A DNA stretch of 64,000 nucleotides from Cohaesibacter sp. ES.047 (GTDB lineage Bacteria; Pseudomonadota; Alphaproteobacteria; Rhizobiales; Cohaesibacteraceae): contig NZ_LT907844.1 of assembly GCF_900215505.1 (NCBI RefSeq), positions 2,018,501 to 2,082,500 of the forward strand, given 5' to 3'. This document shows, in pieces, positions 1-64,000 of this stretch. How positions within the stretch are numbered: position 1 is the stretch's first letter; each line of letters opens with the position of its first letter. Under the pieces are notes generated by a model. It did no database searches. It was not told where the DNA came from and saw only the letters and a program-made list of their open reading frames with translations. The position numbers and the translations under genes were made by a program.

Positions 1-2
1 CC

Positions 3-812
3 TTCGTCGGCTATACCGGCAAGAACATGGTCGATGCGGTTGCCGTTGGTGAGCTTTTCTCGTCCCCCACTGCCAAGAGCTTCCTTGACGCGATCAAGGC
101 GGCCGATGGTGGTGCTGGCGTTGCCATTCTTTACGGCAACTACGCCGGCGACAACATGAATGTCAAAATGGCCACCAAGATGATCAAGAAGGACGGCATC
201 GAGGTGGGAACGGTCGTTGCCAATGATGATGTCTGTTCTGCGCCTGCTGACGAACTTGAAAAGCGACGCGGTGTTGCCGGTGAGATCTTTATGTGGAAGA
301 TCGGTGGTGCCAAGGCCGCAACGGGTGCTTCGCTTGAGGACGTCCTTGCCGCTGCGCAAAAGGCCATCGACAGCTGCCGCTCGGTCGGTCTGGGCCTTGG
401 TCCCTGCACCCTGCCAGCCGTTGGACATCCGAACTTTGAAATCGAGCCGGGCAAGATGGAAGTTGGCATCGGGCATCACGGTGAACCGGGTGTCCGGGTC
501 GAGGACTTGGGCACGGCAAACCAGATCGCCGATGACATGGTAAAAGTGGTGCTGGATGATCACAACCTTCCTGAAGGCACGGAAGTGGCGGTGCTCCTGT
601 CGGGTTTGGGCGCGACACCGGTGAACGAGCTCTATGTCCTTTATGATCGCATGGCCCAGCAGATCGAGGCGCGTGGTCTTTCCATTCACAAATCTTTTGT
701 CGGCAACTATTTCACCTCACTGGAAATGGTTGGCGCAACCCTCACGGTGATGGCGCTTGACGATGAACTCAAGTCGCTTCTGGACATGGAAACCGATTGT
801 CCTGGTCTTTAA
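3..812 (+). CDS. dhaK: Dihydroxyacetone kinase subunit DhaK (5'-truncated by window edge)
   Basis: Substrate-binding subunit of a dihydroxyacetone-type kinase, which holds the ketose as a hemiaminal on a histidine. The frame is open from the first bases and starts inside the fold (FVGYTGKNMVDAV), so roughly the first 60 residues lie outside the window. Visible family motifs are GELFSSP, the substrate-loop NYAGDNMN with its Asp, RRGVAGE, and GIGHHGEPG carrying the covalent-binding His. The C-terminal LSGLGATP and GNYFTSLEM blocks are intact. dhaL follows after 13 bases with a good ribosome site, so the pair is one operon. No DhaM phosphotransferase subunit is in the window. The true substrate could be dihydroxyacetone or a tetrulose. 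Confidence 0.93.
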   Translation, partial: FVGYTGKNMVDAVAVGELFSSPTAKSFLDAIKAADGGAGVAILYGNYAGDNMNVKMATKMIKKDGIEVGTVVANDDVCSAPADELEKRRGVAGEIFMWKIGGAKAATGASLEDVLAAAQKAIDSCRSVGLGLGPCTLPAVGHPNFEIEPGKMEVGIGHHGEPGVRVEDLGTANQIADDMVKVVLDDHNLPEGTEVAVLLSGLGATPVNELYVLYDRMAQQIEARGLSIHKSFVGNYFTSLEMVGATLTVMALDDELKSLLDMETDCPGL

Positions 813-825
813 GGGAGAGAATGAC

Positions 826-1464
826 ATGCAAGCTATTGCAAATAAGGGTGCCGGTAGCATCCTCGCCGAAATTGCGGCTGTGATCGTGGACAACAAGGCC
901 TATCTGTCAGAGATCGATGGCAAGATCGGGGACGGTGACCACGGCATCAACATGGCCAAGGGGTTCGGTCGTGCGGCTCAGGATCTGGATCCGGATGGCA
1001 CTCTGACCGATGCGATGGAAGTGCTTTCCAACGTGTTGATGACAGAGATCGGGGGCTCGATGGGGCCGCTCTATGGCATGATGTTCTCTGACATGGCCGA
1101 AGCCCTTGGTGATGCCGAGATGATTGATCCCAAAACGTTCAGCGCGATGCTTCGGGCCGGACATGACGGGGTACAGGGTATCGGCAACGCTCAGGTCGGG
1201 GACAAAACCTTGCTGGACACGCTGTCGCCAGCTCTCGAAAGCTTTGACAAGGCCATCGCTGATGGTCAGAGCTTTGCCGATGCGCTGGCATCGATGAAGG
1301 CTGCCGCCGAAGTCGGGCGTGACAGCACCATCGATCTTGTGGCCAAGCTCGGACGATCTGCGCGCCTCGGTGAACGGTCTCGCGGTGTTCTGGATGCTGG
1401 AGCGACCTCCTGCTGCCTGATCCTTTCCGGCTTTGCCGATGGTATTTCTGCCCGTCTGACGTGA
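826..1464 (+). CDS. dhaL: Dihydroxyacetone kinase subunit DhaL
   Basis: Nucleotide-binding subunit (about 212 residues, normal for DhaL) that transfers phosphate to the ketose held by DhaK. The magnesium/phosphate motif GDGDHG lies near residues 35-40; GGSMGPLYG, VGDKTLLD and the C-terminal ARLGERSRG-DAGA motif complete the eight-helix barrel signature. The start at 826 is chosen because AAGGGAGAGA sits 5-10 bases upstream and the protein then begins at the usual family position; the frame opens earlier inside dhaK but without a plausible start. A strong terminator follows 38 bases after the stop, separating this dhaK-dhaL pair from the next kinase genes. Confidence 0.92.
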   Translation: MQAIANKGAGSILAEIAAVIVDNKAYLSEIDGKIGDGDHGINMAKGFGRAAQDLDPDGTLTDAMEVLSNVLMTEIGGSMGPLYGMMFSDMAEALGDAEMIDPKTFSAMLRAGHDGVQGIGNAQVGDKTLLDTLSPALESFDKAIADGQSFADALASMKAAAEVGRDSTIDLVAKLGRSARLGERSRGVLDAGATSCCLILSGFADGISARLT

Positions 1465-1502
1465 TTGGATGGGTTCCTTTGGCAACCTGATTTTTGTGCA
1501 AT

Positions 1503-1531
1503 GGTACCGCGCGATGCGCGGTGCCTTTTTT
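1503..1531 (+). terminator. Rho-independent terminator after dhaL
   Basis: A 10-bp stem (GGTACCGCGC pairing with GCGCGGTGCC, one G.T pair) closes a 3-base loop and is followed by six T. It ends the dhaK-dhaL transcript and implies a separate promoter for the next genes. Confidence 0.88.
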
Positions 1532-1671
1532 GTTGTCTTGTGTCGCGGACTGGTCAGTCCTTGCTGGATGACAGGACAAGGGGGCAGAGGATGACGCGAT
1601 TGGGGTGCGGGGCATATGAAAACGTCGCGGGCACTGGACGCTCCAATACTCTTGCCACGCTTGCGTTCTGG

Positions 1672-1700
1672 TTGCGAAGATTGGGTCCGTGGGATATAGA
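1672..1700 (+). promoter_or_regulatory. Candidate promoter giving a leaderless transcript
   Basis: TTGCGA, a 17-base spacer and TATAGA resemble a sigma-70 promoter. The -10 box ends seven bases before the ATG at 1708, so transcription would begin at or one base before the start codon. No ribosome-binding sequence precedes that ATG, which agrees with a leaderless mRNA. Predicted by eye only. Confidence 0.5.
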
Positions 1701-1707
1701 TTCTGGC

Positions 1708-2358
1708 ATGAAACAGGTTGATATCGAAGATATGGTCGCCTTCTTCCGGGAAGTGTCGATACGCATGAAGGAGCAGGCTGATTATCTCGGTCAGCTCGAT
1801 GGTGAAATTGGTGACGGCGATCACGGCTACACCATGGCGCGTGGCTTTTCCGCCATCGTTCAGGCGCTGAATGATGCCGACCTTCAATCGTTTGACCTGT
1901 CCGCGTTGTTCAACCGGAGCGCTGAGAGCTTTCTGGAAGCCGTCGGAGCTACCGCAGGCCCGCTCTATGCCTCGGGTCTGTTGTCTGCCAGCGACTTGGC
2001 TGATGGATGTAAAGCTCTGCCCGATAGTGACGCGCCCATGATCCTTGTCGCAATTTGCGAGGGTATTGGCGCGCGCGGAAAGGCGATTGCAGGAGACAAG
2101 ACCATGATGGATGTCTGGCTGCCGGTCGCCCAGACCATCCGGTCACTTCATCAGAAGGGAACTCCACTGCCCGCTATTCTGGCTGAGATCCGTGCGGTTG
2201 CGTCTCGCGGTGCAGAAAGCACCCGTTCCATGAAGGCCGTTCGTGGCCGCGCCGCCCGTCTTGGAGATCGCAGCCTTGGCCATATTGATCCGGGGGCCGC
2301 TTCGGCTGCCATTATCGTGGAGTGCTTTGCGGATACTTTTGAACAGAGGGGCTGCTAA
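1708..2358 (+). CDS. Second DhaL-type kinase subunit
   Basis: A complete second nucleotide-binding subunit of about 216 residues. GDGDHG near residues 35-40, GATAGPLYAS, GDKTMMDVWLP and ARLGDRSLGHIDPGAAS are all present, so it should be catalytically competent. The start is set at 1708 because the protein then begins just ahead of the first DhaL helix; the frame is open from 1465, and a start at 1591 has a better ribosome site but would add a 39-residue extension that does not look like DhaL. Its TAA overlaps the ATG of the next gene by one base, so translation is probably coupled. The only DhaK domain in its own unit is the one fused to the downstream regulator, suggesting they work as a pair. 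Confidence 0.88.
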   Translation: MKQVDIEDMVAFFREVSIRMKEQADYLGQLDGEIGDGDHGYTMARGFSAIVQALNDADLQSFDLSALFNRSAESFLEAVGATAGPLYASGLLSASDLADGCKALPDSDAPMILVAICEGIGARGKAIAGDKTMMDVWLPVAQTIRSLHQKGTPLPAILAEIRAVASRGAESTRSMKAVRGRAARLGDRSLGHIDPGAASAAIIVECFADTFEQRGC

Positions 2359-4442
2359 TGCCCCCCAAGAAAAAGCCGGGACCGGCTCGTTCTGAGAAGG
2401 CCGCTGGTGAAACGGCCATTCCTCTGCGGTTCGGTAATGATCCCCTTCTTTGGGCCAGTTGGCTCTATTACGAAGAAGGCCTGACGCAGGGTGATATTGC
2501 CCGCATCATCGGGGTCTCTCGGGCAACTGTTGTCTCCTATCTGGCCGATGCGCGCACGCGTGGTCTGGTCAATATTTCCATCGCAACTGAGCATTTGCGC
2601 ACCTTGTCCATTTCCAAGGCGCTCAAGGAGCATTTTGGCCTCAAGGACTGTGTGGTCATCCCCGGTGAAGGCGGCGACCGCTCGCTGATCGACCGGCTTG
2701 GCGCGGCCGGTGCGCAGGTGTTGGAGGAAATGCTCCGCTCGGGCGACACGATTGGGGTCGGCTGGGGGCGGACCGTGCTGGCCACGGCCAATGCACTCAG
2801 GATCGACAAGCTTGAGGACCTTCGGGTGGTGCAGGCAACAGGGTCCACGTCCAGTCATGTTCCCTACGCTCCTGCGGCTTGTGCGACCAAAATGGCGGCT
2901 GCTGTGGGTGCCGAATGCATCCCCTTGTCCGCTCCGGCCATCGTCTCCAGCCCCGAGCTTCACGGCATCCTGACAAGCGAAGCTCTGATCCGGGAACAGT
3001 TGGCATGCCTCAATGAGCTCGACAGCATTGTCTTCGGCATCGCCTCTATGCGTCCGGGTTCGACCCTGCACAGCTCCGGTTTTCTTCATGACGATCCGGT
3101 TCTGCGAGATGCCTATGCGACTGCTGTGGGGGCGATTGCCGGGCGCTACATCGATGATCGGGGCGCGTTGGTCCAAGGACCGCTTGAGGACCGCACAATC
3201 GGGATTTCACTCGAACAACTCGCCGCAGTGAAGACCCGCATCGCGATTGCCGGGGGGACGGATAAAGTTCCCGCGATTCTTGCCACCTTGCGTGGCGGCT
3301 ATATGAACGTACTGATCACCGATGCCACCACGGGCATTGGCATTCTGAGCGCCGAAGGCAAGAAGACCTTCATCCCGCGCGGAATAAGACAACAGGCCGA
3401 GGAGACGAGTGAAACGGTCGGGGCGGCCAGGAGCACCAGCATCAAGAAGTTCCTGAATGCGCCCGAGGACGCTATTGATGAGGCTCTGGAAGGCGTTGTC
3501 ATGCAGTATGCGGACTATTTGCAGCCGGTTAAAGCGTCCAACCGGGCGCTGGTGGCTCGTGATGGTCCTCGTCCGGGCAAGGTGGGGCTGGTCATCGGCG
3601 GCGGGGCCGGGCACGATCCCTATTTCTATGGGTATGTCGGGCGTGGGCTGGCGGACGCAGTTGCGATTGGCAATATTTTTGCCTCACCACCTCCGATGCC
3701 CATTCTTGACTGCACGAGAGCGGTCAATGGTGGTGCCGGAGTGGTGCATCTGTTCGGCAACTATTCAGGCGATGTCCTCAACTTCGAAATGGCCGCGGAC
3801 ATGGCCAAGCGTGAGGGCATCGATGTGCGGACCATCATCACCACCGATGACATCGCATCCTCTCGCAAGGAGGAGCGCGAAGGACGGCGCGGTGTTGCTG
3901 GTAATATCTTTGTCTTCAAGGTTGCGGGGGCTGCCTGCGATCAAATGTTGTCCATCGATCGGGTCGCGGCTCTGGCACGCAAGGCCAATGAACGAACCTA
4001 TACGGTTGGTGTAGCGTTGGAGCCCTGCTCGATGCCTGAGACACGCCGTCCCACGTTCGTGCTGGGGGATAACGAAATGGAAGTGGGCGTTGGGGTGCAT
4101 GGTGAGCCGGGCATTGCGCGCCAGCCCGTGGCCAGCGCCAATGATACGGCGGACATCATGATTGATCGCATTCTGGCGGAGATGGGCTCTGCAAGAGGCG
4201 AGGAGGTTGCATTGCTGGTCAACTCCTTGGGGGCAACACCCATGATGGAGCTGCACATCGTGGCGCGGCGTGTCCGCCAGCGGCTAAAGGCCCACAATGT
4301 CACCATTGCCCGGAGTTGGACGGGCAACTATTGCACATCCCTCGACATGTCCGGCGTGTCCATCTCGATGCTGCATCTGGATGCCGAACTCAAGGCCATG
4401 CTGGACCATCCCTGCGATGCTCCGGCCTTTCGGATTTCCTGA
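2358..4442 (+). CDS. SorC-family transcriptional regulator fused to a DhaK domain
   Basis: A 694-residue two-part protein. Residues about 41-65 form a SorC/DeoR-type helix-turn-helix (GLTQGDIARIIGVSRATV), and residues about 80-345 match the SorC sugar-binding domain (GVGWGRT, the TGS turn, the IAGG-K-AI block and a late GIL segment). From about 358 to the end it is a full DhaK: GGGAGHDP with His419, NYSGDVLNF with Asp472, and VGVHGEPG with His581, the covalent substrate His equivalent. All catalytic landmarks are kept, so the DhaK half may be an active kinase subunit served by the overlapping DhaL upstream, or a ligand sensor, or both. In E. coli separate DhaK and DhaL proteins control the regulator DhaR, which gives a precedent for such control. 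There is no frameshift or internal stop at the junction, so this looks like a true fusion. Confidence 0.88.
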   Translation: MPPKKKPGPARSEKAAGETAIPLRFGNDPLLWASWLYYEEGLTQGDIARIIGVSRATVVSYLADARTRGLVNISIATEHLRTLSISKALKEHFGLKDCVVIPGEGGDRSLIDRLGAAGAQVLEEMLRSGDTIGVGWGRTVLATANALRIDKLEDLRVVQATGSTSSHVPYAPAACATKMAAAVGAECIPLSAPAIVSSPELHGILTSEALIREQLACLNELDSIVFGIASMRPGSTLHSSGFLHDDPVLRDAYATAVGAIAGRYIDDRGALVQGPLEDRTIGISLEQLAAVKTRIAIAGGTDKVPAILATLRGGYMNVLITDATTGIGILSAEGKKTFIPRGIRQQAEETSETVGAARSTSIKKFLNAPEDAIDEALEGVVMQYADYLQPVKASNRALVARDGPRPGKVGLVIGGGAGHDPYFYGYVGRGLADAVAIGNIFASPPPMPILDCTRAVNGGAGVVHLFGNYSGDVLNFEMAADMAKREGIDVRTIITTDDIASSRKEEREGRRGVAGNIFVFKVAGAACDQMLSIDRVAALARKANERTYTVGVALEPCSMPETRRPTFVLGDNEMEVGVGVHGEPGIARQPVASANDTADIMIDRILAEMGSARGEEVALLVNSLGATPMMELHIVARRVRQRLKAHNVTIARSWTGNYCTSLDMSGVSISMLHLDAELKAMLDHPCDAPAFRIS

Positions 4443-4508
4443 GAACGTGCGAGCAACCCCCAAGGGGCGTTGCTCAGCCAGGATTGGCAGACCTCTCAGG
4501 CCTTTTGC

Positions 4509-5339
4509 CTATTTGTCCCAGTCAGGGGCCCTCTGCGCGGGGGAGAGCAATCGGCCGTCTTGTCTGGCGAGCGCATGGATTGCCTCCATGTCGCCTGTCG
4601 AAAGACTGAAATCAAAGATGTCGAAATTTTCTGCCAGCCGCGATGGATTGACGGTTTTTGACAGAGCGGCGACATTTGGCTGCTGAATGAGCCAGCGCAA
4701 GGCAACCTGCGCTGCGGACTTGCCGTAAGCTGATCCGATGTCTGCAAGCCTTTCATCCCTGGGCACCAAGCCGTCCGCCATACCGTAATAGCTCGTCAGC
4801 GCCATGCCGTGCTGTTTGCAGGCATTCAGCACGAGTTGCTGGGACAGATAGGGGTGATACTCGACCTGATTGGTGACGATCGGTGCCTTGCTCAGGCTGA
4901 CAGCCTGATTTATCTGGCTGACCGTGTAGTTGCTGAGGCCGATATGACGGGTCATGCCCCTGTCTACAGCCTTGTTGAACTCGGGCATCTGGACGTCCAT
5001 GGGCACTTTTTTCACAAACGGCCAATGGAGCAGCAGCAGATCGACATGATCGACGCGCAGTTTTTTCAAGCTGTCTTCTATGGATGGCAGGAAGTCTTGG
5101 GGATCGAAGTTGTCAATCCAGACCTTGGTGGTCAGGAAAATCTCGTCCCGGGCGATCCCCGAAGCGACTAGGGCTTCGCCGACAGCATCCTCATTGCCGT
5201 AAGCCTGTGCCGTGTCAATGTGACGGAACCCCTGTTTTATCGCCAAAGGCACCATCTTGACGACATCCTTCGGTTCCATCCGAAACGTCCCAAACCCGAG
5301 AGCAGGCATGGTCGCCCCGTTCGAATGCACATAAAGCAT
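4509..5339 (-). CDS. Aldo/keto reductase (2,5-diketo-gluconate reductase-like)
   Basis: NADPH-dependent cytoplasmic carbonyl reductase of about 276 residues. The AKR catalytic tetrad is visible: Asp42 and Tyr47 in IDTAQAYGNE, Lys72 in TTKVW and His105 in LLLLHWPF. The GLSNYT and TNQVEYHPY blocks are typical of the DkgA/DkgB branch. The start at 5339 has AGGAGGATCAGACA before the ATG; the frame opens 93 bases earlier without such a site. It is transcribed toward the SorC-DhaK fusion, tail to tail. A role reducing a keto sugar of the neighbouring pathways is possible but not shown by the sequence. Confidence 0.88.
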   Translation of the reverse strand: MLYVHSNGATMPALGFGTFRMEPKDVVKMVPLAIKQGFRHIDTAQAYGNEDAVGEALVASGIARDEIFLTTKVWIDNFDPQDFLPSIEDSLKKLRVDHVDLLLLHWPFVKKVPMDVQMPEFNKAVDRGMTRHIGLSNYTVSQINQAVSLSKAPIVTNQVEYHPYLSQQLVLNACKQHGMALTSYYGMADGLVPRDERLADIGSAYGKSAAQVALRWLIQQPNVAALSKTVNPSRLAENFDIFDFSLSTGDMEAIHALARQDGRLLSPAQRAPDWDK

Positions 5340-5418
5340 TGTCTGATCCTCCTGAATGCAAGGGGTGCTAATACTGGTTGGTCGCCTTCGCGCATCTTGA
5401 ACAAGATACAAACGACAA

Positions 5419-5447
5419 CACCCCCGGCACAAGGTGTGCCGGGGGTG
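5419..5447 (-). terminator. Hairpin terminator downstream of dctP
   Basis: A perfect 13-bp inverted repeat (CACCCCCGGCACA and its complement) with a 3-base loop lies 17 bases beyond the dctP stop on the minus strand. The following T-tract is weak (TTGTCGTTT). It separates dctP from the aldo/keto reductase. Confidence 0.8.
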
Positions 5448-5464
5448 CAGTTATCGCGATCAGA

Positions 5465-6484
5465 TTACTTGGAAAGACCGATCCGTTTCAGGAAGTCCTT
5501 GTGGCTTTTCACCATCATGGCAGCTTCCGGAGTCTTCTCGGCCCATGCGTCCCACGCTGCTACTGCTGCATCACGGAACTTGGAACGATCTTCCGGAGAC
5601 CAGTCATAGGTGGTCACGCCCATTTCATCCATCTTGCCAAAAGCTTCGCCGTTTTCGATCATGGTAACCATGACATAGTCGGTCATCAGCTTTTTATGTG
5701 CAGTTTCGATGATGCGCTGCTGGCCTGCGCTCAGAGAATCCCATGCGTCCTGACGGCAGGCGAGCTGATCCGAAGACATCGAATGGAAGCCCGGATAGGT
5801 GGTATGCTTGGCGATGTCATAAAGGCCAAGGGACGCATTCTGGGCGAGGGTTGAAGCGTCTGCGCCATCAACGATACCGGTTTCCAGAGCGGTGAAGATT
5901 TCGGTGAAGTCCATCACAACCGGTTTTGCACCAAGAGACTGGAAGATTTCGGTTTCAAGGCCCGGAGGGGAACGGAACTTGAAGTTTTTGAGCGAGTCGA
6001 TGTTCGGCAGTGGTTTGGTCGAGCTCAGGGATTCCTGACCGCCAACCTGCGCACCAATGAAATGCATATTGTAGGGCTTGTAGATTTCGTTGATGGCTTC
6101 ACGGCCACCGCCAAAGTTTACCCATGCCAGATATTGCATCGGGGTATCATAGCCGCCCATTGTGTCTGCAACGAACTGGAAAGCGGGGTTTTTGCCGGTC
6201 TGGTAGGAGCCGTTTGTCATGTCGCAGTCAATGATGCCAGTAGACGCGGCGTCGAAGGTTTCTGCGGATTTCACAACTGCGGCTGAATAGAAAAATTCGA
6301 TATTGATCGAACCTTCAGACATGGTTTCGATATCATCGACGAAATTGGCGAGAAGCTTACCTTGCGTCGATTCTGGTGCCATATGTGACTGAATACGAAG
6401 GGTCACATCCCCCGCAGCGGCAGCAGTTGTCAGCATCCCGAGAGCGAGAGCCGTTGTGACGGCCAACTTGTTTTTAATTTTCAC
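5465..6484 (-). CDS. dctP: TRAP transporter substrate-binding protein, DctP family
   Basis: Periplasmic binding protein of about 339 residues that delivers an organic acid to a TRAP permease. A Sec signal peptide is clear (MKIKNKL, hydrophobic stretch, cut near TAAAAG). The DctP fold is seen in LRIQSHMAPES at the mature N-terminus, the LKNFKFRSPPG segment with the conserved Arg, and TGIVDGADAS. The start is GTG at 6484 with AAGGAAAC upstream. Its permease genes lie about 1.4 kb away on the other strand beyond a GntR regulator, an unusual split arrangement. The substrate cannot be read from the sequence. Confidence 0.9.
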   Translation of the reverse strand: MKIKNKLAVTTALALGMLTTAAAAGDVTLRIQSHMAPESTQGKLLANFVDDIETMSEGSINIEFFYSAAVVKSAETFDAASTGIIDCDMTNGSYQTGKNPAFQFVADTMGGYDTPMQYLAWVNFGGGREAINEIYKPYNMHFIGAQVGGQESLSSTKPLPNIDSLKNFKFRSPPGLETEIFQSLGAKPVVMDFTEIFTALETGIVDGADASTLAQNASLGLYDIAKHTTYPGFHSMSSDQLACRQDAWDSLSAGQQRIIETAHKKLMTDYVMVTMIENGEAFGKMDEMGVTTYDWSPEDRSKFRDAAVAAWDAWAEKTPEAAMMVKSHKDFLKRIGLSK

Positions 6485-6691
6485 CAGAGTTTCCTTTCAA
6501 ATGTTGAAACATCTAGGTGTCCGGACCAGTCCGATCCAGACTCCTCCTCGACCCCTTTTACGGGTCACATTTTGTCTGAAGGACAACCGAAACTCCTCCG
6601 TCCCGATCGTTGATGCTGGCATCAAATATGCCCTTCAGACCCTTCTTCAAACAGTCAGCCTAAGTGTGGAAAATTCCGATTATTCAGTCGG

Positions 6692-7375
6692 TTACCTCTC
6701 TATGGCATCATGTTGAATTTCAATTTTCGCAAGGTTTTGCACCAAATGCTCCTTGATATGTTGCTTGACGAGCTCCTCGTCTTTCTCAAGGGCAGCATCA
6801 ACAATTTTCTTATGATGATGGATGTTCTGCGACACCTTGTGGAAGTCGCGATCTTGCGTGTTCAGCTGCTGACGATGGCGGAAGAAAACCGTTTCGTGCG
6901 TTTGTTTCAGCACTTCGTTCCTGCAGGCATCAATCAGTGTCTGGTGGAAATCCAATTCGGCGCGAACCCATAGAAACAAGAGCTCTGGCGAAGGCTGATG
7001 ATCCTTTGCCCGCTTCTCTATGTGGCTCAACGCATAGTGAGCGGCAGACAGCTTCGCCTCCCAGGCTATGCCGCCGTTTCTGACGGACAGAACGGCTCCC
7101 TCGCACTCCAGTAAAATACGAAAATGCGTCAGCTCATTCTGCAGTTCGGCGATCTGTTCGGGTTTCCTGAACCCCCGCTGTTCCTGAAAATCGATCAGGC
7201 CCTGAGTTGAAAGCCGAAACAGGATTTCGCGGATGGTCGAAGCAGAGACCCCGTACTCCAGACGCAAGTCTTCAGCTCGTATTCGCTGTTGCGGCGAAAA
7301 CTCGGCGCTTACCAATCGGTCACGAAGGCTTTCGTAAATATCTATAATGTCTATTTTTTCTGTAATCACAAACAT
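6692..7375 (-). CDS. GntR-family (FadR/FCD-type) transcriptional regulator
   Basis: About 227 residues: an N-terminal winged helix (RIRAEDLRLEYGVSASTIRE, near residues 30-50) and a helical FCD ligand domain with His residues suited to metal and carboxylate binding (FHQTLIDACRNE, HHKKIVDAALEKD). It sits between dctP (same strand, 207 bases on) and the divergent dctQM genes, so it probably controls this TRAP system in response to its substrate. The start at 7375 is chosen because AAAAGGCGGA lies just upstream; an earlier ATG at 7408 lacks a ribosome site. Confidence 0.85.
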   Translation of the reverse strand: MFVITEKIDIIDIYESLRDRLVSAEFSPQQRIRAEDLRLEYGVSASTIREILFRLSTQGLIDFQEQRGFRKPEQIAELQNELTHFRILLECEGAVLSVRNGGIAWEAKLSAAHYALSHIEKRAKDHQPSPELLFLWVRAELDFHQTLIDACRNEVLKQTHETVFFRHRQQLNTQDRDFHKVSQNIHHHKKIVDAALEKDEELVKQHIKEHLVQNLAKIEIQHDAIER

Positions 7376-7850
7376 TCCGCCTTTTCTCGTGTAAATCCAT
7401 AATTCCATAATTTTTTGAAAATCTCAATGTTTTTTATTGCGATCTCCAAATTTAGAAGTTACCGTCTAAACCAATGGAAGAAGGCAACTTTGTCGTTATT
7501 GACATGTGCTGATTGGCTTTTGAAGGGGTTGGAGGATTCTTTCTCAAGTGGAACCTGGTTGCGCACAAGGGCTATTGGTTGCAACCAAGTTCCAAAGACG
7601 TCATGCCGCAATCGCAAAGAATTTCCTCTGGCGAAGCTGCTTTCCGAGCTGATTGAATATCTGGGAGGAGGCTCTTGAACCCAATTGGTTTTGGGGTGCT
7701 CTAGATCGGTTCTGCCGATTAGCAAATATCCATAATGGTCTGATTTTGTCTGCGGCATGAGCCACCTACCGGCTCTGCGCCGTGTCCATTATGTGTCTGG
7801 GTCCAATCACAGTTCCATTTTTTAGTGAAGTCGCATAGGGAGGAAAGGTT
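7376..7850. other. Intergenic region upstream of dctQM with a 14-bp inverted repeat
   Basis: A 475-base gap between the divergent GntR gene and dctQ. It is AT-rich next to the regulator. An inverted repeat with 14-base arms and one mismatch (TGGAACCTGGTTGC at 7549-7562, GCAACCAAGTTCCA at 7581-7594) contains the perfect palindrome TTGGTTGCAACCAA at 7575-7588, a possible operator or leader hairpin. No convincing gene was seen. Confidence 0.6.
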
Positions 7851-8699
7851 ATGCGAGAGTCAACTGGAGAACTGCGGGAATGGATTATCCCTTCCGCATT
7901 CTTGATTTGTGCGGGTTGGGTCATCTGGCATATGCCAGCATTCATCCTCGACCTCTATCCGCCCGATAACCAAAGCCTCGTTGAAATTCTGAGACAACTT
8001 CACGAGAGAAAAGACGTCTCCCCCGGATTGCCCGGATTGTTTGGAGGCTATGCGGACGCCATCGACTGGCTTGCGATGGTGCTTATACCGGTTCTTTTCG
8101 TCTGGGGAAGCCTGACCGTCAGGATCGCGCACAACGAGTTCAAGCACTGGCGCCAGATAGACCGCCCGACGCTTTTCATTTCGCGCATTACCATGATTTT
8201 GATAATCGCGATGAGCTGCATCATGCTCTATGAGGTCTTCCTTCGGTACGTTTTCGAAGCGCCGACGCTGTGGGCCAACGAGATGACGCAATGGCTGGCC
8301 TGTTTCGTCTTTCTGTTCTCCGGCCTTTATGCCATGCAGCAGCGCTGCCACATCCGCATCTTCCTGCTCTATGACATGCTGTCTCGCAGAACTCAGCGGA
8401 TTCTGGATGTTATTGCCGTCATCATTGTCTGTATTCCCGCATTCTTCCTTGTCTACGGCAGCTACATCCAGGTTTTCGTGAACAAGTTCTACAAGTGGGA
8501 AATGTATGGCACCGCCTTCGACCCCCCGCTTCCGGCCACTGTGCTGCCTGCAATTCTGATCGTGATCACCCTGATCGCGCTTCAGTCAGTGATCAACATC
8601 TTCTCCGACTGGAATGAAGTCAAAGTCCTCCACAGCGCCGCAGAACAAGTCGATCAAGAAGAAATTGATGCCCTCAAACGCAATGTTGGAGTTCAATAA
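7851..8699 (+). CDS. dctQ: TRAP transporter small permease, extended form
   Basis: Membrane subunit that couples to DctM. At about 282 residues it is longer than the usual 160-200. Residues 1-130 carry two extra hydrophobic segments (IIPSAFLICAGWVIWHMPAF and WLAMVLIPVLFVWGSL). The DctQ domain follows from about residue 110, with FLRYVFEAPTLWANEMTQWL as the conserved signature and two further membrane helices. The start has GGGAGGAAAGGTT before the ATG. The stop overlaps the ATG of dctM by one base. The extension may define a subfamily; an assembly error seems unlikely because the frame and ribosome site are clean. Confidence 0.85.
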   Translation: MRESTGELREWIIPSAFLICAGWVIWHMPAFILDLYPPDNQSLVEILRQLHERKDVSPGLPGLFGGYADAIDWLAMVLIPVLFVWGSLTVRIAHNEFKHWRQIDRPTLFISRITMILIIAMSCIMLYEVFLRYVFEAPTLWANEMTQWLACFVFLFSGLYAMQQRCHIRIFLLYDMLSRRTQRILDVIAVIIVCIPAFFLVYGSYIQVFVNKFYKWEMYGTAFDPPLPATVLPAILIVITLIALQSVINIFSDWNEVKVLHSAAEQVDQEEIDALKRNVGVQ

Positions 8700-10327
8700 T
8701 GGACGTCGGAACTATCTCATTGATCCTTGTCATAGGTATGTGCCTGTTGCTTGCCATCGGCGTACCTCTGGCTTTTGCCTCATTCTTCTTGGCCGTTCTG
8801 GTCATGATCATGAAGTTCGAGCCCTCATTGCTGCTCAATCCGCTCACCTTTGGCGACGGAATTCTCACCGGGCGACCCGGTACGGGGCCTCTGTATATTC
8901 TCACGCAGAAGGTTTTCGGGCTTCTGACAGACTATGTCATGATTTCCGTTCCGTTGTTCATCTTCATGGCCGCTTTGCTGGAGCGCTCCGGCATTGCAAA
9001 GGAGATGTACAAGGCGCTTGATTATTGGCTCTCCAGCGTGCGCGGCGGTGTTGCCATCGTGACGTCCCTGATGGCTGTGATCATGGCGGCCATGTCGGGG
9101 ATTGTTGGCGGGGAGGTGGTCCTTCTGGGCCTCATCGCTCTGCCGCAAATGCTACGCCTTGGCTACAATCAATCTCTTGCGGTTGGGACGATCTGTGCCT
9201 CGGGAACGCTGGGAACCATGATCCCTCCGTCGATCGTGCTGATCATGTACGGGCTCATCACGGAAACCTCGATCAAGGCTCTTTTCACAGCTGCATTCCT
9301 GCCCGGTTTCATGCTTGCCTCGATGATCATTCTTTATATCATCATCAGAACCCAGCTTTACCCTGAAGACGCTCCCTTGCCGGAACGCAAGCCGGGTGAT
9401 CCCACCGGGCTTGAAAAATTGAGCATGTTCGCGGCCTTCCTGTCGATGCTGATGTCAGGTGTCTGCGGCTTGCTGTTTTTGCGTGCACTGTTCTTCACGG
9501 TCACGGGGCAGAATGCCAATTTCGGTGAAAATGTTGACCCCATTCCACTGGGCATGGCTTGGCATGTTCCCTGGCTTGCCGGTCTGGTTATTCTGGGTGT
9601 TGTGCTGGTGTTGTTTGTCTTCGGTCGTGAAAGGTCTGCAAGGGGCTGGAAACACGGCAAAGGACTGGTGCCACCCTTCGCCGTCATCAGTGTTGTGCTT
9701 GGATCCATTTACGGTGGTATTACCGGTATTACCGAAGCGGCTGGAATGGGTGCCTTTGCAGTCTTCGTGTTTGCATTGATCCGCGGGGAGGCATCCGTCG
9801 GTCTTCTGTGGGATTCGATGATGCGAACCATGAAATCGACAGGCACGATCCTGTGGGTGACGATCGGTGCTGCTGCTCTTGCAGGGGCCTATACCTTGTC
9901 AGGTGGCCCTCGCTACATTGCAGACCTGATCGTCGGCTCCGAAATGCCCACGATGGTGATCCTTCTGACGATGATGCTCATCCTGCTGTTTATGGGTGCG
10001 TTCATGGATTGGGTCGGGATCGTTCTGCTGATCATCCCCGTCTTCCTGCCGATCGTGCAGCGCATCCCTGTTGAAGAGATCGGGTTCATTGGTCAGCTCA
10101 ATCCTTCGCAGGTGTCGATCTGGTTCGGGGTTCTGTTCTGTATGAACATGCAGGTGAGTTTCCTCTCACCACCCTTCGGGACGGCGGCCTTCTATCTCAA
10201 GTCGGTTGCGCCTGAACACATCTCCCTGACCGATATCTTCAAAGGGTTCTTACCCTTCATCGGTGTGCAGCTTGTGGCGATCTCCGTTCTTCTGATCTGG
10301 CCTGAAATTGTAACCATCCTGCTCTAG
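8699..10327 (+). CDS. dctM: TRAP transporter large permease, DctM subunit
   Basis: Main transport subunit of about 542 residues, with a dozen or more hydrophobic helices. Family motifs include SVPLFIFMAALLERSG, MAAMSGIVGGEVVLLG, GTICASGTLGTMIPPSI and the late FGTAAFYLKSVAP. It is longer than the usual 425 because of an insert around residues 225-310 holding extra hydrophobic segments, a feature of the large DctM branch that pairs with extended DctQ proteins. It starts within the TAATG overlap with dctQ. Sodium-driven uptake of an organic acid is the known role of the family. Confidence 0.92.
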   Translation: MDVGTISLILVIGMCLLLAIGVPLAFASFFLAVLVMIMKFEPSLLLNPLTFGDGILTGRPGTGPLYILTQKVFGLLTDYVMISVPLFIFMAALLERSGIAKEMYKALDYWLSSVRGGVAIVTSLMAVIMAAMSGIVGGEVVLLGLIALPQMLRLGYNQSLAVGTICASGTLGTMIPPSIVLIMYGLITETSIKALFTAAFLPGFMLASMIILYIIIRTQLYPEDAPLPERKPGDPTGLEKLSMFAAFLSMLMSGVCGLLFLRALFFTVTGQNANFGENVDPIPLGMAWHVPWLAGLVILGVVLVLFVFGRERSARGWKHGKGLVPPFAVISVVLGSIYGGITGITEAAGMGAFAVFVFALIRGEASVGLLWDSMMRTMKSTGTILWVTIGAAALAGAYTLSGGPRYIADLIVGSEMPTMVILLTMMLILLFMGAFMDWVGIVLLIIPVFLPIVQRIPVEEIGFIGQLNPSQVSIWFGVLFCMNMQVSFLSPPFGTAAFYLKSVAPEHISLTDIFKGFLPFIGVQLVAISVLLIWPEIVTILL

Positions 10328-10344
10328 GGCAGGGCTCAAAATCA

Positions 10345-10370
10345 GATGTTGGCCGCAACTGGCCAACATC
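10345..10370 (+). terminator. Hairpin after dctM
   Basis: A perfect 10-bp stem (GATGTTGGCC and its complement) with a 6-base loop begins 18 bases after the dctM stop. There is no T-run, so it may act as a transcript-stabilising hairpin rather than an intrinsic terminator. The rest of the 264-base gap to denD shows nothing clear. Confidence 0.55.
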
Positions 10371-10591
10371 GAAATCCACGCCAAGAGCATCCGGGCGAAC
10401 CGATGCAAGTGACGCCCACTGTTCAAGGCAAAACGACTGATCATCACCGAACGGCTTTCACGAGAGCGGCCTTTGCTTAACAAACCGTCTGGCTTTGTCT
10501 GTCTGTAGTTCAATTCTGCCTCGCTTCATGCCGCAAGACCGCGGCCGTGAATAGGCATGTGAGAAAACTCTCGATTTATGGAGAAATTAAA

Positions 10592-11569
10592 ATGAAAATT
10601 CTTGTCACTGGGGCAGGGGGATTTGTTGGTCAGCGCGTTGTGCGAAAGCTAATCGAGCTTGGGACAATCACTGTGGATGGTGTGGAAGCTCCCGTCACCA
10701 CCGTCTATGCCTGCGATCTTTTTGGCGATGCAGTGCAGGGTTTGGCCGATGAGTTCGACGCGGTCGAAGCGCTGGCTGGTGACCTCACGGATCCGGCCAT
10801 GGTGGCCAAGATCAAGGACATCGCACCTGATATCATCCTGCATCTGGCCGCTGTCGTCAGTTCGGCTGCCGAAGCTGACTTTGATCTGGGTATGAAGGTC
10901 AATGTCGACGCATTGCGTTCCCTCATCGACTGCTGCCGGGCACAGCCCAAGCCCCCGGTTCTGGTCTTCACGTCATCGATTGCCGTCTTCAGCTGCGAAG
11001 GCAATGCGGGAATTGACGAGTCATGCACGCCGATGCCGCTCTCTTCCTACGGGATGGAGAAGGTCGTGGGTGAATATCTTGTGCGCGATGCCAGCCGAAA
11101 AGGGTTCGTACGCGGCAGAACAATCCGTTTCCCGACCATCGCCGTTCGCCCCGGTAAACCGAACAGCGCGGCTTCCAGTTTTGCAAGTGGCATCATTCGC
11201 GAGCCTCTGGCAGGGCAAGAAGCGATTTTGCCAGTATCGCGCTCCATCCGTCTTCACCTCGGATCGCCTGATATGGCGGTAGGGTCGGTTGTTCATGCGA
11301 TTTCTCTGAAGCAGGACGTGCTTGGGGATCGCGGCGCCATCACCTTGCCTGGCCTCAGTGTCAGTGTTGAGGAAATGATCGGCGGGCTGCGCGCCATTGC
11401 AGGAGATGATGTGGCTGCGTTGGTCAAGGACCAGCCGGATGCCAAGATCGAAGCCATTGTTGCCACATGGCCGGGGTCCATCACGACGCCGGAAGCTGAA
11501 GCCCTGGGCTTCAAGCCTGACGCGCATTTTGATGATCTCATCACCGCTTACAAGAAAGCCTACGCCTAA
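10592..11569 (+). CDS. denD: D-erythronate dehydrogenase (SDR/epimerase family)
   Basis: NAD-dependent extended short-chain dehydrogenase of about 325 residues. The Rossmann motif GAGGFVG is at residues 7-13, the catalytic Ser at about 129 (VFTSSIAVF) and the YxxxK pair at Tyr153/Lys157 (SSYGMEKVVGEYL). The DenD family oxidises D-erythronate at C3 to 3-oxo-tetronate. This name is favoured over a general sugar epimerase because the isomerase, kinase, decarboxylase and L-threonate dehydrogenase of the same pathway follow within 6 kb. The start at 10592 has GGAGAAAT upstream; the frame opens 45 bases earlier without a ribosome site. Confidence 0.78.
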   Translation: MKILVTGAGGFVGQRVVRKLIELGTITVDGVEAPVTTVYACDLFGDAVQGLADEFDAVEALAGDLTDPAMVAKIKDIAPDIILHLAAVVSSAAEADFDLGMKVNVDALRSLIDCCRAQPKPPVLVFTSSIAVFSCEGNAGIDESCTPMPLSSYGMEKVVGEYLVRDASRKGFVRGRTIRFPTIAVRPGKPNSAASSFASGIIREPLAGQEAILPVSRSIRLHLGSPDMAVGSVVHAISLKQDVLGDRGAITLPGLSVSVEEMIGGLRAIAGDDVAALVKDQPDAKIEAIVATWPGSITTPEAEALGFKPDAHFDDLITAYKKAYA

Positions 11570-11650
11570 CCCTGAAGACGCTTGGAGCGCAGGTCTTGAC
11601 TGGCCTGCGACCCACCCTTTGACCAGATTCCACTAAAGGAAGCGAATATT

Positions 11651-12583
11651 ATGAGCAAGTACAGATGGACGCGCGATAATTGGCCGATTGCCTGTGCGAT
11701 GATCCCCTTTTCTCCGGTGTTGCCTGATGGCACTCTCGTTCAGGATGCGCCAGCCGAGGCGTGGGCTGAAACGTTGGCCCTGATTGCCGACGAAGGATTC
11801 ACCGAGCTTGATCCGACTGATAGCTGGATGCGGGTTGCTGATCTTGAGACATCACGCCTTGAAGACTTCAAGGCTGTCGTCAAGGAAGCCGGGTTGACCA
11901 TTCCGGCAATGTCGACATCGCGTAAATGCGTGATCGACAAGGATGTGGGGGATGAGATGCTGGCCTATTGCCACCGTTTCCTCGACACGGCTGCCGACCT
12001 GGGCGCTAAGGAAGTGGCCTTTGGGCTCTTTGGTCCCATCTTGCCAGCTCAGCAAAAGATGCTGTGGTTCTGGCTCGCCGAAGGCTACAGCAATCCCGAT
12101 GATCCGGAGACATGGCAGCTTGCCGTGAACCGGATCCGTGAGTTGGCCGACCATGCAAAGGAAGTCGGCATCGACATCGCGATGGAGATGTATGAAGACA
12201 CCTATATCGGCACGCCGGACAGCGCTGTTCGCTTCGTCACCGATGTGGATCGCGATAATGTGGGTATCTGTGCCGATATTGGCAACCTTGTGCGGCTACA
12301 TCGTCCCATGGAGAAATGGGACGTCATGCTCGCCAAGGTCGCTCCTTTCATGAAATACTGGCATGTAAAGAACTACATCCGCGATGAGGATCCCGAGAAT
12401 GGAACCTTTGCAACGGCGCCGGTTCCCCTCGAGTTCGGTGTGATCAATTATCGCGAAGCCATCCGGATGGCATTGGCCGAGGGCTTTTCGAGCCCGATCC
12501 TTCTGGAAAACTATGGCGGCGACGGGCTGTCGGTCTGCGGCAAGAACCTGCAGACACTTCGGCGCATTCTGCCGCGCGACTGA
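11651..12583 (+). CDS. Sugar isomerase/epimerase-like TIM-barrel protein
   Basis: About 310 residues of the xylose-isomerase-like TIM barrel (AP endonuclease family 2). Candidate metal ligands are Glu179 (IAMEMYED), Asp209 (GICADIGN), His238 (YWHVKNY) and Glu286 (LLENYGGDG), so it should be a divalent-metal enzyme. It follows denD by 81 bases on the same strand and ends at a strong terminator. The otnI-type isomerase of the pathway is a separate gene next door, so this protein must do something else: perhaps another acid-sugar isomerisation, or the 3-oxo-isoapionate decarboxylase (OiaC) reaction known from the same superfamily. The sequence does not decide. Confidence 0.75.
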   Translation: MSKYRWTRDNWPIACAMIPFSPVLPDGTLVQDAPAEAWAETLALIADEGFTELDPTDSWMRVADLETSRLEDFKAVVKEAGLTIPAMSTSRKCVIDKDVGDEMLAYCHRFLDTAADLGAKEVAFGLFGPILPAQQKMLWFWLAEGYSNPDDPETWQLAVNRIRELADHAKEVGIDIAMEMYEDTYIGTPDSAVRFVTDVDRDNVGICADIGNLVRLHRPMEKWDVMLAKVAPFMKYWHVKNYIRDEDPENGTFATAPVPLEFGVINYREAIRMALAEGFSSPILLENYGGDGLSVCGKNLQTLRRILPRD

Positions 12584-12614
12584 TGTTGCGTGGCTAACAT
12601 AGCCAAGAAACGAG

Positions 12615-12650
12615 AAAAGCCTTGCCGATCATCTGATCGGCAAGGCTTTT
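12615..12650. terminator. Bidirectional terminator
   Basis: A perfect 16-bp stem (AAAAGCCTTGCCGATC and its complement) with the loop ATCT is A-rich on one side and T-rich on the other. It lies between two convergent transcription units and can terminate both. Confidence 0.93.
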
Positions 12651-12673
12651 CTTTTGTCGGTACCTTTGCGGGA

Positions 12674-13435
12674 TTACTTTTTGAGCCAGCCCAAGGTCTG
12701 GTCCGTTGGGGTGTTGCCGGGCTTGTATTCAGCACCAAGCGGCGCAGTCCAACCCAGTTTCTCTGTCATCTCGAAAATGAAATTGTAATTCACTTCCCCA
12801 TGATCTGGTGTCCCCCGATCCGGAACAGACGCGAACTGAATATGCCCGGTCAAAGGCAGCATCTTTTCCAGTCTCCTGACAAGATCCCCTTCCATGATCT
12901 GCAGATGATAGCAGTCGAACATCAGCTTGAGATTGGGCGCGCCGACCTCAAGGATGATCGCTTTTGCCTGCTCTGATGTGGCCAGAAAATAGTTCGGCGC
13001 ATCATAGTGATTGAGGGGCTCGATCAAGATCGTGATGCCGTGTTTCAAGGCTTGCTCGCAGGCATATGTCAAATTGGAGATGAAGGTCGCGTGCGCCTTC
13101 GGGCCTCCTGCAAAACCTGCCATGACATGGACATTTGGCGTGCCAATGCGGGCGGCGTAGTCAAGCGCCTGATCAATGGCCGCACGGGCTTCCTGTTCCC
13201 GTCCCGGGATGGCCGCCGTGCCATTGTCGCCCGAGGCCACATCGCCTCTGATCGTGTTGAGGCCAAGCATGATGAGGCCCGTTTCATCTAGGGCGGCTTT
13301 TACGTCTTCAGCAGGCACCTCAAAGGGCCAGTGACACTCGACGGCATCAAAACCGGCAGCTTTCGCAGCGCGAATGGCGTCAGGCAACGATAGGTCGCTC
13401 CAGAGAAAGCCGAGGTTGGCAGAAAATTGTGTCAT
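12674..13435 (-). CDS. otnI: 2-oxo-tetronate isomerase (hydroxypyruvate isomerase family)
   Basis: About 253 residues of the Hyi-like TIM barrel. The residues equivalent to the metal/catalytic set of hydroxypyruvate isomerase are in place: Glu139 (ILIEPLNHYD), Asp174 (LMFDCYHLQ), Gln200 (HIQFAS) and Glu236 (GAEYKPG), with the N-terminal FSANLGFLW. In the acid-sugar pathway OtnI turns 2-oxo-tetronate, made from L-threonate by LtnD, into 3-oxo-tetronate. Its ATG shares a base with the stop of otnC (TGATG), so it is the last gene of an ltnD-otnK-otnC-otnI operon. Hydroxypyruvate isomerase activity is the main alternative. Confidence 0.85.
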   Translation of the reverse strand: MTQFSANLGFLWSDLSLPDAIRAAKAAGFDAVECHWPFEVPAEDVKAALDETGLIMLGLNTIRGDVASGDNGTAAIPGREQEARAAIDQALDYAARIGTPNVHVMAGFAGGPKAHATFISNLTYACEQALKHGITILIEPLNHYDAPNYFLATSEQAKAIILEVGAPNLKLMFDCYHLQIMEGDLVRRLEKMLPLTGHIQFASVPDRGTPDHGEVNYNFIFEMTEKLGWTAPLGAEYKPGNTPTDQTLGWLKK

Positions 13436-14082
13436 CACTCCCACTCCACATTGAATTTGGTAACCAGATTCTGCACCTGCGTCTCGCTCAGGCCTCTTGG
13501 GCTATGGCCTCTGGTCAATATTGCGAGCCGGGCGGTATCCTCCAACTCCTCGATTGCATTGCACGCGGCTTCAACGTCCTTTGCCGCGACAACCGGACCA
13601 TGATTTGCAAGCATCACGGCAGAGCGTTTGCCTGCCAATCCCTTGACCGCATCACCGATTGCGGCGTCCCCTGGCATGAAGAACGGCAGAAGCTTGACCT
13701 TGCCGAGTTTCATGATGGCGTAGGGTGTGAGATGGGGCAGGAAGTCATCTTCGTCGGCTTCCGGCATCATGGAAAGAGCGACCGAATGGCAAGAGTGCAA
13801 ATGCACCACGGCACCGGCGGTTGAGCGTGTGTCATAGAAGGCGGAATGCAGAGGCATTTCCTTGGTCGGCTTGTCACCGCTGACCAGCATCCCTTTGGCA
13901 TCAAACCGGCTCAGTCTGGCCGGATCCAGTCGGCCAAAGCAAGAACCGGATGGCGAAACCAGAAGGCCGCCATCGGACGTACGTGCGGAGATGTTGCCGG
14001 TTGAGCCGCCGGTCAGACCGCGATCAAACATCGACTTGGCCAGCAGGCACATCAGCTCGCGCAATTGTGCTTCTTCGCTCAT
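13435..14082 (-). CDS. otnC: 3-oxo-tetronate 4-phosphate decarboxylase (class II aldolase family)
   Basis: About 215 residues of the class II aldolase/adducin fold. Zinc ligands are His94 and His96 in HLHSCH and His161 in LANHGP; the catalytic acid is probably Glu75 (KEMPLH). GNISAR near residue 30 binds phosphate. The family member OtnC splits 3-oxo-tetronate 4-phosphate to dihydroxyacetone phosphate and CO2. Its ATG overlaps the end of otnK by four bases, and otnI overlaps its stop, so three enzymes are translationally linked. A fuculose-phosphate-type aldolase is the alternative, but the neighbours argue for OtnC. Confidence 0.87.
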   Translation of the reverse strand: MSEEAQLRELMCLLAKSMFDRGLTGGSTGNISARTSDGGLLVSPSGSCFGRLDPARLSRFDAKGMLVSGDKPTKEMPLHSAFYDTRSTAGAVVHLHSCHSVALSMMPEADEDDFLPHLTPYAIMKLGKVKLLPFFMPGDAAIGDAVKGLAGKRSAVMLANHGPVVAAKDVEAACNAIEELEDTARLAILTRGHSPRGLSETQVQNLVTKFNVEWE

Positions 14083-15356
14083 TGACCTTCGATCTCCTCT
14101 AGCTTGCGGAGTGCATCGTCAAAGAAGCGAACGTCACCGAAGTTGCCTGACTTTAGCGTCAGTGCGATTGTCTTGCCGCCCGTGTTGCAGAAGGACCAGG
14201 GCACACCGGGGGAGATCTCGGCGCTCACATCCAGAGTGGTGACGTCAAGGGCTTTGGTTACGGCGCCCGATGTCTCGCCGCCGGCAACGATGAAGCGTTC
14301 CGCTCCCTGATCGCGTGCAGCGACGGCGAGTTTTGCCAAGGCGTCTTCGACGATTGCGCCTGCTTGCATCGTGCCGAGTTTTTCCTGAGCGATCCTGACC
14401 TGATCCGGTTCTGCTGAAGCATAAATCAGCGGAGCTTTTGCCAGATCCTGCGCCGCAAGCCATTCCAAAGCCTTTTCCGGACCGTTTTCGTCCAGATCCA
14501 GCGGATCGAGCCGATAGCTCGGGGCTGCTTCGCTGTAAGCGGCGACCTGCGCGCGGGTCTTGGCGGAGCAGGAGCCGGACAGGACAATCGCTGTTTTTGC
14601 CAAGTCGGGCACTTGCGTCTTTGCTTCATCCGCAGACAGTACACCCTGTTGCAAATACAAATCTGGCAGAGGCATCGCGATGGCGCTGCCGCCAGTCAGA
14701 AGGGGCATGTCTTGACAGGCTTCGGCGATGAGGTAGAGATCCTCATTGGCCACAGCATCAATCACCACATGGGCAACGCCGTCTTTGCGCAGTTCTTCAA
14801 GCCGTGCCTTGATCGCCTCGGGGCCCTTGGCAACACAGAGCCGATTGGCAAGCCCGACCGGTTTGGTTACTTGCGGCTCAAGCAAACGCATCAGGTTGCT
14901 GTCGCGCATGGGAGTGAGGGGATGGTCCTTCATCGGACTCTCGGCAATGGGCTGTTCACCGACAAACAGGTTGCCCATGAAGATCGAGCGGCCGTTCTCG
15001 GGGAATGCCGGGCAATAGATCGTCTGATCGGTGCCGATTTCTTCCATCAGGGCTTCGGCAATCGGGCCGATGTTGCCCTTAGCTGTGGAATCAAAAGTCG
15101 AGCAGTATTTCCAGAAGAAGTGCGTTGCACCAGCCCGTTTCAGCCAGTCGTAGGCTGCGCGTACTTCCGGCAGGGCTTCATCAAACGGTGCAGTTCTGCA
15201 TTTCAAGGCGATGACTTCGAATGTCGTCGCGTCCGTTGGCTCTTCCGATGGCACGCCCATCCGCAGGGATACTTTCACCCCAGAGCGTGCCAACAGACCG
15301 GCCAGATCTGTTGCTCCTGTAAAATCATCGGCTATGCAGCCAAGCAAGGTTCCCAT
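14079..15356 (-). CDS. otnK: 3-oxo-tetronate kinase (DUF1537 four-carbon acid sugar kinase)
   Basis: About 425 residues with both DUF1537 domains: the N-terminal sugar-binding part opens with GCIADDFTGATDLAG and has KYCSTFDSTAKGNIG and AFPENGR; the C-terminal nucleotide-binding part has VLSGSCSAKTRAQV and VAGGETSGAV. It phosphorylates 3-oxo-tetronate at O4 with ATP. Two in-frame ATGs lie at 15362 and 15356; the second is preferred because AGGAGG is eight bases upstream of it but only two from the first. It is the second of two DUF1537 kinases in the window, and differs strongly from the one at 46.2 kb. Confidence 0.88.
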   Translation of the reverse strand: MGTLLGCIADDFTGATDLAGLLARSGVKVSLRMGVPSEEPTDATTFEVIALKCRTAPFDEALPEVRAAYDWLKRAGATHFFWKYCSTFDSTAKGNIGPIAEALMEEIGTDQTIYCPAFPENGRSIFMGNLFVGEQPIAESPMKDHPLTPMRDSNLMRLLEPQVTKPVGLANRLCVAKGPEAIKARLEELRKDGVAHVVIDAVANEDLYLIAEACQDMPLLTGGSAIAMPLPDLYLQQGVLSADEAKTQVPDLAKTAIVLSGSCSAKTRAQVAAYSEAAPSYRLDPLDLDENGPEKALEWLAAQDLAKAPLIYASAEPDQVRIAQEKLGTMQAGAIVEDALAKLAVAARDQGAERFIVAGGETSGAVTKALDVTTLDVSAEISPGVPWSFCNTGGKTIALTLKSGNFGDVRFFDDALRKLEEIEGQ

Positions 15357-15484
15357 TGGCATATCCTCCTGGGCATAATGGCTTTGATTGAGTGTGGGCG
15401 AGCCGTCTTTGGGAAAGCTGATCTAGGGTCGATCAACAAACGCGGACTGTTCGCCCAATTTCGTGTAGTGGTCGGCCTTGCAGA

Positions 15485-16375
15485 TCAGTCCATGCCGGGC
15501 AGGGTGATGCCTGCATTGCGGGCGTAGACCTTGGCAACGGCCGCGTCGTCTTCCATGCCGAGGCCTGTGCCCGCTGCCGCAAGATATTGTTGCAGAGCTG
15601 CCGCGGTGATCGGAGCGCCGAATTTGGCACCCTTGGCAATGTCGAGGACAATGCCCAGATCCTTCAGCCAGATGTTGATTGCGGAGTGGGGGGTATAATC
15701 GCCAGCAACAATATGAGGCGCGCGGTTCTCGAGCATCCAGCTGGTGCCTGCGCATTTGGAAATGACCTCGACAAAACTTGCCGGATCAACCCCTTGCGTC
15801 ATGCCGAAGGTGATGGCTTCGCCCATTGCTGCGATGTGAATCCCCGCCAGCATCTGGTTGACTGCTTTCATTGCGGAGCCTGCGCCTGCGCTGTCTCCCA
15901 ACCGGAAAACCGTTTCTGCAGTGGCATCGAGTAGCGCTTCTGCAGCGGCATAGGCAGCCGGGGTCGCTGACGACAGGATGGAGAGCTGGCCTTGTGCCGC
16001 TTTGATCGCGCCTCCTGAAATCGGTGCGTCCACGTAATGGACACCGACCTCAGCACATTTCGCTTCCATTGAGCGCGCGAAATCCGGCGCAACGGTCGCG
16101 CAGGACATAACGACTGCGCCTTTCTTGAGTTTGGAAAGAATGCCCTCGTCGCCGACGAGGACTGCCTCGGTCTGTGCTGCGTTGAGAACAATCAGTACGG
16201 CCGCGTCAAGGTCGGGGGCGATATCGGCGAGCTCTGCAGACTTTCCGCCCTCATCGACAAGGCTTTGCATCCGCTCAGGCACGATATCATATCCGTAAGT
16301 GTCATGCCCCGCCCGTATCAGGCTTTGTGCCATGCCGTAGCCCATGGAACCGAGACCGATTGCTGCTACCTTCAT
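15485..16375 (-). CDS. ltnD: L-threonate dehydrogenase (beta-hydroxyacid dehydrogenase family)
   Basis: About 296 residues. The NAD-binding GLGSMG motif is at residues 7-12, the substrate motif DAPISGG at 116-122, and the catalytic Lys170 with Asn173 in MKAVNQML, the standard 3-hydroxyisobutyrate dehydrogenase pattern. LtnD oxidises L-threonate at C2 to 2-oxo-tetronate for OtnI. It is the first gene of the minus-strand operon, and its promoter faces the LacI-type regulator across a palindromic operator. The start at 16375 has GGAGGAAGGAATACCAAG upstream; the frame opens 39 bases earlier. A tartronate-semialdehyde reductase role is possible but fits the neighbours less well. Confidence 0.83.
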   Translation of the reverse strand: MKVAAIGLGSMGYGMAQSLIRAGHDTYGYDIVPERMQSLVDEGGKSAELADIAPDLDAAVLIVLNAAQTEAVLVGDEGILSKLKKGAVVMSCATVAPDFARSMEAKCAEVGVHYVDAPISGGAIKAAQGQLSILSSATPAAYAAAEALLDATAETVFRLGDSAGAGSAMKAVNQMLAGIHIAAMGEAITFGMTQGVDPASFVEVISKCAGTSWMLENRAPHIVAGDYTPHSAINIWLKDLGIVLDIAKGAKFGAPITAAALQQYLAAAGTGLGMEDDAAVAKVYARNAGITLPGMD

Positions 16376-16460
16376 CTTGGTATTCCTTCCTCCAGCAATT
16401 CCAGTATTTGGCAAATTGCCTTGCCAACTCCGAAGAGTGTTTGTAATGTAATCAAGTTGG

Positions 16461-16492
16461 TATCGGTACCGATATCGATACCGTTACCGATA
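16461..16492. promoter_or_regulatory. LacI-type operator between ltnD and its regulator
   Basis: A perfect 14-bp palindrome TATCGGTACCGATA at 16461-16474 overlaps a second, imperfect copy (TATCGATACC-GTTACCGATA) ending at 16492. Both have the central CpG or TA symmetry usual for LacI-family sites. The pair lies in the divergent promoter region of ltnD and the LacI gene, so the regulator probably controls both directions. Confidence 0.75.
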
Positions 16493-16612
16493 ACAGAATA
16501 TTGGATCGAAGACGCTACTCTGTCAAGATCAAATGCGGGTGCACACAGGGCATCGAGTGACGCAATCACTAGAAAACCAGAGGGTTTTCGCCAGCAAGGA
16601 CACAGGTCGATC

Positions 16613-17608
16613 ATGCCGAGAGTGACATTACTGGATGTGGCCAAAGCTGCCGCTGTCAGCAAGATGACCGCATCCAGAGCCTTGAGAGAGCATTCTGACG
16701 TTGCGGCGGAAACCCGCGAGAGAGTGCGCAAGGTTGCCGCCGAGATGGGCTATGTGCCCAATCAGATGGCCTCCATGCTATCCGCCAAGTCCTCATTGAT
16801 CATTCCGATGATCATTCCCTCGATATCGAACAGTGTCTTTGCGGACATTGTTGCCCATGCCCAGCCGCTGCTGCTGGAAGCGGGTTTTCAGATGATGCTT
16901 TTCAACACCGACTATTCCCTTGATCAGGAAGAAAAGGCCATTGCCGCGTTGATGGCCTGGTCTCCGGCTGCGTTCATCCTGTCGGGCGTCGATCACACGG
17001 AGCAGTCGAAACTGCAATTGAAGAATGCAGGGTTTCCTGTGGTGGAAATGATGGATCTGACTGAAGACCCTATCGATCTTGCTGTCGGATTCGATCACTT
17101 TCTGGCTGGTGCCGATATGGCCCGATATCTCATCGGGCGCGGGTACAAGCGTTTTGCCTTTTGCGGCAATCAGCTCAACATGGACACGAGGGCCTACAAG
17201 CGTTTCGTCGGCTTCAGGGATACGCTTCAAGCAAATGGCTTCATCGAGCCTTCGCTGTTCAATATCGATGAGCCGGAAGGTGTCCTCACGCAAGATGTCT
17301 TTCAAAGCATGGTGAACGCCAAAGACGGCCTCGATTGCATCTATTTCAGCAACGATGATCTGGCGATTTCTGCTCTCCTGCTGTGTGCTCGGCTCGGGAT
17401 TTCCGTTCCCGATCAGTTGGCAATTGCCGGGTTCAACGACATTCCTCTTGGGCGGCAGATCACGCCCCGCTTGACCACCACGCGAACCCCGCGCGGTTTG
17501 ATCGGCGAGAAAACGGCGCAATATGCTCTTGATGCGATCAAGAGAAAGGAAGGCATTCCGCGGGTTCTTGATCTGAAGTCGGAACTGGTCCCCCGCGAAA
17601 GCGCCTGA
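16613..17608 (+). CDS. LacI-family transcriptional regulator
   Basis: About 331 residues. The N-terminal helix-turn-helix and hinge are typical (TLLDVAKAAAVSKMTASRALRE, then VRKVAAEMGYVPNQMAS), followed by a periplasmic-binding-protein-like ligand domain ending in the usual IAGFNDIPLGRQITPRLTT segment. The ATG at 16613 is chosen because LacI proteins begin a few residues before this helix; the frame is open for 116 codons upstream without a credible start. It is divergent from ltnD and probably represses the otn operon until a tetronate or a pathway intermediate binds. Confidence 0.9.
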   Translation: MPRVTLLDVAKAAAVSKMTASRALREHSDVAAETRERVRKVAAEMGYVPNQMASMLSAKSSLIIPMIIPSISNSVFADIVAHAQPLLLEAGFQMMLFNTDYSLDQEEKAIAALMAWSPAAFILSGVDHTEQSKLQLKNAGFPVVEMMDLTEDPIDLAVGFDHFLAGADMARYLIGRGYKRFAFCGNQLNMDTRAYKRFVGFRDTLQANGFIEPSLFNIDEPEGVLTQDVFQSMVNAKDGLDCIYFSNDDLAISALLLCARLGISVPDQLAIAGFNDIPLGRQITPRLTTTRTPRGLIGEKTAQYALDAIKRKEGIPRVLDLKSELVPRESA

Positions 17609-17615
17609 GCCTGAG

Positions 17616-17639
17616 GGTGCAGCTCATTTAAGCTGCACC
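17616..17639. terminator. Shared hairpin between convergent LacI gene and tctA
   Basis: A 9-bp perfect stem (GGTGCAGCT and its complement) with a 6-base loop. The stop codon of tctA lies in the loop, so the two transcripts end in the same structure. There is no long T-run. Confidence 0.65.
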
Positions 17640-19136
17640 ACTGTTCGTATTTTCCTCAAGGTGTGCGCGACGCCGTGCGATAATCGGTCGAATGATGGAA
17701 AACGCCACAAGTCCGACCGCGATGACAAGCAAAGTCGCGCTGATCGGTCGTTCGATGAAAATGCTCGGATCGCCATGGGACATACCAAGGGACCGGCGCA
17801 GTTCACTCTCTGCGATAGGGCCAAGGACGACCCCGAGAATGACCGAGACCAATGGAAAATTGATCTTTTCGAGCAGGAAACCGACAACCCCGAAGCCAAG
17901 CATCAACCAAACATCGGTAATCGCGTTCTGGACGGAGTAGGTGCCAACGATACAGCAAATGACGATGATCGGCCCAAGGGCAGAATAGGGAATGTCCAAA
18001 AGTTTCGAGAGAATGGCGATAAAGGGCTTGGAGATGACCAGGATCATCAGGTTGACGATGAGCAGACCGACAAAGACTGCATAGATCAGATCCGTGTTGC
18101 CGCTCATGAACAAGGGGCCGGGCTGGAGCCCGTGAATGATGAATGCCCCCAGAATAATCGCGGTTACCCCACTGCCGGGGATACCAAGCGCGAACAGCGG
18201 AACCAAAGCCCCCATGGCGGCGGCGTTGTTGGCTGCTTCCGGGGCGGCAACCCCTTCTGCAGCGCCTTTTCCGAACCGGCTGGGATCCTTGGACCAACGC
18301 ACGGCTTCACCGTAGCTGACCATTGCAGCGGTGCTTGCGCCAATCCCGGGAAGAATGCCGATCAAGACACCAAGAATAGACGAACGGGCCAATGTGCTTC
18401 GAATTTCACGCATCACGCCACGGTCAAAAATGGTGATGGAGATTTTCTTTGCAGGCAAATGAACCTGTCGCTCCTGACACCGTTTCAGAACTTCCGAGAT
18501 CGCGAACAAGCCGATGATGACCGGAATGAGGTTGATCCCGCCCATCAAATGAAGATTGCCGAAGGTATAGCGTATGGTTCCGGTCAGAGGGTCGATGCCA
18601 ATGGTGGACACGAACAGCCCCAGCAGTACGCCCATAATACCGAGCAGCAGATTGCCTCCAAGTGAGGCAACAACCGACAATCCAAGAACCGCGAGCGCAA
18701 AGAATTCGGGTGAAGAAAACTGAAGGGCAACTCCGGCAAGGATCGGCGTTGCAAAAATCAGAACAATCGTTCCGACAACCCCGCCGAATGCGGAGCTGAG
18801 AATGCCAATCCCAAGCGCCTTGCCAGCCTCGCCCTTTTGGGTCATGGGATAGCCGTCAATGGCTGTCATAACAGCTTCCGGCGTGCCCGGTGCCCGGTAG
18901 AGAATGGACGTTATCAGGCCAGAAAAGACACTGGACGCATAGATCGCTGTTAACAGCATGAAAGCGCCAGTGGAATCCATGCCGTAGGTCACAGGCAAGA
19001 GGATGACAACCAGAATGACACCGCTGATGCCAGGAAGTGCACCACCAATGAAGCCGATGAAAACGGCTGTCATTAGAATGAGCAAGTTGACTGGCTGAAT
19101 AACGACGAGGAACCCCCCGACAAGATCCTGTAACAT
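17628..19136 (-). CDS. tctA: Tripartite tricarboxylate transporter, large membrane subunit
   Basis: About 502 residues with ten or more membrane helices. TctA hallmarks are [17 protein letters not shown] near residue 32, [27 protein letters not shown] around 260 and [14 protein letters not shown] near 320. It is the last gene of a tctC-tctB-tctA operon, following tctB by about 56 bases. The system imports carboxylates using an ion gradient. Its position between the L-threonate/D-erythronate genes and an oxidoreductase suggests an acid-sugar or hydroxy-acid substrate, which the sequence cannot prove. Confidence 0.95.
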
Positions 19137-19192
19137 CAGATACTACCTTTCCCAAAGGCGCTCAAAAGGACGCCTTTAGCGGGTCGCTTCAA

Positions 19193-19672
19193 TCAAGGAA
19201 GCGGAATTTCAAGAAGAAAGTCGAATACAACCGCAACAATAAGCGCCGCGACCAACGTCGTCAGGGCCAATCGTTTTATGTTGCGCTCGCCGAGCGCAAA
19301 ACTCACAACACATGCGAAAATCGGTGTGGTTATCAGGTAACCAAAATGCGTCATCGCATAGAGGTAGATCATGGTTGCCACAAAGACGACGATATGAGTA
19401 TTGGCCTGCAACCAGGTCAGCTTGTCGCTCGACGTTTGCTCTTTTTTGCTCGGCCGCTCTTCATAAGCATTGCTGAAGAGTGACAGAACAAGCTGAACCG
19501 CAGCACCTGCTGCTAGAAGCGCGAGAATCCAGAAGGGCCAGAAGCGCGGGCCGATGCGTGTTGTGACTTCGTTGCCGCTGGGTAATTGCATTGTTGGCAC
19601 AAGCAGCATGAGGCTTGTCACCAGAACGATCAAACAAAACAAAACCATGCGCGCTTTAAGCGTTCTCATCAT
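19193..19672 (-). CDS. tctB: Tripartite tricarboxylate transporter, small membrane subunit
   Basis: About 159 residues with four predicted membrane helices (RMVLFCLIVLVTSLMLLVP, FWPFWILALLAAGAAVQLVL, IVVFVATMIYLYAM and LALTTLVAALIVAVVFDFLL). The GPRFWP motif after the first helix is typical of TctB. GGAGGAGCTTGGC lies before a double ATG. It sits between tctC and tctA and completes the permease. Confidence 0.9.
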   Translation of the reverse strand: MMRTLKARMVLFCLIVLVTSLMLLVPTMQLPSGNEVTTRIGPRFWPFWILALLAAGAAVQLVLSLFSNAYEERPSKKEQTSSDKLTWLQANTHIVVFVATMIYLYAMTHFGYLITTPIFACVVSFALGERNIKRLALTTLVAALIVAVVFDFLLEIPLP

Positions 19673-19804
19673 GCCAAGCTCCTCCGTCGTTTAGTACCCC
19701 CGGACCGACTGTGGCCCTGCACATGTCGGCCCGGGAGAATTGAGGCTCGACCGCAGGGCGATGGAGGCGCATTCGATTGCCTCCACCGCCTTGTTGACGG
19801 GCTG

Positions 19805-20776
19805 TTATTGTTTGCTTTCAGCAAGCAAACGCGTGAATTGCTCAAGATTTTTTTCCAGAGCGGCGCGATAGTCCTTGCTGCCTAGCCATCCTTCACGATA
19901 GTGCAACTGCACTTTTTCCTCATAGGTCTGATAGGCCTCGGAATCGTAGATTTCCCGCAGTGCATTTTCATAAGCTTTGATGATTGCGGGGTCAGTTTTG
20001 GCGTTGATAAACACACCGCGCTCATTGCCGAAGGTAATGTCCCAGCCGTTTTCAACTGTCGTTGGAACATCGGGGAAGTCAGCCAGTCGTTCGTCTGCCA
20101 GAACCATGACGGGTTTCATGTGGCCGCTTTCGATGTAGCCGAGCGAAGCACTGATCTCATTAAACAGGCCATCAATATTGCCGCTCATCACGTTGGCTGC
20201 GACGCTGCCTTCCTCATCGTAAGGAATGAACTGCATATCAAGACCACTGGCGTCTTTGAAGGCGAGGAACGCCATACCATCCGGGCTTGCCGCATGCGTT
20301 CCACCAATGATGACTTCGCCGGGGTTTTCCTTGGCATATGTCATAAAGGCTTCGAGCGAGTCATATTTTTTGGGGTTGACCATGAGGGTCAACACATCCG
20401 ACTGCATCCGGGCGACCGGTGTCAGCATGTCAAGGCCGATCGGATTCTGACCTGCAGCAAGAGAGGTGATGATGGTGGAAGACGCAAAATCAATGGCCTC
20501 ACCATTGGCTTTTCCGGTCGCGGTGCGCTGATGCGCCATGACGCCGGACGCTGCCGGCAGATTGACCACAATGACGTTGGTGTCAAAGATGTCCTTCAAT
20601 TTCGGCTGCACCTGACGGGCAAAGTTGTCAGTGCCGCCACCGGCGCCCGCTGCAACGAAAGCCGTAATCTCTTTTGGCGAAAAGCTCTTTGCCGCATCGC
20701 CGGCCATGGCCGGAGCTGTTGCTGCAAGGCCAATCAAGGCACAGCTGAATGCTGCGCTACGCATAAGGTTTTTCAT
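19805..20776 (-). CDS. tctC: Tripartite tricarboxylate transporter substrate-binding protein
   Basis: Periplasmic receptor of about 323 residues. The signal peptide runs to about TAPAMAGDA. Family features are GGGTDNFARQVQPKL near the N-terminus, IVVNLPAASGVMAHQR and the phosphate-loop-like GGTHAASPDG. Two ATGs (20782 and 20776) follow GGGAGG; the second has the better spacing. It precedes tctB by 132 bases and follows an oxidoreductase gene by about 50 bases, so all four probably form one operon under the nearby GntR regulator. Confidence 0.92.
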   Translation of the reverse strand: MKNLMRSAAFSCALIGLAATAPAMAGDAAKSFSPKEITAFVAAGAGGGTDNFARQVQPKLKDIFDTNVIVVNLPAASGVMAHQRTATGKANGEAIDFASSTIITSLAAGQNPIGLDMLTPVARMQSDVLTLMVNPKKYDSLEAFMTYAKENPGEVIIGGTHAASPDGMAFLAFKDASGLDMQFIPYDEEGSVAANVMSGNIDGLFNEISASLGYIESGHMKPVMVLADERLADFPDVPTTVENGWDITFGNERGVFINAKTDPAIIKAYENALREIYDSEAYQTYEEKVQLHYREGWLGSKDYRAALEKNLEQFTRLLAESKQ

Positions 20777-20829
20777 GATCATGTTCCTCCCTAGAACTTT
20801 GAAGTCATTGAATGCAAGGTTATTTAAGC

Positions 20830-22230
20830 TCAGGACGACCGCCCTTGCGAATGGAAGCGAATGTCCTGATCCTGGCGAATCTCGGTAAGTGGGGTGGGGT
20901 CGAAGGGTTCTAAATCATCCATTACGATGTAGCCTCCTGCTTTTACCGCACGCGCCAATCGTTGATTGGAGGCAAGGTAAAATGGAGCGGGGCTGTTGCC
21001 CGACAAGGCACCTGCGGGAACCAGTCGGGCAGACACGCCGTTGATGGAATGGTGATGACCACCCATTTCAAGGCATGTCCCCTCTGCCAGATCGATATCA
21101 GCAAAGGCAACAAGATCAAAGCAATGCTTGGGCTCCATTGCGCCGCTTGACCGATCAAGCAGGCCCGCTTCCAACAGGGATGTCGCAGCCTCCAATCCGA
21201 GAAGATGGCGCGGCAGGAACAGCATGGCTGTGCGCGCGTTGCGGCTAATGATATGTCCCTTATCTGCCAACATGCTCCACGTATCGGCATGTTCGCAGCG
21301 GACGATCACGAAAACGCCGCCTGCGAAACTGATCTCTCCAGGTTCTCGCAAGCAGTGGAAGACATCCAGAACGCCTGTTTTGCTCAGAATCCCTCCGTCT
21401 TCAACACCGCACAAAATTGAAGGCACTTCGTCGATGCGGGCAATCGGGCAATGGAAATCAGATCGATCAATATCCATTGCACAGGCATTGGCAACGATGC
21501 TCATCTCACACAGATCGGGAACGGCCCTCTGAGGGAGTGCGCTGGCCGCTTTTGCCCGAGACTCCACAAGTGCCGGAATATCTGAATCCCCCATTCGCGC
21601 AACGGGCGCGAATTGCGGCGTTTCATAGGTTGAACCATTGCACGCGATTGTGCCGCTTGCTCGGTCATAAACAAAGTCATACTCGCTCGCCTTGCCGGCA
21701 GCAATGATTTCCAGACCAAGCAGTTGCGCCCAGGTGATAAGCCCGATCAGCAAACTTGGCTGATCGCCATCTACTGGAGTGAACACAAGCCCGGCTTCCT
21801 TGGCGCGCGCAGAAAGTTCTGCTCCGACAACGCTATCCACCTCTTTTGAAACCATTGCCACATGCTTGCCTGCTCTGATGGCCAGATCTGCATGACGGGC
21901 ACCATGAACCGGGTGACCTGTTGCCTCCACTGCAATCGAGAAGGGCAGGTCGACAACATGGGCCAAGTCATCTGTGGCAATAAAGGCGCCTTTTTCAAAG
22001 GCCTCTTTCGCGCTTTGCGCTGTATGGCAAACAGCTATCTGGGCTTCATCCACGCCTGCATCGATCATGGCTTCCACGACATTTTGAGCTGTAACGTCCA
22101 CACCGATGCGAACTTCAAGAAGTGGGACCCGAAGCCCCTGAGCCAACAGGCTTCGACCGAAACCGCCGGTCCCAATGATACAAGCTTCGACTATCTTGCT
22201 GTCGGCTTTGAAATAGGAATGGTAATTCAT
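20830..22230 (-). CDS. Homoserine-dehydrogenase-like NAD(P) oxidoreductase with C-terminal SAF domain
   Basis: About 466 residues. A Rossmann fold opens with ACIIGTGGFGRSLL near residues 16-30, followed by AVEATGHPVHGARHADLAI and HVAMVSKEVDS, as in the homoserine-dehydrogenase-like family. The central catalytic part ends near 350, and the tail (HHHSINGVSARLVPAGAL onward) resembles an SAF domain. No member of this branch comes to mind with a secure reaction that fits here. As the first gene of the tctCBA operon it probably oxidises or reduces the imported acid. Its promoter region holds three GntR-like palindromes shared with the divergent regulator. Confidence 0.78.
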   Translation of the reverse strand: MNYHSYFKADSKIVEACIIGTGGFGRSLLAQGLRVPLLEVRIGVDVTAQNVVEAMIDAGVDEAQIAVCHTAQSAKEAFEKGAFIATDDLAHVVDLPFSIAVEATGHPVHGARHADLAIRAGKHVAMVSKEVDSVVGAELSARAKEAGLVFTPVDGDQPSLLIGLITWAQLLGLEIIAAGKASEYDFVYDRASGTIACNGSTYETPQFAPVARMGDSDIPALVESRAKAASALPQRAVPDLCEMSIVANACAMDIDRSDFHCPIARIDEVPSILCGVEDGGILSKTGVLDVFHCLREPGEISFAGGVFVIVRCEHADTWSMLADKGHIISRNARTAMLFLPRHLLGLEAATSLLEAGLLDRSSGAMEPKHCFDLVAFADIDLAEGTCLEMGGHHHSINGVSARLVPAGALSGNSPAPFYLASNQRLARAVKAGGYIVMDDLEPFDPTPLTEIRQDQDIRFHSQGRSS

Positions 22231-22283
22231 CGGCGTTCCTCAGACTTCACTTTTGGCACACGTATTCCGGTGATAAAGTGCGA

Positions 22284-22419
22284 TTTGCACGCAATGTTGG
22301 AAAAATTTGGAGCTGATCGCTCTAAAACGTGTTCTTTCATAAAAAATTGCATGCAATATAGCGATTGTCAATTGGCTTGCGGAAAAAAGTCGCTTATTTT
22401 AGTGTGACTGCATGCAATT
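22284..22419. promoter_or_regulatory. Three GntR-like operators
   Basis: Three related sites lie in the 200-base divergent gap: TTTGCACGCAAT at 22284-22295, the perfect palindrome ATTGCATGCAAT at 22346-22357 and CTGCATGCAATT at 22408-22419. The spacing of the site centres is about 62 bases, close to six helical turns, which favours looping or cooperative binding. They probably bind the adjacent GntR protein and control the oxidoreductase-tctCBA operon. Confidence 0.72.
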
Positions 22420-22431
22420 CGAGTGGAGCCT

Positions 22432-23148
22432 ATGGATTTAAACGACCTCACCCCAACCCCTGACGTCATCGCAAACTGGCCCCGTGGGCAAAGATCGATC
22501 TTGATGGCCAATCTGCTTCGCGATCTTATTGTGAGCGGCCAGACACCGCCGGGAGAGCGCATAAGTGAAAGAGTTTTGACCGAAAAGTTCGGCATATCCC
22601 GCACGCCCTTGCGGGAAGCGTTCAAAATTCTGGAGAGTGAGGGGCTCGTCTCCATTCGGCCCAATGCGGGCGCCACCGTCATTCAATTGTGCACAGAGGA
22701 TGTCCGTGATGCCCTTGAAATCCTGATCGGTCTTGAAAGTATTGGCGCTGAACAGGCTGCAACGCGTGCCTCGGCCGAAGAGATCGAGGAAATCGCTGAA
22801 TTGAATGCAAAAATGATAGAAGCGTTCGAAAAGCGTGAGCTTATGGAATATTTCCACATCAATCAGGAAATCCACCAGAAGATCATAGACGCAGCAAAAA
22901 ACACGGCTTTGTCGCGGATCTATGCCGCGGAAAGTGCCCGTATCAAGCGCTTCAGGTTCGCAGGCAATCGTGATCTGGTTCGATGGAAAAGAGCCGTGCA
23001 GGAACATGCCCAGATCCTCGACGCGCTAGAGCGTCGGGAAGGGGCCTTGCTGAGAGAAATTCTCAAGGCACACCACATTGCAGGCTGGAAAATTGCCCAA
23101 AAGGCCTTGATCGCAGACGGGCAAATACGCCCTGCCTCATCCCCGTGA
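22432..23148 (+). CDS. GntR-family (FCD) transcriptional regulator
   Basis: About 238 residues: a winged helix near residues 25-75 (RISERVLTEKFGISRTPLREAFKILESEGLV, the classic FadR-subfamily signature) and a helical FCD domain with metal-ligand candidates in FHINQEIHQKIID and the final AHHIAGW. The ATG at 22432 has GTGGAG upstream; a GTG nine bases earlier is the alternative. Divergent from the oxidoreductase and tct genes, with three palindromes between, it is their likely regulator. Confidence 0.88.
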   Translation: MDLNDLTPTPDVIANWPRGQRSILMANLLRDLIVSGQTPPGERISERVLTEKFGISRTPLREAFKILESEGLVSIRPNAGATVIQLCTEDVRDALEILIGLESIGAEQAATRASAEEIEEIAELNAKMIEAFEKRELMEYFHINQEIHQKIIDAAKNTALSRIYAAESARIKRFRFAGNRDLVRWKRAVQEHAQILDALERREGALLREILKAHHIAGWKIAQKALIADGQIRPASSP

Positions 23149-23160
23149 TCTTATCGTTCT

Positions 23161-23481
23161 TCAGTCAGGGCTAGCCAGTTTCATGATGATGATGCCGCTG
23201 ACGATAAGAAGCGCCGCAATAACCCGTGCAGGGGTGACGGTTTCTTCCAGAACGACGATACCGACGACAAACGCGCCGACCGCTCCGATGCCCGTCCAAA
23301 TCATATAGGCTGTGCCGAGGGGGAGGGTTTTCATCGCCACAGACAACAGCCCGAAACTGGCGGTCATTGTTATGAGTGTGATGGCGGTCGGGAGGGTGCG
23401 GGAAAAACCGTCGGACTGCTTCATGTAAAAAGCCCAAACAGTCTCCAAGACGCCGGCAATAAAAAGACAAACCCAAGCCAT
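23161..23481 (-). CDS. gdx: Guanidinium exporter (SMR family, Gdx/SugE)
   Basis: A 106-residue four-helix membrane protein of the small multidrug resistance family. MAWVCLFIAGVLETVWAF places the essential Glu in helix 1, and TAYMIWTGIGAVGAF with VVLEE follows the SugE/Gdx branch rather than EmrE. Gdx proteins export guanidinium in exchange for protons. A guanidine-II riboswitch lies immediately upstream, which independently supports the assignment. GAGGAAACAACC precedes the ATG. Confidence 0.93.
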   Translation of the reverse strand: MAWVCLFIAGVLETVWAFYMKQSDGFSRTLPTAITLITMTASFGLLSVAMKTLPLGTAYMIWTGIGAVGAFVVGIVVLEETVTPARVIAALLIVSGIIIMKLASPD

Positions 23482-23498
23482 GGTTGTTTCCTCTATGC

Positions 23499-23542
23499 CG
23501 GGCCGTCCCGAATGAAAACCAGATCGGTGAGGTCGTCCTCAC
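23499..23542 (-). ncRNA. Guanidine-II (mini-ykkC) riboswitch
   Basis: On the minus strand two hairpins carry the diagnostic ACGR loops: GTGAGG-ACGA-CCTCAC (23542-23527) and CGGG-ACGG-CCCG (23510-23499), joined by a 16-base linker. The second ends 17 bases before the gdx ATG, next to its ribosome site. This is the exact architecture of the guanidine-II class, in which guanidine docks the two loops together and frees the ribosome site. Seen directly; function follows from the known class. Confidence 0.92.
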
Positions 23543-23703
23543 GGGTGGAAATAGGACTTCACATCGGGGGCGTCAACCATACAGGCGAGGTTCATGCTGC
23601 ATTTCAGTTTTTTGGAAACAGTGGCTGATGCAACAGGTAGAGGGTCTGGACCTCTGCCTCTGCTTTTCGCTTTTCCTTGGCAACTGAAAGATGGCTTTAA
23701 GGC

Positions 23704-24762
<1,059 letters not shown>

Positions 24763-24766
24763 GGCT

Positions 24767-25891
24767 CTACTCCGCGCTTTCTCTGCATCCCTTGCGTGTC
24801 AACGCTGAAAGGATTTCGATTTCTCTGGGGTCATAGGGTGTGCCGTCCGTCTGGAGCAGGTCGTGGAACCATTCCGCCGGTGCTTCATGAGCATCCCGAG
24901 CCCCACCGTGATAGGTCTCCAGCATGGCAGGCCATGGCAGATCGGTCTGGGTGCGGCCACGAACAAAGCCCCACTGGTAACATCCCACCTTGTTCGTCTG
25001 ATAAAGCTCAAGCTGGTCTTCAATTTTGCTACCGATCGTGCGCGCCATCCATTCCGTTGACAACATCGGTCGGCCATAGGCGCCAAGCTGTTCTATATAC
25101 CGGCGCGCATGATCGCTGTCGCAATAGGCATGAAAGGTGATGATGTCGGATAATGCGAGTGCCAGACGGTCGATCTCATTGTCATAGGCGATGCTGTTGT
25201 CCCCCACCGGAGGTGTCCGCCATGCTGCGACTGTCAGCGGCTGGGTCACTCCGACAGCGCGGGCGCACTCAAAGCTTTGGATCATCAGATCGCGGCTGTG
25301 CTCCGCCAAGGCCGGGTCATAGTTCGAAAAGCCACCGTCATGGCAGAAAATCATGCCATTGCCCGGCTCGTTATAAAGGTCCCACGCCAAAATGCGCGCG
25401 TCATCGGAAAAGCGGCCCAGAATATCGGTGACATAGGCTCTGAATCCGCTCCACTGAGCCCGATCCATCACAGCAGAGCGGCCCGGACTGGCAACCGCTC
25501 GGCTGTTGTGAATGCCGGGCACAGGGTCTGGCTGCGGGCCATAGACCGGCTCGAACCCACCGAAGCCGCAATCATCAAACAGCACCGGCATGACAGAAAG
25601 CCCAGCCTCCGAGGCACAGCCAAGGAACCAGTCGAGGCGCTCCATGAGCCCGTCGCGATCATGCTGCCAGACCAGATAATGCAGATTGACACGAGCGGAA
25701 TTGAAGCCGATGTCTGCTGCCCAGCGAAGCTCCCGCGCGATGGTCTCGCGATCAAAGCTCTGGGCCATCCACATGTCCAGAAAATTGACCGCAGTAGACG
25801 GCAGATAGTTGAAGCCGCAGATCCAATTCTGCTGCTGCCACCAGTTTTGGGCCTCTGTCTTCGGCCAACGGCCAGTGGTGTTCAATTCCAT
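24767..25891 (-). CDS. Glycoside hydrolase, clan GH-A (GH5-like), cytoplasmic
   Basis: About 374 residues forming a TIM barrel. The clan GH-A signature is clear: acid/base Glu175 in WDLYNEPGN on strand 4 and nucleophile Glu280 in MLSTEWMAR on strand 7, with [10 protein letters not shown] on strand 2. There is no signal peptide, so it acts on an imported short glycan. The start at 25891 has AGGAAAAAGACA upstream; the frame is open for 46 more codons. Its place inside the ABC importer operon implies that the binding protein and the hydrolase share a substrate. The family and the sugar cleaved cannot be read with confidence. Confidence 0.82.
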
Positions 25892-25991
25892 TGTCTTTTT
25901 CCTGAAATAGGGATCTAGGGACGGCACCCGCCCGGCCCTTGGGCCGGACAGGTCTGACTGTTTGAAGGGCTTTGCCCTTGCGCGAGAAAGA

Positions 25992-27272
25992 TCAGCGATC
26001 CAGTAGATCCTGTACATCAGCCTGAGCATTGGACAAGGCTTCGTCGACGTCCTTGCCGGTCAGCCAGATGGCTTTGTACTCGCGGTTGAGCGCATCCCAG
26101 ATAGCGCCGTAACGCTTGTTGGGAGGCATTGTTCTGGCCATCTCTGCGGTGCCGGCATATTCGGTCCGGTGCGGCAGCTTGGCATAGGCATCGCTCTGCA
26201 GAACTGAATTGCGAACTGCCATATGGCCAGTGCGTGCCCAGTCGCCATTGTGATCATTGATGAAAGCCAGAACCTTCAGTGCGGCCTGATATTTCGCCGG
26301 ATCATTCTTTTTCACAGATGCGGGGATTGCCCACATGTGGCTGTCTGCCCAGGAGGCATCCGTGCCGAACAGGGTCGGGAAACTGGCCGCATAGTAATTT
26401 TTGAGAGCGACATCCGGATCGGCAGCCTGTGCGTCGTTGAAGTCGACCACCCATGTGCCGTTGATGAAGATCGCTCCTTCCCCGTTGAGGAAGGCCTGCT
26501 GGCTATCGGCATAGTTCAGCTTGGGCTTGGCATAGCCATTGTCGAACAGATCGGTCAGGACCTTGAGAGCGGCCTTTGCTTCAGGGGTGTTGACCGTGGC
26601 GGTATCACCCTCATAAAGGTCACCACCTTGCTGCCAGATCAGGGACATGACCACCCGGACGCCCGTATCAAACTGCGAGAAGTCACCGATGAGATAGTCT
26701 TTGCCGGTTTTCTCCTTGACCTGCTTGGCCTGCGCCATCAGCTCGTCAACCGAAGTGGGAAGGACGGGTTTGCCATCTTTAACCAGCCCTGCTTGCTCCA
26801 TGATGTCCATGTTGACGTGCCACAGGTTGGCATGGAAATCGAACGGTACGCCATAGACACGGCCCTTATAGGTCACGCCCTCTTTGGCGGCCGCGGCCCA
26901 GTCTGATACGTCGTTCCCGGCACCGGCCAGATCATCGGTCAAGTCTGCAAGGGCACCAAGGCCAGCGAATTCGGCAACCCGGTGACGGTGCATCACATGG
27001 ACATCCGGCGGGGTGCCGCCGGCATAGGCGGCTTTGATCTGGTCATAATAGTTGCCCCAGTCGGTGGGCAGCGTCTCTATGGTGACGCCATCGATCTCGG
27101 CGCTTGCGGCATTGATGATCGATTGCACGATGCAGGGTTCACCAACCGACGCCTTTGTGTCGGTGCCGGCATCTTCACATGCGCCGAAGAAACGGCCCAG
27201 CGTGACATCCTGAGCGAGGGTCGGGGTGACGACGCCTACGGCCATCGTCGCCGCCAGAATTAATCTTTTCAT
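25992..27272 (-). CDS. ABC sugar-binding protein (family 1)
   Basis: Periplasmic receptor of about 426 residues with a signal peptide cut near TPTLAQDV. Typical features are the GGTPPDVHVMH hinge segment, FDFHANLWHVNMDIM near residue 140 and the EGAIFINGTWVV motif. Unusually, the mature start has two cysteines (FGACEDAG and GEPCIVQ) that could form a disulfide. The ATG at 27272 is preceded by GGGAGGATACACT; the open frame extends far upstream without support. It sits between the permease genes and the glycosidase. Confidence 0.9.
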   Translation of the reverse strand: MKRLILAATMAVGVVTPTLAQDVTLGRFFGACEDAGTDTKASVGEPCIVQSIINAASAEIDGVTIETLPTDWGNYYDQIKAAYAGGTPPDVHVMHRHRVAEFAGLGALADLTDDLAGAGNDVSDWAAAAKEGVTYKGRVYGVPFDFHANLWHVNMDIMEQAGLVKDGKPVLPTSVDELMAQAKQVKEKTGKDYLIGDFSQFDTGVRVVMSLIWQQGGDLYEGDTATVNTPEAKAALKVLTDLFDNGYAKPKLNYADSQQAFLNGEGAIFINGTWVVDFNDAQAADPDVALKNYYAASFPTLFGTDASWADSHMWAIPASVKKNDPAKYQAALKVLAFINDHNGDWARTGHMAVRNSVLQSDAYAKLPHRTEYAGTAEMARTMPPNKRYGAIWDALNREYKAIWLTGKDVDEALSNAQADVQDLLDR

Positions 27273-27316
27273 AGTGTATCCTCCCATTGGTCTTGATTGT
27301 GGGCCGCAAGGCCCGG

Positions 27317-28153
27317 TTATCCTTTGCTTCCGCCTGCGGTCATTGCCTGAACCACGTAACGCTGGAAGATGAGGAAAAGCACAACCACTGGCACGGTCGC
27401 GATGACGCCAGATGCCATGACCCGGCCAAGCCCCTCGGATTGTGCGAAGTTTGATTGAAGGCTGGCGAGGCCGAGCGTGATGGTGAAAATCTCGCGCTTC
27501 TGGGCAGAGACCAGCGGCCAGAGATAATCGTTCCAAGCATAAAGAAAGGTCAGGATCGCCAGCGTGGTGATCGCAGGGCGCGCGAGCGGCAACATGATGT
27601 GCCAGAAAATCTGTAGCCAGCTCACACCATCAAGGCGCGCGGCCTCCTCTATATCGGCAGGAATCGCCTTGAAGAACTGCATCATCAGAAACACACCGAT
27701 CGGCACGGCCACCCGTGGCAGGATCAAGGCCTGATAGCTGTTATGCCAGCCAAGATCGGCAAACATGGTGTAAAGCGGGATGAAGACCGCCTGCTCGGGC
27801 ACCATCAGACCGATGAGACAGAAGACAATCACGACCTTTTTGAAAGGAAAGTCTAGCCGGGCCAACGCATAGCCTGCAGTGGTGGAAACAAACAACACCG
27901 CAAACGTCATGCCGAAGGCAACAATGGCCGAGTTCAGGAACCACAGCGGGGTGTGCCCGAAAGAAAAGAGGGCCGTATAATTGTCCAGCGTGAAGGGGAT
28001 CGGCACCAGACCGAAGAAGGTCGAGGAGGTGGTCCGGGCCAAAACATCGTTGGGCTGCAGCGACAGGGACACCATCCAGAGGATGGGAACCAGCCAGGCA
28101 AAGGCGGGGATGGCAAGCGCTGTCACCAGCCAGTAGTAGCCGCGTCCAAGCAT
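27317..28153 (-). CDS. ABC sugar permease, MalG type
   Basis: About 278 residues with six membrane helices. The coupling-loop EAA motif is EEAARLDGVSWLQIFWHIMLPLARP near residues 190-215. It follows the MalF-type permease with overlapping stop and start (TGATG). A GTG one codon earlier is the alternative start. It contributes half of the transmembrane channel. Confidence 0.92.
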   Translation of the reverse strand: MLGRGYYWLVTALAIPAFAWLVPILWMVSLSLQPNDVLARTTSSTFFGLVPIPFTLDNYTALFSFGHTPLWFLNSAIVAFGMTFAVLFVSTTAGYALARLDFPFKKVVIVFCLIGLMVPEQAVFIPLYTMFADLGWHNSYQALILPRVAVPIGVFLMMQFFKAIPADIEEAARLDGVSWLQIFWHIMLPLARPAITTLAILTFLYAWNDYLWPLVSAQKREIFTITLGLASLQSNFAQSEGLGRVMASGVIATVPVVVLFLIFQRYVVQAMTAGGSKG

Positions 28154-29247
28154 CACTTCTCTCCCCGTCCCAGAATGAATTGCACGATGGAAAAGGCTCC
28201 CATAATGATGAACAGGAAGATCGCCATGGCGGTCGCCCGTCCCAGATCACTATCCCTAAAGCCGGTTTGGTAGATGTAGCGCACAAGGGTCTGAGTGCTG
28301 CCGTCCGGCCCGCCACCGGTCATCAGATGCGACTGCCCGAACACCTGAAAATGCATGATGATCTGAAGCACCACGACCAACGTGATCGTGCGCTTGAGAT
28401 TGGGCAGCGTGATATGGCGGAAGGCGCGTAAGCCCCGCGCATTATCTAAGGCGGCGGCCTCGTAAATGTCCCGACTGATATCCTGTAGTCCGGCAAGAAA
28501 CAGAATCATGGCCACGCCCAGTGACCACCACACCGTGGTGATGGCGATGGCAGCCATGGCAAATCCCTCGTCGGTCAGCCAGTGGATGGGTGTTCCGCCA
28601 AACAGCTCCATGACATTGGCAATAAGCCCCTGTCGTGGAGAGAACATGATCTGCCAGATGAGGGTCACAACCGTGACCGACAGCACTTGGGAGAGAAAGA
28701 AGACGGTGCGAAAAATCGCCATCATCCGGCTTTCGCGATTAAGAAGCGCGGCCAAGGCAAGCGCCACGATGGTCACGCCGGGCACGGTCAGAGCAACAAA
28801 CAGGATGGTGTTGCCAACCGTCGGCCAGAAGCGGCGGTCATACCAGCGTCCCCCATCTGCGGGATGGAAGCCCCAAGCGATGAAGAAAACGAGCGCCACC
28901 ACGCCGATCAGGATGGCCGTTGGCCGGCTGATGCGTCGCAGGCGCTCAAGAACAACCACGCCAATCAGAACAGCCGAAGCGCTTCCTTGAAGGAGAGGGA
29001 GTGCCATTGCTGACCAAACGATATCCCGCCCCCACATGATGCGCTCGAAATTGCGCAAGCCGACGAATTGCTTGGCTTCGGGGTTGAAGGCTACGGCCAG
29101 AAGATTCCAGTCGTGCAGGCTGATCCAGATGCCCCGAAAGAAGGGGAAGACCAGAAACGTACCATAGACAATCAAAAAGGGGGCCAACAGAACGAGCGCC
29201 GAGCTTGTTTGGCTCAAACGTTGTGTCGGCAATCGAAAACTGGCCAC
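28153..29247 (-). CDS. ABC sugar permease, MalF type
   Basis: About 364 residues, longer than many MalF-type proteins because of an extra pair of hydrophobic segments around residues 75-130. The EAA motif is YEAAALDNARGLRAFRHITLPNLK. It starts with GTG at 29247 preceded by GGGAGGAACTAA and is the first gene of the operon. The 91-base gap to the divergent LacI gene carries palindromic operator candidates. Confidence 0.9.
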   Translation of the reverse strand: MASFRLPTQRLSQTSSALVLLAPFLIVYGTFLVFPFFRGIWISLHDWNLLAVAFNPEAKQFVGLRNFERIMWGRDIVWSAMALPLLQGSASAVLIGVVVLERLRRISRPTAILIGVVALVFFIAWGFHPADGGRWYDRRFWPTVGNTILFVALTVPGVTIVALALAALLNRESRMMAIFRTVFFLSQVLSVTVVTLIWQIMFSPRQGLIANVMELFGGTPIHWLTDEGFAMAAIAITTVWWSLGVAMILFLAGLQDISRDIYEAAALDNARGLRAFRHITLPNLKRTITLVVVLQIIMHFQVFGQSHLMTGGGPDGSTQTLVRYIYQTGFRDSDLGRATAMAIFLFIIMGAFSIVQFILGRGEK

Positions 29248-29277
29248 TTAGTTCCTCCCATGGCAGAAATCGCTTGC

Positions 29278-29306
29278 GCTAAAATTATTAGCAATATTTA
29301 TTAGCA
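29278..29306. promoter_or_regulatory. Operator candidate for the LacI regulator of the ABC/glycosidase operon
   Basis: An inverted repeat GCTAA-N5-TTAGC at 29278-29292 is followed by a second ATTAGC half-site ending at 29306 (ATTAGCAA then ATTAGCAT, 15 bases apart). This AT-rich pair lies in the 91-base divergent promoter gap, in the right place to act on both genes. Confidence 0.55.
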
Positions 29307-29338
29307 TCCATCAGACCAATGCGCAAGGAGGATTTTGC

Positions 29339-30370
29339 TTGGCTGAAAATCGGCGACCTCAAGGCAGCAGGGTGACGATGAATGACGTCGCACTCCGAGC
29401 AGGTGTTTCGCAATCAACAGTCTCTTTTGTTCTCAACGGGCAGGAAGACATGCGGATTAGCAGTGAAACCCGCAGCCGTGTGCTGCAGGCGGTGCGTGAA
29501 CTCGGCTATCGTCCCCGATCGGCAGGTCGCCCGCCCGCAGGTGCTGGCCATGCTGTGATCGGCCTGATGGTTGATGAAATTGCGACCAGTCATTTCGCCG
29601 CCATATCCATTGATGCCATCCAGTCCGCAGCCTGGAAGAAAAATGTCATTCTTGAGACCGTCATGACCGGTGGTGACAAGGAATATGAGCGTGCCATTCT
29701 GCGCAAATGGTCAGCGGACCGGGTACGGGGCGTCATCTACAGCTCGATCCTGACCCGCATGGTTTCGCCTCCTGATCTGCTTGCCAATCACAAATGCCTT
29801 CTGATGAACTGTTATGACCGGGAAGGGCGCTATGCCTCGATTGTCCCCGGCGAGCGGCAGGGTGGTGAGCGAGCCGCCCGGGCCCTCATTGATGCGGGGC
29901 ACCGCCGGATAGCTTTCATCACCGGAGAGCCGTGGATGGACGCGGCCAGACTGAGGCGGGAAGGCTTCGAGCAGACCTTGGCCGATGCTGGTCTTCAGTT
30001 GGATCCGGAGTTGATTGTCGAGGGCAACTTCCTTGCATCTGGCGGCCGTAGCGCGACCCTTCGATTGATGAACCGGAATGACCCGCCCGAGGCCATATTC
30101 TGCTCGAACGACCTGACCGCCGTGGGCTGCTATGAAGCGCTCAAGGAATTGGGTTTGAAAATCGGCGTTGATGTCGGCGTCATGGGATATGACGATCAGG
30201 AAATTGCACAGCATCTCCATCCGACCCTAACCACCGTTCTCCTGCCCCATGCAGAAATGGGACAATTGGCAACCGAGCTGATCCTTGCCGATCGGGATAT
30301 CCCCTTGGAACAGGTTGACGTTGTTTGCCCGCTGGTTGAGCGGGTGTCGCACGTGCGAAGCCCATCTTGA
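29339..30370 (+). CDS. LacI-family transcriptional regulator
   Basis: About 343 residues. TMNDVALRAGVSQSTVSFVLNG and VLQAVRELGYRPR form the DNA-binding head and hinge; the sugar-binding core ends with VGVMGYDDQEIAQHLHPTLTTV. The start is TTG at 29339, supported by AAGGAGG nine bases upstream and by the position of the first helix. Divergent from the ABC importer/glycosidase operon, it is the likely repressor. Confidence 0.9.
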   Translation: MAENRRPQGSRVTMNDVALRAGVSQSTVSFVLNGQEDMRISSETRSRVLQAVRELGYRPRSAGRPPAGAGHAVIGLMVDEIATSHFAAISIDAIQSAAWKKNVILETVMTGGDKEYERAILRKWSADRVRGVIYSSILTRMVSPPDLLANHKCLLMNCYDREGRYASIVPGERQGGERAARALIDAGHRRIAFITGEPWMDAARLRREGFEQTLADAGLQLDPELIVEGNFLASGGRSATLRLMNRNDPPEAIFCSNDLTAVGCYEALKELGLKIGVDVGVMGYDDQEIAQHLHPTLTTVLLPHAEMGQLATELILADRDIPLEQVDVVCPLVERVSHVRSPS

Positions 30371-30405
30371 CAGCAATGACCATCGTAATCCCGCATCGAG
30401 ACATC

Positions 30406-30435
30406 AAAAAGCCCGGCCAAGAGGCCGGGCTTTTC
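30406..30435. terminator. Bidirectional terminator
   Basis: An 8-bp GC stem (GCCCGGCC and GGCCGGGC) with the loop AAGA is flanked by five A and four T. It lies between the convergent LacI and transaldolase genes and can stop both. Confidence 0.92.
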
Positions 30436-30503
30436 TGTTTGTGAAGGCACCATTTCAGGCACCCGGTATACACCGATGCGGGGACCGGATTACAGAAATA
30501 TCA

Positions 30504-31157
30504 TTACAGGATCGATTGGCCCGTTGAGGCCCAGTCCTTGGCAAACTGTTCAAGACCCTTGTCGGTCAGCACATGCCGTGCGAGCCCTTTGATGACGGCG
30601 GGCGGAACGGTGGCCACATCTGCTCCGGCCAGAGCTGCATCCTTGACATGATTGGCGGATCGTACCGAAGCGGCGAGGATCTCGGTCTTGAAGTCATAAT
30701 TGTCGTAAATCTGGCGGATGTCGCTAATCAGCTCCATGCCTTCAATGTTGAGATCATCAAGACGTCCGACAAAAGGACTGATGAAAGTCGCTCCCGCTTT
30801 AGCAGCAAGCAGGGCCTGATTGGCGCTGAAGCACAATGTTACGTTGGTCTTGATGCCCTTCTGTGTGAAGTAGCGGCAAGCCTTGAGACCTTCGAGGGTC
30901 AAAGGCAGTTTGATCACTACATTTTTGGCAATCCCGGCCAGATGCTCGCCTTCGGCAATCATCCCGTCAAAATCAAGTGCTGCAACCTCTGCAGACACTG
31001 GGCCGCTCACAAGGGCACAGATTTCGGCGATGACTTCCTTGAAGTCGCGGCCAGATTTGGCGATCAGCGATGGGTTTGTGGTTACCCCATCGAGCAAACC
31101 GTAGTCATTGAGTTCGCGGATGTCTTCGATGATTGCTGTATCAACAAAGAATTTCAT
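30504..31157 (-). CDS. tal: Small transaldolase / fructose-6-phosphate aldolase family
   Basis: About 217 residues, the short decameric transaldolase type. The Schiff-base Lys is Lys83 in [29 protein letters not shown] and [11 protein letters not shown] are family blocks. It may carry out the classic transaldolase reaction, consuming D-erythrose 4-phosphate, or act as an F6P-aldolase; the sequence does not separate these. It lies about 100 bases downstream of the phosphatase in a tkt-phosphatase-tal series on the minus strand, fitting a supply of pentose-phosphate enzymes for the neighbouring tetrose pathway. Confidence 0.87.
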
Positions 31158-31257
31158 GGTGCTTTCCTCCAGTAAGGTGGCCCGATTGCGTGGCCGCAGT
31201 CGGGTAGTCCGGTTTGCTGCCGAGTTGGTCCGGCAGCAATTGTTTCCATTCCGACGG

Positions 31258-31914
31258 TCAATCAGTCGCGGTCAATATCCGCGTGATCAAGTCAGGCAAG
31301 TCGTCAAAATGCTCAAATGTTGCGGTGTGGTGTATCTCCTCCACCATTGACTTGCGATAGCCTTCGGTAAAGAGCAGGAAGGGCACCCCGGCCCGGCGGG
31401 CCGTTTCGGCGTCAACTTCGCTGTCGCCGACATAAATCTGCTTTCCCGCGCCAAGCGCATCAAAGGTGGCAATCAGTGGCGCCGGATCGGGCTTGTGCAC
31501 CGGAAGGCTGTCGCCTCCCAGAATTTGAGCAAAAAACGTATCCAGCTCCAAATGGCGCAGAACTGCCGTGCAGGGGCTCATTGGCTTGTTCGTGCAAATG
31601 CCAAGGTCATGCCCTGCTGCCGTCAGCCTCTCCAGCGCCTTCCGGACCCCTGGGTAGAGCTTGGTGCGATGCACGGCCCCGACATAGAGTTCGCGGTACC
31701 GTGCCAGAAGTCGCTCTTGCTCACAGGCGGGAATGTCGACAGTTTCGCGCATTCGCTGCACAAAGGTCGGTGTTCCGCTGCCCAAAAAGGCGCAGACCTG
31801 AGCCAGTGACACATGGCCCTTGCCTTCTTCGGCAAGCACGGTATTGGCAGCAATGAGCAAATCCGGTGCACTGTCGATCAGCGTTCCGTCGAGATCAAAG
31901 ACGATTTGGGCCAT
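31258..31914 (-). CDS. HAD-family phosphatase (phosphoglycolate phosphatase-like)
   Basis: About 218 residues. HAD motifs are complete: [13 protein letters not shown] (nucleophile Asp), CTNKP (motif II) and KPDPAPL with [12 protein letters not shown] (motifs III-IV); a helical cap lies between residues 15 and 85. It resembles Gph, but the physiological substrate could be any small phosphate ester. Lying between transketolase and transaldolase, it might remove an overflow or dead-end sugar phosphate. If the RuBisCO-like enzyme of this island releases two-carbon products, a glycolate link would also be possible; this is a guess. Confidence 0.8.
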
Positions 31915-32013
31915 CTTGATCTTCTCCTTTCAACAAACAGGTCTTGGTTGCTGGGGGAGGCCGAAGCAGAGCCCGGTCCGAGACACAAAGCCTTCCCCCA
32001 CTCACACAAGGAG

Positions 32014-34023
32014 TTACGAACCGCAAAGCCGCTTGGCGCGCGCAACGATGGCGTCCTTTGTGATGCCGAATTCCTGATAAAGCCGCTCGGCCGGAGCCGA
32101 AGAGCCGAACCCATCCATTCCGATCACATCGTCTTCACTTGCAACATAGCGCGTCCAGCCGAACTTGCCCGCCGCTTCAACGGCGATGCGCGGGGCCGTT
32201 CCCAGAATTTCAGCGCGGTAGTCCGCAGGCTGGGCATCGAAAAGCTCCCAGCAAGGCATGGAAACCACAACAACACCCATGCCGCGAGAATGAAGCGCCT
32301 CAGCAGCCTCGACTGCCAGCGCCACTTCCGTGCCCGTGGCGATCAGGGTGATGTTTCGTTCCTCGCCGAAGCTGCGGATGACATAGGCGCCTTTGGCGGT
32401 GAGATTTTCATCACCCTCTTCGAGGCGCAGTTGCGGCACAGCCTGACGCGACAGGGCCATCAGCGAAGGTACCTTGCGCGACCGGATGGCAATGTCCCAG
32501 CACTCCAGTGTTTCTTTCGCGTCGCAAGGACGGAAGACCTGAAGATTGGGAATGGCACGCAGGCTGGCCAAATGCTCGACCGGCTGATGGGTGGGGCCAT
32601 CCTCGCCCAGACCGATACTGTCGTGGGTCATGACGTAGATACTGCCGATGCCCATCAATGCCGAAAGGCGAATGGCATTGCGTGCGTAGTCACTGAACAC
32701 AAGGAAGGTGCCGCCATATGGAATGAAACCGCCATGCAGCGCCATGCCGTTCATCGCGGCAGACATGCAGAACTCGCGGATCCCATAGCCGATATAGCGG
32801 CCGGGTTCCTGACGTGAGAACTGGCTGCTCACCGCGTCGACCCGTGTCAGATTGCTACCCGTCAGGTCGGCAGAGCCGCCCACAAGTTCGGGCAGAGACC
32901 CGGCAAGGGCGTCGAGCGCCAGTTGGGAAGCCTTGCGGGTTGCGACCTTGATGGGCTTGGCGACAAGGTTGGCGCGTGCCTCGGCCAGTGCCGTTTCATA
33001 TTCGGGCTGCCGTTGGGTGGACTGGCGGCGAATGAATTCGGCTCCATCGGGATGCGCCTTCAGCTTGGCTTCCCATTGTTCCCGCTCGCTGCGCCCCTTT
33101 TTGCCAATGGTGCGCCATGTGTGCGAGAGGGTGGGGGGAATTTCGAAGGGTGCATAGGTCCACCCAAGAGCTGCCTTGGCCGCAGCGCCTTCTTCTTCGC
33201 CCAGTGGCGCACCATGCGCAGCGGATGTGCCGCCCCGGTTTGGCGAGCCGAACCCGATGATGGTCTTCATGGCGATCAGTGAAGGCATGCTGCCTTCTTT
33301 TTTTGCAGCAGTCAGCGCGCGATCAACCGCTCCGGCATCGTGTCCATCGCAGGACTGGACATGCCAGCCGCAAGCACGAAACCGGGCTGGAACGTCTTCG
33401 GAGAAAGAAATCGAGGTCGGGCCGTCGATTGTGATGTCATTGTCATCATACAGCACGATCAGTTTGCCAAGGCCCAAATGTCCCGCCAGGCTGATGGCTT
33501 CCTGCCCGATGCCTTCCTGCAGGCATCCATCGCCGAGCATGACATAGGTGTGGTGATCCACCAGATCCGGAAATTGAGCCGCAAGCAAACGTTCGGACAT
33601 GGCCATGCCGACTGCCGTCGCGAGCCCCTGTCCCAATGGTCCGGTTGTGGTCTCGATGCCTTTGGCGTGCCCATATTCGGGATGGCCGGCTGTTCTGGAC
33701 CCCCACTGCCGGAAATTGCGGAGCTCTTTGAGGCTCATATCTTCATAGCCCGTCAGATGAAGCAAGGCATAAAGCATCATCGAGGCATGGCCGTTTGATA
33801 ACACAAAGCGATCCCTGTCAGGCCACTCCGGATGGGATGCGTCGAATCGCAAATGGTTGCGAAACAGAACTGTCGCGGCATCGGCCATGCCCATTGGCGC
33901 TCCGGGGTGACCCGAGTTGGCGGCGTTGACTGCATCGATTGAAAGAGCGCGAATGCAGTTAGCCAGAGCGAAGTTCTCCGGTCCCTGCTTTTGCTTGCTG
34001 GCAATGAATGGATCGCTGATCAT
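32014..34023 (-). CDS. tkt: Transketolase
   Basis: About 669 residues. The thiamine-diphosphate motif is [15 protein letters not shown] with [18 protein letters not shown] is near the N-terminus; the pyrimidine domain carries [21 protein letters not shown]. The enzyme exchanges two-carbon units and can join D-erythrose 4-phosphate to the pentose phosphate pool. The ATG at 34023 has AGGAGGAAAAATTTG upstream. Its divergent promoter region is shared with an RpiB-type isomerase and contains DeoR-type operators, so this copy is probably induced with the tetrose genes and need not be the housekeeping transketolase. Confidence 0.95.
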
Positions 34024-34058
34024 CAAATTTTTCCTCCTGTCGCTCCTGCAATATATCA

Positions 34059-34148
34059 AAAATCACAAAATAACAATATAAAATCACATTACATACAAAA
34101 ATATGTGATTTATGGAGCTAAATTCGCAAATTAGTCTCAAAAATCACA
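34059..34148. promoter_or_regulatory. Cluster of AAAATCACA operators between tkt and rpiB-like gene
   Basis: AAAATCACA occurs at 34059-34067, 34080-34088 and 34140-34148, with an inverted copy (ATATGTGATTT) at 34101-34111 and a weaker TTTTTGTGAC at 34161. The same sequence forms a perfect inverted repeat in front of the DeoR gene at 36.7 kb, so these are its likely targets. The rest of this 350-base gap shows no gene. Confidence 0.72.
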
Positions 34149-34376
34149 TTCTAGATATTGTTTTTGTGACGTTTCAGCGTTACATATGGTTTCAGATAAA
34201 AGGGTTTTTAATCTGCATCAGGCAGAGAGCGGCTGTTTTACGCAAAAGCCGTCTTTTAAGGCCCTGAGAACAAGATGTCCGAATGAAGAGTGGTGAAGCT
34301 CGTACCAAAATCGGTCTTTTAACATTTGCGACCTGAATGGACCGGCAAGACACATATCAACGGGAAGGAAACGACA

Positions 34377-34832
34377 ATGAAAATTGCAATTGCAGGCGAC
34401 AGCGCCGGAGAAGGCCTTGCCAAGACTTTGGCCGAGCATCTGGGTGATCGTTACGAAGTATCCGAAATTTCGCACAGCGAAGACGGACCGGACGATTTCT
34501 ATGCCAACCTCTCTGATCGGGTCGCCAGTGCCGTCATGAAAGGCACCTACGATCGGGCCATTCTGGTGTGTGGAACGGGTATCGGCGTGTGCATCTCGGC
34601 TAACAAGGTTCCGGGCATTCGCGCTGCCCTCACTCATGATACTTATTCGGCCGAACGTGCTGCCCTGTCCAACAATGCGCAAATCATCACTATGGGCGCT
34701 CGGGTTATCGGTGTGGAAGTCGCCAAGACGATTGCCGATACATTCTTGAAAGAAAGCTTCGACCCTCAAGGGCGTTCAGCCGGGAATGTGGCTGCAATCG
34801 ACGCGGTTGATACGAAATACAACAAGGCTTGA
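34377..34832 (+). CDS. derI: RpiB/LacAB-family isomerase, probably D-erythrulose 4-phosphate isomerase
   Basis: About 151 residues of the ribose-5-phosphate isomerase B fold. The catalytic Cys65 lies in [14 protein letters not shown], and the anion-hole and C-terminal GARVIG segments are present. The first motif is GDSAG where RpiB has a His (GCDH or GDHAG), so a substrate-contact residue differs. In Brucella EryI and in mycobacterial DerI such homologues convert D-erythrulose 4-phosphate to D-erythrose 4-phosphate; the neighbours (TPI-like gene, DeoR and EryD-like regulators, DhaKL) are the same. GGGAAGGAAACGACA precedes the ATG. Confidence 0.82.
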
Positions 34833-34842
34833 GACGTAAAAC

Positions 34843-35046
34843 GGACCCAAACCTCCGTGGGTCCAAGTGAGGCGATACTCCCGACTGGCAACAGGCGCCT
34901 CGCTTAGTCTCTGAGCCAAACCCGGGGCAGGCCGCAACAAATTGGGGCTTGTCCTGTGCGAGGTGTGGCGATTTTGTTCCATCGCCACACCTCGGAAGAC
35001 AATAAAAAACGCTGCATTGATCATAAAGATGAATGCAGCGTTTTTT
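34843..35046. other. Chain of four stem-loops between convergent rpiB-like and TPI-like genes
   Basis: Four good hairpins fill the 240-base convergent gap. Arms are 34843-34849/34858-34864 (7 bp), 34865-34874/34896-34905 (10 bp, one wobble), 34959-34972/34981-34994 (14 bp, perfect) and 35004-35018/35032-35046 (15 bp, with terminal A and T runs). The last is a strong bidirectional terminator. Two or three serial structures exceed what termination needs, so a structured RNA or 3'-end processing element is possible. Confidence 0.7.
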
Positions 35047-35072
35047 GTTTGCGCGAATGATCGGTCCTGCGA

Positions 35073-35852
35073 TCAGGCGGCGCCCAGCTTGGCGGAACAT
35101 TTGGCAAGGATGTCAAGGTAACCTTCAACATTCCAGGCCGAGCGACCGATGAACAGGCCGTCGATATTCGGGCAGGAAATCAATTCTTCGCAGTTGCCCG
35201 GATTGACCGAACCGCCATAGAGACAAAGCGGGCGGTGTCCCAGCACGTCTTCTGCAACGGCCAAAATCTCTGCCTGCCGCGCATCTGCATAGTCCGAGCT
35301 TGCCGGGATGCCGTTGTCGCCAATGGCCCAAACCGGCTCATAGGCCAGCAGGACCGGTGCTGTCTTCTGGTCACCCGACAATTTGCCAAGCGCACCGCGC
35401 ACTTCCTCTTCAAGAACCTGTTGGGCTCTGCCGGATTCCTTTTCTTTCAGCGTTTCCCCAACACAGATCAGAGGCGTTAGGCCATGGCGGATGGCCGCCT
35501 CCGTTTTCAGCCCGACCGTCTCATTGGTCTCACCAAAGAACTCACGCCGTTCTGAATGGCCCAGCTCGACAAGATCAAGGTTGCAATCTGTCAGCATGAG
35601 GGGCGAAACCTCCCCCGTCCAGGCCCCTTCGTCCTTCCAATGCATATTCTGTGCACCCACTTTTACCGATGTGTCCGCGAGCAGGGACTTGACCTCTCGC
35701 ACGGCAGTAAAAGGCGGCACGATAAAGCGCTGGATGCGCGGATCCCGTTCAGCATCAGCAGCCTTCAGTGCGCTTGCAAAAGCCGTAGCCTCTGCCAGCG
35801 TCTTGTTCATCTTCCAGCTTGTGCCAATCCAGAATTGAGGGGTGACAGTCAT
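35073..35852 (-). CDS. lerI: TPI-family isomerase, probably L-erythrulose 1-phosphate isomerase
   Basis: About 259 residues of the triose-phosphate isomerase fold. Lys14 (SWKMNK), His99 (LGHSERR) and Glu172 (AYEPVWAIG) keep the catalytic Lys, His and Glu. The usual Asn of NWKMN is replaced by Ser12, a change unlike housekeeping TPI. In Brucella EryH and in mycobacterial LerI a second TPI-like enzyme converts L-erythrulose 1-phosphate to D-erythrulose 4-phosphate. It follows the DeoR gene by three bases and is convergent with the RpiB-like partner. Ordinary TPI activity cannot be excluded. Confidence 0.83.
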   Translation of the reverse strand: MTVTPQFWIGTSWKMNKTLAEATAFASALKAADAERDPRIQRFIVPPFTAVREVKSLLADTSVKVGAQNMHWKDEGAWTGEVSPLMLTDCNLDLVELGHSERREFFGETNETVGLKTEAAIRHGLTPLICVGETLKEKESGRAQQVLEEEVRGALGKLSGDQKTAPVLLAYEPVWAIGDNGIPASSDYADARQAEILAVAEDVLGHRPLCLYGGSVNPGNCEELISCPNIDGLFIGRSAWNVEGYLDILAKCSAKLGAA

Positions 35853-35855
35853 GTT

Positions 35856-36620
35856 TTAGGCCTTTGCAATTGTGAGGTTCAATCCTGCCCCTTTCAGGTC
35901 TTCGACTACATTGGCTTCTGGCTTGTCATCGGTGATAATCCAGTCGAAAGCTTTGAGGTCCGACAAAACGTGGAGGGCTGTGCGATTGAAACGGGAGTGG
36001 TTTATGAGGAGGCATTTGCGCGTTCCCGCAAGCATCATCGCCTGCTTGGCCCGCACAATATTGTCATCCATGTGAAATGCCTGTAGTCCCGACACGGCTG
36101 GTGCGGAAATGAATGCGATGTCAGCTCGCAACCGATGAAGTGATTCCTCGGTTACGACCCCGCTGTAAGCGTTGAACTTGGCTGAATAGATCCCGCCGAG
36201 GGCCAGCAATGTGATCCCGGCCTCGCCCAGCAAGTCGCTGATGACGGCCTGATTGTTGGTGATAACGGTCAGGGGGCGTCTCTGGGGCAGCATGGAGCCA
36301 AGAACGGCCGACATGGAACCGTCATTGATCATGACCGTCATGCCCGGCTCGATTAGGGACAGGGCCTGCCGGGCCATGCGATCTTTGGCTTCGGCATCCT
36401 GCTGGACGCGAATCCGGAAATCGCTCTCGAATTGGTTGCCCGCATCTGCGGTGGCACCGCCTCGCACCTTGCGCAAAACGCCGCTTTGTTCGAGCTCGTC
36501 GAGATCGCGGTGAATGGTCATTTTCGACACACTGAACCTCTCGGCCAGATCGTCGATATCGACGCTTCTGTGCTCTACCAAAAGATCCATAATCAGCTGT
36601 CTTCGGTCTTCGCCTCTCAC
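35856..36620 (-). CDS. DeoR-family transcriptional regulator
   Basis: About 254 residues. The DeoR helix-turn-helix (RRQLIMDLLVEHRSVDIDDLAERFSVSKMTIHRDLDEL) and the DEXH-like sugar-phosphate domain (INDGSMSAVLGSML, LGGIYSAKFNAYSG) are both complete. It starts with GTG preceded by GGAGGTGGCGC. The perfect inverted repeat of AAAATCACATA just upstream suggests autoregulation, and the same motif before tkt and rpiB links it to the tetrose genes. It corresponds in position to the rhizobial EryR-type regulator in an eryR-tpiB-rpiB cluster. Confidence 0.88.
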   Translation of the reverse strand: MRGEDRRQLIMDLLVEHRSVDIDDLAERFSVSKMTIHRDLDELEQSGVLRKVRGGATADAGNQFESDFRIRVQQDAEAKDRMARQALSLIEPGMTVMINDGSMSAVLGSMLPQRRPLTVITNNQAVISDLLGEAGITLLALGGIYSAKFNAYSGVVTEESLHRLRADIAFISAPAVSGLQAFHMDDNIVRAKQAMMLAGTRKCLLINHSRFNRTALHVLSDLKAFDWIITDDKPEANVVEDLKGAGLNLTIAKA

Positions 36621-36670
36621 GCGCCACCTCCATATCCGGCATTTCAGCGGATGTTAAATTTGTAACATAT

Positions 36671-36703
36671 AAAATCACATATTCAATAAAATTATGTGAT
36701 TTT
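36671..36703. promoter_or_regulatory. DeoR operator (inverted repeat)
   Basis: AAAATCACATA at 36671-36681 and its exact complement at 36693-36703 are separated by 11 bases, so the half-site centres are 22 bases or two helical turns apart. It lies 51 bases upstream of the DeoR start and shares its core with the tkt/rpiB operators. Confidence 0.8.
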
Positions 36704-36965
36704 GTGAGATGTTTTCGTGACATGCCCCAAATTCTATAAATGCCACATGTCTGCTCCGAAAGCAGATGCCGTTTCTCCCGAAGTCTGCGCACAGTATAAA
36801 AAGGCTGTCCGGCGATTGCTATGTGAAACCCGCCACAAAATCACGGATGTCTTGTAAATTCGCATCGACTATCCTAGGGTTAGGACCATGTATTTATGCT
36901 TCAGACGCTTCACTTCTAGCGCCAATCAATAGCCAAGATTCACCCGCAGAGAGACCTGTTTCCGT

Positions 36966-37922
36966 ATGGCCGACACGATCAGCCCGCTTGATGAAGAGCT
37001 TGAGCGCGCGCGCGTCGCCTGGCTCTATTTTATCGGTGGCCAGACCCAGCAAGAAATCGCCAGACGGATGAATGTCACGCGCCTGAAGGTCAACAAGATC
37101 ATCGGGCAGGTGAGGCTTTCTGGCAATGTGCAGATCAATGTCAATCTACCGCTGACAGACTGTATAGAATTGGCCGAAAAGGTCTCGACACGCTACGGGC
37201 TGATCGAAACCGTCGCTGTGCCGGATCTGGATGATTTCATGAACCAGAAGCGCGTGATCGGTGAAGCCGCCGGATCGCTTGCCAATGGATTGATCGAGGG
37301 GAGGGACATGGGCGTGGGGGTCGGCTCTGGCCGGACCTTGAGCTTTGTTGTCAGGAGCGTGCAGGCCAAACCCAAATTCGACAGTTGGGTTGTCGGGCTA
37401 ACCGGAGGCGTGACCAGTGGCTCGTCCAGCAATTCCTTTGGCGTGGCGACGACCCTTGCCCATGTTCTGGGTGTCGAATGCCACTATCTAACGGCCCCGA
37501 TCTATTGCGCCAATCCCGAAAGCCGCAACGCGTTGTTGCTCAATGACGAACTGACCGATGTACTGGCGCGTACCGAAATCGCAGATGTTGGAATTGTCTC
37601 CTGTGGTCACCTGAAGCTGGAGACCTCGCTCACCCAGATACGGGTTGTGAAAGACAATTTCGATGCGGTGCAGAAACTGGGCGCTGTGGGGGAGTTCATG
37701 GGGTGTTTTCTTGATGCTTTTGGCAAGCCGATTGATCACTTCCTCAATGACTCGGTTATTGCCCTGCCACCAGACAAGATGAAGCTGAAACCAATTTCAA
37801 TGCTTGTTTCTGGGGGGCTCGAGAAGATCCCCATCATCCGGGCCATCCTGCGGGCCGGCTATGTCAATCGCCTTGTGACCAACGAGGGGGTTGCCCGAGC
37901 GTTGCTACAGGGGCCGCGCTGA
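36966..37922 (+). CDS. eryD: SorC-family regulator, EryD-like
   Basis: About 318 residues. The helix-turn-helix is near residues 24-46 (GGQTQQEIARRMNVTRLKVNKII) and the SorC sugar-binding domain follows (MGVGVGSGRTLSFV, VVGLTGGV, CGHLKLET, late LVSGGLEKIPIIRAILRAGYVNRLVTNEGVARALL). In Brucella EryD represses the erythritol operon and is released by erythritol. This gene is convergent with the DhaKL/ABC operon and adjacent to the DeoR gene, so it probably senses a tetritol, tetrulose or its phosphate. It lacks the DhaK extension found on the SorC protein at 2.4 kb, which makes an instructive comparison. Confidence 0.83.
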   Translation: MADTISPLDEELERARVAWLYFIGGQTQQEIARRMNVTRLKVNKIIGQVRLSGNVQINVNLPLTDCIELAEKVSTRYGLIETVAVPDLDDFMNQKRVIGEAAGSLANGLIEGRDMGVGVGSGRTLSFVVRSVQAKPKFDSWVVGLTGGVTSGSSSNSFGVATTLAHVLGVECHYLTAPIYCANPESRNALLLNDELTDVLARTEIADVGIVSCGHLKLETSLTQIRVVKDNFDAVQKLGAVGEFMGCFLDAFGKPIDHFLNDSVIALPPDKMKLKPISMLVSGGLEKIPIIRAILRAGYVNRLVTNEGVARALLQGPR

Positions 37923-37972
37923 GTGCAGCCCCTGTGCGTCGATCTCGCCAAAAGACGATGATACGGTCTCGA

Positions 37973-39739
37973 TCAGGCCATCGCTTGGTCGAGTGCTTCG
38001 CGCATGGCGCGCAATGTGATGAATGTCGAAGCGGCGCCGGGGTCAATATGACCGACCGCACGTTCGCCCAACTTGGCAGAGCGTCCCCTGCGTGAGAGCA
38101 TCGGCGCAGTTGCGTTCATGCCGCTCTCGCCACCTTTTTGAGCGGCGGCCATCACGTCGGCCGCAGATCCACCTTTGGATGCTACCTGCTGCGCTTCCTC
38201 AACAGCAGGCACCCAGGCGTCGATCATGGTCTTGTCGCCAGGACTGGCGCGACCGCGATCCTGAATGCCCTGACAGGCAGCGCTCAGCCATTCGGCCATC
38301 GCGGCTCCATCAAGATTGAGACGATTGTTGACAGCCGTTCCCGCCCTCAGAAAAGCCGTAGCATAAAGAGGGCCGGACGACGCTCCCACTGCATCAAGAA
38401 AGGCTTTCGCCATTCGTTTGCACATGCTTTCGATGGTTTCATCATCTGAGGCTTCTTCCAGCGCATGCTGGACGGCTTTCCAGCCGATTTCCATCGTCAT
38501 GCCGTGATCGCCATCACCAATGACACCATCCAGTTCAGACAGCCAATCCTTCTTCGCAATAATCTCATCGCCGACATTGTGCATCATGGCTTTGAAGATC
38601 GCCGGAGTGACATCGCCCTCGGTGATCAGGTCGCGCGGTGTTTCCTGACTGGTGACGACTTTTTCGACGGGCGCGGCCACCGGCTTGCGGCGCACCGCTT
38701 TTTCGCTGGTCCGCTCCATGGTGCCGACGACCAGTGCCGGCGTGCGGCAGGGATGATCAAGCAGCGCTTCAAGGGTGTCATCGAGCTTGAGCAGGGTGAC
38801 CGATGCACCAGCCATTTCGAGCGACGTGGCATATTCGCCAACCCATGAGGCATGGATGCTGACGCCCTCGCTATCAAGACGCTGTTTGACGCGGCGAAAC
38901 AGGATGTAGAGTTCGATCTGCGAGGTTGCACCAAGCCCGTTGACCAGCACCGCGACGCGGTCACCTGAAGACAGACCGGCTTCCTTGAGAATGGTGTCGA
39001 CCAGTTCGTCGGCTACCTCATCTGCCGGGGCGAGCTTGTGGCGCCGGATACCGGGCTCGCCATGAAGCCCCATGCCGATTTCCATATCCTCGTCGTTGAT
39101 CACGAAGTTGGGCTTGCCGGTTTGGGGCAATGAGCAAGGGCTGAGAGCCACCCCCATGGAGAAGGTTGCGTCATTGGCAGCCCGTGCCATTGCCTCGACC
39201 CGCGCCAAAGGCTCACCCAGATCAGCAGCAGCACCGGCAATTTTGAAAACGAAGAAGTCGCCCGCAATGCCGCGTCGTTCGGAACGGCGATCAAGCGGTG
39301 CGGACGCTACGTCATCGGTTACTGCAACATGGCGCACAGCAATGCCGTTCTGCTCCAGCTCCTCGGCCGCCATCGTAAAATTGAGCACGTCGCCAGTATA
39401 GTTGCCATAGAGCATCAGGATACCCGCACCGCCGTCTGCGGCCTGCGTCGCCTCGACGATGTGGGCCGGAGAGGGGGAGGCAAAGATATTGCCAACGGCC
39501 GCGGCGTCTGCAAGTCCGGACCCGACATAGCCTGCGAAGGCCGGTTCATGCCCGGACCCTCCGCCAACCACGATGCCTACCTTGCCGTCTCGCGGTCCAT
39601 CAAGCGAGACAACTGCCCGTCCGGTCTTTCCGCTCACGCCCAGCATATCGGGATGTGCAGCCACCAGTCCCTCGATCAACTCGTCAATGATAGCCTCGGG
39701 AGCGTTGATCAACTTTTTGGTTTTGATTGCTTCAGTCAT
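37973..39739 (-). CDS. Single-chain dihydroxyacetone-type kinase (DhaK-DhaL), probable erythrulose kinase
   Basis: About 588 residues. The N-terminal DhaK domain (to about 335) has GGGSGHEP with His64, NYTGDVLN with Asp117 and MGLHGEPG with covalent His226. After a basic/proline linker the DhaL domain (about 375-588) has GDGDHGMTM, GASSGPLYAT, GDKTMIDAWVP and SAKLGERAVGHIDPGAAS. Such ATP-dependent kinases phosphorylate dihydroxyacetone or, in tetrose pathways, D- or L-erythrulose (DerK/LerK). The ATG at 39739 is preferred over an upstream TTG. It is the last gene of a binding protein-ATPase-permease-kinase operon, so the imported sugar is probably its substrate. Confidence 0.88.
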   Translation of the reverse strand: MTEAIKTKKLINAPEAIIDELIEGLVAAHPDMLGVSGKTGRAVVSLDGPRDGKVGIVVGGGSGHEPAFAGYVGSGLADAAAVGNIFASPSPAHIVEATQAADGGAGILMLYGNYTGDVLNFTMAAEELEQNGIAVRHVAVTDDVASAPLDRRSERRGIAGDFFVFKIAGAAADLGEPLARVEAMARAANDATFSMGVALSPCSLPQTGKPNFVINDEDMEIGMGLHGEPGIRRHKLAPADEVADELVDTILKEAGLSSGDRVAVLVNGLGATSQIELYILFRRVKQRLDSEGVSIHASWVGEYATSLEMAGASVTLLKLDDTLEALLDHPCRTPALVVGTMERTSEKAVRRKPVAAPVEKVVTSQETPRDLITEGDVTPAIFKAMMHNVGDEIIAKKDWLSELDGVIGDGDHGMTMEIGWKAVQHALEEASDDETIESMCKRMAKAFLDAVGASSGPLYATAFLRAGTAVNNRLNLDGAAMAEWLSAACQGIQDRGRASPGDKTMIDAWVPAVEEAQQVASKGGSAADVMAAAQKGGESGMNATAPMLSRRGRSAKLGERAVGHIDPGAASTFITLRAMREALDQAMA

Positions 39740-39774
39740 GATTTCTTCTTTCGTCAATTCCAATTCGTGGCCGC

Positions 39775-40743
39775 TTAGGCATCCGAGCGAAGATAACGGC
39801 GTGAGACGGCGTCAAAGGAAATCGCGAGTACAACAATCGCGCCCGAAACGATGCCCTGCCAATAGGGTGACACACCGAAAAGAACGATAATATTCTCAAT
39901 GATGGCAATGATACCGGCGCCAAATATTGCGCCGACCGGACTACCGATGCCGCCCGTTGTTGCAACGCCCCCAATCACTGAAGCTGCGATGGGCGCAAGA
40001 ACCCATGTGTTGCCGATTGACGGCTGGGCCGTTCCAAGGCGGGCAACCATAAGCACGCCGGCAAGAGCGGCAAGGCCACCCGCACATGCGAACGTCAATG
40101 TCCGAATGTAGTCAACGCGGATGCCCAGCATTCTTGCCCCGGCGGGGTTGTTGCCAATGGCATACATGTAGCGGCCGATCGGCGTTTTCAGCATCAGGAA
40201 GGAAGCAACAATCAACGCAACCAACATGATGAGGAATGGAACCGGGACACCCATCAAGGCTCCCCTGCCCAGAAACTGCACTTCCTTTGGCACACCGGTA
40301 ATGGCAACCCCTCGGGTCAGCACCAGAATGGCACCGCCAAACACGCCGGCCATACCGATGGTCAAGACCAGCGAATGCAGCCTGAGGGTTGTGACGAGAA
40401 TCCCGTTCACGAAGCCCATCAAGACACCCAAAAAGATTGCAATGAGCATGGAGAGATAGGGGTTGATCCCGTATCTGACCATCAGGATGCCAGAGATGAT
40501 CCCGCATAGGCCGCCGATTGCGCCAAGGGAGAGGTCGAGTTCACCAAGCACCATCAAAGACGACTGGGCAATTGTGATAAGGCCAACAAAGGCGAGGCCG
40601 CGCGCTATGACCGAGAGGTTGTAACCACTCAGAAAATAGGGAGAGGCCAGCGAAGACAGCACGAAGATAATGACCAAGGCAACGAACACGCCCGCAATCG
40701 GGCTGCGTAGTTTGATCATTAAATTACTGGATTGAGCGTTCAT
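39775..40743 (-). CDS. ABC sugar permease, RbsC type
   Basis: About 322 residues, with eight or more hydrophobic segments and the RbsC/XylH-family motifs VIARGLAFVGLITIAQSSLMVLGELDLSLGAI and NPAGARMLGIRVDYIRT. It dimerises to form the channel for the ribose-type importer. Its ATG overlaps the ATPase stop (ATGA). Confidence 0.93.
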   Translation of the reverse strand: MNAQSSNLMIKLRSPIAGVFVALVIIFVLSSLASPYFLSGYNLSVIARGLAFVGLITIAQSSLMVLGELDLSLGAIGGLCGIISGILMVRYGINPYLSMLIAIFLGVLMGFVNGILVTTLRLHSLVLTIGMAGVFGGAILVLTRGVAITGVPKEVQFLGRGALMGVPVPFLIMLVALIVASFLMLKTPIGRYMYAIGNNPAGARMLGIRVDYIRTLTFACAGGLAALAGVLMVARLGTAQPSIGNTWVLAPIAASVIGGVATTGGIGSPVGAIFGAGIIAIIENIIVLFGVSPYWQGIVSGAIVVLAISFDAVSRRYLRSDA

Positions 40744-42233
40744 CTGGTTTCGCCTCCCGTTCCGAAGATAGCCCCCACGAGGGTTTCATTGTTGGTATCT
40801 GTTGAATCGTACTCGCCGGTGATTTCGCCACTGTGCATTGCGATGATCCGGTTGGCGCATTTCTTGAGCTCGTTCAGTTCTGACGAGACGAGGATGACGC
40901 CCACGCCATCCTCGGCAAGGTTGCGCATGATGCGATAGATCTCGGACTTGGTCCGGATGTCGATGCCTTTGGTCGGTTCATCGAAAATGATGACCTTGGG
41001 GCGCGTTGCCATCGCCCGGCCGATGATGGCTTTTTGCTGGTTGCCGCCGGATAGCTGGGAAATGCGCTTGGCCATGCTGGGGGCCTTGATGTCATAGTCA
41101 TCAATGACCTTCTGCACGGCATCGCGTTCCGCGCCGCTATTGATGCCGGCGGGGCCACAGGTCAGCGAAAAGAGGGAAAGGCCGATATTCTCGCGCAGAG
41201 ACAGGAGCGGGAAAATGCCGTGATGCTTTCTTTCCTCGGAAAGATAAAGCATGCCGCCTTTGACGGAGCTTGAGGGTTTTCCAAGGCTCCAGCTCTTGCC
41301 GTCAACCGCGATCTGTCCCCCTGTCGCCTTGAGGAAACCGAAAACGGTTTGCATGACCTCAGAACGACCGGCTCCAACCAAGCCGGCAAACCCGAGAATT
41401 TCACCGCGGTAGAGATCGAAATTGATATTGGAAAAGCGGCGACCGCTGAGGCCTCGCACTGCCATGATCGTATCCCGCGTGGGGGCTTTGGGGAGGAACA
41501 ACTCCTGAAAGGCCAGATCCTGCCCAGACATGGCGCGAATGAGGTCGGCCTCTTCGATGTCTTCAATCAGCCCGCTTTCGACCCATTCGCCATTGCGCAG
41601 GACCGTGTAGTCATCACCGATATTGAGGACTTCTTCCATTTTGTGACTGATGAAAACGATGGCCAGATTCTGTTGCAGCAAGTCCCGAATGACCTTGAAG
41701 ACCCTGTCGACCTCAACCTGAGTCAGGGAAGAGGTTGGCTCATCCAGAATGAGGACACTCATCTTCTTGTTGGTGCAGGCCCGTGCGATCTGCAAAAGCT
41801 GTTGGTCAGAGACAGAAATATTCTTAACCAGCGCTCTCGGATCTGCCTCGATACCGAACCGGTCAAGGTAAGTTCTTGCCTCTTTGACGAGGGCGGCGCT
41901 GTTGACCAATGTGCCGCCATGCCCTGTTTTATGGAATGGCATGAAGAGATTTTCGGCGACGCTCATCTCTTGGAAGAGGTTCAATTCCTGAGGGACGTAG
42001 GAAACCTGATCATACAGGGACGGATCCTCACGGGGATCGCAACTGTCAATAAAAACCTGCCCGCGGGATTGCCGATCTGTGCCTGTCAGGATTTTAACCA
42101 GAGTGGATTTGCCGGCTCCATTCTCACCCGCAAGAATATGCGTCCGTCCAAGCTCAAGCTTCAGGTCAACATCGTTGAGCGCGGTCACGCCGGGGAAGTC
42201 CCGACCCAAGCCGCTTGCTTCTAGAAAAGCCAT
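40740..42233 (-). CDS. ABC sugar ATPase with two nucleotide-binding domains, RbsA type
   Basis: About 497 residues. Domain 1 has Walker A GENGAGKSTLVK near residue 36, the SVSDQQLLQIARA signature and ILDEPTSSL. Domain 2 (from about 255) has the degenerate GLVGAGRSEVMQ, the LSGGNQQKAIIGRAM signature and IIFDEPTKGID. This double architecture belongs to ribose/xylose/erythritol-type importers. It lies between the binding protein and the permease. Confidence 0.93.
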   Translation of the reverse strand: MAFLEASGLGRDFPGVTALNDVDLKLELGRTHILAGENGAGKSTLVKILTGTDRQSRGQVFIDSCDPREDPSLYDQVSYVPQELNLFQEMSVAENLFMPFHKTGHGGTLVNSAALVKEARTYLDRFGIEADPRALVKNISVSDQQLLQIARACTNKKMSVLILDEPTSSLTQVEVDRVFKVIRDLLQQNLAIVFISHKMEEVLNIGDDYTVLRNGEWVESGLIEDIEEADLIRAMSGQDLAFQELFLPKAPTRDTIMAVRGLSGRRFSNINFDLYRGEILGFAGLVGAGRSEVMQTVFGFLKATGGQIAVDGKSWSLGKPSSSVKGGMLYLSEERKHHGIFPLLSLRENIGLSLFSLTCGPAGINSGAERDAVQKVIDDYDIKAPSMAKRISQLSGGNQQKAIIGRAMATRPKVIIFDEPTKGIDIRTKSEIYRIMRNLAEDGVGVILVSSELNELKKCANRIIAMHSGEITGEYDSTDTNNETLVGAIFGTGGETR

Positions 42234-42320
42234 GAGATTTTACCTTCTGGGGAAGTGCTGAAATATCGGGAGCGCGAACCTGCGAACAGGCGCGCCCCCG
42301 GACCATTTATCCCGGAAGAC

Positions 42321-43265
42321 TTAGCCGTCTACATTTTCCTTGGTCAGGAAAGAGTTGCCTGTATCAAGATAGCCCGGCACAGGAGCGCCGGTGGCTTGCG
42401 CCCAAAGCAACATGACAGACCAGTAGCCCTGCAGTTCCGGCTGAGATGCAGAAGAGCTGTCTGCGACACCGCTGCGGATCATGTCGAGCATTTCGTTCAG
42501 GTTATCGAGGCCAACGAGAGTGACTTTACCCTCTTTGCCAGCTTCAATAATTGCCTGACCAATGCCGATCGGACCGGCCGCATCGCTGGCAACCCAACCC
42601 TTCAGATTCGGATTGGCTTGCATGATGGCAGCTGCCTGCTGCTGGGCAATTTCGATGCTGTCATTGTCGATGCCTTCTGCAACGACCTTGATGTCTGGAT
42701 ATTCAGCAAAAACCTGACGATGGCATTCTGCGCGAATGGCATGGTTGGGCGCGGTTGGAACACCCATCATGATGGCGACTTCGCCTTTGCCGTCGAGCAC
42801 TTCGACGAGACGGCGCGACGCGATTTTGGCCTGCTCGCAGAAATCGGAACCGATGTAGGGGATCTTCATGCCTTCTGGCGGCACAGAGTCAAAAATGACG
42901 AGCGGGATATCCTGTGCCTGCGCTTCTTCAAGAGAGGCACGGTTGCCAGATGGGTCGAGCAGATCGAGAGCCAGCCCGTCCGGGCGGGTGGCGAGCGCAC
43001 TGTCAATGATCTGGTTCTGTTGAACAACATCTGCAGACTGCGGAGCAGAATAGATCACTTCGATGTCGGCGCCGGTCTGGGCTTTGAGTGCTGTCGCTGC
43101 GGCCTGTGCACCGTCGTTCACTTTGTCAAACCAGGGATGTACGACCTTGGGAACGACAACAAAACGGTAGCTGTCTTTCTTGATGGTTCCTGCATCATCC
43201 TGAGCCATAGCCGCAACCGGCAAAGACACGGCAGCACATGCCAGCAGAGTAGCAAAAATCTTCAT
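42321..43265 (-). CDS. ABC sugar-binding protein, RbsB/periplasmic-binding family
   Basis: About 314 residues with a signal peptide (MKIFATLLACAAVSL to about AMAQ). RFVVVPKVVHPWFDKVNDGAQAAA begins the mature ribose-binding fold, and the VPPEGMKIPYIGSD and ASDAAGPIGIGQAI segments line the cleft. The ATG at 43265 has GGGAGGAAACTC upstream. It is the first gene of the ABC-kinase operon. A tetritol or tetrulose ligand is inferred from the kinase and the adjacent regulators. Confidence 0.9.
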   Translation of the reverse strand: MKIFATLLACAAVSLPVAAMAQDDAGTIKKDSYRFVVVPKVVHPWFDKVNDGAQAAATALKAQTGADIEVIYSAPQSADVVQQNQIIDSALATRPDGLALDLLDPSGNRASLEEAQAQDIPLVIFDSVPPEGMKIPYIGSDFCEQAKIASRRLVEVLDGKGEVAIMMGVPTAPNHAIRAECHRQVFAEYPDIKVVAEGIDNDSIEIAQQQAAAIMQANPNLKGWVASDAAGPIGIGQAIIEAGKEGKVTLVGLDNLNEMLDMIRSGVADSSSASQPELQGYWSVMLLWAQATGAPVPGYLDTGNSFLTKENVDG

Positions 43266-43719
43266 GAGTTTCCTCCCTTGGGGTGCGAGCAATCTTCGTC
43301 GCTCGCTAAAAAAGACACGAGCCTGGTGCGAGGCTCCTCCCTCGCATGTCCCTGCTCGCGATAAAAGATACACCTGTATTTTTAAATTTACAAGAGTATT
43401 TTTAAGCGCACATAAGCACATTAACGGAGGCGATCCATTGCAAATGCCCCTTGGTTGCAATCTTCTGGTTGTGCTTGCTGCTGAAAGATCAATTGAGGAA
43501 AATGGGGTGGCGTCAGTGGAGATCGCGACGGCGTCCGCACGCTCAGAAATAAGTGAATGACTTAATCAAAATGCTGAAAATTAAAGAAATATCCGCCTTG
43601 TCCACGGCGGTGAGAGGCAGGTGTCGGTTGTTATTTGTGGGGCGGATCAGCTGGCCCTTTATTGCCATGATCGGCCCCACATCAACTCTACGATGTTTGC
43701 GCCAATACCAAGGTTTGGC
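43266..43719. other. 454-base gap with direct repeats and an inverted repeat
   Basis: Upstream of the binding-protein gene, GTATTTTTAA occurs at 43376-43385 and 43396-43405, 20 bases apart, in the right place for an operator of the EryD-like or another regulator. Nearer the RuBisCO-like gene a 14-base inverted repeat with one mismatch (43636-43649 and 43668-43681) contains TGTGGGGC and may end its transcript. No gene was seen. Confidence 0.55.
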
Positions 43720-44982
43720 TTAGCCCCACTTCGCCAAAGCGGCAGCTAGCTCGGGGCAGGATTTCGCCATTTCGGGCAATGTGAGGCCAGCTTCTGCTGC
43801 CTGCCATGCCTGACGAATGGCCCTTACCCCTGCAGCGGCCCCATTGGGATGACCATGGATGCCACCGCCGCCCAGATACATGAGATCAAGCGTCTTGCCG
43901 GTGCGTTGATAGGTATCCACAGCCTGTCCACCCCATTGCCCGGAGCACACGACAGGCAAGGGGCGATCGCTTTCATCAAAGATCGGTGTCATACAGTTTT
44001 CGAATGATTTGACGAAGCTGTCATCGGATTCCCAATACTTGGCGCGAATGCCGTTGATCTGGAACTGATCCACACCGAGCAGGCGCCAGATTTTCTGATA
44101 GGGCGAAAACTCCATCCCGAACCCGGGATTGCGTGTCATGATGTCCCAGCCGTTGCGATGGGCATGCAGACACAGACCCGAGCGCTTGCGCAGAAAGCTC
44201 ATTCCCCCGTAGCCAATCGAGTTTATATTGACAACGGCTGCATTCCCGCCCGCTTTCAAGACAATATCGTGGTTTCGCATCATCTCGTCCGGGTCTGCGG
44301 AAGAAATGCCGAAGGCATACATCACTTTCTTACCGGTTTTCTGTTCGTGGTCCTTGATAACGGGCATGAAAGCTTCAACGCGCTTTTCAAGGGGAGAGTA
44401 GCCGGGGCTCATCAGCTTCTCATCATCCTTGATGAAGTCGACACCGGCTTCGCACAGCTCGGCGATCATCGGGGCGGTTTCTTCAGGTAGCAGACCAAGA
44501 GACGGTTTGATGATCGAGGCAATCATCACGCCTTCCTTCACGCCCATCAACCGGCGAGACCCATCAATGCCGAATTGAGGTCCCGGATGGCAATTCCACG
44601 CATCCGGCAAACTGATATCCATGATGCGGATGCCGGTGACGCCGCGAATAGAGAAGGCCCCCCCGATGACGATGGTGGCAAGAGCGGCAATATCGGTTCC
44701 GATTGCTTCCAGTGGGAAATCGATCGCGATATCGGCGCGATTGAAAGGGCCTTTAAGTGCGGGATCGGGAATGGAAGCAAAGCTGTGAGGCTCCAAGTTT
44801 TCAACACTGACCACGCGGGCTGCACAGCGCGCTTGAACTTCTTCCGACTCGCCCGGCAACTCGGTGAAGGTGCCCGTTGACTGATCTCCAGCCATCTTAT
44901 GTGCAATCTTTTCAGGGCTTTCAGTCGTTTCAATTCTATAGGTTACCCTGATGACGTCGGCGCTCGTATTTCTGTCCTGCAT
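43720..44982 (-). CDS. RuBisCO-like protein, probable 3-oxo-isoapionate 4-phosphate enzyme (OiaX/OiaT)
   Basis: About 420 residues of the RuBisCO large-subunit fold. Metal-site residues are kept: Lys185 (carbamate Lys), Asp187 and Glu188 in FIKDDEK. Lys159 in IIKPSLGL matches RuBisCO Lys175, but the Lys177 position is Ser161, and HRNG (His275-Arg276) and the phosphate-binding GGGGIHGHPNG near 371 differ from the carboxylase pattern. It is therefore not expected to fix CO2. In known D-apiose pathways two such proteins act on 3-oxo-isoapionate 4-phosphate: OiaX (decarboxylase giving L-erythrulose 1-phosphate) or OiaT (transcarboxylase/hydrolase). Nearby LerI- and DerI-like genes favour OiaX. 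A GntR-type operator lies just upstream. Confidence 0.82.
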   Translation of the reverse strand: MQDRNTSADVIRVTYRIETTESPEKIAHKMAGDQSTGTFTELPGESEEVQARCAARVVSVENLEPHSFASIPDPALKGPFNRADIAIDFPLEAIGTDIAALATIVIGGAFSIRGVTGIRIMDISLPDAWNCHPGPQFGIDGSRRLMGVKEGVMIASIIKPSLGLLPEETAPMIAELCEAGVDFIKDDEKLMSPGYSPLEKRVEAFMPVIKDHEQKTGKKVMYAFGISSADPDEMMRNHDIVLKAGGNAAVVNINSIGYGGMSFLRKRSGLCLHAHRNGWDIMTRNPGFGMEFSPYQKIWRLLGVDQFQINGIRAKYWESDDSFVKSFENCMTPIFDESDRPLPVVCSGQWGGQAVDTYQRTGKTLDLMYLGGGGIHGHPNGAAAGVRAIRQAWQAAEAGLTLPEMAKSCPELAAALAKWG

Positions 44983-45372
44983 GGGCCTTTTCCTGTATAC
45001 CTTTGCTCAATCTGGTATTATCATTATACCAGTTGAAAAGCGAGGCCAAGAAAAATGTCGGGTGTTGTGTGTCCATGTGGCACTAAGAAGAGAGTGACAG
45101 GCTGTCTGGTGCCGAAAGTCCTCAGCTGATATCTGGCATGAAACAACGAGGCATGGTTTAGATATGATTGGTCGCTTCGGTGGTGTGATTTATTGCCGCT
45201 TCCAGTATCATTGCAATTATGTGTTGCGCACTTTGCGGATATGCTGCTTGAAGGGCAGTGACAATTGGTTGAAAGGTCCAACGGATTGGGCTTGAAAAAA
45301 AAGACAGTGTGAGGCTGTTCAAGATAACGCCTGCTCATGAAGGGTGCGCGCAAGGTTTGGAAGGATGGAATA
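44983..45372. other. 390-base divergent promoter region, RuBisCO-like gene and GntR gene
   Basis: Apart from the palindrome at 45012-45032, no gene or strong hairpin is seen. Positions 45150-45340 are moderately AT-rich and probably hold the promoter of the GntR gene. Confidence 0.5.
45012..45032. promoter_or_regulatory. GntR operator candidate, site 1
   Basis: A perfect palindrome of CTGGTAT and ATACCAG separated by seven bases lies 30 bases upstream of the RuBisCO-like gene. Its right half with flank (TCATTATACCAGTT) recurs with one change at 47643-47656 in front of the oiaK- and apnO-like genes. Confidence 0.75.
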
Positions 45373-46092
45373 GTGAGCGAGATAGTTGATCAAAAGAGCG
45401 ATAGAAAGATAGTTCGTCAAAAACTCTCCGAGCAGGTTCTTGATGAGCTCCGTTCGATGATCAGAAGCGGGGAGTTTGCTCCGAACGACTACTTGCCCTC
45501 GGAACGGGATCTCATGCAGCGTTTCGGAGTGGGACGCCCAGCTGTCAGGGAAGCCTTGCAAGCCCTGCACACGCAGGGACTGATCACGATCAAGCATGGC
45601 GAACGGTCTCGCGTAAATCTATTGACCGCCACTGCCGTTCTCGATCATGCCAACGAGATTGCGCGTCTGCTGCTGTATTCCGCGCCGAAAAACTTCGAAC
45701 ATCTCAAGCAGGCCAGACGGATGTTTGAGCGTGGTATTGTCAGAGAAGCGACCAAAATGGCATCGAAAGACGACATTCAGGATCTGAGGGATTTGATTGT
45801 CAGGCAGGAACAAGAGTTGAACAATCCAAGCCAATTTGTTGAAACTGACATCCTGTTTCATAGTCGCATCGCTGAGATCACCAAAAATCCCATTATAGGA
45901 GCGGCCTCCAGTGCGATGCTCCGCTGGCTCATGGAATATCAATATGAGTTGTTGCACTGGGCTGGAAACGAAGACACGACCCTGAAGGAGCACAGAAAGA
46001 TTGTCGACCATATGGAGGCCAAGGAAGAAGAAGCGGCCGTGCTGGAAATGCAGCATCATCTGGATCGAACAAACGCGCTCTATAATAGCTAA
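45373..46092 (+). CDS. GntR-family (FadR/NanR-like) regulator
   Basis: About 239 residues. The winged helix (DYLPSERDLMQRFGVGRPAVREALQALHTQGLI, near residues 35-70) and an FCD-type helical domain (FVETDILFHSRIAEITKNPI, late HMEAKEEEAAVLEMQHH) are complete. GTG at 45373 is chosen for GGAAGGATGG upstream; an ATG 36 bases earlier lacks a ribosome site. It lies between the RuBisCO-like gene and the DUF1537 kinase, both convergent or divergent to it, and two copies of a shared palindrome half mark its probable targets. Confidence 0.86.
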   Translation: MSEIVDQKSDRKIVRQKLSEQVLDELRSMIRSGEFAPNDYLPSERDLMQRFGVGRPAVREALQALHTQGLITIKHGERSRVNLLTATAVLDHANEIARLLLYSAPKNFEHLKQARRMFERGIVREATKMASKDDIQDLRDLIVRQEQELNNPSQFVETDILFHSRIAEITKNPIIGAASSAMLRWLMEYQYELLHWAGNEDTTLKEHRKIVDHMEAKEEEAAVLEMQHHLDRTNALYNS

Positions 46093-46100
46093 CATGTGTG

Positions 46101-46139
46101 GCTGTTCGGCCAAGCATCGAGATGACAAGGTCGAACAGC
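46101..46139 (+). terminator. Hairpin after the GntR gene
   Basis: GCTGTTCG at 46101-46108 pairs with CGAACAGC at 46132-46139, followed by GATTTT. It is a weak terminator between the convergent GntR and kinase genes. Confidence 0.5.
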
Positions 46140-46165
46140 GATTTTGAGTTCAGGAGACAGGCGTT

Positions 46166-47608
46166 TTAGTGGGCGCCACCTCCGCTCCGGACCCAGCTGA
46201 AGAAATCGCGCGTCCCCATCTGGCCGCCTTTGAGAGCGATTTCCAGGCCGTCATGCGGTGTATCGCCAAAGCCGATGCAAATGGATGCCCCCGGTATCGT
46301 TGCCGCCTTTGCCTCCAGAGCCTGAATGCCCAGCTGTTGCAAGCCGTACCCAGAGGTGTCGCCGCCAGAAATGATGGCACGCCGTACCGAAGAGGCTTTC
46401 AGGACCTCATCCAGAGCCTTTCCCAGAGAGACCCCAATGCGTTCATTGGCCAAAGCTGGATCCATGGAGCTTGAGGAGAGGGCATGATGGAAGGTCTCAA
46501 CTGCCGGATCATCGGGCCCGCGTGCCGAACAGACAAGAGGGCTTGCGCCTTTGTCGAGCGCTTCGAGAGATAATTGGCTTATGCGTTTGACTTCCGCCTG
46601 CAAAGCGTCATCAGAGCCGCAAGCCAACTCGCCCTTGAAGCGGATGATCTCGAAACCGTCCGATGCGGCATGATCCAACTGTTCTGCCGTCATTGGCGAG
46701 ACGGAACCTGAAACCGCAACAATCTGGTCGACAGCCTCAAGCGATGGCAAATTGGAGCTGGGGGCCAGCATGCCGGTCCTGATCCAGTGACGCACAAGGG
46801 CATATTCGACACCTTGGCTGCCAACGACAAGCGACAGGGCCTCACGGTTCTCCCACAGCAGCCGTCCGGCAGCTTCTTCCGATGTTGCCTCCATGGAGTC
46901 GATTGAAAGGATCTTGGCGCCTTTCAGGATTGCTGCATCAAGCGCGGCCTGAGGGTCGCTCCAAAGTGCTTCCAGATCGATAAGACTTGAAGGCAAATCT
47001 GTTTGGGCGCTCAGGTGACGGAGTAGATCCGCTTCGCTCATTGGCGTGACCGGATGCTTCGACATGACCGGGTGCCGATCCAGCCTATATACGCCGTCGT
47101 AGGTGCTTGCATATAGATTGCCGAAAGACTGGTAGCGTCTCATCTGAGGGGCCGCGGTGATCAGGGGAACCGCTCTTGATGCTCGAACTTTCAGGCACGT
47201 TTCGATCGCCGCGCCAATCGAGCCGCTTTGCGGAGAGGAGTCAAAGGTCGAGCAGACTTTGTAGTGCAACAATGGGGCACCAAAGCTGTCGAGCCACCCT
47301 AGGGGCTCCGGCAGGTTTTCCGCCATCCATTCAGGGCTCTTTGACCGTGCGGTCGATGCCAATCCAACGCCCAAAGCATTGGAAAATCGCGCTCTTAGAT
47401 CATCGGATGGAATGTCTGTAAACAGAACTGTTGGCAATCCGGCGAAGGCCAGAACCTCCATCACGGCAGCGGCTCCTGTAAAGTCATCTCCATACCAGGT
47501 GATCCATGGGGATGACGAAAGGGTCTCTTGGTTCTTGTGCGTATCCACTGCTTCCTCCGGATAAATTTTTGCGAATAAACGAGTCAATTCCGATCGTGCG
47601 GTTGACAT
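46166..47608 (-). CDS. oiaK: DUF1537 acid-sugar kinase, probable 3-oxo-isoapionate kinase
   Basis: About 480 residues. The N-terminal substrate domain shows WYGDDFTGAAAVMEV and HYKVCSTFDSSPQSGSIG; the C-terminal nucleotide domain shows VSGSVSPMTAEQL and ISGGDTSGYGLQQLG, the DUF1537 landmarks. It belongs to a branch different from OtnK at 14 kb (AGLPTVLF and AAPQMRRYQSFGNLYA blocks). OiaK phosphorylates 3-oxo-isoapionate before the RuBisCO-like step. The ATG at 47608 is chosen over an upstream TTG. It is divergent from the ApnO-like gene across a 91-base shared promoter. Confidence 0.8.
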   Translation of the reverse strand: MSTARSELTRLFAKIYPEEAVDTHKNQETLSSSPWITWYGDDFTGAAAVMEVLAFAGLPTVLFTDIPSDDLRARFSNALGVGLASTARSKSPEWMAENLPEPLGWLDSFGAPLLHYKVCSTFDSSPQSGSIGAAIETCLKVRASRAVPLITAAPQMRRYQSFGNLYASTYDGVYRLDRHPVMSKHPVTPMSEADLLRHLSAQTDLPSSLIDLEALWSDPQAALDAAILKGAKILSIDSMEATSEEAAGRLLWENREALSLVVGSQGVEYALVRHWIRTGMLAPSSNLPSLEAVDQIVAVSGSVSPMTAEQLDHAASDGFEIIRFKGELACGSDDALQAEVKRISQLSLEALDKGASPLVCSARGPDDPAVETFHHALSSSSMDPALANERIGVSLGKALDEVLKASSVRRAIISGGDTSGYGLQQLGIQALEAKAATIPGASICIGFGDTPHDGLEIALKGGQMGTRDFFSWVRSGGGAH

Positions 47609-47642
47609 TTCCAATCAAATATATAGAGATATGATCATTATG

Positions 47643-47656
47643 TCATCATACCAGTT
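47643..47656. promoter_or_regulatory. GntR operator candidate, site 2
   Basis: TCATCATACCAGTT matches 13 of 14 bases of the right half of the palindrome at 45012-45032. It lies in the 91-base divergent promoter between the oiaK- and apnO-like genes; the left half is degenerate (ATGATCAT nearby). Confidence 0.65.
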
Positions 47657-47699
47657 TAACAAATTGTTGTTTAACTGAGAGTTAGGGAGGACACCTTCA

Positions 47700-48527
47700 A
47701 TGACGGTAGTCGCTTTATTTGGAGCCGGTGGGAAAATGGGTATGCGTCTTGGGCGCAACCTGCTGGATACGGAATTCGAAGTGCGTCATGTGGAAGTCTC
47801 TGATGCCGGCAAACAGCGGCTCAAGACAGAGCATGGCGTGGACACAGTGGACCAGTCGTCAGCCATTGATGGCGCTGATGTCGTCATTATGGCTGTGCCT
47901 GATACAGTCATCGGAAAGCTGGCTGCAAATCTTATTCCGACGCTTGCACCAAACACGATGGTTGTGATCCTTGATGCCGCAGCGCCTTATGCCGGCTATC
48001 TTCCGGAACGGTCGGATATCACCTATTTCATCACGCACCCATGCCATCCGCCGATTTTCAACGATGAGTCGACAGAAGCAGGCCGTAATGATCACTTCGG
48101 TGGCATTGCAGCAAAACAGGGTGTTGTTAACGCGCTGATGCAAGGTCCAGAAGAGCATTATGCCCTTGGTGATCAAGTTGCCCGCGCGATTTACGCTCCG
48201 GTCGCCAACACATATCGCTGCACCGTCGAGCAAATGGCTTATCTGGAACCCGGACTTTCGGAAACTGTCTGCGCCTCGCTGCTTGTCGTGATGCGTGAAG
48301 CCATGGACGAGGTCGTGAAGACAGGTGTTTCAAAAGAATGTGCCCGGGATTTCCTCCTTGGTCACATGAATATTCTTGCCGCGGTCATTTTCGAGGAAGT
48401 CGAAGGTGTGTTCTCGGATGCCTGCAACAAGGCAATCGAATTCGGAGTTCCAGCTCTTATGAAAGATGACTGGAAAAAAGTCTTCGAGCGTGAAGAGATC
48501 ATGGCAAGTGTTAAACGGATTACCTAG
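47700..48527 (+). CDS. apnO: Probable D-apionate oxidoisomerase
   Basis: About 275 residues. The N-terminal Rossmann motif is LFGAGGKMGMRLGRNL (residues 6-21), and the rest resembles the phosphogluconate-dehydrogenase-C-terminal-like family (THPCHPPIFNDE, AIYAPVANTYRCTVEQMAYLEPGLSE, GHMNILAAVIFEEV). ApnO of this family turns D-apionate into 3-oxo-isoapionate, which supplies OiaK. Adjacent genes are the kinase, the RuBisCO-like protein and a TRAP transporter, the reported context. GGGAGGACACCTTCA precedes the ATG. The match is from recalled family features, so a related oxidoisomerase remains possible. Confidence 0.78.
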   Translation: MTVVALFGAGGKMGMRLGRNLLDTEFEVRHVEVSDAGKQRLKTEHGVDTVDQSSAIDGADVVIMAVPDTVIGKLAANLIPTLAPNTMVVILDAAAPYAGYLPERSDITYFITHPCHPPIFNDESTEAGRNDHFGGIAAKQGVVNALMQGPEEHYALGDQVARAIYAPVANTYRCTVEQMAYLEPGLSETVCASLLVVMREAMDEVVKTGVSKECARDFLLGHMNILAAVIFEEVEGVFSDACNKAIEFGVPALMKDDWKKVFEREEIMASVKRIT

Positions 48528-48575
48528 TAACTAGGCAATCCAATCACTCGAGGTCTGAAACAGGGAGGATGACCT

Positions 48576-49550
48576 ATGAACAAATTCCTATCATCATCAT
48601 TGATCGTTGCGGGGCTACTATTGGCCAGTGCACCGGTTAGCGCCAAGACGCTCAATCTTGGCTTCACGCCGCCGCTTGATAGCCATTATGGCGACGCTGG
48701 TAAGGCGTTCAAGGCCAAAATCGAGGAGCTTTCCGGTGGTGATATCACCGTGTCCTTGAAGCCTGCTGGAGCATTGGGTGGTGAGCGTAGCGTCGTAGAA
48801 GGGTTGCAGATCGGTGCGATTGAAATGACCATTTCATCAACCGGTCCGATCGGAAACTTCGTTCCCGACGTTTACGCTCTGGATTTCCCGTTCCTTTTCA
48901 AAAGCTATGAGTCAGCACATAAGGTGCTGGATGGCGAGATTGGACAGGAACTGCTCGACCAGATGGCCGATTCCGATCTGATCGGTCTCGCATGGGCCGA
49001 GAATGGTTTCCGCCACATCACCAACTCCAAACATCCGATCGTGAAGCCTTCTGATCTGGAAGGCATCAAACTCCGGACGATGGAAAACGAGGTGCATATC
49101 GCTGCGTTCCAGGCACTGGGAGCTGCGCCAACACCGATGAGCTGGACCGAGGTCCTTACTGCCTTGCAGCAGGGCACGATTGATGGTCAGGAAAACCCGA
49201 CGCCCATCATCACCGTCAACCATATGTGGGAAATCCAGAAATATGTGACGATGACTGGTCATGTCTATTCTCCCGCAGTTGTCTTGATGTCCAAGGTCCA
49301 TTGGGACCAACTGAGTGAGCAAGAGCAGAAATGGGTCAAGGAAGCTGCCCATGTCGCCGCAGAAGCATCCCGTGCAACGGTTGCTGCCAAGGAGAAAAGT
49401 GGCGTGCAATTGATGATCGACAACGGCATGGAAGTTGTAACGGACGTTGACAAAGACGCTTTCGCAGCCGCTGTTCAGCCTGTTTATGACGAGTTTGCAC
49501 CGAAATATGCGCCAGAACTGATCCAGCGCATTCGCGATGCTCAAAAATAA
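48576..49550 (+). CDS. dctP: TRAP transporter substrate-binding protein, DctP family
   Basis: About 324 residues. The signal peptide ends near APVSAKTL; the mature protein begins LNLGFTPPLDSHYGDAGKAFKA. The conserved carboxylate-binding Arg lies in GIKLRTMENEVH, and QGTIDGQENP is the second DctP signature. It starts 48 bases after the apnO-like gene, with AGGGAGGATGACCT upstream, and precedes dctQM. Uptake of D-apionate or a related branched acid sugar is inferred from the enzymes beside it. Confidence 0.9.
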   Translation: MNKFLSSSLIVAGLLLASAPVSAKTLNLGFTPPLDSHYGDAGKAFKAKIEELSGGDITVSLKPAGALGGERSVVEGLQIGAIEMTISSTGPIGNFVPDVYALDFPFLFKSYESAHKVLDGEIGQELLDQMADSDLIGLAWAENGFRHITNSKHPIVKPSDLEGIKLRTMENEVHIAAFQALGAAPTPMSWTEVLTALQQGTIDGQENPTPIITVNHMWEIQKYVTMTGHVYSPAVVLMSKVHWDQLSEQEQKWVKEAAHVAAEASRATVAAKEKSGVQLMIDNGMEVVTDVDKDAFAAAVQPVYDEFAPKYAPELIQRIRDAQK

Positions 49551-49613
49551 CGTCATGTGATGATTTTGGTGGCCGCCAGATTCGCGGTGGCCACCACCTG
49601 TTCTGCAATGAAC

Positions 49614-49639
49614 AAGAAGGGGGAGACATCCCCCTTCTT
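49614..49639 (+). terminator. Hairpin between dctP and dctQ
   Basis: AAGAAGGGGGA and its exact complement (11 bp) enclose a 4-base loop just before the dctQ ribosome site. A second imperfect GC-rich repeat (TGGTGGCC arms) lies at about 49567-49597. Such structures commonly let the binding protein accumulate above the permease by partial termination or RNA stabilisation. Confidence 0.75.
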
Positions 49640-49656
49640 CACAGGGAGGAGAAGTC

Positions 49657-50133
49657 ATGAAGCCAATCCATCAGGCGGCTGAGTGGTTTGTGCGATTAAT
49701 GCACAATCTTTCGGCGATTCTATTGGGTCTTGCCGTAATTCTTGTTTTTGTTCAAGTTGTTACCCGCTTTTTATTGGGTGATGCTGCCGTCTGGACCGAG
49801 GTGCTTGCACGGGGGCTCATTATCTGGTCGACCTTTTTGGTCGCAGGGGCAGCCTTTCGGTTTGGCACCATGATCCCGATCGATTTCATTCGATCCCTTT
49901 TGCCGCCCAAACCCCAAATCTGGATGACGAGATTGGTCACACTGCTGTGCCTGATCTTTATGGGCGTTCTGTTCTGGTATGGCTTGGCTATGGCCCAGCG
50001 CGTCATCAATCAACGCGTCGCGATGCTCGACTTTTCAATGTCTGTATTCTATCTGGCGATCCCGCTCGGAGCCTTGTTTGCTGTGCCCGGCTTGCTTCTG
50101 CGACATCTTGAAATTGAAAGGGAAGAGCAATGA
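49657..50133 (+). CDS. dctQ: TRAP transporter small permease
   Basis: About 158 residues with four hydrophobic segments (AILLGLAVILVFVQVVTRF, LIIWSTFLVAGAAF, LVTLLCLIFMGVLFWYGLAM and SVFYLAIPLGALFAVPGLL). VTRFLLGDAAVWTEVLARGLI is the family signature. Normal length, unlike the extended DctQ at 7.9 kb. Its TGA overlaps the ATG of dctM (ATGA). Confidence 0.88.
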   Translation: MKPIHQAAEWFVRLMHNLSAILLGLAVILVFVQVVTRFLLGDAAVWTEVLARGLIIWSTFLVAGAAFRFGTMIPIDFIRSLLPPKPQIWMTRLVTLLCLIFMGVLFWYGLAMAQRVINQRVAMLDFSMSVFYLAIPLGALFAVPGLLLRHLEIEREEQ

Positions 50134-51410
50134 ATGCCGCACTCGCTATATTTCTGATTGGCTTCTTTGCCTTGTCCGTTCCCGTTGCCGTCTCCATTGG
50201 GCTGGCTTCCGTCTTCTCGATCAAGCTGTTTTCGGTGCTGCCGCTTATGGTGGTGCCACAGAAGATGTTCACGGGTCTGGACAGTTTCCCGCTCATGGCC
50301 GTGCCCTTTTTCATCCTTGCCGGGGTCATCATGACCCACGGCGGCATTTCCGCCAGGCTGGTTGATTTCGTCAAGGCGATCATTGGCAATCTGCAGGGGG
50401 GGCTGGCAAGTTCAACCGTCCTGACCTGCATGGTTTTTGCGTCGATTTCAGGCTCGTCAGTTGCAACGACGTTCGCCATCGGATCGATTTTGATCCCGGC
50501 CATGGTAAAACATGGATATCCCACGCCGATGGCCGCTGCGATCCAGGCATCATCCGCTGAGCTTGGCGTGATCATACCGCCGTCTGTTCCCCTGATCCTA
50601 TATGCCGTCTCCACCGAGACTTCGATCACCAAGTTGTTTGTCGCCGGGCTGGTGCCGGGTTTGATTATCGTGGTTGGACTGATCATCATGGTGCAGATCT
50701 GGTGCCGTCTGACGGGCGTGGGCAAGTCGGATGGTGATCAACGCAAATCCGTTCTTCGCGCAGGCAAGGATGCTTTTGGCGCTTTGATGATGCCCGTGAT
50801 CATTCTGGGCGGCATCTATGGCGGCATCTTTACACCGACAGAAGCAGCAGCCGTCTCGGTGGTCTATGCGCTGGTCCTGTCGTTGTTTGTCTATCGGGAG
50901 ATCAGCTTCAAGCACCTGCCGGTGATGTTTCGCAGGGCGGCCGTCTCTTCGGGCGCTGTGATGTTCATCATTGCGGCAGCGTCGCTCTTCAGTTTCCTGA
51001 TCAGTCTGTCAGGGTTGCCAACCGCGGTCGGTCACTGGGCGACCAACACGTTTTCTTCACCCATTACCTTTCTGTTAGGGATCAATGTCTTGCTGTTTAT
51101 TGCCGGCATGTTCATTGAAACATCGGCTGCCATTCTGGTTTTGGCTCCGATCCTGACACCCGTTGCGTTGCAATATGGCATTGATCCGGTTCATTTCGGC
51201 ATCGTGATTGTCGTCAATCTCGCGCTCGGCATGTTCACGCCTCCTCTTGGTGTCAATCTGTTTGCTGCAGCTCAGGTGGCTAAAATTCCCGTCCAGAAGA
51301 TGTTCTCCAGTCTGCTTTGGCCGCTTCTTGTGGTTATCGGAGCGCTGCTGATCATCACCTATGTTCCTGCGGTGACAATCGGGATTTCTGGCGGTGGCCT
51401 GACGCACTAG
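50130..51410 (+). CDS. dctM: TRAP transporter large permease, DctM subunit
   Basis: About 426 residues, the standard DctM length, with some eleven to twelve helices. VPFFILAGVIMTHGGIS, FASISGSSVATTFAIGSILIPAMVKHGYP, SSAELGVIIPPSVPLILYAV and MFTPPLGVNLFAAAQVA are typical. It ends at a strong terminator and closes the apnO-dctPQM unit. Confidence 0.94.
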   Translation: MNAALAIFLIGFFALSVPVAVSIGLASVFSIKLFSVLPLMVVPQKMFTGLDSFPLMAVPFFILAGVIMTHGGISARLVDFVKAIIGNLQGGLASSTVLTCMVFASISGSSVATTFAIGSILIPAMVKHGYPTPMAAAIQASSAELGVIIPPSVPLILYAVSTETSITKLFVAGLVPGLIIVVGLIIMVQIWCRLTGVGKSDGDQRKSVLRAGKDAFGALMMPVIILGGIYGGIFTPTEAAAVSVVYALVLSLFVYREISFKHLPVMFRRAAVSSGAVMFIIAAASLFSFLISLSGLPTAVGHWATNTFSSPITFLLGINVLLFIAGMFIETSAAILVLAPILTPVALQYGIDPVHFGIVIVVNLALGMFTPPLGVNLFAAAQVAKIPVQKMFSSLLWPLLVVIGALLIITYVPAVTIGISGGGLTH

Positions 51411-51518
51411 AGCGGGAAATGTGCCCCTGAAACCTCCCTCAAGGGCATTGCCAAGTTGCTTCCCGTTTGAAGGGCGTCAGGCGCCAGATGTCGATGCCTT
51501 GGGGCATTGATCAAAAAG

Positions 51519-51551
51519 AAAGGGGCTGGCGGTCATGCGCTGGCCCCTTTT
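51519..51551 (+). terminator. Terminator after dctM
   Basis: A 13-bp stem (AAAGGGGCTGGCG with CGCTGGCCCCTTT, two G.T pairs) encloses six bases and ends in four T. It also lies between convergent dctM and the ROK gene. Confidence 0.8.
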
Positions 51552-51595
51552 GCGATCCGAGCGTTCGCGGGTGGCAGGCGGAGGTCTGTCGGGCG

Positions 51596-52726
51596 TTAAA
51601 ACACGAGCTCTCTCAAAGGCAAAAGCCCCGCGCCCAAATGTGCGGGGTCCCCCTGCAGGGCGCTGACGATCAATGCGGGGCGCGGCAATCTCTTGTCGCG
51701 GAACGCTCCGACTGAGGTCTCCATGAGCATGTGTCTGAGATCGTCCGGCGCTTCACCGCCAAAAAAGATCGCTTGCGGATCGACCGTGGCCTGCAAGGCG
51801 CGAAGCGCGAGCTGAAGCTGGGGTTTGACCGCCTCGAGCCAGTCCGCCACTGCTGGCCACTCGGCGTCGAAGCGGGACGTGAGGTCCATGACCCCGTTGA
51901 GAGCATGGCCTTTTGCGTTGAGTGCCCGCAGCAACTCTGACAGGGCAGGGCGCCGGTTCAACTCGTCGCTCAGAAAGAGAGCCCCGATTTCCCCCGCGTT
52001 GCCGTTGCCGCCAAGAAATGGCCTGTTGCCCGAGTAGATGCCTGCACCGAAGCCGTGGTTGAAAGAAAGATAGGCGAGCGTATCGCAATCGCTTCCCGCT
52101 CCCAGATAATATTCCGCCACAGCACTGGCCGTGGAGTTGTTCTCAGCAAAGGCAGGGAGATCAAGCGCGCTGCCGAAATAGGCTTCCAGCGGCAGGGATT
52201 GCCACGTGGACAGCAGCTCCGGGGGTTGAAACTGGTCATTTGGCCCTGTCCGGAACCCCTGCATGGAAATGCCAATTCCGACGATGGACCGGTTACCAAT
52301 GCCCTGTTTATGCCAGGCGTCCATCTTCTGCCGAACAAGGTTTACGGCTTGCTCGGGGTTCGAGGCTGCGAGGAGTTCGGTTTCCTGCGCCAACGGATTG
52401 CCTGACAGATCAAGCAGGCACAGCCGAACGTGATCCGTGCTGATGGACAGGCCGATCGAGGCAAAATTGTCCGGGTGGATCGAGACGGTGGGGCTCGGCT
52501 TTCCCCGACCGGCAATGACCGCTTCTCCAAATTTCAGATACCCGCGCTGCTCCAGACTATCGACGATGCGATGCACCGTCTGCTGGGCCAATTCGGTTTC
52601 GCGAGTGATCTCGGATCGCGCCATCGGGCCGGAATGCTTGATCGTCGACATGATTTTCCGCTCGCTCTGACTGAGCGAGCAGGCGGCGTCGATGCCTGCA
52701 TCAGATTGCATTGCGTTTTTACCCAT
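51596..52726 (-). CDS. ROK-family transcriptional regulator (NagC/Mlc/XylR-type)
   Basis: About 376 residues. An N-terminal winged helix (PMARSEITRETELAQQTVHRIVDSLEQRGYL, near 34-64) precedes a sugar-kinase-like ROK domain (ENNSTASAVAEYY, FNHGFGAGIYSGNRPFLGGNGNAGEIG). The usual zinc-binding CxCGxxGC cluster after GNAGEIG is not seen; the equivalent region reads ALFLSDELNRRP, so the regulator lacks the metal site. It is divergent from the ABC importer, whose promoter carries a perfect palindrome. Confidence 0.86.
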   Translation of the reverse strand: MGKNAMQSDAGIDAACSLSQSERKIMSTIKHSGPMARSEITRETELAQQTVHRIVDSLEQRGYLKFGEAVIAGRGKPSPTVSIHPDNFASIGLSISTDHVRLCLLDLSGNPLAQETELLAASNPEQAVNLVRQKMDAWHKQGIGNRSIVGIGISMQGFRTGPNDQFQPPELLSTWQSLPLEAYFGSALDLPAFAENNSTASAVAEYYLGAGSDCDTLAYLSFNHGFGAGIYSGNRPFLGGNGNAGEIGALFLSDELNRRPALSELLRALNAKGHALNGVMDLTSRFDAEWPAVADWLEAVKPQLQLALRALQATVDPQAIFFGGEAPDDLRHMLMETSVGAFRDKRLPRPALIVSALQGDPAHLGAGLLPLRELVF

Positions 52727-52790
52727 CCTCGATTTTTACGTGCTTGGGCATATTCGCCCTTGCAGCATTTTCGATCAAGCGTTTTTTCAC

Positions 52791-52830
52791 TTGACATGAG
52801 TAATATTAATATTACTGTCAATGAGTAATA
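52791..52830 (+). promoter_or_regulatory. Promoter with operator in the spacer, ABC importer operon
   Basis: TTGACA at 52791-52796 and TACTGT at 52813-52818 (16-base spacer) form a candidate promoter. The 18-bp perfect palindrome AGTAATATTAATATTACT at 52799-52816 fills the spacer, and a second TGAGTAATA copy at 52822-52830 follows the -10 box. A protein bound there would block RNA polymerase; the divergent ROK regulator is the obvious candidate. Confidence 0.72.
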
Positions 52831-52854
52831 AAATACGGTCCCTCGGGAGGAAAC

Positions 52855-53898
52855 ATGACCGCCATCAGCTTGCGCAATCTGTCAAAGACATTTGGCACCT
52901 TCACAGCCCTTTCCGAAATGTCGCTCGATGTGAATTCCGGCGAATTTCTAACGCTGCTGGGCCCCTCGGGTTGCGGCAAGACCACGTTGCTGAAACTGAT
53001 CTCCGGATTTCTGGAGCCGACCAGCGGTAGCATCAGCATCAATGGCAAGGACGTGACCAACATCCCGCCAGAGGCGAGGGATACGGCCCTGTGTTTCCAG
53101 TCTTATGCGCTGTTCCCTCATCTGACTGTGCGCGCCAATCTGGAATTCGGCCTGCGCCAGAAGAAATTGCCTGCCAAGGAACGGAATGAACGCGTCGCGG
53201 ATGTTGCCGCAAAGCTCGAACTCAAGCAGCAGATGGACCGCCTTCCCAACCAATTGTCGGGCGGGCAACAGCAGCGTGTTTCTCTCGGTCGGGCTCTCGT
53301 CATGCGGCCAAGTGTTATCCTGTTTGACGAACCCCTCTCCAATCTGGACGCCAAATTGCGCGATCAGGTGCGGATCGAAATCCGCCGGATCCAGCGCGAA
53401 TATGGCCTTACAGCGATCTATGTGACCCATGATCAGGCCGAGGCGCTGGCCATGTCAGACCGGGTTGTGGTGCTGAATGAGGGCCGTACGGAACAGGTGG
53501 ATAGCCCTGAAGCAATCTACTCCCGCCCGCGCACAGGGTTTGTGGCTGATTTCATCGGCGATGCCAATGTTATTGAGGGCGTCATCGGCGAGAAGGGGGC
53601 TGAGGGATGCTGGCAGGTCGAAACGCCCGTTGGGCATTTGCAACTGCCGTTCGATGCCGGTGAGACCGGTTCGCGGGTTTTCCTTGGTTGGCGTCCCGAA
53701 AAAGTCAGTCTCGGTCAGGGTGCTCTTTCAGGTATCGTCAAGAACCGCGCCTTTCAGGGCCATTACACGGATCTGATGATCGAGACAAACGGCTTCACTC
53801 ATCGCATTCAGGTTAGCGAAAGCAGTGCGCAGGAAGGTGATCTCGTTCATTTCGACATTCCTGTCGAGCACCTAATCGCACTGGAGGCGGGACTATGA
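52855..53898 (+). CDS. ABC importer ATPase (polyamine/iron/thiamine type)
   Basis: About 347 residues. Walker [10 protein letters not shown] near 38-46, [26 protein letters not shown] and the THDQAEA switch are complete; a TOBE domain follows (FLGWRPEKVSL). It belongs with the PotA/FbpC/YnjD group. GGGAGGAAAC precedes the ATG. Its end overlaps the next permease gene by four bases. Confidence 0.9.
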   Translation: MTAISLRNLSKTFGTFTALSEMSLDVNSGEFLTLLGPSGCGKTTLLKLISGFLEPTSGSISINGKDVTNIPPEARDTALCFQSYALFPHLTVRANLEFGLRQKKLPAKERNERVADVAAKLELKQQMDRLPNQLSGGQQQRVSLGRALVMRPSVILFDEPLSNLDAKLRDQVRIEIRRIQREYGLTAIYVTHDQAEALAMSDRVVVLNEGRTEQVDSPEAIYSRPRTGFVADFIGDANVIEGVIGEKGAEGCWQVETPVGHLQLPFDAGETGSRVFLGWRPEKVSLGQGALSGIVKNRAFQGHYTDLMIETNGFTHRIQVSESSAQEGDLVHFDIPVEHLIALEAGL

Positions 53899-54749
53899 CA
53901 TTCCGGCGTTGGGTCCTTGTGATTCTGCTGCTTCTGCCCGGGCTCGGTCTCATTTTATGGTTGATGGGCACCGTGGTCTATATCGCCGTTGCGCAGTCGT
54001 TCGGTCTTTATTCCATCAGTGGCGAGAGCCATTTGACTGTGGCCTTCTGGGCAGATCTGTTCGATAGCAAGATGTTTGGTCGTTCCATCCGATATTCCAT
54101 TTATGTCGGTGTCCTGAGCGCGCTTTTCTCTGTGGCGCTTGCCTATCCGTTGGCGATCTGGTTGCGCAAACCCTTCCCTGGTTCCATGACCATTGGTGCA
54201 ATCCTAAAGGCGCCCATGCTGGTGCATGGACTGGTCGCTGCCTTTCTGTTCATCAACATCGTCGCCTATCATGGCTTGTTCAACCAATTCATGATGTGGT
54301 TGGGCATCTGGGACAGCCCGCACAGGCTTCAAAATGACCGCAATGCCATCGGTGTGCTGCTGTTGCAGACCTGGAAGCAGATGCCTTTCGCTCTCCTCCT
54401 TCTGACAGGCGCCGTTCAGGGCATTTCGGACGATGTTCTCGATGCAGCACGCGATCTCGGCGCCGGATCTTGGGCGCGGTTTCGCAAGGTGATTGCCCCG
54501 CTGACGGTGTCTGGCATGCAGGCGGCCATGGTGATCATCTTCATCGGTGCGCTGGCCGACTTCAGCTTTCAGACCATTGCTGGCCCGATCAATCGGCAGT
54601 CTCTCTCGCAGCTCATGGTCAGCTACAAGGGGCGGGGCGACTGGCATTCCGCAGCCGTGGTGGGCGTGTCGATGATCGTGATCGCGCTCGTAGGATCGGC
54701 CATTCTGGCCTTTGTCTCCCGTCTTGTTCTGAAGGGAGGCAGGAAATGA
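53895..54749 (+). CDS. ABC importer permease 1
   Basis: About 284 residues with six membrane helices; the EAA motif is DAARDLGAGSWARFRKVIAPLTVSGM near residue 180. It resembles PotB/YnjC-type permeases. Its stop overlaps the start of permease 2 (ATGA). Confidence 0.9.
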   Translation: MTFRRWVLVILLLLPGLGLILWLMGTVVYIAVAQSFGLYSISGESHLTVAFWADLFDSKMFGRSIRYSIYVGVLSALFSVALAYPLAIWLRKPFPGSMTIGAILKAPMLVHGLVAAFLFINIVAYHGLFNQFMMWLGIWDSPHRLQNDRNAIGVLLLQTWKQMPFALLLLTGAVQGISDDVLDAARDLGAGSWARFRKVIAPLTVSGMQAAMVIIFIGALADFSFQTIAGPINRQSLSQLMVSYKGRGDWHSAAVVGVSMIVIALVGSAILAFVSRLVLKGGRK

Positions 54750-55573
54750 GTCAGTCTCGCATCAACCGTATTCTCATGGGGCTGGTGGTCGTTGTATCGA
54801 TCATCTGGCTGGTCATTCCCTTCTCCATGGCCATTCTTTGGTCGCTGGTGGATCCATCTCAGCCATGGACGGCAGGCACCTTGTTGCCTCCGGCTGTCTC
54901 CTTCTACCGATGGGTTGACATGTGGCAGAATTCCTCGTTGAAATCTGCCCTCATCACATCCTACACACTCGCGCCAACCACGGCCGTTGTGGCCTTTCTT
55001 CTGGCCCTGCCGACATCGTTCGCATTGGGCCGGATCGAGTTCCCGGGGCGCGAGGTCGCAAAGACCCTGTGTCTACTGCCACTGGTGGTGCCTCCCTTTA
55101 TCACGTCGGTCTTTTTCTCGGCCCTGTTGTTTCAGATCGGTCTGGCAAGCTGGCGAATGGGGGCGATCGTCTTTGCCCATTCCATCATTTTCCTGCCTTA
55201 TGCCATTCGCATCCTTACGGTTTGCTTCGAACAGGTCCGGCAGGATCACGTGGATGCAGCGCGTGATCTTGGTGCCAGCCACTGGGCGAGGTTCAAGGTT
55301 GCTTACCTGCCTGCCCTGCGCCCGGGCATCTTCGCAACGCTGCTGATCGTCTTCATCCAGTCGATCGAGGAATTTGCCATTGCCTTCATCGTCGGCTCGC
55401 CGGATGTGGTGACCATTCCGACGCTGCTTTATGCGGCGCTTGGGCAGGATTTCGTCCGCCCCAATGCTGCGGTGCTGTCTCTCATTCTTGTCGTTCCCAA
55501 CATCATTCTGATGCTCGTTCTGGAACGGCTACTCAAGTCAGCCAATCCGACCCTGTCTTCCGGTAAGGGATGA
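54746..55573 (+). CDS. ABC importer permease 2
   Basis: About 275 residues with six helices and the EAA motif DAARDLGASHWARFKVAYLPALRPGI. It matches PotC-like permeases. The start at 54746 is fixed by GGGAGGCAGG and the ATGA overlap; the frame is open further upstream inside permease 1. Confidence 0.92.
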   Translation: MSQSRINRILMGLVVVVSIIWLVIPFSMAILWSLVDPSQPWTAGTLLPPAVSFYRWVDMWQNSSLKSALITSYTLAPTTAVVAFLLALPTSFALGRIEFPGREVAKTLCLLPLVVPPFITSVFFSALLFQIGLASWRMGAIVFAHSIIFLPYAIRILTVCFEQVRQDHVDAARDLGASHWARFKVAYLPALRPGIFATLLIVFIQSIEEFAIAFIVGSPDVVTIPTLLYAALGQDFVRPNAAVLSLILVVPNIILMLVLERLLKSANPTLSSGKG

Positions 55574-55631
55574 CCGGAGGCAGGCAACAATCAATAAAAA
55601 TCCGAGCAGAATTCAACAGAGGAGATGATCC

Positions 55632-56735
55632 ATGCTCAAGAAACTACTCATGTCAGCCACCGTGCTGCTTGCATCCGTGCAGATGGCATCTGCTGCGGAT
55701 CTTGGCTCCATGTCGTGGGACGAGATCGTGGCACAGGCAAAGGAAGAGGGAGAGCTTACCTGGTATGTCTGGTACTTCCAGGATGACTTCCGCCGCGAGG
55801 TCAAGGCCTTCGAAGAAGCTTACGGCATTGAGGTGACCATTCCGGTGACCACTCTTGATGGCAACACCGAAAAGTTGCTTGCTGAGCGGGACCGCGACAC
55901 CGGCGACATCGACGCCTTTGCATGGGATTGGGATCTTCTGAGCACGGTCAAACCGGCGTCCCTGTTCTACTCTCTCGACATGCTGCCTGAAGATGAAGGA
56001 CGTGTGTCGACGCTGTCCGGATATGACAGCAAGGGCTATGCCTTCGCATTCTGGGGCAACCAGACCGGCATCGCCTACGACCCGGCCAAAATCGAAGCGG
56101 AAGATCTGCCGCAATCCGTTGATGACTTTGCTGCATACTGGCAGGCCAACCCCAACAAATTCGGCTTCAACTACGAAAATGGCGGATCTGGGCCGTCCTT
56201 CTACCAGAATGTTTTGCGCGTCGTCTCTGGTGCTGACTTCACAGACGGATCTGACAGTGACGAGCATCTGGCAGAGCTGCAGCCCGGCATCGACTTCTTC
56301 AACAAATATGCCGAAGATTATGTGATCACCGTATCGAACGCGGATTCGATCACGCGCGTTTCTGATGGCGAGCTGACGATGGCACCGGCTTGGGAAGACC
56401 ATCTCGCAGGCTTGCAGAAACGGGGTGAAGTGCGCAAGGAACTCAAGTTCTACATTCCCGAAATGGGCATGAACGGGGGCGGCAATGCCATCGCCATTCC
56501 GCGCAACGCGCCGCATCCGGCTGCTGCCGCTGTCTTCGTCAACTGGCTGACATCGGCAGAAACCCAGTCGAAGCTCAATCGCAACTTCGGTAGCGCCCCA
56601 ATGAATGCGGCTGCCGACGATAGCTATGCTCTTGTTCCCAACGAACAGCGCCAGTATCGCATGCCTTGGGGTGCTCAGCCATTCCGCGGCAAGGTTGAAA
56701 TCGACTTCATCGAAAATGTTGTGCAGGAACGCTAA
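55632..56735 (+). CDS. ABC importer substrate-binding protein
   Basis: About 367 residues with a signal peptide cut near QMASAADL. ELTWYVWYFQDDFRREVKAFEEAYGI is the usual start of the spermidine/iron/thiamine-type binding fold, and GNQTGIAYDPAKI and the WEDHLAGLQKRGE segment follow. Several acidic residues (the DAFAWDWD loop and SGADFTDGSDSDE) would suit a cationic ligand. The substrate is unknown; ROK control would suggest a sugar-linked signal, an odd pairing for this importer class. Confidence 0.86.
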   Translation: MLKKLLMSATVLLASVQMASAADLGSMSWDEIVAQAKEEGELTWYVWYFQDDFRREVKAFEEAYGIEVTIPVTTLDGNTEKLLAERDRDTGDIDAFAWDWDLLSTVKPASLFYSLDMLPEDEGRVSTLSGYDSKGYAFAFWGNQTGIAYDPAKIEAEDLPQSVDDFAAYWQANPNKFGFNYENGGSGPSFYQNVLRVVSGADFTDGSDSDEHLAELQPGIDFFNKYAEDYVITVSNADSITRVSDGELTMAPAWEDHLAGLQKRGEVRKELKFYIPEMGMNGGGNAIAIPRNAPHPAAAAVFVNWLTSAETQSKLNRNFGSAPMNAAADDSYALVPNEQRQYRMPWGAQPFRGKVEIDFIENVVQER

Positions 56736-56746
56736 GCGTCCATGCC

Positions 56747-56774
56747 ATCGAGGCCGGAGATCTCCGGCCTCGAT
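56747..56774. terminator. 28-bp perfect palindrome after the ABC operon
   Basis: ATCGAGGCCGGAGA meets its exact complement with no spacer, 12 bases after the stop. As RNA it would make a long hairpin with a tight loop. No T-run follows, so it could be a processing or stability element. Confidence 0.65.
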
Positions 56775-56922
56775 ACCCTTATCGAAACGATCCTCGTTCT
56801 GGCGATGAGCCTGCGATTGGCCTTGGCGCGACGCAACGCCGGGATTTTCCGATATCTCCGGACACCGGACATCCCTTGATTCCGGATATCCCCTGTCAAG
56901 GCCCGAACTGTTTGAGGCAACC

Positions 56923-58557
56923 GTGACAATTCTGAGCTTCCTGATCCAGCTAACCAGCGGCGCCATGCTGCTGTTGTTCTCCGTCCGCTTCATGCGGATC
57001 GGGATCGAGCGGCTATGGAGTGTTCAGATCCATGAGAGCCTCAGTGACGATTCCACGACCTTTCGCAATCTGATGAAGGGCACCGGTCTGGGCTTTCTCA
57101 TGCAAGGGGCCACGGTGGTCATGCTGATGACGGCATCGCTGGCGGGATCAGGGTCCATTCCAATCCTCTCCGCAGCTGTTGTTGCCCTTGGCGCAGATAT
57201 GGGCTCGGCACTGGCTGTGCAGTTTCTGCATTTGCCCATATCGGCATTGGGGCCTCTCGCGATCCTCGTTGGCGCAAGTCTCTATCTTCGCTCGAACAAT
57301 CCGCGCCATCGCAACATGGGCCGCACGCTTCTTGGGCTTGGCCTCATTTTCCTATCCTTGTTTATCATTCGCGACAGTGTGGCGCCGCTTGGCGATATGC
57401 CATGGACGTCGGCAGTCGTCGACTATCTTAACCGGGATGCCGTGACGGCGGCCCTCGCTGGGCTGGTGTTGACATTCCTGATGCATTCCAGTGTTGCCGC
57501 AGTGCTGACCGCTGTTGCCTTTTCCGCTCATGCGGGGCTTGGCTCCTTTGCTGGGCTTGCTTTCATGCTGGGCTGCAATCTGGGCAGTGCGCTGCTGCCG
57601 GTGTGGCTGCTCAAATATGAAAACGAGAGAAGCAAGGCAGTTGCCCTGTCCGTGGCGATCCTTCGCTGTTGTATCGCTGGGTTTCTGGTTCTGCTTCTCG
57701 TCTTTGCACAGGGTCGGGTCGAGATCCCCCCCTTGCTGTCTGCTGACCAGATGATCCTCTCGGGCCATTTGGCCTTCAATTTTCTGTTGCTGCTCAGCGC
57801 TCCGGCCTGCCGCAAAGTCTGTTCGGTTCTGGAGCAACGCATGAACCATGGCCTTAATCATGCCAGTCCGGACTTGTCCGGCGACGTGAGCGAGGACAGC
57901 ACCATCGCCTTTCCTGCAATAAAGCGTCAGGTGAGCGGCATGTTGGACATTGCCGCCATGATGCTGGAGGAGGGGGCCTCTGCTTCGCCCGACGTTGAAG
58001 CGATCGCACAGATGGAAATACGCATGAACGAGGGCTTGGTGAGCGTCCGCCAGTGCTATGCCCGCTTGCCTGTTGGCAACGAACAGGAGCTGGACAGCAT
58101 TCGTCAGATCGTCGAGTTCGCCATTCGCGTCGAACGATGTGCGGATGTTCTGGCTGGCAAGTTTCTGGCGCTCCAGCTTGCTCACCGCAGGGGAGAATTC
58201 AAGTTTTCCGAGGAGGGGCTGGAGGAAATCGAAAGGATCATCGACGCCGTCCGCAAGGCGATCATTCTGGCGCAGGAAACGGCATGGACCGGTTTCGTTC
58301 CCGTTGCCCAGCAGCTTGTGGTGCACAAGCAGAATGTCGCCGAGATGGAACAGACGAGCCGCGCCAATCATCTGGCGCGCTTGCGGCGCGGTAACCTGAC
58401 CAGCCTTGCATCCAGCAATCAGCATTTGGAGATGATCGCCGATCTCAAGGAGATGAACAGCAAATTCGCAACCATTGGCTACGCAGTGATGGAACAGCAT
58501 GGACGATTGAAAAAGTCCCGCATCAAAAATGCCTCGGCAGTTCCCCCTGCTTCGTGA
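56923..58557 (+). CDS. Na/Pi-cotransporter-family protein with PhoU-like tail
   Basis: About 544 residues. Two Na_Pi_cotrans repeats cover residues 1-280, with the QxSSAT-like signatures here reading GFLMQGATVVMLMTASLAG and TFLMHSSVAAVLTAVAFSAHAG. The C-terminal 200 residues are a helical PhoU-like domain (VRQCYARLP, FAIRVERCADVLAGKFL). The start is GTG at 56923 with TGAGG upstream. The first repeat lost the paired Ser residues (QGAT in place of QSSS), so ion coupling may be altered. It is not part of a clear operon. Confidence 0.85.
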   Translation: MTILSFLIQLTSGAMLLLFSVRFMRIGIERLWSVQIHESLSDDSTTFRNLMKGTGLGFLMQGATVVMLMTASLAGSGSIPILSAAVVALGADMGSALAVQFLHLPISALGPLAILVGASLYLRSNNPRHRNMGRTLLGLGLIFLSLFIIRDSVAPLGDMPWTSAVVDYLNRDAVTAALAGLVLTFLMHSSVAAVLTAVAFSAHAGLGSFAGLAFMLGCNLGSALLPVWLLKYENERSKAVALSVAILRCCIAGFLVLLLVFAQGRVEIPPLLSADQMILSGHLAFNFLLLLSAPACRKVCSVLEQRMNHGLNHASPDLSGDVSEDSTIAFPAIKRQVSGMLDIAAMMLEEGASASPDVEAIAQMEIRMNEGLVSVRQCYARLPVGNEQELDSIRQIVEFAIRVERCADVLAGKFLALQLAHRRGEFKFSEEGLEEIERIIDAVRKAIILAQETAWTGFVPVAQQLVVHKQNVAEMEQTSRANHLARLRRGNLTSLASSNQHLEMIADLKEMNSKFATIGYAVMEQHGRLKKSRIKNASAVPPAS

Positions 58558-58704
58558 ATTTCAGCCACGAGCCAACGGACAAGACACTCAGGAACCGGTG
58601 ATCACATAACTCGCGTTCCTATCCCAGACAACCGACCGGACATCAGCCGATCATCCGCTCCCAAGGGATGACGGCCGGTCCAATCCGATGAAGTGGAGAC
58701 CTCG

Positions 58705-59520
58705 ATGACTATCAGAAACTGGTCGATGCCAGAGCCAAAGCGTAGCAATCTCAAAGCATTGCTAACCGGCCAAAACGCAGACACGCCATTTCCTCCCGCC
58801 ATTTCCGAGCCTGGAAAGGGCGGCAAATTTGACGCTGCGGGGTCTCTGCTCAAATTTCCCGGCAACACCTTCATTTGTCATATTGATCGCCAGTCGGCCT
58901 TCTTTGAAGCGCTCTGCACAATGCAGGATCGGCTGAAGGCCATGCCTTATGCGGATCATTTTTCTTTCCTGCCCAAGGCAAGCTTCCACATGACCGTGTT
59001 CTGCGGGGTTAGTGGAGATCCACTGGGACAGGATGGCTGGACAGACGCTCTGCCAATTGGCAGCGATCTGCCGACGGTCACCAACTCCTTCATTTCTGCG
59101 CTTAAGCGCGAAAAGGGAGAGGCTGGCTTCAGCGTCAAGGCGACAGGGTTGGTCCTGCCGGCCACAATCGAAATGGCCGGCTCGAACGAGATAGAAGAGA
59201 AAAAGCTGCGCGCCACTCGGGCGCTGCTCGAAAGGGTCACCGGCATCAAACGGGGAGATATTGAAAGCTATGGCTTTCATGTAAGCATGGCATATCCCGT
59301 TCGCTGGCTCAGTCCGGATCAGGCCGACGATGTGATCAAAGAGGCCGAGGCTCAGTTTGAAGACTTGCTTGCCAACTTTGGCCCAATCGCTCTGGATCCC
59401 GTGGAATTCTGCTTGTTTGAAACCATGCATCGGTACGACACGATCGGGGTGCTGGATGAAACCGGCTACCGGGAAACCAGCGCAGATGCCGAACGCTACG
59501 AGCAAAGTGAAGCATCATAA
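58705..59520 (+). CDS. DUF1868-type 2H phosphoesterase-like protein
   Basis: About 271 residues. Two HxT/S motifs, FHMTVF (His95, Thr97) and FHVSMAY (His192, Ser194), define the 2H phosphoesterase fold shared with 2'-5' RNA ligases and cyclic phosphodiesterases; spacing and N-terminal KFPGNTFICHI fit the DUF1868 group. Its substrate is unknown, perhaps a cyclic nucleotide or RNA end. The ATG at 58705 is chosen over a GTG 12 bases upstream. It stands alone, with a tRNA-like fragment after it. Confidence 0.78.
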   Translation: MTIRNWSMPEPKRSNLKALLTGQNADTPFPPAISEPGKGGKFDAAGSLLKFPGNTFICHIDRQSAFFEALCTMQDRLKAMPYADHFSFLPKASFHMTVFCGVSGDPLGQDGWTDALPIGSDLPTVTNSFISALKREKGEAGFSVKATGLVLPATIEMAGSNEIEEKKLRATRALLERVTGIKRGDIESYGFHVSMAYPVRWLSPDQADDVIKEAEAQFEDLLANFGPIALDPVEFCLFETMHRYDTIGVLDETGYRETSADAERYEQSEAS

Positions 59521-59888
59521 AGCGGGCAAGCGTCCGCTTTCTCCAATGGCGCAGAGACGCATTGGTCGAGGCAGTGTACATCGCGACATCTGTTGACATT
59601 GAAGGGGGCACTGGTTCAATCCCAGTTTCCCCACCATCCTTTCCGCTACTGATCAGATGACGACAGTTCGGCGCTTGTTTACCTGACAGCTCCGAGCGGG
59701 CCGTCTGCTATGTCGGCAATCCGCCAAAGCAACCTGCGAGGTTTCGTGCCTTGTCGCTGATGCGACAGAATTTTGCGCGAAAATGCGTAGCGGGCACCAA
59801 TATATTCAAAATTTGTTGTTATTAGGGGCGCTGAGCAGAACGTCCTGCTCTGGATTTTAGGCGTTATGTAGTCTAACTTCATTACGCT
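59521..59888. other. 368-base gap before modE with a tRNA-like T-arm/CCA fragment
   Basis: At 59610-59636 a 5-bp stem ACTGG/CCAGT closes the loop TTCAATC, exactly a tRNA T-arm, followed by TTCCCCACCA. No matching acceptor 5' strand, D-arm or anticodon arm is present, and the acceptor strand is one base short, so it is not a working tRNA. It could be a remnant of a tRNA or tmRNA gene, or chance. Downstream AT-rich sequence leads to modE. Confidence 0.45.
59861..59887. promoter_or_regulatory. Candidate ModE site at the modE start
   Basis: GCGTTATG at 59861-59868 and CATTACGC at 59880-59887 form an imperfect inverted repeat with TAT-rich cores, loosely like ModE boxes, ending one base before the modE ATG. 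It would suit autoregulation. Weak evidence. Confidence 0.4.
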
Positions 59889-60716
59889 ATGACCAAAACC
59901 GCCGAACCCTTACCACACGCCATTCGCCCCGTTCTGTCATTTCTGGGCAAGGCTGGCCAACGGGCCAGCGAAGAGCGCTTTCGCCTTCTGTCCCAGATAG
60001 ACAGGGAAGGCTCGATCTCCGCTGCGGCCAAAGCGGTCGGGATCAGTTACAAGGGGGCTTGGGATGCGGTCCATGCCCTTAACAACCTGTTTCCATCGCC
60101 CCTTGTCGTCACTCAGCCCGGTGGACGAAAGGGTGGAGGAGCATTCCTGACCGAAGAAGGGCGCAAGGCTCTTCAGGCTCATCAGTATCTCACGGAACGG
60201 CTCGCTGCGTTTTGGGCTGAACTGGAGCAGGATATGATGGGTTCTTCTGATCGTGCCGTTTCTCCCAGTCCTCTCTTGTGGAGTTTTGCCATGCGAACCA
60301 GCGCACGGAATGTCTTTCACGGTATCGTTGAATCCGTGATTACGGGTGCTGTTCATTCAGAGGTCGCCTTGCGCGTATCCGACCGAACGCTCCTGACCGT
60401 TATCCTGACCAACAAAAGCGCCGAGTCGCTTGAGCTGCGCGAAGGGCTGGAAGCCTTCGCCCTCATCAAGGCGTCGGCACCTGTCTTGATGATCGACGAA
60501 GGACAGACCCGCCTGTCAGCGCGAAACCAGATCAGGGGTGCGGTTCTGTCTGTCGAGGATGGGGCGGTGAATAGTGAGGTGTTGATCGATATCGGTGACA
60601 GCAAGGTTTTGACCGTCATTATCACCAAACAGAGCGTTGAAACGCTCGCAATCAAGCCCGGAGAGCCGGTCTGTGCCATGATCAAGGCCTCGCAGATCAT
60701 TCTCGGGGTCGAATAG
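59889..60716 (+). CDS. modE: Molybdate-responsive regulator ModE
   Basis: About 275 residues. The LysR-like winged helix (GSISAAAKAVGISYKGAWDAVHALNNLF) is near 36-63, and tandem Mop/TOBE molybdate-binding domains fill about 138-205 and 210-275 (ARNVFHGIVESVITGAVHSEV, ARNQIRGAVLSVEDGAVNSEV). ModE with molybdate represses mod transport genes. There is no ribosome site before the ATG, so translation may be leaderless or start elsewhere. It precedes modABC on the same strand. Confidence 0.93.
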   Translation: MTKTAEPLPHAIRPVLSFLGKAGQRASEERFRLLSQIDREGSISAAAKAVGISYKGAWDAVHALNNLFPSPLVVTQPGGRKGGGAFLTEEGRKALQAHQYLTERLAAFWAELEQDMMGSSDRAVSPSPLLWSFAMRTSARNVFHGIVESVITGAVHSEVALRVSDRTLLTVILTNKSAESLELREGLEAFALIKASAPVLMIDEGQTRLSARNQIRGAVLSVEDGAVNSEVLIDIGDSKVLTVIITKQSVETLAIKPGEPVCAMIKASQIILGVE

Positions 60717-60757
60717 TCGCTTGTCTTTTTTGCGTTTTCTTTTTTATGAGGATTGTC

Positions 60758-61525
60758 ATGTCGTCCCTGTTGAACAAACCCGCTCTTTGGTCCTTGATTG
60801 CCCTCGCGCTCTCGCCTCTTGTTGCGCCGCAGAGCGAGGCGGCAGAAACCAAGATCGCCGTGGCTGCCAATTTCACCTCGGCTGCCAAGGAAATCGCTGC
60901 CGCCTTCAAGGATGAGACCGGCCATGATGCCAAGCTTAGCTTCGGATCGACCGGCAAGCTTTTTGCCCAGATCGTCAATGGCGCGCCTTTTACGGTCTTT
61001 CTGGCGGCCGATCAGGCCCGTCCGATCAAAGCGGAGCAGGAGGGAGCGGCGGTTGCCGGATCCCGCTTCACTTATGCCACTGGGCGGATTGTGCTCTTCA
61101 GTCAGGACGCGGAACTGGTTGATGGGGAAGGGGCCGTACTCCAGTCGCCCGACCGGTTTGATCGCCTTGCCATCGCCAACCCTGCCACTGCGCCCTATGG
61201 TGCTGCCGCGATGGAGGTGATTGAGGCGCTTGCCGTGCCGGTCGCAACGCAGGACAAGATCGTCCGCGGCGACAGCATCTCTCAAACCCATCAGTTTGTT
61301 GCCTCGGGCAATGCACAGCTGGGGTTTCTTGCCCTTTCGCAGGTCATCAATCTTGATCAAGGGTCTCAATGGGTGGTTCCGACCGCGCTTTACACGCCGA
61401 TCCGACAGGATGCTGTCCTTTTGAAAACCGGAGCAGATGACGAAGCAGCCAAAGCCTTTATGATCTTTTTAAAAGGGGATAGGGCAAAAGACATCATTCG
61501 CTCATTCGGCTATGGTGTCGAGTGA
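60758..61525 (+). CDS. modA: Molybdate-binding protein ModA
   Basis: About 255 residues with a signal peptide cut near QSEAAETK. The mature start KIAVAANFTSAAKEI, the SFGSTGKLFAQIVNGAPFTVFLAAD block and ATAPYGAAAMEVIEAL are the oxyanion-binding signatures of ModA. ATG at 60758 is preferred because GAGGATTGTC lies before it; an ATG four codons upstream lacks a site. It delivers molybdate to ModBC. Confidence 0.93.
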   Translation: MSSLLNKPALWSLIALALSPLVAPQSEAAETKIAVAANFTSAAKEIAAAFKDETGHDAKLSFGSTGKLFAQIVNGAPFTVFLAADQARPIKAEQEGAAVAGSRFTYATGRIVLFSQDAELVDGEGAVLQSPDRFDRLAIANPATAPYGAAAMEVIEALAVPVATQDKIVRGDSISQTHQFVASGNAQLGFLALSQVINLDQGSQWVVPTALYTPIRQDAVLLKTGADDEAAKAFMIFLKGDRAKDIIRSFGYGVE

Positions 61526-61567
61526 AACACACGGACCTAGAGGGCCTTACCAACGGGGAGTAGATGA

Positions 61568-62233
61568 GTGCTGGAAGCCATCCTGCTGACGCTTGAACTG
61601 GCCGTGACGGTGACTGTCCTCTTGCTGCTGATCGGCACGCCGATTGCGTGGTGGCTGGCCCGTTCAAAATGCTGGTGGAAGGAGGCCGTTGGTACGGTTG
61701 TGGCGTTGCCTCTGGTGCTGCCGCCAACGGTGCTGGGGTTTTATCTTCTGCTGGCGCTGGGGCCAAACAGCTTTCTTGGACGGTCGATTGCTGCCGTGTT
61801 CGGGCAAACCCTGCCTTTCACTTTTGCGGGGCTGGTGGTGGCGTCGATCATCTATTCCATGCCCTTTATGGTGCAGCCGATCCGCAATGCCTTTGAGGCA
61901 ATAGGGGAGCGTCCCCTTGAGGTCGCGGCCACCTTGCGCGCTTCGCCGCTGGATCGCTTCTTTACGGTCGTCCTGCCGTTGGCCCGTCCGGGGCTGATCG
62001 CCGGCACGATCCTGAGTTTTGCTCACACGGTGGGAGAGTTCGGTGTCGTTTTGATGATCGGGGGGAACATTCCCGGCGAGACCAAGGTCCTGTCGGTCGC
62101 GATTTATGACTATGTCGAGACCCTGCAGTGGAGCAAGGCGCATATATTGGCTGCCGGTATGTTGGTCTTCTCGTTCCTTGTCATTTTCACCACGACCACC
62201 ATCGAAAAACGCTTGCGGAGCAAGATGCAATGA
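61568..62233 (+). CDS. modB: Molybdate ABC permease ModB
   Basis: About 221 residues with five membrane helices, [18 protein letters not shown], and the EAA motif [26 protein letters not shown]. It starts with GTG, preceded by GGGGAG. Its stop overlaps the start of modC (ATGA). Confidence 0.94.
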
Positions 62234-63357
62234 GGGATGGAAACGAAAGCCCGGATCAGGAGATGACCGCCGCATTTCGGGGGGCGTTGGGGACGTTCGA
62301 TCTGGATGTCTCCTTTTCTTTGCCAGCGCGGGGCGTTACCGCTCTTTTTGGTCCATCCGGTTGCGGCAAGACGAGCATTCTTCGATGTGTTGCCGGGCTG
62401 AACCGTTTGGCGGATGGCTTCTTTTCTCTCAAGGGTCAGGTCTGGCAGGATGCGGACCGGTTCGTTGCCACACACAAGCGGCCCATCGGATATGTCTTTC
62501 AGGAGGCAAGCCTGTTTCCCCATCTGTCGGTTGAGGACAATCTGCTCTTTGGCCACAAGCGGATGGCGGCGCGTGTTGACAACGGGAGGGCGGTGCTCAA
62601 TCAGAAAGACGTGGTTGAGTTGCTGGGTATCGGGCCATTGCTCAAGCGGTCGCCGCTCAAACTGTCCGGAGGCGAGCGGCAGCGCGTTGCCATTGGGCGG
62701 GCGCTTCTGTCGTGTCCCGAGATCCTCTTGATGGATGAGCCGATGGCGGCGCTCGACCGTTTCAGCAAGAACGAGATCCTGCCTTATCTGGAGCGGCTGC
62801 ATGACGAGTTGGCCATCCCTGTCCTCTATGTCAGCCACGATCTTGCAGAAGTGGAGCGGTTGGCGGACCAGATGGTCCTGATGGAACGGGGGCATGTGCG
62901 GGCTGTGGGTCCGCTGCAGGCGCTCCTGTCCGATCCCTCGTTGTCCTTGGCGAGCATGCCCGATGCGGCTTCGGTGCTGTCCGGAACGCTGCATGCGTAT
63001 GATGAGCGCTATGGCATCGGCACCATTGATGTGTCTGGAACCTTCTTTCAGATCCCCGGCGTTGCGGGGACAATCGGGCGGCCGGTGCGCCTGCGCATTG
63101 AGGCAAGCGATGTGTCGCTGGCTCGCAATATGCCTGAGGGCAGTTCCTCAATCCTGAACACGCCATCGGTGCGGATCGAGACCATTCAGCCATTCGGTGA
63201 GCATATGGCGAACGTCTTTCTAACCTTCGAAGGCGAGGGGGAGACACAGTCGCTTCTGGCCCGCATTTCGCGCAAGAGTCTGCATCTGTTGGATCTCAAG
63301 CCGGGCGAACCTGTGCAGGCGATGGTCAAATCGGTGTCTCTGGTCAGGGAAGCCTAG
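62230..63357 (+). CDS. modC: Molybdate ABC ATPase ModC
   Basis: About 375 residues. Walker [10 protein letters not shown] at 41-49, [28 protein letters not shown] and the SHDLAEVE switch are present; the C-terminal third is a Mop/TOBE domain ([12 protein letters not shown]). Start set by the ATGA overlap with modB; the frame opens 34 codons earlier inside modB. ModC energises molybdate import. Confidence 0.94.
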
Positions 63358-63372
63358 GAAGGCAGGGCAGCT

Positions 63373-63627
63373 CTACTCGACTGCTTCATCCGCATCAGGC
63401 GCTGCAGGGCTTGCGATGACAATCCCCTGTCCGCGGCGCGAGATCAGTCTGCCTTCTGCAACGAAGGGGGAGAGGGCTGCTTCAATGACGCGTTGAGAGG
63501 TCGAGAATTTCAGCATCATGGCGCGCATCGAGGGTAGTTTGGCACCGGGACCGAGGCGTTTGATCTCCGCTGCGATCCAGTCGGCCACTTCTTCGCGGCG
63601 GTTGGTACGGGCGGAGGGGGAGTTCAT
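63373..63627 (-). CDS. Orphan GntR-type DNA-binding domain
   Basis: About 84 residues, an isolated GntR-like winged helix (NRREEVADWIAAEIKRLGPGAKLPSMRAMMLKFSTSQRVIEAALSPFVAEGRLISRRGQGI). No effector domain follows: a stop comes after a short PAAPDADEAVE tail and modC begins beyond. It is convergent with modC, 15 bases away. It may be a truncated regulator or a genuine small DNA-binding protein. The start at 63627 lies ahead of the first helix; the frame continues upstream without domain support. Confidence 0.6.
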   Translation of the reverse strand: MNSPSARTNRREEVADWIAAEIKRLGPGAKLPSMRAMMLKFSTSQRVIEAALSPFVAEGRLISRRGQGIVIASPAAPDADEAVE

Positions 63628-64000
63628 GACGGATGCCTCAAGTCTGATATGTCTGGGTCCAAGGTGCCTGCTTTGGATGGCAGAGGATGTCTTTTTCGGA
63701 CAACCCGCCTGACTGTTTTGGGAGAGGCTGGCTGCTCGTCTTCTCTGTGTGAGGTGAGGGAGAAGAGTGGAGATCATGACAGGAGAAGGCCATGATCTCC
63801 CTTGGAGCCGTCCCAGACGATTGGTGCCATCGGAATGCATGGACGGGTGCTATGCATTCGTCAAAAGGGCTTTTGAAGTTCGCTAGGTACGCTCGACAAG
63901 CCCAACCAACCCCAGACAGCAACTCTGTGCTTCACCATGGGCAAAGCCGGGCTGAATGGCCCGGTCGTTGCCTCAGTTTTTGCCTCAGTCGGCGTCGCGT
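63628..64000. other. Terminal 373 bases with two perfect inverted repeats
   Basis: GGAGATCATG/CATGATCTCC (63769-63778 and 63791-63800, 12-base loop) and GAATGCAT/ATGCATTC (63833-63840 and 63852-63859). They may be operators or transcript ends for a gene beyond the window. No convincing coding region is seen. Confidence 0.5.

Follow-up and report, generated by a model that had tools for sequence, protein, structure and literature searches.

When a metabolic enzyme controls transcription, it is usually a separate protein or one that moonlights. In Escherichia coli, DhaR senses through contacts with DhaK and DhaL, and a kinase subunit acts on the transcription of its own operon. In L. lactis, the DhaK relative DhaQ takes part in regulation with DhaS; it is a separate protein and is not known to be catalytic. 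SorC/DeoR-type regulators (LsrR, SorC, DeoR, CggR), linked to sugar phosphates, carry a helix-turn-helix (HTH) and a Sugar-bind domain and stop there. SorC-type proteins form tetramers, and family members besides LsrR also bind phosphorylated sugars.

We analysed a 64,000-nucleotide stretch of the Cohaesibacter sp. ES.047 genome (the window), in which a protein shares the HTH and Sugar-bind domain with these regulators but continues with a complete kinase subunit. The control that we propose resembles the E. coli case in that a kinase subunit would act on its own operon; there the proteins are separate and the activator is of another family, whereas here the link is covalent and the regulator SorC-type. 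The original prediction knew of no described system of this design. We likewise found no published study of a SorC-DhaK fusion in the open-licence literature, but the architecture already has a name at NCBI, 'bifunctional sugar-binding transcriptional regulator/dihydroxyacetone kinase subunit DhaK', which appears under 7 of 40 listed plasmid records. That name is automatic, with no experiment found behind it. As far as seen in the open-licence literature, two known parts occur here in a joined form whose working is apparently unstudied.

A SorC-type regulator joined to a complete DhaK domain

The 694-residue frame contains no stop and encodes an HTH, a SorC-type Sugar-bind domain, a flexible linker and a complete DhaK domain, in that order (Table 1), so translation and Pfam bear out the joined architecture originally proposed. 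Sugar-bind (PF04198) scores 200.8 bits against a cut-off of 27 (E 2.9e-59), and Dak1 (PF02733) is matched over its entire profile (1–313 of 313; E 1.1e-116). The N-terminal HTH matches solely general HTH models in Pfam, all below cut-off; from residue 32–34 on, the fusion aligns with full-length LsrR, SorC and DeoR, its nearest PDB relatives (3e-31, 5.4e-31 and 3.2e-29). Assignment to the SorC type is based on the Sugar-bind score together with an HTH continuous with the family by alignment. Structure matches include LsrR entries with phospho-AI-2 and 8r7y, DeoR with its operator. The Schiff-base lysine of DeoR has no counterpart in the fusion, which carries Ala160 there. All 42 whole fusions that we collected retain S54, R55, A65, R66 and G69 in the HTH and recognition helix region, and W136, G137, R138, Q159, G162 and K303 in the Sugar-bind domain.

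Table 1 Features of the operon and of the fusion protein, in window coordinates
Feature	Position	Strand	Evidence or remark
K1, separate DhaK, first gene of the operon	1..812 (cut by window edge)	+	Dak1 match, key residues
L1, DhaL partner of K1	826..1464	+	ORF 757-1464, internal ATG at 826
L2 (DhaL2), DhaL paired with the fusion	1708..2358	+	Pfam Dak2, NCBIfam DhaL
SorC-DhaK fusion, 694 aa	2358..4442	+	translation, Pfam, residue alignment, DhaK tree
HTH, residues 42-71	2481..2570	+	alignment to PDB relatives, conservation
Sugar-bind (SorC effector) domain, residues 81-330	2598..3347	+	Pfam, alignment, conservation
Variable linker, residues ~336-361	3363..3440	+	length comparison, dN/dS, model pLDDT
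DhaK (Dak1) domain, residues 378-690	3489..4427	+	Pfam, residues, structure match
DhaK catalytic codons His419, Asp472, His581	3612-3614, 3771-3773, 4098-4100	+	

The DhaK half has the fold and triad of E. coli DhaKLM and the C. freundii ATP-type Dak. E. coli DhaK is its best Foldseek match (1.1e-36), with 41% identity over the domain, and alignment equates His419, Asp472 and His581 with H56, D109 and H218 of that protein. All three key residues named in the original prediction are thus present, and the triad is kept in 42/42 fusion frames. Besides being joined to a DNA-binding protein, the domain differs from E. coli DhaK in having Gly at the position of Lys104 and in falling below the DhaK equivalog cut-off (TIGR02363; 362.5 bits against 406.25). 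It also remains below that of the DhaQ coactivator (TIGR02362; 218.6 against 413.25). DhaQ entries (2iu4, 2iu6) and 4lrx, DhaR(N)-DhaK, are among the structural matches. A dead, DhaQ-like kinase, considered as a candidate, was weakened by the complete residues, which set the domain apart from non-catalytic DhaQ, and by the presence of DhaL2.

Four within-genus pairs gave dN/dS of 0.047–0.106 for the SorC part and 0.053–0.085 for the DhaK part, with synonymous sites near saturation; both domains are under purifying selection. For the linker, dN/dS was computable in two of the four pairs (0.48–0.77). Its length varies from 26 to 36 aa (41 of 42 fusions measured), and pLDDT is <50 at residues 338–359 in AlphaFold model 2. 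Such a variable, low-confidence segment suggests a tether more than a rigid mechanical lever, which bears on the original suggestion that the kinase could report its substrate occupancy directly to DNA. Model 1 had low confidence around His581, and model 2 was better; with a pTM of 0.52, model 2 is unreliable in its inter-domain placement as a guide to coupling.

Operon partners, phosphoryl donor and substrate

The operon runs K1, L1, L2, fusion. Our initial notion of the fusion as its only kinase proved wrong, since K1 and L1 precede it. K1 begins ~180–210 bp upstream of the window (gene at 11790-12812 of L007, the locus in its own genome), its likelier start Met being L007:11820, common to relatives; the in-window part matches Dak1 (Pfam, E 1.3e-90) with key residues kept. 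For L1, whose start at ATG 826 is our choice, Pfam reports Dak2 for 829-1464 (E 9.8e-51) and NCBIfam DhaL at 170.2 bits (cut-off 138.3). L2 is the complete preceding DhaL of the original prediction (Dak2 E 1e-44; DhaL 173.9 bits against the same cut-off), and the predicted one-base overlap is there: its stop TAA (2356-2358) and the fusion's start ATG (2358-2360) form TAATG.

A K1-type DhaK lies within ~6 kb of the fusion in 39/42 loci, being absent from L057, L143 and L144, and L1 was found in 40/42, with L143 and L144 lacking both. DhaL2 adjoins the fusion in 41/42 (upstream in some groups, downstream in others); L040 is the sole locus without it. Its nucleotide-site motifs Dx3GDxDHG, GPLY, GDKTM and DPGA are kept in 41/41. 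The GDKTM Asp retained in all 41 is replaced by Glu, Gln or His in 10 of the 11 DhaL genes found at loci L151-L162, which carry unfused DhaK.

In the genome, a single 5.11-Mb contig with six Dak1 places, no match to DhaM was found (TIGR02364, 0 matches at E 0.01; control matches in 3/14), in contrast to E. coli DhaKLM. A PTS-dependent DhaKLM system, defined by a DhaM in the genome, was thus not found, and because of this the phosphoryl donor of the fused kinase is probably ATP. The original idea that the fusion condenses the E. coli DhaR circuit into one protein fits neither this lack of a DhaM match nor a SorC half with its own sugar pocket.

The same genome holds DhaK-DhaL genes at G000:C1:1601112 and 4638996 with identical bit scores and protein start; the pair is a recent duplicate, and one copy lies, by eye, near transposase-like genes. 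Within the window, a second cluster (35073-42233) contains TPI, a DeoR-like gene, an unfused SorC (+), a DhaK-DhaL fusion (-) and sugar ABC genes, an ordinary separate-protein arrangement inside the same stretch as the SorC-DhaK fusion.

The DhaK domain groups with DhaKs of C4-sugar-like clusters, and for this reason we consider a four-carbon ketose a likelier substrate than dihydroxyacetone, giving it about an even chance. Erythrulose-type kinases (LerK/DerK) act on D- or L-erythrulose. Gly replaces Lys104 in 42/42 fusions, and the same holds for the aligned rows of K1, unfused DhaK and DhaK-DhaL; apart from E. coli itself, a single aligned row, an E. coli-like one, retains the lysine. With the equivalog score given above, this argues against dihydroxyacetone as the likeliest substrate. 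A TPI-like gene lies within the locus stretch in 8 of the 12 loci with an unfused DhaK of the fused type. Downstream of the fusion at L057 come DenD-like and TIM-barrel genes and an OiaX gene; OiaX, a 3-oxo-isoapionate-4-phosphate decarboxylase scoring over cut-off, is encoded close by at L057:12153-13646. GolD/DthD-type dehydrogenase genes, which suggest polyol catabolism, occur near 25/42 fusions (24 labelled; that of L014 annotated, its protein passing the family cut-off); none was found for the operon studied here within L007. Elsewhere in the window (10547-16414), D-erythronate/L-threonate degradation genes stand beside a TRAP transporter, DenD, OtnC, OtnK and LtnD scoring over NCBI equivalog cut-offs and OtnI below.

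Distribution, origin and a candidate operator

SorC-DhaK fusions form a family rather than an isolated case, with members in other alphaproteobacteria. A search for the architecture across genomes collected the set of 42: our own, 3 from plasmids, 18 from genome contigs (among 80 loci kept of 232 encoding a relative) and 20 from further genomes. L028 and L147 within it have identical DhaK and SorC parts. Left outside were L045 (cut by a contig end), L122/G501 (three stops in the frame), L123/G697 (partial), L015 (same species as L013), L169 and L170. Neighbourhood maps were drawn from longest ORFs, which places some starts too early.

Counts from the genome searches are lower bounds. In the order, 21/397 genomes have a whole stop-free fusion, 7 of them in the window's genus; the 33 genomes with matches at E 1e-122 comprise these 21, ten with DhaK only, one with stops and one partial. 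The family has fusions in 7/20 genomes, all of that genus. A single genome of the class sample (1/385), our own, reached E 1e-120, and the phylum sample has whole fusions in 5/398, with DhaK only in 2 more. Hosts include Cohaesibacter, Tropicimonas, Rhodobacter, Paracoccus and Aureimonas, and Cohaesibacter haloalkalitolerans is the closest named relative of the window (80% identity). Among plasmids, 111/72,556 records have a single place that spans 80% or more of the query; Sinorhizobium and Rhizobium are frequent among the 40 matches listed, and one copy lies on pSymB of the standard laboratory strain Sinorhizobium meliloti 1021.

A tree of 106 DhaK domains shows K1 as one clade (100/100) and splits the fused domains into two groups, one of 40 (100/98) and one of L143 and L144 (100/98) that sits next to 12 unfused DhaKs. 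A single group of all 42 was not rejected (AU p 0.105). In a quick tree, L143 and L144 have SorC parts that fall in the common SorC group, which also contains three unfused SorC. Given this shared group and the AU test, a single fusion whose SorC half was subsequently lost in the unfused line is possible, as are two separate fusion events. The DhaL trees give the same picture: DhaL1 forms one clade, and DhaL2 follows the fused-type DhaK.

Upstream of the operon lie two 16-bp near-palindromes of the form TTTGACAAnTGTCAAA with a spacing of 21 bp, at L007:11498 and 11519 (a 37-bp pair, C1:2017998-2018034 in the genome). They stand ~290 bp ahead of the first gene and ~500 bp ahead of the window. 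The motif emerged from palindromic EM (width 16) on 24 fusion-operon upstream regions, with a score of 417 against 250–262 for three shuffles. In these regions L136 and L040 lacked a good site because the ORF start was placed too early; a scan of the whole locus showed one in each. We then scanned each locus with matrices from the other two locus groups, asking for two sites scoring at least 20. A pair at exactly 21 bp was present in 29/42 fusion loci (8/10, 9/16 and 12/16 by group) and in 0/210 Markov sequences, whereas the 43 other spacings from 17 to 60 give 0–7; the loci are related, hence these counts are not independent. The groups were our own definition, the Tropicimonas loci L029 and L057 being placed with Cohaesibacter according to the protein tree. 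Among the 13 loci below the pair threshold, L029, L044 and L057 have a single strong site and L035, L037 and L038 fall just under; L030 and L031 lack upstream DNA, and L041 and L142 have nothing convincing.

The sequence TTTGACAWWTGWYAAA has one perfect match in the window's genome, the operator itself; allowing one mismatch adds two more, and the reversed control gives one. As a caution on the motif, TTGACA doubles as the -35 consensus; a promoter scan of the operon's own upstream region gave no sigma-70 promoter at the operator, so repression by overlap is no more than a possibility. The site follows the SorC half, since two loci with an unfused SorC and K1 (L165, L167) have a pair at 20 bp, and none was found in the 12 loci with an unfused fused-type DhaK or in 6 DhaK-DhaL or other own-genome and genus control loci (closest score 19.8, L166). 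L165:7683-17895 itself encodes SorC, sugar ABC, a PfkB-type kinase, a FucA-like aldolase, K1 and L1, without a fused DhaK. The DNA-binding half of the original prediction is supported, with this pair as its candidate operator.

Proposed working and alternatives

We propose an autoregulating repressor with its own active ketose kinase, its product being the simplest inducer; as a whole, this reading falls just short of an even chance. That the fusion regulates its own operon through the operator pair is very likely, judging from the sequences compared. It would be the operon's own SorC-type regulator, most probably a repressor, with dimers sitting side by side on the two near-palindromes, which are 21 bp, or two helical turns, apart. 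Binding as a dimer of dimers would fit SorC-type proteins, as the paired sites fit SorC/DeoR-type regulators in general, and would control all four genes, the regulator's included. The fused kinase is likely active: it would be catalytically complete, of the ATP type, and would work with the DhaL encoded just before it, with a ketose, probably a four-carbon one, as its substrate. A phosphorylated sugar from that pathway, in the simplest case what the kinase produces, would occupy the SorC pocket and free the DNA, so that a cell with the sugar would make the inducer on the regulator itself. The product is the simplest link because solved relatives bind phosphorylated sugars and the attached kinase would make a sugar phosphate; by this analogy we favour it as the inducer only tentatively. 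A stricter form, in which the kinase product or a DhaK reaction intermediate (with DhaL2) opens the SorC pocket and releases the operator, is possible though somewhat less probable still. It would unite sensing, inducer synthesis and DNA binding in one enzyme that is widespread in alphaproteobacteria.

The inducer may instead be made by K1, present in 39/42 fusion loci, and the SorC ligand may belong to the K1 branch, given that the same SorC subfamily also occurs unfused beside K1 at L165 and L167. If so, the halves could be joined merely for co-expression or stoichiometry, without cross-talk, the SorC half sensing a K1-branch metabolite. The variable and poorly modelled linker, with its dN/dS of 0.48–0.77 where computable, is consistent with this, as are the shared operator type at L165 and L167 and the 12 loci where DhaKs of the fused type stand alone; still, the fusion persists in three Alphaproteobacteria groups despite rearranged gene orders, and a single origin was not rejected. 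On balance we think an arrangement without cross-talk rather unlikely.

The DhaK domain could also serve mainly as a sensor, of the sugar or of the nucleotide state of DhaL2, on behalf of the SorC half, much as Lactococcus DhaQ serves DhaS, leaving catabolism to K1 and L1 (in 39 and 40 of 42 loci). K1 is indeed the more conserved, at 70–95% identity to the window's copy versus 56–91% for the fused DhaK, and DhaQ structures are among the matches; but the triad is complete throughout, a dedicated complete DhaL accompanies 41/42 fusions, the DhaQ model score is far below its cut-off, and at L057 (without K1) and at L143 and L144 (without K1 and L1) the fusion is the sole DhaK found in the locus stretch. 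A sensor role is accordingly improbable. A frame artefact, pseudogene or assembly error, for which the stops in G501 might speak, has next to no chance against 42 open frames whose two domains are both under purifying selection. Because other genomes contain an identically joined frame, a sequencing error at the junction is in practice excluded, and a broken or mis-joined frame was rejected.

The preferred reading, an autoregulating repressor with its own kinase, puts an apparently active kinase covalently into the operon's regulator, with its phosphoryl partner adjoining and the operator conserved. The SorC-DhaK fusion offers a direct way to test if a regulator can produce the inducer to which it responds.
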